Assembly (NCBI GenBank): GCA_028289015.1
Contig: JAQGHC010000003.1
Location: 1-39,012, forward strand
DNA: 39,012 nt
Direction of reading: 5' to 3'
From: Candidatus Saccharimonadota bacterium
GTDB lineage: Bacteria > Patescibacteriota > Saccharimonadia > Saccharimonadales > Saccharimonadaceae
A program made the translations under genes and the position numbers. Each line of letters begins with the position of its first letter. Position 1 is the stretch's first letter. Below, in pieces: positions 1 to 39,012 of this stretch. The notes beneath the pieces are model-generated. The model saw nothing but the letters and a program-made list of their open reading frames with translations, made no database searches and was not told the origin of the DNA.

Positions 1-104
1 AAATCTAGGCTCGCTTCGCTGACATGCGCTTCGTTAAATGGGACAGAGACAATAGTGCCGTCTTTAATTGCTGCTTTAATTTCGGTATTGCTATAGACGC
101 TCAC
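1..104 (-). CDS. dcd: dCTP deaminase, N-terminal fragment (runs off the left edge)
   Basis: Too short to stand out as an ORF, but the minus strand from a GTG at 104-102 reads 34 codons to the window edge, and the peptide begins VSVYSNTEIKAAIKDGTIVS and continues through VPFNEAHVSEASLD. This matches the N-terminus of dCTP deaminases (a short helix, a 'K.G.I...PF' strand, then 'ASLDL/ASVDL'). The family converts dCTP to dUTP in the cytoplasm, or to dUMP in bifunctional forms; the catalytic part is outside the window, so the subtype cannot be told. The GTG overlaps the TGA stop of the upstream Nudix gene (GTGA), a translational-coupling arrangement, so the two are almost certainly one operon. 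With thyA just upstream, the cluster is about making dTMP. Confidence 0.8.
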   Translation of the reverse strand, partial: MSVYSNTEIKAAIKDGTIVSVPFNEAHVSEASLD

Positions 105-598
105 TGTTCTTTTCTCCCATTAATTAATTGAATTGCGTATTGCCCTCTTTTGATTATTGAAATCGGCGCATTTGTAAACAAATCCAGTTCGTCGTGAGTA
201 AACCACTTAAACTCTTGCGATTCACCGTCTGCTGGCCGTACACTGTCCGTTGCTGACTCGAGGATATACCCTAAATCGATATGTTGGTGTCCATCGTCGC
301 CGATAGGGTGACTTTCGATATCAAAGGGTGTCGGAACTGCCGATGACCGTTGACGGTCGAACTGTGGCATGTCATTATTTGTTGATAGTAACGTTAGGTC
401 CTTCCGGTCAATGCCAGCTTCTTCTTTAATCTCACGGTATAGCGCCACCTCTGGCGTTTCGTCCAGTTCGATATGGCCAGCTGGTGGTGTCCAGAGCGGT
501 AGGAATTTATGTTTCAGTAACAGCGTGCGACCCTCGTGAACTAAAATACCGCTCACCGTAAAATCAAACTCGCCTTTTCGCGTGTGTATGTGTGCCAT
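101..598 (-). CDS. Nudix hydrolase
   Basis: A 165-residue Nudix (MutT-like) pyrophosphohydrolase. The Nudix box is intact: G41, E47, R55-E56-I57, E59-E60 and G62-I63 fit G-x5-E-x7-REU-x-EE-x-GU exactly. The start is firm: ATG at 598 is preceded by GGGGAGG about 5 bases upstream. The stop overlaps the GTG start of dcd, and thyA ends about 150 bases upstream on the same strand. Substrate cannot be read from sequence. Given its place between thyA and dcd, a (d)NTP such as dCTP or dUTP is a reasonable guess, which would let it supply dUMP to thymidylate synthase, but general nucleotide clean-up is equally possible. Confidence 0.85.
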   Translation of the reverse strand: MAHIHTRKGEFDFTVSGILVHEGRTLLLKHKFLPLWTPPAGHIELDETPEVALYREIKEEAGIDRKDLTLLSTNNDMPQFDRQRSSAVPTPFDIESHPIGDDGHQHIDLGYILESATDSVRPADGESQEFKWFTHDELDLFTNAPISIIKRGQYAIQLINGRKEQ

Positions 599-748
599 TT
601 ATACCTCCCCAGATATATATGTTTGTTTCTGTGTGTTTGTGCCCTAAGTATTGCATAATAATTTCAAGTAATCAAATGAATTGGCTCGATGAGCCGGCGA
701 CGAACGTTTAGGTTCATCAAGCCAACTCATCGGGCGATAGTGTGCGCC

Positions 749-1558
749 CTAGACAGCGATCGGTGCTTTGATCGTCGGGTGATGTTTGTATCCAACAACT
801 TCGAAATCATTGAGCGTGTAGTCGAGGATGCTTTCCGGCTTCCGCGTAAATGCCAGTTGCGGATAGTCGTATGGCTCGCGTTCCAGCTGCTTCAACACCT
901 GATCCATGTGGTTGTCATAGATGTGCACGTCGCCACCGGTCCACACAAACTCACCTGGTTCCAGCCCGACCTGTTGGGCAATCATGCATGTCAACAGTGC
1001 ATAGCTGGCGATATTGAACGGCACACCCAAAAACGTATCAGCTGACCGTTGGTACAGCTGGCAGCTGAGTTTGCCGTCGGCGACGTAGAACTGGAAAAAC
1101 GCGTGACACGGCGGCAGAGCCATATCTTTTATTTCGGCCACGTTCCACGCTGAAACGATGTGACGACGTGAATCAGGGTTGGTTTTCAGATTTTCGACTA
1201 GTTCCGCAATCTGATCGATATGCCCGCCATCAGGCGTTGGCCATGACCGCCACTGCACGCCGTAGACTGGTCCCAGTTCGCCGTCCTGATCGGCCCATTC
1301 GTTCCAGATTGCAACCCCCTGCTCCTGCATCCATTTGACATTCGAGTCGCCGCGCAGAAACCAAAGTAGCTCTACAGCAACTGATTTGAAATGAACTCGT
1401 TTTGTCGTGATGAGCGGAAACGACTTACTCAGGTCAAAGCGAAGCTGTCGTCCGAAGACGCTTATCGTCCCAGTTCCCGTTCGGTCGGACTTGTGTGTGC
1501 CGTGTTCAAGTACGTCATGCAGCAAATCTTCGTATGGCGTCACTATCGACAACGCCAT
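749..1558 (-). CDS. thyA: thymidylate synthase
   Basis: Classic ThyA: methylates dUMP to dTMP with methylene-tetrahydrofolate. Visible landmarks are DRTGTGT near residue 27, the catalytic cysteine in [13 protein letters not shown] (about residue 151), the [10 protein letters not shown] phosphate-binding segment, [17 protein letters not shown], and the C-terminal IKAPIAV. Length (about 269) is normal for the family. The start is uncertain: AAGGAGG lies only 2 bases before ATG 1558 and overlaps GTG 1561, whereas a TTG at 1552 sits 8 bases after it and is a real alternative. All choices change only the first few residues. Upstream is a perfect 8-bp inverted repeat (1575-1597). Downstream in the same direction are the Nudix gene and dcd. 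Confidence 0.97.
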
Positions 1559-1574
1559 CACCTCCTTGTACTAG

Positions 1575-1597
1575 GGGTAAACGCTAAATGTTTACCC
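1575..1597 (-). promoter_or_regulatory. inverted repeat in the thyA leader
   Basis: GGGTAAAC (1575-1582), a 7-base loop and GTTTACCC (1590-1597) form a perfect 8-bp inverted repeat ending about 17 bases before the thyA start and directly before its SD. It could be a protein operator or an mRNA hairpin controlling thyA. No T-run follows, so it is not a terminator. Confidence 0.45.
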
Positions 1598-1677
1598 ACC
1601 CTGCTAAATACTTTACAATAATTCTTATAGAACTACTAATACGATAAAAAAACAGTGAAATATCTTACAACTTATGC

Positions 1678-1705
1678 TTGTAATTTTTCATAAAAATGAT
1701 ATGAT
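1678..1705 (+). promoter_or_regulatory. promoter of the 1763 gene
   Basis: TTGTAA (1678-1683), 16-base spacer, TATGAT (1700-1705), with an extended -10 TGA at 1697-1699. It leaves a leader of about 50 bases before the SD and ATG at 1763. Confidence 0.6.
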
Positions 1706-1762
1706 GTGTCATAGTATACGTTTTGCATATAAAAATATCAATTTTACATCGAAGGTGTGTCT

Positions 1763-2422
1763 ATGAGCCTAGAACTAGCCCCAAATAATATTGAACAAAA
1801 TGCAATATTGACGCCAACAACAGATCGCGCCCTGGATATGGTTATAGAAAAAACAAACATGACTGAGGTGGATTGTGTCCCGTTGCGGAGAGGACTTGAA
1901 ATGGCCGGCTTGGGCTACGCAGAGGTGCAGACTCGATATGCGAATAGTCGTATACACGACAATGCGTACGAGGCTCTACATGATATATATCTAGAGAAAA
2001 CACAGCTCCATATTCCTGATGCGGTTAAATCCGAACTGACGATTGATGACTACGAAGATATTCTTGAGGAGCAAGCTGCGAAGGCACGAAACCAGGCTGA
2101 GTTTAATATTTTGTTGTCGCCGGATATTCCTGAGATTACAATTGATACGGTTAAACCGTCAGATGAAACGATCAAAAAAGAGAAAATTAAAATTTTATCG
2201 CATGAGTTAACAGAGCAGACGAAACTCGTCGCAGAAAAAGATGATGAAATTCGAGCGCTTAAATATACAATTGCCGCCCTTCGTTCTCGCCTGGGCGAAG
2301 GCGAAGAAATTGCCGGCGGCGCTGATATTGAGGAAGATCTTGACGTGTATGAGAAAACTAGCGACATGCCGCAGATGAAGGTCGGTAATACGGCTCTGAG
2401 GTTTGCAGGCGTCGAGCGATAA
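1763..2422 (+). CDS. hypothetical protein with C-terminal coiled coil
   Basis: 219 residues, not recognised. The ATG at 1763 is chosen because GAAGG (1751-1755) lies 7 bases before it; a GTG at 1757 is too close to the SD. No signal peptide or membrane segment, so probably cytoplasmic. The protein is acidic and mostly helical; residues about 140-185 form a heptad-rich charged coiled coil (KKEKIKILSHELTEQTKL, then a repeat of charged helix), followed by an acidic low-complexity stretch (GEGEEIAGGADIEEDLD) and a short conserved-looking tail. It is a single-gene unit: its own extended -10 promoter upstream and a 19-bp bidirectional terminator shared with rplA downstream. Confidence 0.7.
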   Translation: MSLELAPNNIEQNAILTPTTDRALDMVIEKTNMTEVDCVPLRRGLEMAGLGYAEVQTRYANSRIHDNAYEALHDIYLEKTQLHIPDAVKSELTIDDYEDILEEQAAKARNQAEFNILLSPDIPEITIDTVKPSDETIKKEKIKILSHELTEQTKLVAEKDDEIRALKYTIAALRSRLGEGEEIAGGADIEEDLDVYEKTSDMPQMKVGNTALRFAGVER

Positions 2423-2430
2423 TTATTAGC

Positions 2431-2474
2431 GACATCAAAAAACCGCTTCATTTACGAAGCGGTTTTTTGATGTC
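2431..2474. terminator. bidirectional terminator between the 1763 gene and rplA
   Basis: A perfect 19-bp stem (2431-2449 with 2456-2474) and a 6-base loop. The arms contain A6 and T6 tracts, so it works as a rho-independent terminator in both directions for the two convergent genes. Confidence 0.93.
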
Positions 2475-2482
2475 GGTCGGTA

Positions 2483-3478
2483 TTAGCTAACGACGTTCTC
2501 TACCTTGATACCAGGGCCTTGAGTAGTGCTGACGCTTGTTGATCGAACATACGCACCCTTAAGTGTGGTTGGTTTTTGTGACTGTAAGCTGTCGAAGAAT
2601 GCTTTTGCATTTACGGCAAGCTTTTCAGCGCCAAATGATACTTTACCTATTGAAAGGTGGACGATAGCTTGCTTGTCAACGCGGTATTCAACCTTACCAG
2701 CTTTTGCTTCGGTCACCGCCTTTGCGACGTCAGTTGCAACGGTGCCAGATTTAGGGTTAGGCATAAGACCGCGCGGGCCAAGCAAACGAGCGTATTTACC
2801 GAGTTTTGGCATGTACTGAGGTGTTGCCACAAGAATATCGAAGTTGATTTCTTCTTTCTCAAGTTGCTTTATGAATTCTTCGTCACCAATGACGTCTGCA
2901 CCAGCTTTTTTGGCTGCTGCGTGTTCAGCCTCAGGCGCAAAAACAGCAACGCGAATAGTTTTACCTGTTCCGTTTGGTAGGCTGACAGTCGTACGGATGT
3001 TTTGGTCAGCTTGACGTGGGTCAACGCCTAGGCGGACATGAACTTCAACGCTAGCGTCGAACTTTGATGGGTTCGTTTTGGTTGCGATTTCAAGTGCCTC
3101 AGCGAGGCTGTAGACTTTCGTAGCTTCGACATTTTTAGCGACCGCTTGGTAGCTTTTACCTCGGCGTTCGATGCGTGGACGGACAACAGGCTTTGGACCT
3201 TTGTGCATGTGCGCTTCGGCTTCTTCGGACTGTGGAGTTGTGTCGCCAGCTTCTTTGCGGGCTTCTTTTTCAGCTTTTACTTCAGCTTCAGCAAGTGACT
3301 TTTCGCTTCGCTTGCCAGCTTTTGCTGTTTTCTTCTCTTCAGCTGGTTCTGTAACGACTTCTGTTTCAGCTGTTGCTGCGCCAGCGATAGCTGATTCGAT
3401 CTCAGTAATCGTGTTCTTTTCTGTTACTTCTAGCTTTAGCTTGGTAGCCTCAGCTAATAAATCGGCTTTTTTAGCCAT
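2483..3478 (-). CDS. rplA: ribosomal protein L1 (uL1) with long N-terminal extension
   Basis: The L1 domain occupies about residues 95-331 and is complete, with the signatures [35 protein letters not shown] and the C-terminal GPGIKV. L1 forms the mobile stalk at the ribosomal E site. A normal L1 is about 230 residues; here about 95 extra residues precede it. The first 35 ([20 protein letters not shown] and following) look like a small SAP/HeH-type helix-extended-helix motif, then come Ala/Glu/Lys-rich segments. The start is ATG 3478 with AAAGGG 10-11 bases upstream. The gene has its own strong promoter (3545-3573) and the terminator at 2431-2474. It is separated from rplK by three unrelated small genes, unlike the usual rplKA operon. 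Confidence 0.97.
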
Positions 3479-3544
3479 AGGTGGTAACCCTTTCTGTGGT
3501 GCAATCGGCTTTTTAGGCCTCCCAACATTGATTGATGTGTCATC

Positions 3545-3573
3545 AATATAGCATACTCACCTTACGGCGTCAA
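3545..3573 (-). promoter_or_regulatory. rplA promoter
   Basis: TTGACG (3568-3573), 17-base spacer, TATATT (3545-3550) on the minus strand. It leaves a leader of about 60 bases before the rplA ATG, containing a small GGC/GCC hairpin; whether L1 binds there is unknown. Confidence 0.8.
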
Positions 3574-3583
3574 GGTGTAGTCA

Positions 3584-3612
3584 TTGCGCAATCATTAGAT
3601 TTATGATATTGT
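3584..3612 (+). promoter_or_regulatory. promoter of the 3683 gene
   Basis: TTGCGC (3584-3589), 17-base spacer ending in the extended -10 TGA, then TATTGT (3607-3612). It stands back to back with the rplA promoter, with about 10 bases between their -35 boxes. Confidence 0.5.
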
Positions 3613-3682
3613 AAAAATGATGATCTATCGTAGATAAACGACCTGTTTTTCTTGGGTCACGAACCTTAAGGTGGTAGGTATA

Positions 3683-3931
3683 GTGAGCGCATCAAACACG
3701 CCTGATCTGCAAAATTCAGTCGCCAATCAGCTTCGTAAGGCGCGACGAATTGTCCTATGGTTTTTGTGCGGCGCCCTCGCGACAGCCCTCTATGTGCTTG
3801 CGGTGCATATTGTGGTGGAGGATAGTGTCGACCGGTTTACGCATGCACTGCCCGGTTACATGTTTATGTTGTTCTTTCTTAGCCTTGCGGTACTCCACTA
3901 TTTTACAGGAGTCAGAGGGGTGAGAAAGTAA
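3683..3931 (+). CDS. small membrane protein, two TM segments
   Basis: 82 residues, family not recognised. GTG 3683 is preferred over GTG 3671 because AAGGTGG (3668-3674) lies 8 bases upstream. A polar N-terminal 20 residues is followed by RKARR, a membrane helix (IVLWFLCGALATALYVLAV), a short acidic loop with DSVDRF, a second helix (YMFMLFFLSLAVLHYF) and the basic tail RGVRK. By the positive-inside rule both ends are cytoplasmic. It sits alone between rplA (opposite strand) and another two-TM gene at 4161 that has a very similar promoter. No function can be assigned. Confidence 0.65.
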   Translation: MSASNTPDLQNSVANQLRKARRIVLWFLCGALATALYVLAVHIVVEDSVDRFTHALPGYMFMLFFLSLAVLHYFTGVRGVRK

Positions 3932-3969
3932 GATCATCAGCAATGCGGCAATGCATTTGCTTTCACTTT

Positions 3970-4040
3970 AAGTCCGTCCCGCCCGGTTGGCAATGTCCAT
4001 CGCAAGATGTTGATGTGTCAGCCTGGGTGGGCGGATTCTT
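3970..4040 (+). other. long imperfect hairpin after the 3683 gene
   Basis: 3970-3986 pairs with 4022-4040 (AAG, TCCG, CCC-G-CCC and GG blocks, with three bulges). A TTCTTTC tract rather than a clean T-run follows. It may be a weak terminator for the 3683 gene or a structured element. Confidence 0.4.
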
Positions 4041-4063
4041 TCATTGACACTAGCTTGTACCGG

Positions 4064-4092
4064 TTGCGTTTTATATCAGTTTATGTTATTAT
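4064..4092 (+). promoter_or_regulatory. promoter of the 4161 gene
   Basis: TTGCGT (4064-4069), 17-base spacer with extended -10 TGT, then TATTAT (4087-4092). Same -35 core, spacing and extended -10 as the promoter at 3584-3612. Confidence 0.6.
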
Positions 4093-4160
4093 CAAAATAG
4101 TGACTGATTGTTGATGGCGTCCCGGTCATCCAAGAGTCCTGATATGTAAGGGTGGATTTA

Positions 4161-4496
4161 ATGAGTGTTCGTAATGATTCATTGAACAACAAGTCTCTAC
4201 GAGAATTGTTGGTTTTGGACGACTATGACGCCGTCTACAACCCAGTTCATTCCAATGTTCTGGCATCGGTGTATGCAACCCTGATGGTTGCAATTGCCGT
4301 AGCGATTGCTGTCACAATTCGAGTGCTCGTTGCGCCGATGTTCGCGCTGTACGTGCAGACCGTTCCAGGTGCGAGTGCGGCAATGGTAGTACTCATGCTT
4401 GGTGGATTCTGTGGACTCGTGTCCTTCATCATAGCCTTCGAGGGCCTCCTTCGTCACTATCGTGGCTATCGACTTATCGAAGTTACGATGGGCTGA
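4161..4496 (+). CDS. small membrane protein, two TM segments
   Basis: 111 residues, not recognised. ATG 4161 is preceded by AAGGGTGG (4148-4155), 5 bases away, which rules out the GTG at 4152. An N-terminal hydrophilic region of about 35 residues (with LRELLVLDDYDAVYNPVHSN) is followed by a long hydrophobic segment (about 36-68, rich in Ala/Val), a short external loop, a second segment (about 72-100, Gly-containing) and a basic tail. Both termini are probably cytoplasmic. It is a single-gene unit bounded by its own extended -10 promoter and a strong terminator at 4534-4599. Topology and promoter resemble the 3683 gene, so the two may be co-regulated. Confidence 0.7.
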   Translation: MSVRNDSLNNKSLRELLVLDDYDAVYNPVHSNVLASVYATLMVAIAVAIAVTIRVLVAPMFALYVQTVPGASAAMVVLMLGGFCGLVSFIIAFEGLLRHYRGYRLIEVTMG

Positions 4497-4533
4497 AACT
4501 AAATTCGATCATTGTCAAATATCCACCCCCCTT

Positions 4534-4599
4534 GCCGTCTGACGGTTGTCATCATGTTTCACTACATGCTTTCGACAACCATCAGGCGGCCTTTCTTTT
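4534..4599 (+). terminator. terminator of the 4161 gene
   Basis: 17-base arms (4534-4550 and 4574-4590, two mismatches) around a 23-base loop, followed by CTTTCTTTT. Confidence 0.85.
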
Positions 4600-4669
4600 A
4601 GGATGTTTAATTTTTCAATATGCAAATATTATTTAACGCTATTGCAGTGATGCGGTAGGCTTGATGCAG

Positions 4670-4726
4670 AAAAAACCCCGCACCCCAAAAGAGTAGCGCA
4701 TGGCTATTCTCCTTTAGGGTGCGGGG
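4670..4726 (-). terminator. terminator of the 4744-4968 gene
   Basis: On the minus strand, a 10-bp GC-rich stem (CCCCGCACCC at 4676-4685 with GGGTGCGGGG at 4717-4726) is followed by T6. Its loop contains a second, nested hairpin of about 8 bp. Confidence 0.9.
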
Positions 4727-4743
4727 GTGGTGTAGAGTGAATC

Positions 4744-4968
4744 CTATCGGCGTTTTGGTCGTATTGATTTCCCGCGAGGATTGACAATCTTTTGCTGCTC
4801 GACGTGTGCAGCTTGAGCCTGGTCGCCGGATGCGGTGGTTGTCAGAGGGTCTTTACCAAAAAGTGCATCTTTGATGTAGATTTGCTCGTGTCTGTCTAGC
4901 TTTTGATTGGCCTCATCAATGGCGGCTTGTTTCACCTGTGCTTTGGCGGCTCGCTTCTTACCAAACAT
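4744..4968 (-). CDS. small basic hypothetical protein
   Basis: 74 residues, not recognised. ATG 4968 has AAAGGA 5 bases upstream. The protein is strongly basic at both ends (MFGKKRAAKAQVK and GKSIRPKRR), with a helical middle and no membrane segment, suggesting an RNA-, DNA- or ribosome-associated role; that is only inferred from charge and from its place between rplK and rplA. It is an independent unit: a good promoter at 5125-5153, an unusually long leader of about 150 bases with a hairpin, and a strong terminator at 4670-4726. A leader longer than half the coding region suggests post-transcriptional control. Confidence 0.65.
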   Translation of the reverse strand: MFGKKRAAKAQVKQAAIDEANQKLDRHEQIYIKDALFGKDPLTTTASGDQAQAAHVEQQKIVNPRGKSIRPKRR

Positions 4969-5002
4969 GTTGTTCCTTTCGGTGGCTCACTACTGGCCTG
5001 GG

Positions 5003-5030
5003 ATGACGTTCGTCTATTCGACGTAGTCAT
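5003..5030 (-). promoter_or_regulatory. hairpin in the leader of the 4744-4968 gene
   Basis: ATGAC/GTCAT (5 bp) and CGTC/GACG (4 bp) stack with an internal loop and a 5-base apical loop. It lies about 35 bases before the start codon inside a leader of about 150 bases. Confidence 0.4.
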
Positions 5031-5124
5031 GTTTACCCCGGCATGGACATCGTGTTGCAGCTGTTAAGCGTGATACGAATATACGTACGGGCTGTACTTA
5101 GTTGAGATTCAAACTACACAACAT

Positions 5125-5153
5125 ATTATACAAGAATTCTAACTTCTCATCAA
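5125..5153 (-). promoter_or_regulatory. promoter of the 4744-4968 gene
   Basis: TTGATG (5148-5153), 17-base spacer, consensus TATAAT (5125-5130) on the minus strand. Transcription would start near 5118, about 150 bases before the ATG. Confidence 0.8.
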
Positions 5154-5175
5154 CGTGCGACCTGCTGATATTAGA

Positions 5176-5208
5176 AAAATACCCACATCAATCTGATGTG
5201 GGTATTTT
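5176..5208 (-). terminator. rplK terminator
   Basis: A perfect 15-bp stem (5176-5190 with 5194-5208) and 3-base loop, ending in TATTTTTC on the minus strand, about 26 bases after the rplK stop. Confidence 0.92.
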
Positions 5209-5233
5209 ATGTTCGTAGTGGTTTGGAGTCGAT

Positions 5234-5659
5234 TTATTCGACGACTTCGACGCCCATTGAGCGCGCAGAACCAGCAATAATTTTCACGCGGCCTTCAACG
5301 GTAATAGCATTTAGCTGATCTTTTTTGATTTCAGCGATTTCTTCAAGTTGGGCACGAGTGATCTTGCCAACTTTTTCAGAATGCGGCTTGCCGCTTCCTT
5401 TTTTGATGCCGATCTTTTCACGGATGATATCGTCAACTGGTTGACCAAGTGACTTCCATGCGAAAGTACGATCGTCGAACACTTGCATGTGGACGATGAC
5501 GTCTTTGCCCATGTCAGCTTTTGTCGCGTCGTTGAATGGATTAATGAAATCCATCATGTTTAGGCCCCATTGACCAAGAGTCGAACCGACTGGAGGACCA
5601 GCAGTTGCGCGTCCTGCAGGGATACGTAATTTAAGATTACCGATTACTTTTTTTGCCAT
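5234..5659 (-). CDS. rplK: ribosomal protein L11 (uL11)
   Basis: 141 residues, the usual length. The N-terminal domain carries the conserved IPAGRATAGPPVGSTLGQWG block (PAG.A.P.PPVG..LGQ.G), and the C-terminal rRNA-binding domain carries GIKKGSGKP, KVGKITRAQLEEIAEIK and IIAGSARSMGV. L11 builds the stalk base where elongation factors and RelA bind. The start is ATG 5659 with AAGGA 6-7 bases upstream. The gene has its own promoter (5717-5745), a leader with a small inverted repeat and its own terminator (5176-5208), so it is monocistronic rather than part of a rplKA operon. Confidence 0.97.
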   Translation of the reverse strand: MAKKVIGNLKLRIPAGRATAGPPVGSTLGQWGLNMMDFINPFNDATKADMGKDVIVHMQVFDDRTFAWKSLGQPVDDIIREKIGIKKGSGKPHSEKVGKITRAQLEEIAEIKKDQLNAITVEGRVKIIAGSARSMGVEVVE

Positions 5660-5676
5660 AACTTTTCCTTCTTGTA

Positions 5677-5702
5677 CTAAATATTATTGAAGCTATATTT
5701 AG
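5677..5702 (-). promoter_or_regulatory. inverted repeat in the rplK leader
   Basis: CTAAATAT (5677-5684) and ATATTTAG (5695-5702) are perfect complements around a 10-base loop, between the rplK promoter and its SD. Confidence 0.4.
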
Positions 5703-5716
5703 TGCGTAACTGTCAT

Positions 5717-5745
5717 ATTGTAGCGCAAAATGACTAATATTGCAA
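5717..5745 (-). promoter_or_regulatory. rplK promoter
   Basis: TTGCAA (5740-5745), 17-base spacer, TACAAT (5717-5722) on the minus strand, just past the stop of the upstream gene at 5750. Confidence 0.7.
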
Positions 5746-5749
5746 GGTG

Positions 5750-6235
5750 TTACATATGGTGGGTTAATACAAAATCGCCAAAGGCTTTGAGAAATGTTAG
5801 CTGATTTCGTCGGTCAGGTTCGTCGCTGAATCGTTCGATCAGGTCGCGGTAGTCATGGAGCTCGAGTGGGTTTTGGTGGTCCTCTGTGATGTCATTGTCG
5901 GTAAAGTCGGCATACTCAGGGATAGGTGTCTTCCAGACCGGCTCTACGACGAACCCATATCCATCAACACTTCCCGTCCTAGGTAATAGTAGACTGCCAC
6001 GCCCTTTAACTGCGAGGCGGTGAGCTTGGGCGATTTGTATAGCATTACGTTCGTGCGACGCTACCGCATTGCGCAGTCCGTTGATCAGTTTGGCGTCAGG
6101 CAATGTAAGTAGTTTATTGCTCTCTAGTGTTGGAAAAACAAAAAAAGGTGTTTGATGCATGCTTGGCGATTGCTGTGGCGCTTGCTGTCTCGTTTGCTCA
6201 TGATCTAATGTGCGTTTGAACATCGGTGTATCCAT
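5750..6235 (-). CDS. hypothetical protein inserted between nusG and rplK
   Basis: 161 residues, not recognised. The N-terminal 30 residues are Gln/Thr/Pro-rich and probably disordered. The rest is mixed helix and strand with SNKLLTLPDAKLINGLRNAV, an Ala/His/Arg-rich helix, a KGRGSLLLPRTGSVDGYGFV strand pair and an acidic C-terminal part ending in FLKAFGDFVLTHHM. No signal peptide or membrane segment. The start is unclear: AAGGAG abuts the first ATG (6235) and lies 12 bases before the second (6223). The nusG terminator ends only about 6 bases before this SD, so expression would rely on read-through or on a promoter inside nusG. Confidence 0.6.
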   Translation of the reverse strand: MDTPMFKRTLDHEQTRQQAPQQSPSMHQTPFFVFPTLESNKLLTLPDAKLINGLRNAVASHERNAIQIAQAHRLAVKGRGSLLLPRTGSVDGYGFVVEPVWKTPIPEYADFTDNDITEDHQNPLELHDYRDLIERFSDEPDRRNQLTFLKAFGDFVLTHHM

Positions 6236-6240
6236 CTCCT

Positions 6241-6268
6241 TATAAAAAACACCTCCCGGAGGAGGTGT
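6241..6268 (-). terminator. nusG terminator
   Basis: ACACCTCC/GGAGGTGT, an 8-bp stem with a 4-base loop, followed on the minus strand by a T6 tract (6249-6244). It lies immediately after nusG and directly before the next gene's SD. Confidence 0.85.
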
Positions 6269-6276
6269 GAAAATTA

Positions 6277-6822
6277 TTAAACTTTTGTAACTTGCAGCGC
6301 GTCTAGTTCGACCGGAGTGTCGCGGCCAAACATACTGACCATGACTTTAATCTTGCCCTTTTGGGTGTCGATCTCGGAAATAGCGCCGTCAAAGCCTTTG
6401 AAAGGTCCGTCGGTGATGCTGACCACCTCACCTTCTTTGAAGTCGATCTGGTGCTTTGGATCTTCAACGCCCATGCGTTTTTTGATCTTTGCAATTTCAC
6501 TGTCAAAGACGGGAGTTGGTGTCGTATCAGTACCGACAAATCCGGTAACACCTGGGGTGTTGCGGACGATGTACCACGTTTCGTCGGTTAGCTTCATCTC
6601 GACAAGTGCATAGCCTTGGAAGATTTTCTTTTCAACGACTTTTCGTTTGCCGTTCTTGATTTCGATTTGCTTTTCTTTTGGCACCATGACGTCAAAGATT
6701 TTATCAGCCATGTCGACGGCATTGATTCGCTGTCGGATGCTATCAGCAACCTTTTCTTCGTAGCCGCTGTATGTGTGAATTGCGTACCATTGGCGGGTAC
6801 TGTCGTATCGGTTTGTAGACAT
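6277..6822 (-). CDS. nusG: transcription antitermination/pausing factor NusG
   Basis: 181 residues, normal size. The NGN domain (about 1-115) opens with RQWYAIHTYSGYEEKVADSI and includes KIFQGYALVEMKL and the NTPGVTGFVG segment that contacts the RNA polymerase clamp. The KOW domain (about 128-181) has the hallmark FKEGEVVSITDGPFKGFDG and ends in VELDALQV. NusG binds RNA polymerase and links it to ribosomal protein S10 or Rho. It begins 12 bases after the secE stop, so secE-nusG is one transcript, closed by the terminator at 6241-6268. Confidence 0.98.
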   Translation of the reverse strand: MSTNRYDSTRQWYAIHTYSGYEEKVADSIRQRINAVDMADKIFDVMVPKEKQIEIKNGKRKVVEKKIFQGYALVEMKLTDETWYIVRNTPGVTGFVGTDTTPTPVFDSEIAKIKKRMGVEDPKHQIDFKEGEVVSITDGPFKGFDGAISEIDTQKGKIKVMVSMFGRDTPVELDALQVTKV

Positions 6823-6834
6823 AATTTCTTCCTT

Positions 6835-7206
6835 TTAACCTAGTATTAATTCGAATAAATATTTAAATAACGCGTCAAGTAGTAGGATCATGACGACGAA
6901 AAACAGTGTAAAAGCTAACAATGCAGCGGTAAGGCTCCAGGTTGCTTTACGGTTTGGCCATGTGACTTGCTGTAGTTCGTACCAAGCACCTTTAAAATAA
7001 GTGCCAAGTGCGATAAACGGCGCGGCAAAACCTTTAATAGGATTCTTTTTGTTCGATTGCTTTTTTTCTTTAACGGCAGCTGGTTTCTCTGCCTTGATTG
7101 GTGTTTTTTTTGTGACTACTTTTTCAGTGTCAGTCGCAGTAATACGTGTCACTTTTGTCTGACTCGTCTCTTTCTTTGCTGCTGGTTTTTTCGCCTTTGT
7201 TGCCAA
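6835..7206 (-). CDS. secE: protein translocase subunit SecE
   Basis: 123 residues. The SecE core is the C-terminal half: an amphipathic helix (FKGAWYELQQVTWPNRKAT, the conserved E...V.WP..... motif) followed by one membrane helix (about 90-121). It clamps SecY in the export channel. The first 60 residues are Lys/Ala/Thr-rich and poorly structured, longer than usual. The start is TTG at 7206, since no ATG exists and GGGAG lies about 10 bases upstream. Two promoters on the minus strand (7261-7289 and 7226-7255) drive secE-nusG; the first overlaps the divergent promoter of the glycosyltransferase gene. Confidence 0.95.
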   Translation of the reverse strand: MATKAKKPAAKKETSQTKVTRITATDTEKVVTKKTPIKAEKPAAVKEKKQSNKKNPIKGFAAPFIALGTYFKGAWYELQQVTWPNRKATWSLTAALLAFTLFFVVMILLLDALFKYLFELILG

Positions 7207-7225
7207 AGTAGTTACTCTCCCAAAT

Positions 7226-7255
7226 TAAATAGCCTGCTCGTTGGCAGACTGTCAA
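7226..7255 (-). promoter_or_regulatory. secE proximal promoter
   Basis: Consensus TTGACA (7250-7255), 18-base spacer, TATTTA (7226-7231), minus strand. Confidence 0.55.
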
Positions 7256-7268
7256 GTACCACTATAAC
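7241..7268 (+). promoter_or_regulatory. glycosyltransferase promoter
   Basis: TTGGCA (7241-7246), 16-base spacer, TATAAC (7263-7268). Its -10 overlaps the -10 of the distal secE promoter on the other strand. Confidence 0.55.
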
Positions 7269-7289
7269 TTGCTACCGTTGTGCCGTCAA
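7261..7289 (-). promoter_or_regulatory. secE distal promoter
   Basis: TTGACG (7284-7289), 17-base spacer, TATAGT (7261-7266), minus strand. Confidence 0.7.
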
Positions 7290-7310
7290 GCGTGTTAGGA
7301 TGGGTATATC

Positions 7311-8465
7311 GTGATTATGATTGTCTATAGCATACTTAGTATCTTGTTGGGCGTCCTGCTGGTAACCTTTAGTTTTCGCTTGGAACGAGCCATGCAACGG
7401 TTCCGTATTCATAAAAACTATACGGCGGCTATCCAAGCGCCAAGCGTTAGTGTCTGCGTGCCAGCCCGCAACGAAACGCATGCCATGACTCAGTGTCTCG
7501 AGCGTGTTCTCGCGAGCGACTACTCCAAATTGGAAGTAATCGTCTTTGATGATGAGTCTGCCGACAACACGTCATATTTAATCAACTCGTTTGCTCATGC
7601 GGGCGTCCGCTTTGTTCCAGGGGCAAGCTTGCCGGATGGGTGGTTGGGTAAAAACCATGCATTAGAAGTACTAGCCCGTGAAGCAAGCGGTACCTATGTA
7701 TTGTTTTTAGACGTCGATACGCACCTTCAATCAACAACAATCAGCCAGCTGGTCGGCTACGCGACGACGGAAGATTTACAAATGGTATCAGTGATTCCTG
7801 GTCGCAATGACGTCTGGCGACCAAATGTCTTGTTTGGGCATTTGCGCTACTACTGGAAAATAATAATGTCGCGCGCCTCATCACCCGCCACCTCTAGCTC
7901 GCTTTGGATGATTAACCGACATACGCTGCTCGACACTATCGGCGGTTTCGGAGCCCACAAGGCAGCGGTTGAGCCTGAAGAGCAGATGGCAGCCTTGATT
8001 GGTGCAAAAGCCTACCATTGTTTAGTGAGCGATGAACAGCTTGGTGTCAGCTATGAAAAAAGATGGAAATCACAATGCGAGACAAGTCGCCGGTTGCTTT
8101 ATCCAATGGTTGGTGGTACAAAAATATCAGCTGCGCTTGCACTATCCCTCCTCGCGCTCCTGAATATACCGCTAGTATTAATTATTAGCAGCCTATTCGT
8201 CGACTGGACATGGGTTCACTCGCTTGCCATGCTGTATTCGGTGCTATTCTCATTGCTGTATAGTCGCTACACCTACGCTATCTGGCGCCGAAATTGGTGG
8301 ATCGGTGCTTTTGTCTGGCCGTTCGTTATCTTGCAAGAGTTAGTGCTTTTTATATACAGCATCTATGGCTATGCCAAAGGGACGATCACTTGGAAGGGTC
8401 GCCCGGTATTCTCACCGAGGCAAGTGCGACAAGTGCAGTCTATTACCGTCCAAAGTGGTAATTGA
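7311..8465 (+). CDS. membrane family 2 glycosyltransferase
   Basis: 384 residues. An N-terminal membrane helix (about 3-24) is followed by a GT-A domain: SVSVCVPARNE (nucleotide binding), EVIVFDDESADNT, LPDGWLGKNHAL, and the DXD-type metal site FLDVDTHL. PEEQMAAL lies where the catalytic ED/QXXRW region is expected. The GW.GK.HAL segment is typical of the subgroup that includes CrtQ-like carotenoid and hopanoid-associated glycosyltransferases. The C-terminus has about four membrane helices. It probably adds a sugar to a membrane lipid. GTG 7311 is the start (AGGA 10 bases upstream; the ATG at 7317 is too far). It ends 3 bases from the convergent kinase gene, with no terminator between them. 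Confidence 0.85.
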   Translation: MIMIVYSILSILLGVLLVTFSFRLERAMQRFRIHKNYTAAIQAPSVSVCVPARNETHAMTQCLERVLASDYSKLEVIVFDDESADNTSYLINSFAHAGVRFVPGASLPDGWLGKNHALEVLAREASGTYVLFLDVDTHLQSTTISQLVGYATTEDLQMVSVIPGRNDVWRPNVLFGHLRYYWKIIMSRASSPATSSSLWMINRHTLLDTIGGFGAHKAAVEPEEQMAALIGAKAYHCLVSDEQLGVSYEKRWKSQCETSRRLLYPMVGGTKISAALALSLLALLNIPLVLIISSLFVDWTWVHSLAMLYSVLFSLLYSRYTYAIWRRNWWIGAFVWPFVILQELVLFIYSIYGYAKGTITWKGRPVFSPRQVRQVQSITVQSGN

Positions 8466-8468
8466 TTA

Positions 8469-10085
8469 TTATTTTGGTTGCACTGTCAGGTCGAAGCTAA
8501 AGCTTGACCCGTGATTCAGGCGGCTTGTCAGCTTGATAGTGGTGCCTAATTTTTTTGACAGCTTGACGGCGACATATAGTCCAAGGCCGGTGCCGCCGGT
8601 TTCGCGGGTGCGGTAATCTTCTGAGCGATAAAACTTTTTAAATACTTTTTCTTGGTCGGCCTTGCTGATGCCGATGCCGGTATCTTTAACTTCGAAGGTG
8701 ATGACGCCATCCTTTCGATGAACACTGAGCACGACGGTTCCTTCTTTGGTGTACTTGATGGAATTTGTAATAAAGTTTTGCAATAGTTCTTGTAGGTATA
8801 GTCGACTTGCCGTGACGCTGCCAAGGTGCGCGCCAGCATCTAAGTTAAGCTGGAGTCCTTTTTTAGCTGCTTGAGGGGCATATTCGCCAAATAGATCGTT
8901 GAGCATAGCTTTGACGTCAATCTCCTCCTCGGCATCGGCGACACCACGTTCGGCGCGCGATAACGTACTGAGATCATTGACCATTTTTGCTAAAAAGATT
9001 ACTTGATCATGTGCTGTTGCGACCGCATCCTGGAGAATTTTCTTTGCAATATTCGGACGCTCCATCATCAGTTGAACATTACTGATCGTGCCTTCGGCAA
9101 TTGTGATCGGCGTTCGTAGTTCATGACTCACCACACTAATAAATTCATCGCGTTCCTCTTCGAGGCTTTTCGATTTCGTGACGTCGCGCAAGATTAAAAT
9201 GTAGCCATCTTCGGATTCAGACTGTTTTCGTTCGCTATAACTACTACGAATGGGCGAGTAGGTTATTTCGAGGCGAACGGCTTCGTCGGCGATCGTCATT
9301 GTGATGTCGTCTCGCACGACAACGCTTTTTGATGCTTTCATGGCATCGAGAATATTCACAGACGCGTTATCGCCATCAAGCAATGGCAATACCTCACCGA
9401 TATGGCGACCGTCTAGGCCTGTATTAGTGTCGAGTAGATTGAGACTTGCGGCGTTGTAGACACGGATAATACCGTTGGCGTCGGTGCTGAGGATGGCGTC
9501 TGCCAAATTGTTAACGATCGTCAAAATCCGATCGCGTTCCAGTGCTTCATGTGCGCGGCTTTTTGTTAATTCTGCACTGTCTATTTTTTGAATTTGGCTA
9601 ATGGCGACGGCGATAAGGCTGACGAACAGTATTGATAGCACGGTGAGGACGTCAGCGAAAGCGAGGCCTGCCTGGAGTACGTAATCTATCGTAGCGGTGG
9701 CAATGAGCGCAAGTACATTAAAGAATAGCCCGGTCCGGCCAAAATAACTATAACTGGCAATACAGAGTAGCACCCACCCAACGATAAACGGATTGGCAAA
9801 TCCAGATACGAACAGAATGTAGCTGATGGCAAAAAGATGAATCAATACCAATGTTATTGCATGAAATGTTTTATTGGTGCCATCAAATAGAAAGTATAAT
9901 GAGGCGAGGATTATCCATGGGATCATAATACTATAAAAGATAAGGTCGCTCATGTAATGCGTAATATCGATTGCGCCAAACTGAACAATCAGTCCGTAAA
10001 AGGTCAAGGCGACAGGCATAGCAAACAGCGCAAAACGAATCATCTTCGCGGTCTTATCGTTAATTTTTACCCCACCTTGGTACAT
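8469..10085 (-). CDS. membrane PAS-domain sensor histidine kinase
   Basis: About 538 residues. The N-terminal 180 residues form about six membrane helices with short loops. Then come a PAS domain (RILTIVNNLADAILSTDANG onward), a HisKA domain with intact phosphoacceptor His (FISVVSHELRTPITIAEG), and a complete HATPase: N-box (LLQNFITNSIKY), G1 (DTGIGIS), F-box (VFKKFYR) and G2 (GGTGLGLYVA). It resembles VicK/WalK-type kinases, but no response regulator is in the window. The start is uncertain: the first in-frame ATG (10097) overlaps a TATAAT box (10096-10101), so ATG 10085, 10 bases after that box, is chosen. It is third in an operon with the P-loop kinase and the metallopeptidase. Confidence 0.92.
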   Translation of the reverse strand: MYQGGVKINDKTAKMIRFALFAMPVALTFYGLIVQFGAIDITHYMSDLIFYSIMIPWIILASLYFLFDGTNKTFHAITLVLIHLFAISYILFVSGFANPFIVGWVLLCIASYSYFGRTGLFFNVLALIATATIDYVLQAGLAFADVLTVLSILFVSLIAVAISQIQKIDSAELTKSRAHEALERDRILTIVNNLADAILSTDANGIIRVYNAASLNLLDTNTGLDGRHIGEVLPLLDGDNASVNILDAMKASKSVVVRDDITMTIADEAVRLEITYSPIRSSYSERKQSESEDGYILILRDVTKSKSLEEERDEFISVVSHELRTPITIAEGTISNVQLMMERPNIAKKILQDAVATAHDQVIFLAKMVNDLSTLSRAERGVADAEEEIDVKAMLNDLFGEYAPQAAKKGLQLNLDAGAHLGSVTASRLYLQELLQNFITNSIKYTKEGTVVLSVHRKDGVITFEVKDTGIGISKADQEKVFKKFYRSEDYRTRETGGTGLGLYVAVKLSKKLGTTIKLTSRLNHGSSFSFDLTVQPK

Positions 10086-10095
10086 ATTATGCCTC

Positions 10096-10101
10096 ATTAT
10101 A
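10096..10101 (-). promoter_or_regulatory. -10 box for the histidine kinase gene
   Basis: Consensus TATAAT with no convincing -35. It lies 10 bases before ATG 10085, which implies a leader of only a few bases. Confidence 0.4.
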
Positions 10102-10117
10102 CTGTAACGTAAGCATT

Positions 10118-10813
10118 TTAAATAGATGGATTTTCATTCTTTAACGTGCGTCGGTGAATTATATATTGTGGATCTCCTTTTTGTACTAATTCCCAGAATT
10201 GATCGGAGTGGTTCAGCTGGACCGTATGGCTTAGTTCGTGGATGATAACGTAGTCGATAAGTTCGAATGGTAGTTTCATCAGGGCGATATTCAAGCTTAT
10301 CGTTCCGTTACTACTACAACTCCCCCATCGTCCGCTCGCATGAGAAAAACGGACTTTCTCGTAGCTAAATCCATATTTCTCAGCCAGAAATGCTAATCGT
10401 TTCGGCAGGTAACTTTTCGCTTCAATGCGCAATGCTTCGATGACGGTATCTCGGATGATACGAGACGCGCTTGGGTCGTTCATTAGTTTGCCGTCGGGTA
10501 GTGACACGATAATTTGTTGCCCATGCCTTGTCGCAGTAACAGCTTTTACTTTTGTCGGGCGAACGATAAGAGAGTGGCTTTTGCCTATCGTCATGCCATG
10601 CTCGTAAACGGTTTCATTATGTTGTTCGGCGAGCATTTCGCGTAGCTCTGACCTGGAATTCTTTAGCAAGCGCTTAACAAGAAATATTGGCGCATACAAC
10701 GGGAGCGATGCACGCAGTCGCCCGTCAGGTGCGACTTTGATACGCACATGAGAGGCGCGCGCACTTCGTCTGAGCGTGATCATTCCAAACTCTTCATCAA
10801 TAATTATTGGCAT
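10118..10813 (-). CDS. YgjP/DUF45-type zinc metallopeptidase
   Basis: 231 residues, family length. The C-terminal third carries the zinc motif YVIIHELSHTVQLNHSDQFW (HExxH variant HELSH plus the downstream NHS.QFW), and before it the conserved RWGSCSSNGTISLN block that defines the YgjP-like family. The N-terminal part is a beta-rich domain (ITLRRSARASHVRIKVAPDG). No signal peptide, so cytoplasmic. ATG 10813 has AGAAGG 5 bases upstream and follows the P-loop kinase stop by 9 bases, so the two are co-transcribed; the histidine kinase follows about 30 bases later. The substrate is unknown; in some bacteria such genes neighbour restriction systems, but not here. Confidence 0.9.
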   Translation of the reverse strand: MPIIIDEEFGMITLRRSARASHVRIKVAPDGRLRASLPLYAPIFLVKRLLKNSRSELREMLAEQHNETVYEHGMTIGKSHSLIVRPTKVKAVTATRHGQQIIVSLPDGKLMNDPSASRIIRDTVIEALRIEAKSYLPKRLAFLAEKYGFSYEKVRFSHASGRWGSCSSNGTISLNIALMKLPFELIDYVIIHELSHTVQLNHSDQFWELVQKGDPQYIIHRRTLKNENPSI

Positions 10814-10822
10814 AACAACCTT

Positions 10823-11410
10823 CTATCTGACGATAATGTTATTACGGCGACTAGGCGCTTCGGGTCGGACAGGCGCGGCGGTGTGGGTTGAGATTTTAGT
10901 ACGGTCGGCCGATAGCTTTTTAAGAACGATCTTGGCCTGAGTGGCGTAGGTGTGTTTACCACTAATTACCGTCGGTTTTTCCAGGGCATTTGGTGGAGTA
11001 AATCGCTTGACGATGCGGTCATATTCCTCTGACGTCAGCGTGCGATTAACTTTGTTCTTTGTAGGTCGGACGCTGCGCGCCTTCGCCGAGGCAGGGTCAA
11101 TCTGCACCCAGACGACAAGCGCTTCGTATCCAGCGACTTTTGCTTGACGGGCGAGCTTTTCGCGCTCGACACGAGTATCGGTGCCTCCTTCGATAATGAC
11201 GGACTGGCGTGTTTTTAGCAGTTCGGTGACCTGCGCCTGCATGATAGCCAAGGCTGCACCATCGTCGGTCGTATGCGGAATGATTTTTTCCAGACTAGTA
11301 TACGGTGCGTTAAAGGTCTTCGCGAAATTTTCTGCAAAAAAACTCTTTCCCGAGCCAGGAACACCAACCATAAGGATGACGTGTGGTTGGGCGAGACTTA
11401 ATGATTTCAT
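10823..11410 (-). CDS. P-loop kinase-like ATPase (AAA_33)
   Basis: 195 residues from ATG 11410. The Walker A motif is GVPGSGKS (about residues 16-23); SVIIEGGTDTRVEREKL is the Walker B/lid region, and VWVQIDPASAKARSV resembles zeta-toxin/polynucleotide-kinase-like P-loop proteins. The C-terminal 40 residues are basic and Pro/Arg-rich (RPEAPSRRNNIIVR). The frame stays open for 34 codons upstream, but ATG 11410 is preferred because the protein then begins just before the Walker strand and an extended -10 box (TGC TATACT, 11418-11423) lies 7 bases before it, implying a leaderless mRNA. It heads an operon with the metallopeptidase and the histidine kinase. The substrate cannot be told. Confidence 0.85.
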   Translation of the reverse strand: MKSLSLAQPHVILMVGVPGSGKSFFAENFAKTFNAPYTSLEKIIPHTTDDGAALAIMQAQVTELLKTRQSVIIEGGTDTRVEREKLARQAKVAGYEALVVWVQIDPASAKARSVRPTKNKVNRTLTSEEYDRIVKRFTPPNALEKPTVISGKHTYATQAKIVLKKLSADRTKISTHTAAPVRPEAPSRRNNIIVR

Positions 11411-11417
11411 ATATGAC

Positions 11418-11423
11418 AGTATA
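11418..11423 (-). promoter_or_regulatory. extended -10 box for the P-loop kinase operon
   Basis: TGC TATACT with the ATG 7 bases downstream. The transcription start would coincide with the start codon. Confidence 0.55.
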
Positions 11424-11490
11424 GCAAATATATGCATGAATATACACCGACGTTTCGTAACGAAATTGCTCAAAATCCAAACGTAGCCGT

Positions 11491-11496
11491 TATAAT
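11491..11496 (+). promoter_or_regulatory. -10 box for the DUF475 gene
   Basis: Consensus TATAAT with ATG 11504 beginning 7 bases later and no SD between them. A weak -35 (TTGCTC, 11466-11471) sits 19 bases upstream. Confidence 0.55.
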
Positions 11497-11503
11497 GGAT
11501 AAG

Positions 11504-12559
11504 ATGTCTCAATTACTTAATAAATTTACCCACCTATTCCGTTCATTCGGCGGCTCTATCATTATCAGTATTCTGGCGTTAGTATTCGTCTATTTTTATC
11601 TCGGCTGGCAGGCTGCCCTTGTCACGCTGGCGTTGATGGTGATAGAAGTGACCTTTAGTTTTGATAATGCGATCGTTAATGCAAAAGTGTTAAATACGAT
11701 GAGCGCATTTTGGCAGCATATCTTTATGACAATTGGTATCCTCGTCGCTGTTTTTGGCATGCGTATTATCTTCCCGATTCTTGTAGTGATGTTGAGTGCT
11801 AATCTGCCGTGGGGTGAAGTGCTGCATCTGGCGTTGAATAACCCGAAAGAATACGCAGCGGCTTTAAATGGAGCACATACGAGTATTGCCTCATTTGGCG
11901 GTATGTTCTTGCTGATGCTTGCCCTCCATTTCTTATTTGATAAAGAACGCTCTGTCCGCTGGTTGGGTGTCATTGAACGTCCGATGCAAAAGGTTGGTCA
12001 CTGGTGGATGCCAATGGCGGTTAGCGCAGTTGTACTTGCCGTCGTGACGATGCTGCCCGCTAATCATCATCCTAAAGATACGCTAATTGCGGGAGTTGTC
12101 GGTGTCGTGACATACCTGACGATCAGCGGCTTATCGGCGTTCTTTACGAAGCAGCATGAAAAAACTGAGAAGTTAGCTGGCAAGAAGTTATTAAAGACTG
12201 GTATGGCGGGATTTAGTGCATTTATTTATCTTGAAGTACTTGACGCCAGCTTTAGTCTTGACGGTGTGATTGGCGCATTTGCGGTAACACAGAACGTGAT
12301 ATTGATTGCGGTCGGTCTTGGTGTTGGAGCAGTTTGGGTGCGATCTATGACTCTTTATATGGTTCGTCACAAAGTATTACACGCCTATCCGTACATCGAG
12401 CACGGCGCTCATTACACCATTGGCGTTCTGGCAATAATACTACTGTTCAGTCTCTTCTTTGGTATTCCAGAAGCCATTGCTGGCGGCATTGGCGTGCTTA
12501 TCATTACAGCATCAATCGTTGCGTCAAAAAAAGCCGATAAAACAACTGTCACGATTTAG
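11504..12559 (+). CDS. DUF475 / TerC-family integral membrane protein
   Basis: 351 residues with about nine membrane helices. It carries the paired acidic motifs of the TerC superfamily: EVTFSFDNAIVNAKVL near the N-terminus and LEVLDASFSLDGVIGAFAVT in the second half, matching the DUF475 branch. These repeated E...D(N/G) motifs sit in membrane helices and are thought to handle metal ions; TerC-like proteins are linked to tellurite resistance and to metal (manganese) export. A frame extends to 11432, but ATG 11504 is chosen because it lies 7 bases after TATAAT and the protein then starts naturally (MSQLLNKFTHLF). It is convergent with the band-7 gene, sharing the terminator at 12582-12609. Confidence 0.9.
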   Translation: MSQLLNKFTHLFRSFGGSIIISILALVFVYFYLGWQAALVTLALMVIEVTFSFDNAIVNAKVLNTMSAFWQHIFMTIGILVAVFGMRIIFPILVVMLSANLPWGEVLHLALNNPKEYAAALNGAHTSIASFGGMFLLMLALHFLFDKERSVRWLGVIERPMQKVGHWWMPMAVSAVVLAVVTMLPANHHPKDTLIAGVVGVVTYLTISGLSAFFTKQHEKTEKLAGKKLLKTGMAGFSAFIYLEVLDASFSLDGVIGAFAVTQNVILIAVGLGVGAVWVRSMTLYMVRHKVLHAYPYIEHGAHYTIGVLAIILLFSLFFGIPEAIAGGIGVLIITASIVASKKADKTTVTI

Positions 12560-12581
12560 CCGTGACTGCAAAAAAGTAAAG

Positions 12582-12609
12582 CCCCGTGCTAGTTGACACT
12601 AACACGGGG
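12582..12609. terminator. terminator between the DUF475 and band-7 genes
   Basis: CCCCGTG/CACGGGG (7 bp), one mismatch, TAGT/ACTA (4 bp) and a 4-base loop. A T-rich stretch follows on the minus strand, so it mainly serves the band-7 gene, 12 bases after its stop. Confidence 0.85.
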
Positions 12610-12621
12610 GTGAGTGGATGT

Positions 12622-13530
12622 TTACGGCTGGTTAGACGAAAACATTTGGGTGAGTTTGACCGACAGTGCTTCAGCCAGCCTGATTGGTGGCCATAAAGCG
12701 CGACTCTCGTTTCTGCGTAACGCATCGGCTACTTGCAAGGTGGCTTGCGGTTGCCATCCTTCATATATATCCTCGATTTGGTCAAGGTAGACGACTGAAG
12801 CAAAGCCACCGTATTTAGCAAGCACGCCCTGAATCTTATCCTTTTTCAAGAATTCCCGTAAAAGCTGCGCCAGCTCGGAGTCAAGGGTATCATATTCGAC
12901 ATGTTGCCGATCTTCCGTTTGCAGCACCTCTAGATAGAGTTTGAGGCATTCTCCAACGTTCTCACGAACCGGCAACGCGCCTAGCTTATTGCAAACGTCA
13001 TGTAGTCGATCTGTTAAAATCGATGCAATCTGCGTGTCAACCTCCATGCTCCGGTAGCGCCAACGGTAGGCGTCCTTCATTTTAACAGTCACTGTGATAC
13101 TCAGCTTGAAGCCTCGATAATCATCTCGATCGATCATGACGGGAAAATCAACGATTTTCACCGGCCTTTCTCGACTTTCAACGAGTTCGATTGTCTCCGT
13201 GACCGGGTTTAGGATTAGTGGGCCAGCCCCGCGCATGACCGGTTCGCCGTAAATGGGGTTTTCTTGATGCTCGACAATAAGTTCATTGTCGATTTTTATG
13301 CGTCGCGCAAGCTCTGCTTTGCCCAGCCTGTTTTTTCCGAAGCGTGGCCCATAACGTAAAATTGGTTTTCCGACTCGCTCTTTGATCGCGATCATGTCCC
13401 GTTTTACGAATTTAAACATTCGATAAATTGTGAATCCAATCAGCCCGAGGCTGAGGATGGTGCCAATGATCCAGTTCCAGGGTTCGGGCAGCTTCATCAG
13501 CCACTCATATGTACGAACAGCAAAGTCCAT
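12622..13530 (-). CDS. membrane-anchored SPFH/band-7-like protein
   Basis: 302 residues. One N-terminal membrane helix (about 18-38) is followed by a region resembling the start of SPFH domains (IKERVGKPI, GEPVMRGAGPLILNPVTETI, VKIVDFPVMIDRDDYRG), then beta-strands and long helices (about 160-280) with RSMEVDTQIASILTDRLHDV. SPFH proteins form membrane scaffolds or cages around proteases and microdomains. The match is by pattern of motifs, so family-level confidence is moderate. ATG 13530 has GGAGG 7 bases upstream, and an extended -10 promoter lies at 13578-13605. It follows cardiolipin synthase on the same strand, which fits a shared membrane-organisation role. Confidence 0.7.
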   Translation of the reverse strand: MDFAVRTYEWLMKLPEPWNWIIGTILSLGLIGFTIYRMFKFVKRDMIAIKERVGKPILRYGPRFGKNRLGKAELARRIKIDNELIVEHQENPIYGEPVMRGAGPLILNPVTETIELVESRERPVKIVDFPVMIDRDDYRGFKLSITVTVKMKDAYRWRYRSMEVDTQIASILTDRLHDVCNKLGALPVRENVGECLKLYLEVLQTEDRQHVEYDTLDSELAQLLREFLKKDKIQGVLAKYGGFASVVYLDQIEDIYEGWQPQATLQVADALRRNESRALWPPIRLAEALSVKLTQMFSSNQP

Positions 13531-13577
13531 CTGAATCGCCTCCTTAGATATAGGAATAAATGGGACTGTTTGGCATG

Positions 13578-13605
13578 ATTATACCACGATATCTAAATTA
13601 TGAAA
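13578..13605 (-). promoter_or_regulatory. promoter of the band-7-like gene
   Basis: TTTCAT (13600-13605), 16-base spacer with extended TGG, TATAAT (13578-13583), minus strand. Confidence 0.6.
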
Positions 13606-13606
13606 G

Positions 13607-15076
13607 TTATTGCAGTGCGGCGGTTAGGCGGGCGATGCTATCAAGAAACTCTTTGTAAAACGGCCGATTATTCCATTGATCTAGCGTAATTACATGTGCA
13701 TTGGCGATGTTTTTTTGTTGAATCCGTTGTAACTTTTTAACGACGGACGTATCGTATAAGACAACGACGCATTCAAGGTTGAGTTGGAACGATCGGATGT
13801 CCATATTACTGGAGCCGACAACGGCAATATCATCATCAACCGTGACATGTTTAGAGTGGAGTAATCTTGGTGCGTTATGTAAATAGATCTTGACACCTGC
13901 TTCCAATAATTGCTGGTAGTAGGATCGCTGCGCGTGCCCGACCATCCATTGGTCTTTTACTTGTGAATTAATGATCACGACTTCAACGCCCCGATTGACG
14001 GCGCTAATGACTGCAGTCAGCAACGCATCGTCAGGCACGAAGTAGGGGTTCGTAATCACAACGCGGTGCTTGGCAGTATAGAGCAGTGAAACGAACAATT
14101 TTAAATTATTTTCATGATCGTAGGCCGGCCCGCTTGGTAATACTTGTGCCATTACCCCATCTTGCTCATCTGAAACCATTGGTTCTAAAAGGACTGTAGG
14201 TGACTGGCCGGTTTCGCTGAACCAATCACCGGCAAAAATAGCCGCACATTGATTCACTACCGGGCCTGTCATACGGACAACGAGCTCATCGTACGTGACC
14301 GTATCCTTGCGCTGATAGGTGCGCTCGATCATATTGAATGATCCTAAGTATGCAACAGTTCCATCTATCACGACAATTTTGCGATGATTCCGTAAATCTG
14401 GACGATTGTAGTGCGTCGGGTTTAGCCGTAGCGGTAGCATTCTATGCCATTTTGCTCCGATTTTAGTCAACTTACGAGTCATTTTTCTGTAACCTATATA
14501 TTTGCGTGATCCAACTGCATCAAATAGAACATATACATCAACACCTCGCTCCACAGCATCTTCAATCGCGTTGAAAAAAGGAATAGTCGACTTGTCGTAT
14601 GCAATAATAAAGTACTCGATATAAACATACCGTTCCGCTTTGTGTATATGGAAAATGGTATCGTCAATCATTGACTGGTAGTCATCAAGTATGTCAACGG
14701 TATTGCCTCTATGCGCAGGCAGTTTCCCCAGTTCTTTATTCTGCTTGATTAACGGCGCATATCGATCGTATTCGAGTGCCGTCAGGCCTTGTGGGACAGG
14801 TTCAGCTGTGCGCGTCGCCGTTTCGATAAGGGCATCAATAGACTGCTGTTGATGTCGTCGTCGCTTTGATAGTTTTGGGCTGCCTATAATTAAAAATAGC
14901 AATACACCGAATACTGGAATAATGAGTATCGCCAGTAGCCATGCCATTGCCGCAGTCGGTTTGCGTCCGCGTGGAACGTACAAAACAAACGCTATCCGTA
15001 TAATCCAGTCGATTAACAGAGCGAAGATACCAATAAAAGCGAGCGGATTATCCATGTCTACAAATAAGTGTACCAT
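13607..15076 (-). CDS. cls: cardiolipin synthase (phospholipase D family)
   Basis: 489 residues, standard ClsA length. Two N-terminal membrane helices (about 12-32 and 42-64, the PLDc_N region) are followed by two phospholipase D domains, each with an HKD motif: NHRKIVVIDG (about residue 230) and HSKHVTVDDD (about residue 405), both followed by the GS.N motif (GSFNM, GSSNMD). It joins two phosphatidylglycerol molecules, or PG and another phospholipid, into cardiolipin at the membrane. ATG 15076 lacks a clear SD; ATG 15055 is an alternative. CPR bacteria often cannot make fatty acids, so the enzyme may remodel lipids taken from a host; that is inference. Confidence 0.95.
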   Translation of the reverse strand: MVHLFVDMDNPLAFIGIFALLIDWIIRIAFVLYVPRGRKPTAAMAWLLAILIIPVFGVLLFLIIGSPKLSKRRRHQQQSIDALIETATRTAEPVPQGLTALEYDRYAPLIKQNKELGKLPAHRGNTVDILDDYQSMIDDTIFHIHKAERYVYIEYFIIAYDKSTIPFFNAIEDAVERGVDVYVLFDAVGSRKYIGYRKMTRKLTKIGAKWHRMLPLRLNPTHYNRPDLRNHRKIVVIDGTVAYLGSFNMIERTYQRKDTVTYDELVVRMTGPVVNQCAAIFAGDWFSETGQSPTVLLEPMVSDEQDGVMAQVLPSGPAYDHENNLKLFVSLLYTAKHRVVITNPYFVPDDALLTAVISAVNRGVEVVIINSQVKDQWMVGHAQRSYYQQLLEAGVKIYLHNAPRLLHSKHVTVDDDIAVVGSSNMDIRSFQLNLECVVVLYDTSVVKKLQRIQQKNIANAHVITLDQWNNRPFYKEFLDSIARLTAALQ

Positions 15077-15159
15077 TTTTGCGGATATTGCATTGTGCGA
15101 TATGTAAACGGACCCATCGTATAAAGGCCGCTACACATTACATTTTAAACAGTATTGCC

Positions 15160-15438
15160 TTAAAACTCGTTTAGTTCCTTATCTAACTCGCTAAGGTCTT
15201 TACTGTTGCCTAACTCTACTTGTGTTTCCTCTATGGTGGCCGTAGCTTTGTCGAGATCAGTATTGGTTGTAATTGCCGGTGGTGTTGGAACGTCAGATAC
15301 GGCAGCATTTTCTGTGGCTTTCTTATCCTGGTAGCGGGTGTAGAATGTGTAGCTTAGGAGGCCGGCTGCGATCACGACAACGGCAGCGATGACTATCTCT
15401 GCTATCGAAAATCCCAATTTTGCAGACGGTTTGCGCAT
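15160..15438 (-). CDS. prepilin-like protein (type IV pilin/pseudopilin signal)
   Basis: 92 residues. The N-terminus has a class III prepilin signal: basic leader MRKPSAKL, then G9 followed by FSIAE, giving a mature protein that starts with Phe and carries the conserved Glu at +5, and a helix of about 20 hydrophobic residues. Cleavage by a PilD-type peptidase after G9 is expected. The rest is short, Thr/Asp/Glu-rich and hydrophilic, much smaller than a major pilin, so it is more likely a minor pilin or pseudopilin. It starts 2 bases after the stop of the secreted coiled-coil gene, so the two are translationally coupled. No other pilus gene is in the window. Confidence 0.75.
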   Translation of the reverse strand: MRKPSAKLGFSIAEIVIAAVVVIAAGLLSYTFYTRYQDKKATENAAVSDVPTPPAITTNTDLDKATATIEETQVELGNSKDLSELDKELNEF

Positions 15439-15440
15439 GG

Positions 15441-16151
15441 CTAGTGTTCCTTATTTGTCGCTGCAGAATCATTATTCCGCGTCGCGTTAGCAGATTTAAT
15501 ACCAATGATCAGGTCTTTGATTGATGTTCGATATTCTTTCAATGCGGCTTGAGTTTCTGTCAGGGTATTTTTATAATTTGTTATTGCTGCCTTTGGGTTT
15601 TCACCCTCGCAGTCAAAACTGTTCTTCTGCAAAGCTAAAGCGTCAGCGGCAGCTTTTGCGGCTGTTTTTTTGTCATTCATATTCCCGACTAACGTGTCGT
15701 AGTCTGCAAGCGTATTGCCCTGCGTGACGTAGAATGCCTGGGCACGTTCGGAAATACTATTAAATAGTTCGAGGTGTTTGTCTACCCGTTCAGAAATGCG
15801 AGCGACCCGCTGTTCGATGTTTGGTTTTCTGTCGTTACATATTTGAAGCTTGGATGCGGTCAGTTTTTCATTGGCGGCTTTACGCTGCGGCTTATTCTCT
15901 GCTTCTGTTGCTTTCTGCTGCTCTTTTGCGGCTTCTTCCTCTGCGCGTTTAAGTGCGGGTCGCTCCGAGTTGCCATCCGTCGTCATAGTTTGCTCGGTCT
16001 TGATTCGGATTTCAGTTTTTGTCTTTTGTTCGATCGAACTTCCCTCTTGAGCAGTTGCGATGGGGGTAGTACTGAGGGCGCTAAAAATAATCGCAAGACT
16101 AATCGCAGAGACGATGGCGATTGGCTGTAAAATACGTACTTGGTGTATCAT
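15441..16151 (-). CDS. secreted coiled-coil protein
   Basis: 236 residues from ATG 16151 (GGAAGG 6 bases upstream; the frame runs further but lacks an SD). Residues 1-35 are a signal peptide (basic start, hydrophobic core, TPIATAQEG as probable cleavage region). The mature protein is highly charged: a Lys/Glu/Ala-rich coiled coil (about 65-100), two further helical segments (RVARISERVDKHLELFNSIS; TLTETQAALKEYRTSIKDLI) and two cysteines (about 104 and 180) that may pair outside the cell. No known domain recognised. The gene has a good promoter (16195-16223) and is followed after 2 bases by the prepilin-like gene, suggesting a partner or assembly role for that pilin. Confidence 0.75.
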   Translation of the reverse strand: MIHQVRILQPIAIVSAISLAIIFSALSTTPIATAQEGSSIEQKTKTEIRIKTEQTMTTDGNSERPALKRAEEEAAKEQQKATEAENKPQRKAANEKLTASKLQICNDRKPNIEQRVARISERVDKHLELFNSISERAQAFYVTQGNTLADYDTLVGNMNDKKTAAKAAADALALQKNSFDCEGENPKAAITNYKNTLTETQAALKEYRTSIKDLIIGIKSANATRNNDSAATNKEH

Positions 16152-16194
16152 ATTCAACCTTCCGTAGTTATTTTTATCCAATAATGATACTTGA

Positions 16195-16223
16195 AGTATA
16201 TGCTCTTGGTTATTATTATGCAA
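16195..16223 (-). promoter_or_regulatory. promoter of the coiled-coil/prepilin operon
   Basis: TTGCAT (16218-16223), 17-base spacer, TATACT (16195-16200), minus strand, with a leader of about 37 bases. Confidence 0.75.
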
Positions 16224-16249
16224 ATGGCGCGTAATTACAGCGGTACAGA

Positions 16250-17752
16250 CTAATAGCCGGTGAAGTAATCACAGGTAATATGTTTTGCTTGCATTCCTTT
16301 TAATAATGCTTTTATGTTACTTACCATTTGTGGCGGACCAGATACGTAAACATGCCTATCAGATAGGTCTGGTACGTACGTAGCAATATGGCTAACAGTA
16401 ATGCGCCGTGCATCAATCATCGTCCAGTTACGTTTTTGAGTGGTATCGCTCGTATTTGTTACGACAACGACACGAATACCTGACGCTTCAATAATGTCGA
16501 CATAGGTCAACTCTTCGACACTAGAAACTATGTAAATAAGAATGACGTCTTTTGCCTGATTCGCATCCCGCATATTAAGTAAATGACTGATGAATGGAGT
16601 GATGCCAATGCCTCCGGCGACAAATAACAAAGGCACGCTGGCATCTTTTGGAAGGACAAAATCTCCGCCGATTCCGGTGGCATCAATAGTCATTCCTGGT
16701 AGTATGTCGCGCAAGGCTTTTTTAAAACTGCTCGGCTGCTCATGCATTTTGATACCAAAGCGTACGGTTGAATCACCAGGTGCGCTGACGATGCTAAATA
16801 TGCGTCGTATGCCGCGGCTATCCTTATGGGTATGAGGGATAGTTATCTCCATGTATTGTCCGGCAGTAAATGCTAGTGGCTGACCTGCTGCAAATACATA
16901 CTCTTCACTACTTGGCGATAACCGGCGACGTTCTTTGAACGTTAACTGTAAATGTTTCCTTTGCGTAAATGTAAATGCAATCAAGTTTCCAATAAGCAGA
17001 GCCAGCGCTGGCGAGCTAGAAATCCCACCAATACTTACCGGTATCGCGAATAAGACGGCCACTATTACTCCGATAAGATATCGTTGCCACCTGCGAGGCG
17101 GAAGCGTCAATGGCTCACTCAGCATAAATCCAACAAAGAATAGCAACGGCCAGGATAGCAACGACGTTACGGCTGCAAGTAATGATTGACCATTAAACAT
17201 ACCGACAGTAATGATAAGTGGAATTGCGGTCGCTAGGAACAGGACCCCAAGTGTCAGTCGTCTTGTTTTATATAGAATAAGGAATGCAAATAGCAGCGTT
17301 ACGGGAACTAGTATCGGCGTAGCAATCCACCACGTCGCATGCGTCACGCCTAATATCCCAACGATAACCGCGCCAGCGGCAGCAGGATTAAATATGTGGC
17401 GCCCCTTAATGACAAGAACATACTTCGTCCCCATTGCTATCATTGCAATAAGTGCGAGTGACGCTAAGTCAAGTAGTCTTATTGACGGGCTGAATAAGAA
17501 AAACAAGATGAGCGCCGTAATAAAAGATGATTCGTCATGTGTTCGCACGTTGAACAACCAGCCAAATAAAACGTTAAAGCCGTATGTTGACAGGATTAGG
17601 ACGACAGCGCTAGCGATTAGTTCGAGCGGTGAATAATGCAGGCGGCCTATCAGTGACAGGTAAAGTACAACCCCCCATACGGCCATAAGAGCAACAGACA
17701 ATAATCGATACATCGACATCTGGTTTAAGAATTGATCGACCGCGCGCCTCAT
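16250..17752 (-). CDS. NqrB/RnfD-like membrane protein fused to a ferredoxin-NAD(P) reductase domain
   Basis: 500 residues, two modules. Residues about 1-270 hold 9-10 membrane helices resembling NqrB/RnfD, with the characteristic HIFNPAAAGAV segment. Residues about 272-500 are a cytoplasmic FNR module: FAD-binding RIFSIVSAP (the RxYS-type motif), NAD(P)-binding GGIGITPF and GPPQM, and a C-terminal CDYFTGY. It probably passes electrons from NAD(P)H across the membrane via flavins, or the reverse. The start ATG overlaps the ApbE stop (ATGA), so it is translationally coupled. With ApbE and an FMN-binding protein upstream, this is a complete flavin-based transmembrane electron-transfer operon. 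Confidence 0.88.
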   Translation of the reverse strand: MRRAVDQFLNQMSMYRLLSVALMAVWGVVLYLSLIGRLHYSPLELIASAVVLILSTYGFNVLFGWLFNVRTHDESSFITALILFFLFSPSIRLLDLASLALIAMIAMGTKYVLVIKGRHIFNPAAAGAVIVGILGVTHATWWIATPILVPVTLLFAFLILYKTRRLTLGVLFLATAIPLIITVGMFNGQSLLAAVTSLLSWPLLFFVGFMLSEPLTLPPRRWQRYLIGVIVAVLFAIPVSIGGISSSPALALLIGNLIAFTFTQRKHLQLTFKERRRLSPSSEEYVFAAGQPLAFTAGQYMEITIPHTHKDSRGIRRIFSIVSAPGDSTVRFGIKMHEQPSSFKKALRDILPGMTIDATGIGGDFVLPKDASVPLLFVAGGIGITPFISHLLNMRDANQAKDVILIYIVSSVEELTYVDIIEASGIRVVVVTNTSDTTQKRNWTMIDARRITVSHIATYVPDLSDRHVYVSGPPQMVSNIKALLKGMQAKHITCDYFTGY

Positions 17753-18609
17753 ACAAATAATCCTTCTTTAAATTTTGACGTGTACTCTATGCTCCCGTCG
17801 TGATGCATGCGGAGGTAATGAAAATCGAACGACTGTAATAGTTTTTTTGGGTCGGTGAAGAATAATGCCGTTGCAATACCATCGGCAATCATAGCCTGCT
17901 TTGCAATCACCCACGTGGCAATAATGTCCTGAGTCGGTTGTTTCTCGTGGGGATTAAAAATATGATGCATGCCGCCGCCCCATACCCGGCGATTGCTTGC
18001 CGATGCACACAGGCTGCTATTTTGCACAACTACCGTTCCGATTATTTTTGATGGGTCAAGCGGATGCTCCATGCCGACGATATTTTCCGATAATCCCTTA
18101 TGAATTAGGTCACCGCTCGCGTCGATAACATACTCATTAATGTTATTTCGAATAAGTAATGTACTAATGATATCAATCAATTGCCCTTTTCCTGCGGCGC
18201 CGATATCAAGAGTAATTGGCCTGGTGGTCGTCACTGTCGTGCCGTTCCATTGCATTGTATCATCCCACGAAGGTAGCGCCGGCTGCTCTTGTATCCGCAT
18301 AGAATATTTGGCGTCGTACCCGGCACTCTCGAGCATCGATCCGATTAGTGGCGTCACATGACCGTTCGTGACGTTATATAAGGTGCGATAAAACTCCACC
18401 AGCTCAATGCTGTCATTGGGAAAAGCATATGTTCCAGCCGTCTTTGTCATTTGTGTGACCGTCGAGTCATGCCGAAATCGTGAGTACGTTTTGTCGTACG
18501 ATTCAATTATTGCATGAATGTCATTTACTATTGGGCGGCTTAGCGCCTCCGCAGTCTCTATCTGCCATTTGGTGCCAATTGCGTCAAAGGTGTGTTTATA
18601 TTGCAGCAT
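17749..18609 (-). CDS. apbE: FAD:protein FMN transferase (ApbE)
   Basis: 286 residues. ApbE signatures are present: TLDIGAAGKGQLIDII, EYVIDASGDLIHKG, MHHIFNPHEK and the metal-site region MIADGIATALFF. The enzyme transfers FMN from FAD to a Thr or Ser of a target protein, here most likely the FMN-binding protein encoded just upstream. ATG 18609 overlaps the end of that gene by 14 bases, and its stop overlaps the next start (ATGA), so all three are coupled. Oddity: no signal peptide or lipobox is visible, although most ApbE proteins work outside the membrane; it may act in the cytoplasm before export of the target, or an upstream start may be missed. Confidence 0.93.
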   Translation of the reverse strand: MLQYKHTFDAIGTKWQIETAEALSRPIVNDIHAIIESYDKTYSRFRHDSTVTQMTKTAGTYAFPNDSIELVEFYRTLYNVTNGHVTPLIGSMLESAGYDAKYSMRIQEQPALPSWDDTMQWNGTTVTTTRPITLDIGAAGKGQLIDIISTLLIRNNINEYVIDASGDLIHKGLSENIVGMEHPLDPSKIIGTVVVQNSSLCASASNRRVWGGGMHHIFNPHEKQPTQDIIATWVIAKQAMIADGIATALFFTDPKKLLQSFDFHYLRMHHDGSIEYTSKFKEGLFV

Positions 18610-19066
18610 CGCGCTTAATGCTTTCTAGCGCATCATTAAAGCCATTGGACGTTAATGATGATCCAGCAACGCGCGTTAATTTTACCTCGTCTATACTTTT
18701 ACCAACGACTGATTCTTTGTATCGCGAGGCGAACTTTCTTTGATAGATTTGCGTATCGCCACCCGTTGCGTACTGCTCAAGATTGATATCTTCAATTACT
18801 CCATCCTTAAGCGTCACAGTTATTCCAATAGATTCACTACCGCCAGGCGTGGAATATTGGCCGTCCGAGCCATAGATGCCGTCTTTAAAAGGTGATGCTG
18901 TCTGTCGTGGACTACTGGGGGCTGTCGGCATCGAAGTGGCAGGCTCGTTCGTAGATAGCGGCTCCTGTGTCTGTTTGTCGTTAATCATAGAAACACTGGC
19001 GGTTGCAGCGGCAATCATAACAATAACAATCAAAGCTGCAACTGGCTGGCTGAGTTTATGTTGCAT
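18596..19066 (-). CDS. membrane-anchored FMN-binding domain protein (RnfG/NqrC-like)
   Basis: 156 residues from ATG 19066, chosen because GGGAGGGG lies 10 bases upstream; a GTG at 19090 overlaps no SD. A membrane anchor (about 8-27) is followed by a Thr/Pro/Ser-rich linker and a C-terminal FMN_bind domain (about 60-156): PFKDGIYGSDGQYS, SIGITVTLKDGVIEDI and AGSSLTSNGFNDAL. The last block sits where RnfG/NqrC carry S-G-A-T-x-T-S; here it reads G-S-S-L-T-S, so the flavin acceptor may be Ser rather than Thr. The domain should lie outside the cell. It is the first gene of the operon with ApbE and the NqrB/RnfD-FNR fusion. Confidence 0.85.
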   Translation of the reverse strand: MQHKLSQPVAALIVIVMIAAATASVSMINDKQTQEPLSTNEPATSMPTAPSSPRQTASPFKDGIYGSDGQYSTPGGSESIGITVTLKDGVIEDINLEQYATGGDTQIYQRKFASRYKESVVGKSIDEVKLTRVAGSSLTSNGFNDALESIKRDAAI

Positions 19067-19141
19067 ACGTACTTTACCCCTCCCTATCACCTCATGTCGT
19101 TAATTACTGTCACTGTGTCGTTACTATTAAATGTACACTAT

Positions 19142-19918
19142 TCACTGTCGAATTAATACTTGTTCCGAATGCATCTGCTCATTGGCAATGACATCAAGAA
19201 TAGCGCAAGTATTTGCCATGGATTTTTCAAGCTTTTCTTTCATTTCAGTAAAATAGGGGTTATAGAATAGCATGTCGTGAAATAGTTGGTCGGTGTCGTT
19301 CGCAGATAGCGTTGCTACCTCGATAATGTCGTTAAAGCTTCGTGTCTTGAATGTTATATCAGGGATATCAACGCCTAAAATCAGTTTTGCAAGTGAATAT
19401 GTGAATGCTTGTGAGTAGGCCGTGTCCCTGTCGTGGGCTTCGGGAGTGGTGATAGCGGTAACGATGCCGTATTTTGTCCATAATCCTTGGATGATTTTAA
19501 GGTCCTCATCGCCAACACTTACGGGACATAGCGCCACTTGCATGCCTGCTAAACCTTTTTTTGCGCTGTCAGGGCCGAACATCGGATGCGACCCTAGGAC
19601 ATGCGCATGCGGCAAGTATTGTTGCATTAGTCGTATCGGATAGGTCTTGACCGAGCATAAATCAATCACTACTTGTTTGTTTGTCACGAGTGGCGCGATC
19701 TGTTTTAGGAGAGCTTCTATGGCAGAGATAGGGACGGCAAGAAAAATATAGTCAACAGTCGGCAGGTCTTGTATCTCAAGTATCGTCAGGTTTTTGCCTG
19801 CTGCAAGGTCTCTTTTAGTAGAGTCTGATTCCACAATGTTAACAGTAAAACTATCCCGGCTAAGGTCGGCGAGTAACTCACCGAAGCGGCCGAATCCTAT
19901 GATGGCTATCGATTTCAT
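19142..19918 (-). CDS. tyrA: prephenate/arogenate dehydrogenase-like protein
   Basis: 258 residues from ATG 19918. An N-terminal Rossmann domain (IAIIGFGRFGELL, the GxGxxG NAD(P) site) is followed by FLAVPISAIEALL, VVIDLCSVK, the substrate region GSHPMFGPDSA and a helical C-terminal domain with EAHDRDTAYSQAFTYSLAKL, where His is the expected catalytic residue. It would convert prephenate or arogenate to the tyrosine precursor. No other aromatic-amino-acid gene is in the window, so it may stand alone. An extended -10 box (TGT TATCAT) lies 8 bases before the ATG and no SD is present, suggesting a leaderless mRNA. Confidence 0.9.
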   Translation of the reverse strand: MKSIAIIGFGRFGELLADLSRDSFTVNIVESDSTKRDLAAGKNLTILEIQDLPTVDYIFLAVPISAIEALLKQIAPLVTNKQVVIDLCSVKTYPIRLMQQYLPHAHVLGSHPMFGPDSAKKGLAGMQVALCPVSVGDEDLKIIQGLWTKYGIVTAITTPEAHDRDTAYSQAFTYSLAKLILGVDIPDITFKTRSFNDIIEVATLSANDTDQLFHDMLFYNPYFTEMKEKLEKSMANTCAILDVIANEQMHSEQVLIRQ

Positions 19919-19926
19919 ATCTACTA

Positions 19927-19932
19927 ATGATA
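19927..19932 (-). promoter_or_regulatory. extended -10 box for tyrA
   Basis: TGT TATCAT, 8 bases before the tyrA ATG; no SD between. Confidence 0.45.
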
Positions 19933-19977
19933 ACAAAAAATTACAATAAATATAATTGTAGTGACAAGTAAAGCAAG

Positions 19978-20370
19978 CTACAGGCCTTTGTTATTGATGG
20001 TTGTTTTATTGAGCTGGCCTTTTGGCTCGGGCGTAGAATGCTTTTTCTTGACTATGCAGTACCTTGCCTCGCTTGAGACGATGTCTTCAATTTCTTGAAC
20101 CTGATGCTTGAGTTTAACGATAAACATATCGCGATTAAGGTGTATTTGTCGGTAGCGACTTAATGATATTGGAATACGCGCGGTGCAATTTTCGTCCGAA
20201 CATTCGCACTGAAAGTGTAATTCAACATCGTCATCGCGGACGAGGTGTGGGTTGCCGTCTTCAATATGCATCGCGTCTAGCGTGTCCAAGTCGGCGCCAA
20301 CTTGTTCATTAATGCGGCGAAAGATCATTTCGTTTTCGATTTGACGTCGCTCTGCCACAGATATAGTCAT
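19978..20370 (-). CDS. small Cys-containing conserved hypothetical protein
   Basis: 130 residues from ATG 20370. The frame stays open for 44 codons upstream, but a TGG TATAAT extended -10 (20377-20382) lies 6 bases before this ATG, so the earlier region cannot be coding in that transcript. The centre has FQCECSDENCTARIPISLSR followed by a basic helix and FIVKLKHQ, and a short strand with RYCIVKK near the end. This pattern (C.C.d..C...i.ls...Y) resembles an uncharacterised family common in Actinobacteria, the hosts of Saccharibacteria; the three cysteines could bind a metal. Function unknown; the link is from memory of the motif only. Confidence 0.7.
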   Translation of the reverse strand: MTISVAERRQIENEMIFRRINEQVGADLDTLDAMHIEDGNPHLVRDDDVELHFQCECSDENCTARIPISLSRYRQIHLNRDMFIVKLKHQVQEIEDIVSSEARYCIVKKKHSTPEPKGQLNKTTINNKGL

Positions 20371-20376
20371 GCGACA

Positions 20377-20382
20377 ATTATA
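20377..20382 (-). promoter_or_regulatory. extended -10 box for the 19978-20370 gene
   Basis: TGG TATAAT, 6 bases before ATG 20370, with no SD. Confidence 0.6.
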
Positions 20383-20458
20383 CCAAATTGACCGTGGATA
20401 AGAAAATCCTAGGGATGTCGAATATTCACTGTGATACAAGATGCTTATGCGCGAATGT

Positions 20459-20843
20459 TTAGACCAGCTGTCCAGATTGATAAATGCTATCTTTGAAGAC
20501 ATCAGGGTTCATAAACACGACTTCATTCGCGTCTTCTCTGGCGCCATAGGTGAAAAGATTCATCTCTATCTTATAGACGAGCCATAACAGCCAGACCTCT
20601 TTGAGTTCAAGGTATAAGGTTGCCATGTCGAGCAGTGTTTCGATCAACTCTGCTTTGATGAGTGCTTCTTCATACACCTCACGTCTCAGTGCGTCATGGA
20701 TTGTTTCTTCGTGATCACTACCCCCCGTCCGGGACTGGCCATTGGCTGTCATTTTCCTTTACGACAAGTACTTCACCTTTGTCGTTGCTAATTAGAGCTT
20801 TCAGTGAAACCCTATAAAATGTTGTCGGATATTTTCCACTCAT
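20459..20843 (-). pseudogene. Nudix hydrolase gene with a +1 frameshift in a G6 tract
   Basis: From ATG 20843 the minus strand encodes MSGKYPTTFYRVSLKALISN, then a strand with GEVLVVKEND and WPVPDGG, and stops at once in TAG. One base shifted, the frame continues SDHEETIHDALRREVYEE to a stop at 20459. Joined, it is a 127-residue Nudix protein with a near-complete box (G...E..REV.EE; the usual last Gly is Leu). The shift falls at six consecutive C (20721-20726 on the plus strand); five would restore the frame, and the total length of 385 is one more than a multiple of three. A TATGAT box lies 6 bases before the ATG. Either a recent inactivation, a switchable homopolymer, or a sequencing error. 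Confidence 0.85.
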
Positions 20844-20940
20844 CGATGTATCATAGTAAATCTAGCGGAGGCGGCACAAATGACAATCAATAGCACGCCG
20901 ACTCGGTTATATGCTACGAGGGCGAGCAAACGGGCGGCCG

Positions 20941-21369
20941 CTACTCAGTAGGTGCTGGGTCTTCACCTGCGATGTTAACCATCCAGCGTACGCCAAACTG
21001 GTCATTACACATCCCGAAATGATCGCCCCACGGTGCCTTTTCGAGCGGTAAGGTGACCGTCCCATTAGCCGATAATTTGTCGTAATACTTACGAAGCCTT
21101 GCTTCATCATCGCCGCTGAGGGACATGCTAATATTAGACGTCGTCTGATAGCCCATGCTTGCCGGCGTATCTGATGCCATGATGGTAATGCCGTCATCGG
21201 TTTCTAAGACGGCATGCATGATTTTATTATCCTCGCTGGGGTCTTCGGAAGCGTCGAACTCCTTAAAAGTGTTTAACTGCAGCGCTCCGCCAAAGACCGT
21301 TTGGTAAAATTCCATTGCGTCCTTGGCATTATCTCTAAAGCCGAGATAGGGATTAAGTTGTGTCGCCAT
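20941..21369 (-). CDS. PhnB-like VOC-family protein
   Basis: 142 residues. N-terminal NPYLGFRDNAKDAMEFYQTVFGG, central IMHAVLETDDGITIMASDTP, and C-terminal WGDHFGMCNDQFGVRWMVNI are the marks of the PhnB/'3-demethylubiquinone methyltransferase-like' branch of the glyoxalase/bleomycin-resistance (VOC) fold. These are small metal-binding or ligand-binding dimers of mostly unknown substrate. ATG 21369 has GGAGGGG about 4 bases upstream. It stands alone between the broken Nudix gene and the YedK-type gene, all on the same strand. No evidence here separates an enzyme from a binding protein. Confidence 0.88.
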   Translation of the reverse strand: MATQLNPYLGFRDNAKDAMEFYQTVFGGALQLNTFKEFDASEDPSEDNKIMHAVLETDDGITIMASDTPASMGYQTTSNISMSLSGDDEARLRKYYDKLSANGTVTLPLEKAPWGDHFGMCNDQFGVRWMVNIAGEDPAPTE

Positions 21370-21422
21370 AGCACCCCTCCTTTGTCCTACTATTATTCCT
21401 TTTATTATACGCCTTAAAGATG

Positions 21423-22070
21423 TTAGGCGCTGTTGATGGGCAAAATCAACGTCTGGTCATTGACCATGGCGACATTGACTGCCCTACTGACTTCGAACAG
21501 CCGCAGGGCGTTATCATGGTAGGGCTTGAGGAGCGGCTCGATGTCTTCGCGCTTGTCGGCCGACATCCACTGAGCTTCGTCATCTTTATGGACGATAACC
21601 GGCATGCGATCATGGATAGGTGCCATCTCTTTGTTGGGCGTTGTGGTCAGGATTGAGTAGGTCTGCCAGGCGCGATGATTGTGCTGCCAGCGCGTCCAGA
21701 CGCCGGCAAACATAAACATGCGGGTGTCCTGCGCGTGGATAAAATAGGGCTGCTTGCCGTCGGCTCTCCTTTGCCATTCGTAAAAACCATTGGCTGGGAT
21801 CAGGCATCTAGTCTTAGTAATGAGCGATTTCCATATCGGTTTTTCAAAGACTGATTCGCTCCGAGCATTGATCAATCGAAAGCCAATTTTCTCATCTTTG
21901 GCCCATTCAGGAATCAAGCCCCATCGCATCATCTGTAAGCCGTCTCTAGTAATGACCGGCATGATTTGGGTCGGCGCGGCATTGTAGATTGGTGACATGT
22001 CGAAGTCTTTGGGCACCAAGTACTCATCATATAATTCCTGAAAATCGTATAGTGCATATCTTCCACACAT
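21423..22070 (-). CDS. yedK: SOS-response-associated peptidase, YedK/HMCES type
   Basis: 215 residues, normal length. Catalytic Cys2 immediately follows the start Met (MCGRYALY); further family motifs are YNAAPTQIMPVI, MRWGLIPEWA, NARSESV, RCLIPANGFYEW and APIHDRMPVI. The protein forms a covalent thiazolidine link between Cys2 and abasic sites in single-stranded DNA, protecting them during replication. The start is certain because Cys2 must be the second residue. CATAAT (22077-22082) lies 6 bases before the ATG and no SD is visible, so the mRNA may be leaderless. It is a single gene with no partner needed. Confidence 0.95.
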   Translation of the reverse strand: MCGRYALYDFQELYDEYLVPKDFDMSPIYNAAPTQIMPVITRDGLQMMRWGLIPEWAKDEKIGFRLINARSESVFEKPIWKSLITKTRCLIPANGFYEWQRRADGKQPYFIHAQDTRMFMFAGVWTRWQHNHRAWQTYSILTTTPNKEMAPIHDRMPVIVHKDDEAQWMSADKREDIEPLLKPYHDNALRLFEVSRAVNVAMVNDQTLILPINSA

Positions 22071-22144
22071 ACTATCATTATGCGCTTATTGACGGGGCTA
22101 CGAAATACCAGGAAGGATGATACGGTAGTTCAATGCTACTATGA

Positions 22145-23824
22145 CTAATTATTATAATGGATGCCACGATCGCGAGGTTCGGCCATGAGCTTGCCTGCGT
22201 ACGGACCGTCGATCCAGCGATTGGTCTGCTCGCCGACATTAAAGCCGTGAATGGCCGTGCCGGATCGATTATCGAGACGAATCCAATATCCGCTCCAGCC
22301 GCCGCCAGGCTTTAAAGCAGTTGCGCGGTAAAACTTATTGTCGCGCAGGATAAAGGTCTTCGACTTAATACTAACTAAGGCTAGGCCTCTCGCAAAGTAA
22401 TTTTTTTCAACAATCACACTGCTGTCGATACCCGCACCGGTATTATCTTGGACAAGCAATCCGACGCCGTTGGCATTGTTGGTTTGAATCAACCATGGCT
22501 TGTCTGGGTTAATGCCACCACCACTTGTCACTGATGAAGTCATACTAAAGTAATTGCCAGTCACTCGGATGTTGCGTCCGCCTTGGATTTGCAATCCGTC
22601 ATTATGCGTGCCGTCGTCATGAGCGGAGTGACCAGTGTAGGTATACGCAAGGTCATGCACGTAGTTGCCGGCAATAATGACGTCAGCGATGATTGTACTG
22701 GCGCGACCCGGAACAACAAAGACGCCGAAACCGTCGACGGTCTTTGTCACTTCGTTGCGGTAGGCTCGGAACTTATAGCCAGTGATTCCGTCACGATTAT
22801 CACGCGGCACTCGGGCGCGGATAATCGAGTCTTGAATTGTCACAACCCCTTTACGTGTCGCGTTCAAATCCACGATGGCGGTTATATTTGCTGGTTTATG
22901 TCGGCCTCCGACAAGTAAACTATTTTTAATCAGCAGATCTTCCGATCCGGTGTACTTCATGTCGCCGTAAATGATCTTATTTTCAATAACCCCGCCTCTA
23001 CTTAAGGTAAAACTGTCGGTGGTCTCGGCATTATACGCGGTAAGGGTGGTCGATGCATCATAGCCAGTTGTGGACGGGCTCGGTTGGTAGTTGCCGTACT
23101 CGTCGCTGTTACGGGGCGGCGTGCTTTGCCTCTCTGGGGCAGGTGTCGGTGATGGGGATGGCGCCGCCGTCTCCTCAATAGGGGCTGGTATCTTCGTTGC
23201 CGGGGTGGCAGTATTGATCTTCCTCCACTCTTGGGCTGCTGTTTGGTTACAGGTATAGATTTGAACTGGTGTACGATCGGCAGTATTTCCACCACGAACA
23301 TCTAAGCAGCGACCTGATTTGACGTTGACAATAGAGCCGTCACTTTTCACTGACCACTTTTGTGACGCGTAACCCTTGCAGGCATATAGGTGAATCTCTG
23401 TTCGCGATGTCAGCGTCGCACCCTTAAGGTCTAGGCAATAGCCCTGAATGCGAATGGTTTGGTCATCAAAAAAACTCACTTTCTGCGCAACCGTCCCATT
23501 GCATTTGTAAATTATGATTTGATTTCCGCTTGCCGCTTTGGCGCTGCGGTTGTCAAGACACTTCCCTCCTGCTGTTTCTACGGCAATGTACGTCTGTGTT
23601 GCGGCATAGCTAGAAGGTTCATGTACGACATTAATGACAATGGTCGCCGCGACAATAAGGAGGATGGCGATGCCAATGATTTTTTTATGAAGTGAACTGA
23701 ACGTGTTTAAAGGCCAGCGCTTTATAAAAGTTTTCTGTTTTACACCGGTCGATTTTCTAAGCGGTATCGCCTTTTTTGCTACTCGTCGCATACTGAGTTT
23801 AGCTGCTTGTTTTTTCGCTACCAT
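22145..23824 (-). CDS. secreted ricin-type lectin / parallel beta-helix surface protein
   Basis: 559 residues. A basic cytoplasmic N-terminus (about 45 residues) and one membrane helix (about 47-67) are followed by a ricin B-type beta-trefoil (about 78-200) with three repeats, each with a Cys pair (GKCLDNR..YKC, GYCLDLK..YAC, GRCLDVR..YTC) and QxW-like ends (QKVSF, QKWSV, QEWRK). A Pro/Ser/Thr linker (about 205-250) leads to a C-terminal right-handed beta-helix (about 265-520) with DGLQIQGGRNIRVTGNYF and NGVGLLVQDNTG rungs, as in pectate-lyase-like carbohydrate-active proteins. It probably binds, and perhaps cuts, a cell-surface glycan, possibly the host's. ATG 23824 has AAGG 7 bases upstream. 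Confidence 0.88.
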   Translation of the reverse strand: MVAKKQAAKLSMRRVAKKAIPLRKSTGVKQKTFIKRWPLNTFSSLHKKIIGIAILLIVAATIVINVVHEPSSYAATQTYIAVETAGGKCLDNRSAKAASGNQIIIYKCNGTVAQKVSFFDDQTIRIQGYCLDLKGATLTSRTEIHLYACKGYASQKWSVKSDGSIVNVKSGRCLDVRGGNTADRTPVQIYTCNQTAAQEWRKINTATPATKIPAPIEETAAPSPSPTPAPERQSTPPRNSDEYGNYQPSPSTTGYDASTTLTAYNAETTDSFTLSRGGVIENKIIYGDMKYTGSEDLLIKNSLLVGGRHKPANITAIVDLNATRKGVVTIQDSIIRARVPRDNRDGITGYKFRAYRNEVTKTVDGFGVFVVPGRASTIIADVIIAGNYVHDLAYTYTGHSAHDDGTHNDGLQIQGGRNIRVTGNYFSMTSSVTSGGGINPDKPWLIQTNNANGVGLLVQDNTGAGIDSSVIVEKNYFARGLALVSIKSKTFILRDNKFYRATALKPGGGWSGYWIRLDNRSGTAIHGFNVGEQTNRWIDGPYAGKLMAEPRDRGIHYNN

Positions 23825-23908
23825 ACTTTTACCTTGCTAGTTCTTTGTAAGTAATATCATGACTTTATCATAAACAATACCGAATAGTAACATCATTGCT
23901 TGCGGGGG

Positions 23909-24187
23909 CTAGTATGTGTCTGGCAGCAGGTTCATTAATTCGTTCATCTTGTATTTTATTTGCCGTACCATCTCGTCGTGGTGCGCACTACCCTCGTATT
24001 CAAGTGACGCACTGAGTTCGACGACATCGAGGAGTGGCGGATACTTTGCGTAGTAGTATTCAATATTCTTGAACCGGTTTGCAGACGCAACAATCAACTC
24101 CCCCATTTTTTTGTAAGGGTATTTTTGATCGTTTTTTATCACCTTGCTTATTTGATCGTAGAGTTCGTTGATGTGACGGTTTTCCAT
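23909..24187 (-). CDS. small hypothetical protein
   Basis: 92 residues, not recognised. All-helical look with many Tyr and charged residues (INELYDQISKVIKNDQKYPY, YYYAKYPPLLDVVELSASLE, MVRQIKYKMNELMNLLPDTY); no membrane segment, so probably cytoplasmic. TATAAT (24199-24204) lies 11 bases before the ATG and no SD is seen, so the leader would be 4-5 bases. It is a separate gene upstream of the lectin/beta-helix gene on the same strand, with about 85 bases between them. No function can be proposed. Confidence 0.6.
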   Translation of the reverse strand: MENRHINELYDQISKVIKNDQKYPYKKMGELIVASANRFKNIEYYYAKYPPLLDVVELSASLEYEGSAHHDEMVRQIKYKMNELMNLLPDTY

Positions 24188-24268
24188 ATCTGTATACTAT
24201 TATACGTAAAAATCGCTTATGAATGCATCCACGGCGTATATTAATACGATGAAAATACCCTTTAATTT

Positions 24269-24298
24269 ATAAAAAGACTTCACGCGAAGTCTTTTTAT
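24269..24298. terminator. bidirectional terminator after the 24325-24483 gene
   Basis: A perfect 13-bp stem (24269-24281 with 24286-24298) around ACGC, with T5/A5 arms. It lies 27 bases after the stop of the small minus-strand gene. Confidence 0.92.
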
Positions 24299-24324
24299 GT
24301 AACCGCCGATATATTACTAATAGT

Positions 24325-24483
24325 TTATTCCTGCGATTGAAGTAATTTAGCATTGCGTGCGCTAATGAATGCCTGCATCCGTTTTTGCAATAAAATATCT
24401 ATTTTGACGGGCTGTGACTGCTGGCGCAGCGTTTCGATATAGCATAGCCATTGTTGGTTATCTAGGTGGGTGGTCTCATTCAT
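24325..24483 (-). CDS. 52-residue hypothetical protein
   Basis: A short gene supported by context. On the minus strand, GGAG lies 9 bases before ATG 24483; the frame runs 52 codons to TAA at 24325, and a strong terminator follows after 27 bases. The peptide (MNETTHLDNQQWLCYIETLR ... ARNAKLLQSQE) is helical, Gln-rich and without membrane segment. Its amphipathic helix (QKRMQAFISARNAKLLQ) could be a dimerisation or binding helix. No family recognised. It would be missed by a 60-codon cut-off. The evidence is the SD, the start and the terminator together, not the protein itself. Confidence 0.6.
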   Translation of the reverse strand: MNETTHLDNQQWLCYIETLRQQSQPVKIDILLQKRMQAFISARNAKLLQSQE

Positions 24484-24775
24484 ATCAGTGTTCTCCATAA
24501 GATTTAGAAATAAAAAAACAACTAAAACAAAACTGCTTAGCTGTAACGGATTTCGGAGTATAAAGCTGCCTGATAAATTAACTGACCGTTATCAGTGTCA
24601 TCGTGACGGGAAGCTGAGTTGTATGAATAAGACGCGCAGGGACCGGAGTGTGGTTGTCTACGAATTAGTATACGCGCATCGATTCGTAATATAAACATAA
24701 AGACTTGATTATGTGCATTATTATTACTCCTGTCTATGTTTTGGGCGGGTTGCTGTAAATGATGCAAAGCTAAGG
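24484..24775. other. non-coding interval between divergent genes
   Basis: About 290 bases without a supported gene. It holds an inverted repeat CTGATAA/TTATCAG near 24570-24596, AT-rich sequence that should contain the promoter of the 52-residue gene, and the -10 of the His-rich gene at its right end. Nothing else recognised. Confidence 0.4.
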
Positions 24776-24781
24776 TATAAT
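24776..24781 (+). promoter_or_regulatory. -10 box for the His-rich/DsbA operon
   Basis: Consensus TATAAT, 9 bases before ATG 24791, no SD; the leader would be 2-3 bases. Confidence 0.5.
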
Positions 24782-24790
24782 AAAAGCAGT

Positions 24791-25690
24791 ATGTCAGAAA
24801 AAATAGATTCAAGTAAAACTACAGATGTCCCAACTTCCAGCAAGCCTCAGGTCGCCTCGACGCCCGAGAACAAAGCGCGTCACATGACCAAGCGCACGAA
24901 AGTCATCATAATAACAGTAGTCAGTATGCTTTTGGCTTCGATGGGTTATATGGGCTATGTGTACGCTGCTTCGCCAGCCGCCATTCGCAACCCGCAAATG
25001 GACCATTATCATTTCCGTATGCAGATTCTCGTGGACGGCAAGGCAGAGAACTTTGGCGATCAAAAATACCAGACTGGCTACGCCAAAGACCAGTGTAACG
25101 CCGCTCTTCCCGTGCAGCCGATTCACTTCCATGACAATAAGGATCAGTTCGTGCACATACACTGGAAAGGTATGACTGGCGGGATGGTACTGAAGTACTA
25201 TGGATGGGATTACATCGGTGGACTCAATAACGCCCTTGGTTACAAGCTGAATGATTTAACTGATGTGCAAAAAGTCACGACGCACGGTGATTATTTGCCG
25301 CAATTACCAAAAGGCACACCGATTTATGTCTATATAGCGGATAAGGACGGCTACAAAAAGCGAAGCCTCAGCGATTTCACCTCCCAAGACCTCGAAGTTT
25401 TCTTCGGAAAAAAGAGTAATATGCCATCAGATCCAGAATACGATAATCTGACATGGCTAAATGATCTATTATTCCCTACTGCCGCCGCACACGGGACTGA
25501 AGATCACAGCAACGAAGCGCATAATACTACGACAGGAGCGACTGAGACTGAAGATGAGAAGCTCACTCGAATCAATAATCTTGTGGGAGATGTTGTCTTG
25601 TTCGCGCAGAAAACCGAACCTTCGGACGCGCAAATCAAGGAGCGATTCAATAAACTAGAGCCACTCTCCGATAGTACCTGTGGTGGTTAA
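24791..25690 (+). CDS. membrane-anchored His-rich extracytoplasmic protein
   Basis: 299 residues from ATG 24791. About 35 hydrophilic cytoplasmic residues, one membrane helix (about 37-59), then an external domain with clustered histidines: MDHYHFRMQILVDGK, PIHFHDNKDQFVHIHW. This H.H...I.VdG ... iH.Hd...iiHi layout resembles an uncharacterised family of predicted metal-binding surface proteins in Chloroflexi and archaea. The C-terminal part has an acidic His/Thr-rich linker (AAHGTEDHSNEAHNTTTGAT) and a helix. Two cysteines (about 104 and 296) could pair. It is followed 22 bases later by the DsbA-like gene, so the two probably work together; metal delivery or redox is plausible but unproven. 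Confidence 0.72.
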   Translation: MSEKIDSSKTTDVPTSSKPQVASTPENKARHMTKRTKVIIITVVSMLLASMGYMGYVYAASPAAIRNPQMDHYHFRMQILVDGKAENFGDQKYQTGYAKDQCNAALPVQPIHFHDNKDQFVHIHWKGMTGGMVLKYYGWDYIGGLNNALGYKLNDLTDVQKVTTHGDYLPQLPKGTPIYVYIADKDGYKKRSLSDFTSQDLEVFFGKKSNMPSDPEYDNLTWLNDLLFPTAAAHGTEDHSNEAHNTTTGATETEDEKLTRINNLVGDVVLFAQKTEPSDAQIKERFNKLEPLSDSTCGG

Positions 25691-25712
25691 TAACGTAAGT
25701 AAGGAAAAAAAT

Positions 25713-26345
25713 ATGAACAAACGCTTTCTCATCATTTTAACGGTAATTATCGTCGGTTTTATTGGCATTGTCTCCTATGGTAAAATGTCCGATAAAGCAA
25801 ACAATCTTGAGCCGCAGCGCTCGCAAAACGTCTACGGTAAAGCTGATAGTAAAGTAACGCTGACTGAATTTGTGGATTTCCAATGCCCCGCGTGTTACGG
25901 CTACTATCCCGTCATTAAGCAAGTAAAAGAAGAATACAAGGATCGTGTGCGTTTTGAACTTCGTAACTTCCCTATTAAGACCGCTCATCAATTTGCCCTT
26001 CGCTCGGCTGCATCAGCCGAAGCCGCGGCACGACAGGGTAAATTCTGGGAAATGCACGATAAATTGTTCGAGGGACAAAAAACATGGCAGGCAGCTAAAG
26101 ATCCTCAGGTATATTTTGATCAGTATGCACAATCAATTGGACTCGATATGACAAAATACGCGCAAGACCGCGTCAGTAAAGAGGTGTTGAACGTCATCAA
26201 CACCGACCTTGGCGATGCTACTAAACTTGGCGTAAACGGAACGCCTGCCTTCTTGCTTAACGGTAAGAAAATTGAGAGTCCAGAGGGTAGTGTCGAAGCT
26301 TTTTCAAAAGTTCTTGATAAAGCACTTGCAGATGCAGGAGAATAA
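25713..26345 (+). CDS. DsbA-like thiol:disulfide oxidoreductase (thioredoxin_4 family)
   Basis: 210 residues from ATG 25713 (AAGGA 7 bases upstream). An N-terminal membrane anchor (about 4-22) is followed by a thioredoxin-fold domain with a helical insertion. The active site is CPAC in LTEFVDFQCPACYGYY; other marks are RFELRNFPIK, HQFALRSAASAEAAARQGKF and the cis-Pro loop NGTPAFLLNGK. It matches BdbD/DsbA-type proteins, which introduce disulfides into exported proteins. It is second in the operon after the His-rich protein and ends in the terminator at 26391-26430. No DsbB or VKOR partner follows; the reoxidant may be encoded elsewhere. The Cys-paired giant protein and lectin protein nearby are likely clients. 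Confidence 0.93.
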   Translation: MNKRFLIILTVIIVGFIGIVSYGKMSDKANNLEPQRSQNVYGKADSKVTLTEFVDFQCPACYGYYPVIKQVKEEYKDRVRFELRNFPIKTAHQFALRSAASAEAAARQGKFWEMHDKLFEGQKTWQAAKDPQVYFDQYAQSIGLDMTKYAQDRVSKEVLNVINTDLGDATKLGVNGTPAFLLNGKKIESPEGSVEAFSKVLDKALADAGE

Positions 26346-26390
26346 CCTCGTATTCCAGTAGGTCCTCGGCATTGCAAGTCTAGGGCTAAC

Positions 26391-26430
26391 CTATTAAAAT
26401 CTGCCTCCATCGTGAGGCATATTTTAATAG
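26391..26430 (+). terminator. terminator of the DsbA operon
   Basis: 17-base arms (26391-26407 and 26414-26430, one mismatch) around a 6-base loop, with an AT-rich lower stem (ATTAAAAT/ATTTTAAT), 45 bases after the stop. Confidence 0.8.
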
Positions 26431-26520
26431 CGTATGTGACAGCTATCTTCAGGTGCATATATGTTTGAGCTATCCATAGCGCTTAAGTAAATATTTTCAT
26501 TGATCGGCTCCTTACCACGT

Positions 26521-27225
26521 TGGAATGATGAATTAGGTACCTTATAGGCGAAGGTTAACCGGCGCATTCGAGTGCTGTCTTTGTGATGATGAGCAATTTT
26601 ACGTTAACGATAACGTCGGTATTTTGGCGGTCCTGAATTAACACAGGCCGCACAGCTAGTGTGTGTATGGATTACAGCCGATTCCCCGCTTCGACACTGG
26701 AATGCCGGGCCGGGTAAAAAGTTATCATCGTCGGACGTGACGATCTAGGGTGTGTGGTAGTAAAGATTGTACATGCGATGCGTACTGAAGTAGTAGTCTT
26801 TTCTCGCTTAGTCGAAAAGCGCGAAGTTGACTCTCGACTCAGTGCCGCCTGCTTCTACAAGACAAGCAACGAGGAGACGGTCGAAAAAAAACATGCTAGT
26901 ACGCTTATGATTCGATCATCATTACGGTTAGTAGCGCGGGTATTGATACTAGTGGCTATCTAAAGGCATTAAAAGTTGATGGCGCGATGGTGAATGTCGG
27001 CGCACAGGTAGATTCTATTTCTGTCGACATCTTTGCCTTTAGCGTGGGTCGCCGCTTCTACCTAGGTTTGTTTATTGGCGGCATTAATTTAACACAGGAA
27101 ATGCTAATTTTTTGCGCGAGGTAGCGTTATTAGCTGCAGATGAAATCGATACGGCATGCTATTTCATCGCAGAGCTAAAAAGCAGATCTCGTCAGAAGGT
27201 TCTGAAGTTTAATTGTTATTTTTAA
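26521..27225 (+). pseudogene. decayed zinc-type alcohol dehydrogenase (YahK/CAD-like)
   Basis: Fragments of one MDR alcohol dehydrogenase occur in order in changing frames: DEQFYVNDNVGIL (about 26591), PELTQAAQLVCVWITADSPL and HWNAGPGKK (26632-26721), IIVGRDDLG then VHAMRTEVVVFSR with EKRE and TSNEETVEK (26724-26900), VSSAGIDTSGYLKALKVDGA and GRRFYLGLFIGG (26915-27121), and AADEIDTA to a stop at 27225. At least four frame changes and internal stops break it. The nucleotide-binding GLGGLGH is degraded to GRDDLGC. The N-terminal catalytic half with the zinc ligands is missing or unrecognisable. The order of fragments follows intact CAD-type enzymes, so this is an inactivated gene, probably an old acquisition. 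Confidence 0.88.
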
Positions 27226-27470
27226 TAATATTATATTTCGAAAATTCTCTAGGTACTTTCTCAATCGGGTCAACTTGGTGATCTATTAAGACGACACAGG
27301 TATTTAGATGGGTGTGAATAGTCTGGCGCTCACTCAGGAGTATCCGGGATACGCACAATACAGTTCTCATCTTTGACTTGACGACGCTCTGTATTTGCGA
27401 TGCCCATCGGCTTACGGTAGTAGTAGTCGAGCGATATGGTATAGGGGGGTACGCCTGAGCTCGAGATAGA
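27226..27470 (-). pseudogene. possible remnant of an unidentified gene
   Basis: On the minus strand an open stretch without a start reads SGVPPYTISLDYYYRKPMGI, then RRQVKDENCIVRIPDTPE to TGA at 27330-27332. In another frame below it, HTHLNTCVVLIDHQVDPIEK and VPREFSKYNI follow to a stop near 27215. The composition looks protein-like and the two frames could be one broken gene, but I do not recognise the family. Chance is a real possibility. The 5' side is bounded by the terminator of the small RNA, so nothing transcribes it obviously. Confidence 0.3.
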
Positions 27471-27621
27471 AAATAAGAGGTACCGAAGTACCTCTTATTG
27501 GCGGAAGATTTGCACCAACAGATGTAGCCTACTAACTAAATAACAAAGTGTAACTGTACTGAACTTTTTAACTTGATTGGCTACATATAATGATCATGTG
27601 CTGCGTCACTTGATCTTCCGT
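27465..27621 (-). ncRNA. candidate small structured RNA, about 150 nt
   Basis: A complete transcription unit without a reading frame. A promoter (27627-27655) predicts a start at about 27620, exactly at the 5' base of a closing helix: CGGAAGAT pairs with ATCTTCCG (27613-27620 with 27502-27509). Inside are a GCAC/GTGC helix and an 8-bp helix ATGTAGCC/GGCTACAT (about 27577-27586 with 27522-27529), capped by an AT-rich loop of about 46 bases. Immediately after the closing helix comes a perfect 12-bp terminator (27472-27499) with TTTTC. The 5' and 3' ends thus pair next to an independent terminator hairpin. The class is unknown; a 6S-like regulator is one thought, but none of its specific motifs is verified. 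Confidence 0.65.
27472..27499 (-). terminator. terminator of the small RNA
   Basis: A perfect 12-bp stem (27472-27483 with 27488-27499) with a 4-base TTCG loop on the minus strand, followed by TTATTTTC. Confidence 0.88.
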
Positions 27622-27626
27622 AATCA

Positions 27627-27655
27627 AATATAGCAAGTGACAGAAAAGTCGTCAA
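27627..27655 (-). promoter_or_regulatory. promoter of the small RNA
   Basis: TTGACG (27650-27655), 17-base spacer, TATATT (27627-27632), minus strand; the same boxes as the rplA promoter, so a strong housekeeping type. Confidence 0.8.
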
Positions 27656-27856
27656 TACTTTTTTGTTGTTTTCTTAAATGCCTTGCCTTACGGCCTCATA
27701 CTCGTCAGAGCAGGCGAGATTCCGAACGTGGCGGATGTCGTTATGCCCCTGCGACACCAAAGGTTTTCGCCGTTAAGATGTGGTGGCAGTATGCGGCACA
27801 GTTGTTGAGTAAATCCGGTGTGCGACACTAGTGATTACTATTCTATGCCGGTCTCC
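27656..27856. other. interval with no recognisable gene
   Basis: About 200 bases between the small-RNA promoter and the 27857 gene. Short open frames exist on the plus strand, but none has an SD, a promoter or a recognisable protein; it appears to be part of the decayed region. Confidence 0.4.
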
Positions 27857-28351
27857 CTAGAGGGGAAGCTTACCATGAGTAAAATCATCTTCCATCAGTG
27901 CTCCTAAGATGTGCACTGCGTCTTTAAGGTACTGATCATCGGTATTCTGCTCTAGCTTTAGTCGGTACTCTCGGTAGATACGTGAATCTTTCGGTAATTT
28001 AGCATGTTCTGTCGCGTAGGTCGATCGGAATTCGTCAATCTCATTGATTAAGCGAGCAATGATCTGCGGATCCGTGTCTGTTAGCCACTTATATTTCCTG
28101 TGATTCTTGTTTTTAGCCAATAGGAATGAGGTCATGAGCGCCGACACACTATCATGAGAATAGTTTTCTGACGTTGCTCGTCGGAGCAAATCGTTACTCA
28201 GGGAGTGCGATGCGATAAGCTGTTCAAACTCCCATCGGTCGTAATTTCCCTGTTCTAATGTGGAGATAGACTCATTAGATGGTGGTCCGATAGTTGTCGG
28301 CGTATACAGAGGTGGAAATCGGTCGGTGGTAGTTGTAGTTTTATTTTCCAT
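27857..28351 (-). CDS. hypothetical protein
   Basis: 164 residues, not recognised. The first 30 residues are Thr/Pro-rich and likely disordered. The rest is helical and charged: NYDRWEFEQLIASHSLSND, SVSALMTSFLLAKNKNHRKY, PQIIARLINEIDEFRSTYAT, and a C-terminal YLKDAVHILGALMEDDFTHG. No signal peptide, membrane segment or cysteine pair, so probably cytoplasmic. An extended -10 (TGC TATAAT, 28362-28367) lies 10 bases before ATG 28351, giving a leader of about 3 bases with no clear SD. It begins 56 bases after the stop of the giant gene on the same strand, and its own promoter suggests separate expression. Confidence 0.65.
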   Translation of the reverse strand: MENKTTTTTDRFPPLYTPTTIGPPSNESISTLEQGNYDRWEFEQLIASHSLSNDLLRRATSENYSHDSVSALMTSFLLAKNKNHRKYKWLTDTDPQIIARLINEIDEFRSTYATEHAKLPKDSRIYREYRLKLEQNTDDQYLKDAVHILGALMEDDFTHGKLPL

Positions 28352-28361
28352 ATTCTTTCTT

Positions 28362-28367
28362 ATTATA
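28362..28367 (-). promoter_or_regulatory. extended -10 box for the 27857-28351 gene
   Basis: TGC TATAAT, 10 bases before ATG 28351. Confidence 0.5.
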
Positions 28368-28407
28368 GCATCGGCACTCTCAGGTGTGCAAAAAATGCGT
28401 TGTGACT

Positions 28408-31400
28408 CTACCTCTCGCGTTTGACAGGGACCTTGAAGCTGATCGTGGTTTCATATGCGCTGTTCCGCTCCGCTTTGATCGATCCGCCCATGTGCTCGAC
28501 GATTATTTTGTCGAGGTATAGGCTAAGGCCCGCTCCGCCAGCCGTCAAATCGTCGCCCTGCAGTGTATGATTAAACGGTTTAAATAGATTTTCCATATTG
28601 GCTGAGGTGCCAACCGGTGCGTTCGTTGTGTTGGTGATGGCTACGATGAGCTGGCGACCGCGCTTGTGCGTTTGCGTTGTTATTTCTATACGCCCATTCG
28701 TACGGTTGAATTTGATAGCATTATCAATCAGCGCGTTGATGACGTATCCGAGTAGGCGCTTATCCTGGACTAGAATCGCTGGGGTGTGCCGCTGGATTAA
28801 CCTGAGCTTCTTGTCCTCTATTGCGGCGGATCGCTGTTGTATGAGCGGGTGAATTAACTGCTCTGCAGTGAACTGCTCTGGCGTCGTTGGCATGGTGCTA
28901 ATCTGGGCAGCCAAGCCAATTTTCGCCACCAAGCTGTCAAGTCGTTGCACGCCGTCATCGATCAATGCCGCTATTTGTGCAGGTAGTATTTGCTGTGCTT
29001 TTATCTCATGCAAGGCACGCAGTTCCATGGCAATCTCATTTCGCATACCGGCCATGAAGACGTTCTTTGCCTGGAATAGTTCCTCTTGGTGCTTTTGGAG
29101 GATACGGGACATCTTTTCCCGTTCATTGTTGATGTATATGACACGCGTCCCGAAGAATGCGGCTAATATCAGGGCGGTCAGGATGATGCCTACGTATACT
29201 TGGAAGTCATCTGGTGCAGTGCCCGCTGAGGCCGCGGCAAGCAATGATACGACGGCATACGAAAGGCCAATCGACAGTAGAATCGGCAGCCAGAAGAAGA
29301 CTGACAAATACGCGTGTCGCATCGTCGATACTGGAGCTGTTTCTGCAGCGATGCGCTGCGTGCTTGATTGCAGCAGTGCATTCGCCTTTTCGTTCAGCGT
29401 ATTAATGATCGGGCGCAAGGACTGCTGTGTTGCTGGAGCCATCGATGCGGCGGCATCAAGAATACTGATTGGGGTTCGAAGGTAGTGTCCGCTTAAGGCA
29501 AGGAAGGTGTCGCGGTCGGCTGCCAACTGCTGTTCGCGTCGTATGATCGCCCGGTTGCGTCGGGTTCGAGCAATTTCTTTGTATGCCTCACGCAGGAGCA
29601 GTATGAGCACGACGGTCGTACCGATATAGGTGGCGGCAATCTGTGACTCCAAGTTGAAATCTCCGGCAGTGATCGCTGTAGATGGAAGCGTGCCGAGTGG
29701 ACTATTAAAGATACCTCTTGCACTATTCGGCTTATTCGGAACAATCTCATCTGGTTGTTCGCTAGTCAAGTCGGTCGTAGGTGTCGTCGACGCTGTATCG
29801 TCCACGTTCTTTACAGCTGGCGATTCATTATTTAGTGCAGTGTCGTTGGTCACTGGGGGCGGAGTGATGGTCGGGGGTAGGATCGCTGTCTGTCGAAGTG
29901 TTAATGGGGCCGAGAGTGCCTGCGCGGTGGTATAGCCGTCGCTGTCAAAGGTCGCGACAAATATGCGATACGCGGTATCATTGACAATAAGATTCGCCGG
30001 AACGGTAAATGCAACGGTACTGTTTGGCGAGGTGGCTCCCCAAGTATAGATAGGCTGGGAGGCGTCAGTCGCATTGGCGTTAAGTAGTTTGATGACCGCT
30101 GTAGACGGCGCGGTGAGCGCGTTTCGCTGGTAAAAGCTGACCATTGCGGCGGTAATGTCATTGAACGCGCTCGAGGCAAAAGCTAGGTTTGGCTGCATGG
30201 CTAGCGGCGACACTGATGAGATGCTTGCTTTCCATGGCGAAGTTGGAATAGTGTATTGTCGGCTCACGACCTCGTCAGGATTGTCAAAGGTCGTATCGGT
30301 GGCTTCGGCTGTGGCATAAAAATCAGGCTGGCCAGCGACGGTAGTGGTGTCATCCTTTTGGATGGAAGCCGAACTCGTATCAGACATACTATTAGTGAGA
30401 AGTAGTTTCACCCCTTGACGAAGCTGGGTGCGCCAGCTTACGGGCGTTGTCGTATTTGTTTCTAGGTTGAGCGAGTTAAATATATTGTGAATTTGGCCTT
30501 GAATACTCCCCGCCGCATCGTGGGCAAATAGATATTTGCTCGGTTCAAGTACGCCGAAGACGTTTCGCGACATGACAATGCTGTCGCCGTCGATGCCGAT
30601 ACTCTGAATAGCAGCTTCAAGCTTGCCATTGGCGACGGCAGCACTATCAGCAGCGCCAGCCCAGTCGGTGGCCGAGAGTATCACCTTACCCAGCTGGCTA
30701 TCCATATAATAGAAGTTGCCAAAGCTTAGCCCTGCAGGTACCGTCACAACAAGATTACTTACCCATGGACCGCCTGGTTTAAGCGCAAACTTTCCTGTTG
30801 GCGCACTGCTGGTGAGCCGGACCGGCATGCCGCCTATTGGAGCGTTCGTAGGCTGTCCGTCGGTGTCATGAAGCTCAAACGTGATATTTTGCGAGGCGGC
30901 ATTTCTAATGATTGTAACTGGCGAAGCTGGCTGCGTAACAGCAATTGCGCTAACCGCTGACGTATTGCCATCAGTAACGGTGATGTCTATCTGGCTGCCG
31001 GTTTTACCATCGCCGTCTGTGACGGTTACTGTTTTTTCTCCCGCTGTCGTAAAGGCGATCTCATTGGTAAATGTCTTACTCCCCATGTCGACCTCTGGAT
31101 TGAATGTGTATGTATCCGGCAGAATGGTATCGCTGTCACTGCTCGTAAAGGAAATTGTTCCGCTGTACGAATTAACGACATAACCGTCTGCGTCAAGCGG
31201 TAGCACGACAGCAGAACTATGCGTCCCTTGCTTTTGGGGATCAGAAATATTCGTGACATGGAAGCTGGCGACAGGCGGTGGCGTGCTGGTTGCGGGGAGA
31301 ATAGTGGCTGTTTGTGTTGCGTTGACGATATTTAGATCCGGACTAAGCGGGAGGGTGTCTGCGGCAGTAATAGTTGGCGCGCCCGTGCTACTGTCTTTGT

Positions 31401-34400
31401 AGTAGAAGCTGACTGATGCATCACTATCGAGAATCGTGACAGTGTTGACACCCCACTTGATCTTCGAGCTACCAAATTGTCCGCTTTCTGCAGTGCTGCG
31501 GAGGTGAAGCGTCGTATTCGAATGTAGCGGGACGGGCTTGCCGTACTGGTTTTGGCGTTCGACGGTCATGATTGGCGATGGACGGTTTGCTTCATGCTGC
31601 CGAGACGGTGTCATAAAAGCCAACCGGGTTGGTGCGCCGTAGGACATAATCGCCGTCAGGGCTTTAGAGCTTGACGCGCCATCTGTTGTGACGGCACCGA
31701 GTATCCGGTGACTGTTAGTCGTACTGGTTGTGCATGATCGGCTGTCGTCGACGGCCGGTGTGCAGTCACGGGTTTCAATTTGGGCATTGTCGTTGCGGTA
31801 GTAGAACTGGGCTGATGTTTTACCAGCTTCAACCTTCAGATCAAGCGTCGAACTGAAACTGCCGTTTGGCGCAGTCGAGAAAGTGCCGGTGCCGGCCAGC
31901 ATGCTGAGTTTTACAGTCTGTCCGCCGGACGGTGCGGCTACGATACGGCCGTGCGCATTGAGCAAAGTGACCTGCGTAGCGTCAGTGACGCCGCCACGCT
32001 CCAAGCTTAAGCTGCTACGATCGAACTGGAAAGAACTTGGTGCTCCATTGATAACCTCGCCGGTCTGCGTGAAACTACGCAGACCCTGAGTGTCGGACGG
32101 TGTTGGTGTATCATCGGCTGTGATTGTATAGCGTCCGGCTAAATCCTGTGTGTATTGAATCGTAGCGCTTGAACCACCGGCCGGAATAGCTAGTTGGCCA
32201 TTATCAGAGAAAGAACCACTCGGCGCATCTGATTGTGCATAGAGCGTCACATCACCGACCGTTGTCGCAACGTTGCCATAGATGTCGTAGAGTGTCGCGG
32301 TCAAAGCGCCTGACTGACCGATTTCAAGGGCGTTACTGCCAATATAAGAGCTGTTAGTAAAGCGTACTTCATGGACACTGTCTGGAAGAATGGTAAGGGT
32401 TGCTGCGCCACTTTGCAACCCTTGAGCGCTCGCCGTCAGTGTCGCCGGGCTTGATTGCGTTTGATGATAGTACAGCGCTGCCGCACCTTCACCCGCCGGA
32501 ATGGTGAGTGTTGTGATTGTGTTGGCGTCTGTAGCGGCGCTATCAAGGAATGCGCCGGAAGTATTCGTAGAGTTGAGCGTGAGAGTAAGTGGTGAGGCGG
32601 TCGTGGTCGGTTCATTGTATTCATTTCGAAGGGACAGTGTGAGCGCTTGTGTGTCGCCAGCTTTCATGGTTGAGGTTGGCGCACCGAAGGCAATAACACT
32701 CGGCGTTCCATTGCTGTAGTCAACAGTTACGGCTGTATCCGTCAGGCTGCCTTCGGCGTCAGTGGAGTCGGCCTGATCTCGCGCAGTAATTGCCGCCTGC
32801 CCTGCCACCGTATCCGTATAAGTAACCGTACGAGTCGATGTGCCGGATTCGAAAGTCACAGACGCCTGATCGAACGTACCGCCACTAGATGAGGTTTGCA
32901 GATAGACGACTGTCTGTGTTTCGGCAGGTACGATATTGCCCGATGCGTCAAGCAGGTTAATCGCCAGACTGCGTGGCTGCCCTTTGATCATCGACTGCAG
33001 GCTTCCAGTGATTGAGAGCCTGGTTGGTGCAGTTGCAGTTATCGTGATCGGTTGAGAGGCTGATGTGAGGCTATTCGTGGTGACGCTTATGGTGCAAGTG
33101 CCGGCTGAGGTGTCTTTGTAATAGAATGTTGCGTCAGTGCTTGCAGCAGCAACCGCTATAGTTGATGTTGCGAGCCAGTTTGTATCACTTTCGGAAAAAG
33201 TTCCGGTTGCGCACGTGCTTGATAACGCGATTGTACGATCGCTACCGGAAGTGGTGTTGTTGCCATAGGTATCATTAAAGTTTATGCGAAGCGGACTTGA
33301 AGCCGCACCACTTTTAACGGACTGCGCACCGCTGATAAAGTCCATGCTTGCTGTTTCTGCGGCGGTAATAGTGATAGGCTGAGTCGCGCGCGCTGTCGGT
33401 GATGCAGAGACAGTCATGGTATGACTGCCGGCCTTTTCACCAGTGAAGTAAAAGGAAGTCGTGGCTGTGCCGCGAGTGACCACCTTACTATTGATTGTTG
33501 GGTCGTTTAGATTTTGCGTGGCGATAAAGTGCCCTTCCGTCGCGGTCAGTGAAATGTCCGTTGTGCCATCCTGGAGCGCCGGGCTGCCGTCGGCTTGGCG
33601 AAGCGCAATATCAATGGCCTGACTCGCTTGGCCTGCGACAATTGACTGCGTAGCGCTGGTTATGACGACACTGTCGATGACTTGGCTGGTGATAGTGACT
33701 TGCTGGGTGCCATTGACCATTCCAGTATCCGGCTGATCAAGAGGCGCGGTGTCGCTTGCGGTGATCTGATTAACATGAAAGGTGTTGTCTTTGAGGTAGA
33801 ACTGTGTACTCGATTGACCCGCCGCAATGGTAACGGAGGAGGCTGTCCACGGGCCACTGGTGCTGCTAGCGAACTGAGTTGATGATTGATCGCTATAAAG
33901 GTAAACGGGAGTACTGTTATTTTGTATAGCAACGTTGCCGTAGACATCATAGCTGGTGACGGTAAACGCATTTGAACTGGTATCAAGCGGAACTTTCGCG
34001 TCTCCGATCACGCCAAACTTGACGGGTGCTGATGAGGTGACTTCTACAGGCGCGCCTGTCGTCTGGAGACCACTTCGACTCGCCTGGAGGGTGGCGGTAC
34101 CGACCAGAGTATCGCGGTAATAGAGCGTCGCACTACTGACTCCTCGTGCAAACTGTAGCGAGGTAATTGGCGTGAATGGACTGTCGGATAGCGAGAATTG
34201 CCCACTCTTAGACGAACTAGATAATGCTACAGCCATGTCGCTTGTTGCAGGCGCCGCAACTCCGTTAGCATCTGTCAATTGTACGGTCATAGCTAATGGG
34301 CTGCCCGCTTCGGTGCTTGGCGCGCTGGTCGTCGTGACGATGTTTGCCGGATAAGCGGCAACGATCTGTATCGCGGCCGACCCATCGGTAAGACGAGCGG

Positions 34401-37400
34401 TCTCAGTACTAGCACGGCCATCAACGACGGTTAGTGTATTCATCGTGGTTCCGCTACTTGCTACTGAGTCGCTCATATCTACAGTGGTGCGCATTGACCC
34501 GCCCGGTATTGTGACGTCGACCGTGCCACTCAGTGCTGTCGTTGGTGCGTCGGAGAGATAGAACGACGCGGTCGCTGAACTGCTTCCGATACGGACAACA
34601 GTGTCCGACGAGGCGGTAACGGCATTGCCGCCGCTGTCCTGCAGCTCGATCGTATACCCGCCGTGCTCATTGACGAGAAGTGTCGGCTTTCCGGTAATGA
34701 CGAGGTTGGCGGCAGCTCCGGTTCCACTAACGATATCCTGAGTCGCATTCACCCATCCATAATCCCCCGATTTGGCATCAGCCGTATCACTGGTCATGTC
34801 CCTCGCGCTGATGGTCGTCGTGCGAGCGGTAGTGTCGCGATAGTAGACATTAGCTGCGGTCTGGCCTGCAGGAATAGTAATGGCGAAAGGCTTCGTGCCT
34901 GACCATGTTGTCTGGTCACTGCTGAACTCACCTGTCGTCGAATTAGCATAGACATATATCGTAGTAGTTGTCGAAACGGGAATCGGTGAAGCATCAGCTC
35001 CTTGCGTCTGAACAGTGATCGCCGAGCTAGAGGCGCCTAATGGGAAGTTTTGAGCAGGACTAATAATGGCAAGCTTGGTAATCGTGCCGGCATTAGCGGA
35101 CGCCACGGAAATATTACACTGCTGTCCCGTAATTGAAGACTGCGTCGTATCAGTTGCCGTTACGCAAAATTCTCCTGTTGTCCCCATAGTCACGCCATTA
35201 ACGAATGTTTTGATACCGCGATCCGCGCTAGTCATGGTGTACTCCGCCGGCAAGCCTGCGGCAAGGTCAGTCGAACTAAATGAAATCGTCCCGGTATAGC
35301 CAGCCAGTGATGCGCCAGCATAATCGACAGCCTGCACGGTAATCGAGCTTGGAGTACCGGCTTGAATAGGGTCACTTACACCGGTAACTTTCAACTTGTA
35401 AGGCGGGTTGACCGTTGCCAATTGAGTAAATGTAGCGCCACCCTGGGCGACGCCCGTAATGGTCGGCGTACCCTGCTTTGTGTCTTTGTACCAGATATCA
35501 ACACTGCTTTTGCCCGCCGGAATGACGACACTAGAATAGCTCCAGCGTGTCGACTCATCCTCGCTTAGATTTCGTGCGAATGAAGCGCCGGTCGAGCTGC
35601 TTGCCACATCGATGGTCGTGTCAACTGGTGACGTGACGGGATTGCCACTGTCATTTCTGGCCTGAATCGTCAGCTTGCCTGGCTCGGTGGCGGCTACGGT
35701 CAGTGGTGTATTTGAGAATACGTATGCCGCGGCAGTGTAGGTAAATGCGTTCGTTAGTGTGACAGCATTCGTGTAAGGATTAGTTATGCTGACATCAACC
35801 ACGCCTAATCCATGGGCGGGTGTCGTTGCCTGCAAGGTTGTATCGTTTATATACGTTACAGCGGTGGCCTGCGTTCCTCCGAAAGTAACGGAATACCAGG
35901 TACCTCCGTCAGATTTTGCAGCAAAGCCCGTTCCGGTAATAGTCACGCGAGTACCGCCGCTCATACTACCGAATGTTGGGGTGATCGACGTGATGGTTGG
36001 CGCTGGTAATTGATAGGTGTAACCTGCTGTCAGTGTGGCAGTTTTTCCGAAGGTGTCTTCGAGCATGACATCTACACTTCCTGGCGCTACACCTTCAGGA
36101 ACAACGAAGCTTAGAGAAGTGTCGCTAATCAGCGTGACGCTTGCTGCATAAATGCCGCCAACCTTAACGCGAATACCATCATGGAAGTTCGTCCCATTAA
36201 CGGTGATGGTGTTGCCCCCTTCAATAGAGCCGGTATTTGGGCTGACACTGGCGATTGTCGGCGTACCGACGTACGTATAGCCGGCCGCAAGGACTGCAGT
36301 CTTGTTATCGTAGCGATTAACTGCGACATCTACCTTGCCACCGGTGTGGGCGGGCGCTACGGCGGTTATCGTTGTCGGCGATTGCAACTGCACGTTAGTA
36401 GCCGCTTGGTTGTCAAACAAAACGGCGATCGCCTGAACGGTAACAATACTGATCGCTACTGGTGTGGACGCATCCGTCGTTGAGTTATTGCCGAGCTGGC
36501 CATTAGTATTAACACCCCAACAGTAGGATTGGTAATTAGAAGCGATGGCACAGGTGTAGTTGCCTCCTGCGGTGATTGCACTGACAGTCTTGCCCGCTAG
36601 AACCCCGCTCGTATCGACCGCCGCCGGTGTAGTCGACTGTGTCGTTGAATTGTTGCCAAGCTGACCCTGAGCGTTATAGCCCCAGCAATACGCCTGGTTA
36701 TCTGAGGCGATGGCGCAGGTGTGGGTTGCCCCGGCCGCTACGCTACTGACTGTTTTGCCGTTCAAGACGCCGGTTGTGAGCACGGCCGCAGGCACAGACG
36801 ACGACGTCGTTGAATTATTACCAAGCTGACCGTAGTTATTATAGCCCCAGCAATACGCCTGGTTATCTGAGGCGATGGCGCAGGTGTGGTTCGTCCCGGC
36901 CGCTATGCTGACGACAGTTTTGCCTGCAAGTGCGCCAGTGGCCGTTGTGGCGACCGGGACAGTAGACTGCCCAGTTGAGTTATTGCCGAGCTGGCCCTGT
37001 GTGTTATATCCCCAACAATACGCCTGGTTGTCTGAAGCCACCACACAGGTGTGGTAACCGCCAGTAGTAATTGAGAGGACGGTTTTGCCTGCAAGTGCGC
37101 CAGTGGTTGTTGTCGCGACCGGCACATTGGACTGCCCCGTCGAATTATTACCAAGCTGGCCGTAGCCATTATATCCCCAACAATACGCTTGGTTGTCTGA
37201 AGCCACCACACAGGTCTGGTAATCCCCGGCCTCAATCGAGAGGATGGTTTTCCCGGCAAGCACACCCGAGGTGTCGACGGCGACCGGGACTGATGAGGTA
37301 TTTGTCGAGTTATTGCCGAGTTGACCATAGGTATTGAGCCCCCAGCAATACGCCTGACCTTCATAGATACCGCAGGAATGGTTAGCCCCACTGACTATCT

Positions 37401-39012
37401 GCGAAACTTCCTTGGCGCCATTACTGAAATTTTGGCCGGTAATAGTGACCGCTTGGCCGCCCGTAGCGGAACCGGCATTTGGGGTGATACTGGCGATGAT
37501 TGGGTTTGGCTCCAGGTAAGTGAAGGCAGCTGGTGCAACAGCGGTCTGACCATCACTATTATGGACAATCACATCGCGAGTACCAGCCGTACTGGCAGGT
37601 GTGGTGACAGTCAGGGTGCTATCATTGACGCGCGTCAACGCTGATGCTGCTGTCGTGTTGAATGTTACCATCACATTGTCGTTAAAGTTCGAACCTGTAA
37701 TAGTGATGGTGTCGCCACCAATCGTCTGACCCGATGTCGGCGCCACACTGGTAATCGTCGGACTTGCCATGAATTCATATGCGTTAGACTGCGTGCCGGA
37801 CAGATTATCATAGCGAACCATACTGACGTCGACAAGTCCTGCACTATGTGACGGCGTGGTGGCAATCAAAGACGTGCTTGATTTCACTTGAATATTGGTG
37901 GCGAAGCTGCCGCCAATGGTGACAGTCGGGTTACCGACAGATACTGGGCGGGTTGCCACGGCAACACTCGAATTTGTAGTGGTATTATCTCCTAGTTGGC
38001 CGCTGGTATTGATCCCCCAGCAATAGGCTTGTTTGTCGATAGTGCTGGTGCAGGTATGGTTCGCCCCAGCGGCGAGCGTTCTAATATTCTTGCCTGTGAG
38101 GACACCACTGGCTGTAACCGCAACCGGTACAATTGACCGAGTTGTCGAATTATTTCCAAGCTGACCGTAGGCATTAAATCCCCAACAATACGCCAGGTTA
38201 TCCGAGGCCACCACGCAGGTATGGTTCGCCCCGGTCGTGATACTGCTGACTGTTTTGCCGGCAAGGACGCCCGTGGTCACCGCGGCCACCGGGACTGATG
38301 AGGCAGTTGTCGAGTTATTGCCGAGCTGACCATTGCCGCCATCTCCCCAACAATGCGCCTGGTTATCTGAGGCGATGGCACAGGTGTGACTCATTCCGGC
38401 CGCGATACTGCTGATCGTTTTGCCAGCTATGCTACCGTAGGTGTCAACAGCCACTGGCACAGTCGACTGGGCGGTCGAATTATTTCCAAGCTGACCGTAG
38501 GGATTATAGCCCCAACAATACGCCAGGTTATCTGAAGCCACCACGCAGGTATGGTTCGCCCCGGTCGTGATACTGCTGACTGTTTTGCCGGCAAGGACGC
38601 CCGTGGTCACCGCGGCCACCGGGACTGATGAGGTAGTTGTCGAGCTATTGCCGAGCTGGCCCTGTGCATTATAGCCCCAGCAATACGCCTGGTTATCTGA
38701 GGCGATGGCACAGGTGTGATTGCCTCCCGCGGTAATGGAAGAAATGGTTTTGCCGGCAAGGACGCCCGTGGTTGTCACGGCGACTGGCTTATACGAAGTG
38801 ACTGCCGAATTATTGCCGAGCTGGCCAAAATTATTATATCCCCAACAATACGCTTGGTTGTCTGAAGCCACCACACAGGTCTGGTAATCCCCGGCCTCAA
38901 TCGAGAGGATGGTTTTACCGGCAAGCACACCCGAGGTGTCGACTGCGACCGGGACTGATGAGGTATTTGTCGAGTTATTACCAAGCTGGCCGTAGGTGTT
39001 AATCCCCCAGCA
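28408..39012 (-). CDS. giant RCC1/TIG/Ig-repeat surface protein with C-terminal histidine-kinase-like module (5' end outside window)
   Basis: An uninterrupted frame of 3534 residues that continues past the right edge; the in-frame GTG at 38928 is not the start. Order from the N-terminal side: RCC1 block A (39012-37955, seven units), TIG segments (37955-37415), RCC1 block B (37415-36455, six units), TIG segments (36455-35720), about 13 Ig-like repeats (35720-30610), a stalk and Pro/Thr-rich linker, TM1 (about 29585-29640), an H-box GHYLRTPISIL with His at 29485-29487, TM2-TM3 (about 29315-29135), a coiled coil with a degenerate H-box (MRNEIAMEL), and a HATPase-like domain (28880-28420). The last has a good N-box (NALIDNAIKF), F-box (LFKPF) and G2 (GAGLSL), but the G1 DxGxG is lost (NTTNAP). 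Outside: adhesion or sensing; inside: signalling, possibly pseudokinase. No SD or promoter is visible because the start is outside. Confidence 0.9.
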   Translation of the reverse strand, partial: CWGINTYGQLGNNSTNTSSVPVAVDTSGVLAGKTILSIEAGDYQTCVVASDNQAYCWGYNNFGQLGNNSAVTSYKPVAVTTTGVLAGKTISSITAGGNHTCAIASDNQAYCWGYNAQGQLGNSSTTTSSVPVAAVTTGVLAGKTVSSITTGANHTCVVASDNLAYCWGYNPYGQLGNNSTAQSTVPVAVDTYGSIAGKTISSIAAGMSHTCAIASDNQAHCWGDGGNGQLGNNSTTASSVPVAAVTTGVLAGKTVSSITTGANHTCVVASDNLAYCWGFNAYGQLGNNSTTRSIVPVAVTASGVLTGKNIRTLAAGANHTCTSTIDKQAYCWGINTSGQLGDNTTTNSSVAVATRPVSVGNPTVTIGGSFATNIQVKSSTSLIATTPSHSAGLVDVSMVRYDNLSGTQSNAYEFMASPTITSVAPTSGQTIGGDTITITGSNFNDNVMVTFNTTAASALTRVNDSTLTVTTPASTAGTRDVIVHNSDGQTAVAPAAFTYLEPNPIIASITPNAGSATGGQAVTITGQNFSNGAKEVSQIVSGANHSCGIYEGQAYCWGLNTYGQLGNNSTNTSSVPVAVDTSGVLAGKTILSIEAGDYQTCVVASDNQAYCWGYNGYGQLGNNSTGQSNVPVATTTTGALAGKTVLSITTGGYHTCVVASDNQAYCWGYNTQGQLGNNSTGQSTVPVATTATGALAGKTVVSIAAGTNHTCAIASDNQAYCWGYNNYGQLGNNSTTSSSVPAAVLTTGVLNGKTVSSVAAGATHTCAIASDNQAYCWGYNAQGQLGNNSTTQSTTPAAVDTSGVLAGKTVSAITAGGNYTCAIASNYQSYCWGVNTNGQLGNNSTTDASTPVAISIVTVQAIAVLFDNQAATNVQLQSPTTITAVAPAHTGGKVDVAVNRYDNKTAVLAAGYTYVGTPTIASVSPNTGSIEGGNTITVNGTNFHDGIRVKVGGIYAASVTLISDTSLSFVVPEGVAPGSVDVMLEDTFGKTATLTAGYTYQLPAPTITSITPTFGSMSGGTRVTITGTGFAAKSDGGTWYSVTFGGTQATAVTYINDTTLQATTPAHGLGVVDVSITNPYTNAVTLTNAFTYTAAAYVFSNTPLTVAATEPGKLTIQARNDSGNPVTSPVDTTIDVASSSTGASFARNLSEDESTRWSYSSVVIPAGKSSVDIWYKDTKQGTPTITGVAQGGATFTQLATVNPPYKLKVTGVSDPIQAGTPSSITVQAVDYAGASLAGYTGTISFSSTDLAAGLPAEYTMTSADRGIKTFVNGVTMGTTGEFCVTATDTTQSSITGQQCNISVASANAGTITKLAIISPAQNFPLGASSSAITVQTQGADASPIPVSTTTTIYVYANSTTGEFSSDQTTWSGTKPFAITIPAGQTAANVYYRDTTARTTTISARDMTSDTADAKSGDYGWVNATQDIVSGTGAAANLVITGKPTLLVNEHGGYTIELQDSGGNAVTASSDTVVRIGSSSATASFYLSDAPTTALSGTVDVTIPGGSMRTTVDMSDSVASSGTTMNTLTVVDGRASTETARLTDGSAAIQIVAAYPANIVTTTSAPSTEAGSPLAMTVQLTDANGVAAPATSDMAVALSSSSKSGQFSLSDSPFTPITSLQFARGVSSATLYYRDTLVGTATLQASRSGLQTTGAPVEVTSSAPVKFGVIGDAKVPLDTSSNAFTVTSYDVYGNVAIQNNSTPVYLYSDQSSTQFASSTSGPWTASSVTIAAGQSSTQFYLKDNTFHVNQITASDTAPLDQPDTGMVNGTQQVTITSQVIDSVVITSATQSIVAGQASQAIDIALRQADGSPALQDGTTDISLTATEGHFIATQNLNDPTINSKVVTRGTATTSFYFTGEKAGSHTMTVSASPTARATQPITITAAETASMDFISGAQSVKSGAASSPLRINFNDTYGNNTTSGSDRTIALSSTCATGTFSESDTNWLATSTIAVAAASTDATFYYKDTSAGTCTISVTTNSLTSASQPITITATAPTRLSITGSLQSMIKGQPRSLAINLLDASGNIVPAETQTVVYLQTSSSGGTFDQASVTFESGTSTRTVTYTDTVAGQAAITARDQADSTDAEGSLTDTAVTVDYSNGTPSVIAFGAPTSTMKAGDTQALTLSLRNEYNEPTTTASPLTLTLNSTNTSGAFLDSAATDANTITTLTIPAGEGAAALYYHQTQSSPATLTASAQGLQSGAATLTILPDSVHEVRFTNSSYIGSNALEIGQSGALTATLYDIYGNVATTVGDVTLYAQSDAPSGSFSDNGQLAIPAGGSSATIQYTQDLAGRYTITADDTPTPSDTQGLRSFTQTGEVINGAPSSFQFDRSSLSLERGGVTDATQVTLLNAHGRIVAAPSGGQTVKLSMLAGTGTFSTAPNGSFSSTLDLKVEAGKTSAQFYYRNDNAQIETRDCTPAVDDSRSCTTSTTNSHRILGAVTTDGASSSKALTAIMSYGAPTRLAFMTPSRQHEANRPSPIMTVERQNQYGKPVPLHSNTTLHLRSTAESGQFGSSKIKWGVNTVTILDSDASVSFYYKDSSTGAPTITAADTLPLSPDLNIVNATQTATILPATSTPPPVASFHVTNISDPQKQGTHSSAVVLPLDADGYVVNSYSGTISFTSSDSDTILPDTYTFNPEVDMGSKTFTNEIAFTTAGEKTVTVTDGDGKTGSQIDITVTDGNTSAVSAIAVTQPASPVTIIRNAASQNITFELHDTDGQPTNAPIGGMPVRLTSSAPTGKFALKPGGPWVSNLVVTVPAGLSFGNFYYMDSQLGKVILSATDWAGAADSAAVANGKLEAAIQSIGIDGDSIVMSRNVFGVLEPSKYLFAHDAAGSIQGQIHNIFNSLNLETNTTTPVSWRTQLRQGVKLLLTNSMSDTSSASIQKDDTTTVAGQPDFYATAEATDTTFDNPDEVVSRQYTIPTSPWKASISSVSPLAMQPNLAFASSAFNDITAAMVSFYQRNALTAPSTAVIKLLNANATDASQPIYTWGATSPNSTVAFTVPANLIVNDTAYRIFVATFDSDGYTTAQALSAPLTLRQTAILPPTITPPPVTNDTALNNESPAVKNVDDTASTTPTTDLTSEQPDEIVPNKPNSARGIFNSPLGTLPSTAITAGDFNLESQIAATYIGTTVVLILLLREAYKEIARTRRNRAIIRREQQLAADRDTFLALSGHYLRTPISILDAAASMAPATQQSLRPIINTLNEKANALLQSSTQRIAAETAPVSTMRHAYLSVFFWLPILLSIGLSYAVVSLLAAASAGTAPDDFQVYVGIILTALILAAFFGTRVIYINNEREKMSRILQKHQEELFQAKNVFMAGMRNEIAMELRALHEIKAQQILPAQIAALIDDGVQRLDSLVAKIGLAAQISTMPTTPEQFTAEQLIHPLIQQRSAAIEDKKLRLIQRHTPAILVQDKRLLGYVINALIDNAIKFNRTNGRIEITTQTHKRGRQLIVAITNTTNAPVGTSANMENLFKPFNHTLQGDDLTAGGAGLSLYLDKIIVEHMGGSIKAERNSAYETTISFKVPVKRER
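30610..35720 (-). repeat. Ig-like repeat array (about 13 units)
   Basis: Repeats of roughly 110-135 residues within the giant gene. Each has a D..GN turn, SSS..G.F, a 'VTIPAG.SS..FYYKDT..G' hairpin and a final strand (TITA). The YYKD-type signature was counted 13 times (WYKDTKQG to YYMDSQLG). The units are diverged at DNA level, unlike the RCC1 units. Confidence 0.8.
36455..37415 (-). repeat. RCC1 repeat block B (six units)
   Basis: Six units of 55 residues (165 bp) with the core HTCVVASDNQAYCWG, GQLGNNST, PVA and LAGKTV. Each unit has two Cys nine residues apart. Flanked on both sides by halves of a TIG domain. Confidence 0.9.
37955..39012 (-). repeat. RCC1 repeat block A (seven units visible)
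   Basis: Same 165-bp unit as block B; the outermost unit is cut by the window edge. The left end passes into the second half of a TIG domain. Block A is offset from block B by 1665 bp, with near-identical sequence at matching places. Confidence 0.9.

Follow-up and report, generated by a model that had tools for sequence, protein, structure and literature searches.

A giant RCC1-propeller surface protein of Saccharibacteria ends in a histidine kinase-derived core with a membrane hairpin between its His-bearing and ATPase halves

Large sensory regions are joined to histidine kinase (HK) cores in the hybrid two-component systems (HTCS) of Bacteroidetes, in which a large extracytoplasmic double beta-propeller, an Ig-like YYY domain, a transmembrane (TM) segment and a HisKA-type kinase share one chain (PMC3243724). 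DivL, which has neither kinase nor phosphatase activity, signals by binding a regulator (PMC4211667), and the single-chain chemoreceptor Tsr~Tsr, a receptor dimer whose subunits share one polypeptide, can signal (PMC4692393). In Nanosynbacter lyticus, normal host binding requires PilX2, a minor pilin with an RCC1 propeller (PMC12206443).

Like the HTCS proteins, the giant Saccharibacteria protein described here carries propellers, Ig-like domains, TM segments and a kinase-type core on a single chain. Unlike them, it has RCC1 propellers, TIG domains and a long Ig stalk, is several times larger, and has a duplicated phospho-acceptor hairpin (DHp) that is split from the ATPase (CA) domain by a TM hairpin. 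A Pfam scan of the giant chain returned no Reg_prop or YYY match (its propellers are RCC1 and its Ig-like domains TIG) and no receiver or HTH domain; the chain ends after the CA domain. In CheA, the phospho-acceptor domain lies apart from the dimerization and ATPase domains of the same chain, and this P1 domain is a soluble HPt domain. The giant protein likewise separates acceptor from ATPase within one chain, but its acceptor is a DHp and a TM hairpin is present. As judged from its motifs, it may resemble DivL and RetS in having an HK fold that lacks ordinary kinase activity, whereas in those two proteins a single DHp stays joined to CA, and neither is a giant surface protein. It would also resemble Tsr~Tsr and the natural soluble single-chain MCP domains in placing both dimer halves on one polypeptide; these differ in being engineered or soluble, in being MCPs and not HKs, and in having both halves complete. 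With PilX2 it shares an RCC1 propeller (seven-bladed in PilX2) on a Saccharibacteria surface protein, but PilX2 is a minor pilin without a kinase module. The protein belongs to a known kind, sensor histidine kinases that carry a giant adhesin-like ectodomain; for the split of DHp and CA across a membrane hairpin, we found no description in the open-access literature on Saccharibacteria or CPR histidine kinases, RCC1, or tandem or single-chain kinases.

The window, the whole stretch of DNA analyzed here, is one entire contig (C36) of exactly 39,012 bases from a genome of 846 kb in 37 contigs that is 93.6% complete (G000). As originally predicted, one stop-free frame of more than 3,500 residues runs from propellers to a kinase-like end (Table 1). 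The gene is real but incomplete in the window, since the frame reaches the contig end and is broken off within an RCC1 repeat. The final 127 bases of the window match the start of contig C9 exactly and at a single occurrence, in what looks like an assembler k-mer overlap. Joined in this way, the two contigs give one frame of 4,275 codons between stops, and a GTG located 5 codons into it is the likely start. The full protein is thus about 4,270 residues long, and C9 supplies the start, a signal-peptide-like N terminus, more TIG domains and an additional RCC1 propeller, for a total of three; the exact number of propellers is not certain because it depends on a repeat join.

Table 1. Positions of the giant gene, its domains and associated genes. 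Positions without a contig or locus label are those of the window, and residues are numbered on the window frame.
Feature	Position	Strand	Basis or remark
Giant surface gene (putative sensor), 5' part	C9:2-2350	-	same genome; contig ends share exact 127-base overlap
Giant surface gene (putative sensor), 3' part	28408..39012	-	3,534 codons + stop, single stop-free frame
RCC1 propeller, second of three	37939..39012	-	first blades on C9
TIG/IPT Ig-like domain	37516..37761	-	Pfam, residues 418-499
RCC1 propeller, third of three	36373..37416	-	Pfam/repeat register
TIG/choice-of-anchor Z repeat block	35683..36300	-	CoaZ repeat 917-986, 3.4e-20
Stalk, 15 Ig-like units of 108-136 residues	30133..35685	-	repeat register; collinear with G150
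TM1 core, outside to inside	29593..29634	-	hydropathy, K/R flanks
DHp1, phospho-acceptor helical hairpin, H-box GHYLRTP	29350..29559	-	hhalign vs own-genome HisKA, 2e-14
DHp1 His (residue 3176)	29485-29487	-	H-box
TM2-TM3 hairpin	29137..29292 (29233-29292 + 29137-29199)	-	hydropathy; helices in AF2 models
DHp2, DHp-like hairpin without His	28879..29121	-	hhalign vs HisKA, 4e-5, 71 columns
Asn at His position of DHp2 (residue 3325)	29038-29040	-	
CA/HATPase_c domain	28411..28878	-	Pfam HATPase_c 3.6e-12, residues 3417-3531
Degraded G1 box NTTNAPV, Asp to Asn	about 28630-28632	-	
TPR gene	L055 2403-3179; L089 3249-3980; L090 2068-2877; L172 2007-2912; L173 2841-3626	- (L055)	
Three type IV pilin-like genes (GFTIVELLIVIVVIGILAAI)	C9 (L055/L166) 3531-4088, 4450-5025, 5628-6179	-	directly upstream of TPR and giant genes
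Pilin-like N terminus then RCC1 repeats	C15 (L056) 2938-4485; C30 86699-88522	+	ORFs resembling PilX2 of Nanosynbacter

A gene so rich in repeats and sitting at a contig end could be an assembly or binning artifact in which repeats were fused to an unrelated kinase gene. Residues 926-4270, however, align with residues 31-3381 of a 3,386-residue ORF from another Saccharibacteria MAG (G150; RYN_421, JAQGHA010000010.1) in a single collinear blastp alignment of 3,527 columns at 33.6% identity, which crosses the junction between repeats and kinase part. The same membrane-anchored TPR gene (49-55% identity) lies directly upstream of the giant gene in G000, G150 and a third genome, G060. Among 198 family genomes this TPR gene occurs in only four, once in each of these three and twice in G114, always beside giant TIG-bearing surface genes, and the fusion of repeats to the module recurs in other genomes. 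We therefore reject the artifact as very improbable, and on sequence comparison a frameshift or misjoin between the repeats and the kinase part, named originally as grounds for abandoning the prediction, is excluded. The giant gene also aligns with a 6,781-residue ORF of G060, register-shifted by repeats.

In G114, each TPR copy is followed directly by a large surface-protein ORF. Both ORFs contain a TIG-like segment, one of them clearly has RCC1 repeats, and both are broken off by contig ends; no full module was found elsewhere in that genome. The TPR protein, seen only next to giant TIG/RCC1 surface genes, is possibly an export or assembly partner.

The ectodomain follows the predicted plan of propellers and Ig-like stalk. 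From the N terminus, the protein comprises a signal peptide, TIG domains, three RCC1 propellers with TIG domains between them (7, 7 and 6 recognizable CWG blades), 15 Ig-like units, a Thr/Pro-rich linker and a 426-residue C-terminal module. Pfam matches on the 3,534-codon frame include an RCC1-like domain (5.5e-178), RCC1 (1.9e-111, 13 stretches) and TIG (2.7e-57); the stalk gave no match in the Pfam scan and is defined by its repeat register. With its signal-peptide-like N terminus, RCC1, TIG and Ig repeats and C-terminal TM segments, this is a secreted, repeat-built, membrane-anchored ectodomain of the kind expected in a giant adhesin.

The surroundings are also those of an adhesin. Because three pilin-like genes lie upstream on C9, the giant gene is in an adhesion-related locus, and genes that combine a pilin-like N terminus with RCC1 repeats occur elsewhere in the genome. 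Given these genes and the PilX2 precedent, the RCC1 propellers of this lineage are plausibly cell-surface binders.

The C-terminal module contains three hydrophobic segments with positive-inside flanks (hydropathy, K/R flanks), and its parts follow in the order TM1, His-bearing DHp1, TM2-TM3 hairpin, His-less DHp2 and ATPase. By positive-inside topology, DHp1 and DHp2-CA are both cytoplasmic. The H-box and HATPase-like domain of the original prediction are both present, but they do not form one transmitter: the TM hairpin and a second, His-less DHp intervene, and the His-bearing DHp is not directly joined to CA. The module shares with canonical HisKA kinases (HK853, WalK, EnvZ and SrrB) the His of the H-box, Thr at H+4 and Pro, as well as the HATPase_c fold, and both DHp copies and the CA domain are homologous to theirs, with DHp1 and DHp2 each lining up in register with canonical DHp domains. 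It differs from them in carrying His and CA in different halves with two TM helices between, in having Tyr at H+1 and, in the window copy, in its degraded G1 box. DHp1 alone matches EnvZ DHp entries in the PDB weakly, and DHp2 plus CA align in register to SrrB and other kinases; the Pfam HisKA score is just 0.1 in the window copy and reaches 6e-5 in relatives. Of the CA boxes in the window copy, the N-box is kept (Asn 3431) and G2 partly kept, and G1 has lost its Asp and glycines. With acceptor and ATPase halves separated by a membrane hairpin as well, the term kinase is not supported as it stands for this copy, for which autonomous kinase activity appears unlikely from its motifs.

The original prediction had suggested looking for the same C-terminal module under other ectodomains, and the module indeed recurs; a lack of related genomes with this fusion, the other ground named for abandoning the prediction, does not apply. 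A single-sequence search found it whole in 12 of 394 family genomes, G000 included. Three of these proteins are giants, and the other nine have 635-744 residues and a short ectodomain of Cys/Pro-rich repeats. When 393 order genomes were searched with a profile, about 30 modules came out full or nearly so, many of them terminating ORFs of 1,200-2,900 residues. Across several Patescibacteria families the module mostly terminates ORFs of 1,100-6,800 residues, and members are present in other classes of the phylum too. The ectodomains comprise RCC1/TIG, GLUG, NHL propeller plus Ig, Fn3 with PA14 or M26-N-like segments, DUF285 repeats with Fn3, Big_7 and, in some cases, nothing recognized. Presence is patchy, as the full-length module was not found in four other genomes of the same genus, three of them 90-98% complete. 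A scan of named genomes used two short peptide patterns as query and so detects close relatives only.

Two further observations concern these loci. In genome G446, a region of about 35 kb on one contig (C12; L134, L135) holds four module-family genes. At four loci (L129 858-2165, L131 6384-7745, L132 549-2006 and L136 1091-2398), the kinase-gene frame is overlapped at its start by a gene that closes with a conserved DCD.FP.YLD..NG.GSGL segment; this gene probably encodes a secreted partner made together with the kinase gene product.

Over 39 modules, His is present in DHp1 in 38 and in DHp2 in none, where any of twelve other residues takes its place, and the ATPase always follows the second DHp. 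The two copies have thus degenerated in a complementary manner: the acceptor is retained in one, the ATPase in the other. Most simply, a sensor kinase would have been duplicated in tandem, after which CA was lost from the first copy and His from the second; the membrane hairpin would then be the ordinary two-TM input of the second copy. Most active-site positions are conserved (H+4 Thr, 36/39; N-box Asn, 38/39; G1 Asp, 35/39), and the HATPase_c boxes are intact in 34 of the 39. The DHp1 H-box has the form [SGA]HYLRTP. Since H+1 is Tyr in 33 of 39 modules, in place of the Glu/Asp/Gln of ordinary HKs, the usual general base is missing; elsewhere in the family this residue is sometimes His, Phe or Asn, never Glu.

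Structure prediction, proposed originally as a check, was run on the C-terminal module. AF2 models built from 13-14 sequences for the window module and an intact homologue (pLDDT about 75, pTM 0.58-0.59) both predict the expected two helical hairpins, TM hairpin and CA fold. Crystal structures of HK853, WalK and DivL superpose from the first DHp1 helix through the end of CA. Residues 61-439 of the homologue superpose on HK853 (5uht) 244-480 (226 aligned, 4.1 Å, Z 18.8), 59-438 on WalK 373-610 and 53-439 on DivL 526-758, the top structural match (Z 20.3). These superpositions give range ends only; if the first helix is ungapped, His77 in DHp1 of the homologue would fall on HK853 His260, WalK 391 and DivL 550, the acceptor positions. 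The models are shallow, and they fit a composite core made of DHp1 and CA.

We favor, with somewhat better than even confidence, the reading that this is a membrane-anchored giant surface protein that relays outside binding to a duplicated, single-chain HK-derived core, which in the RCC1 branch acts as a pseudokinase or a phospho-acceptor/phosphatase. The giant ectodomain would bind something outside, probably the surface of another cell, and its mechanical or ligand state would pass via TM1 to the cytoplasmic core. That core would be a single-chain version of the usual HK dimer, in which half A is TM1-DHp1 with the phospho-acceptor His and half B is TM2-TM3-DHp2-CA with the ATPase and without His. 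With the membrane hairpin, the first helices of both DHps would be able to start at the membrane and run parallel, as they do in the subunit pair of an ordinary HK, so that within one chain the His of half A could be served by the CA of half B. Against this reading stand the missing general base at H+1, the lost G1 box of the window copy, the shallowness of the models and the absence of an adjacent response regulator at most loci. We infer that DHp1 packs against DHp2, that the His is phosphorylated and that host contact is the signal; the sensing role itself, part of the original prediction, is suggested by analogy. If true, such complementary decay of the His and ATPase halves on either side of a membrane hairpin would amount to a natural single-chain HK "dimer" and could help in understanding how signals cross the DHp bundle.

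The three RCC1 giants form one group in a tree of the 39 modules (92/98 support), with G060 on a long branch, beside the nine short members. Since the CA boxes of those neighbors are mostly intact, G1 decay in the giants is probably derived. The G1 box reads NTTNAPV in the window protein and NEDSSF in G150 and is lost in G060, where G2 is lost too. Such decay in all three, with no cognate regulator beside the giant gene, would suit the remnant of a kinase, retained solely as membrane anchor and scaffold of an adhesin that has no signaling role. This seems unlikely to us, as the three proteins, widely diverged as they are, all retain the DHp1 His, H+4 Thr and Pro, which a mere anchor could do without. 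Moreover, no other part is as well conserved between G000 and G150 as DHp1 (48%), and DivL is a precedent for signaling with neither kinase nor phosphatase activity (PMC4211667). With G1 lost and His kept, the RCC1 module is less likely a self-sufficient kinase than a pseudokinase or a phospho-acceptor/phosphatase that either depends on another kinase or reads a response regulator.

The retention of His beside a degraded CA also speaks for a module that is a receiver and not a source, with DHp1 phosphorylated in trans by one of the 11 other HATPase-bearing genes and CA in a regulatory role. The genome, with 12 HATPase and 12 REC matches, offers candidates. Most family members, however, have intact CA motifs and a DHp2 without His, so the natural substrate would be the DHp1 of the same protein, and we hold the receiver reading to be rather doubtful, if less so than the plain anchor. 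No REC gene adjoins the giant gene within the window, and with a ten-seed REC profile most module loci had none beside the module gene, the exceptions being G089 (divergent) and G451 (upstream, same strand). In the G451 member (L128 1966-7995, minus strand), Asn replaces the DHp1 His, and the receiver-domain gene (8044-8442) is immediately upstream.

Returning to the favored relay by a duplicated core, a broader version, for which the balance is close to even but slightly adverse, would make the module the mark of a Patescibacteria family of giant contact sensors. Each would be an obligate single-chain pseudo-heterodimer, a His half and an ATPase half joined via the membrane hairpin, with ectodomains that are exchangeable and reach about 6,000 residues and with the RCC1 branch as a pseudokinase contact receptor. 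A giant adhesive ectodomain linked to an HK-derived core is a concrete candidate receptor class for partner recognition by ultrasmall episymbiotic bacteria, and a core shared by giant proteins whose outer parts differ widely is a plausible way for Patescibacteria cells to feel what they touch.

Elsewhere in the window, all on the minus strand, are a 559-residue protein with a Ricin-B-type lectin domain (22145-23824; 6.2e-26), possibly another surface binder; a P-loop protein with a Zeta-toxin-like match (10823-11512; 1.1e-10); and an ApbE-like gene adjoining an NQR2/RnfD-like membrane oxidoreductase (16250-18609), which together form a small redox cluster.
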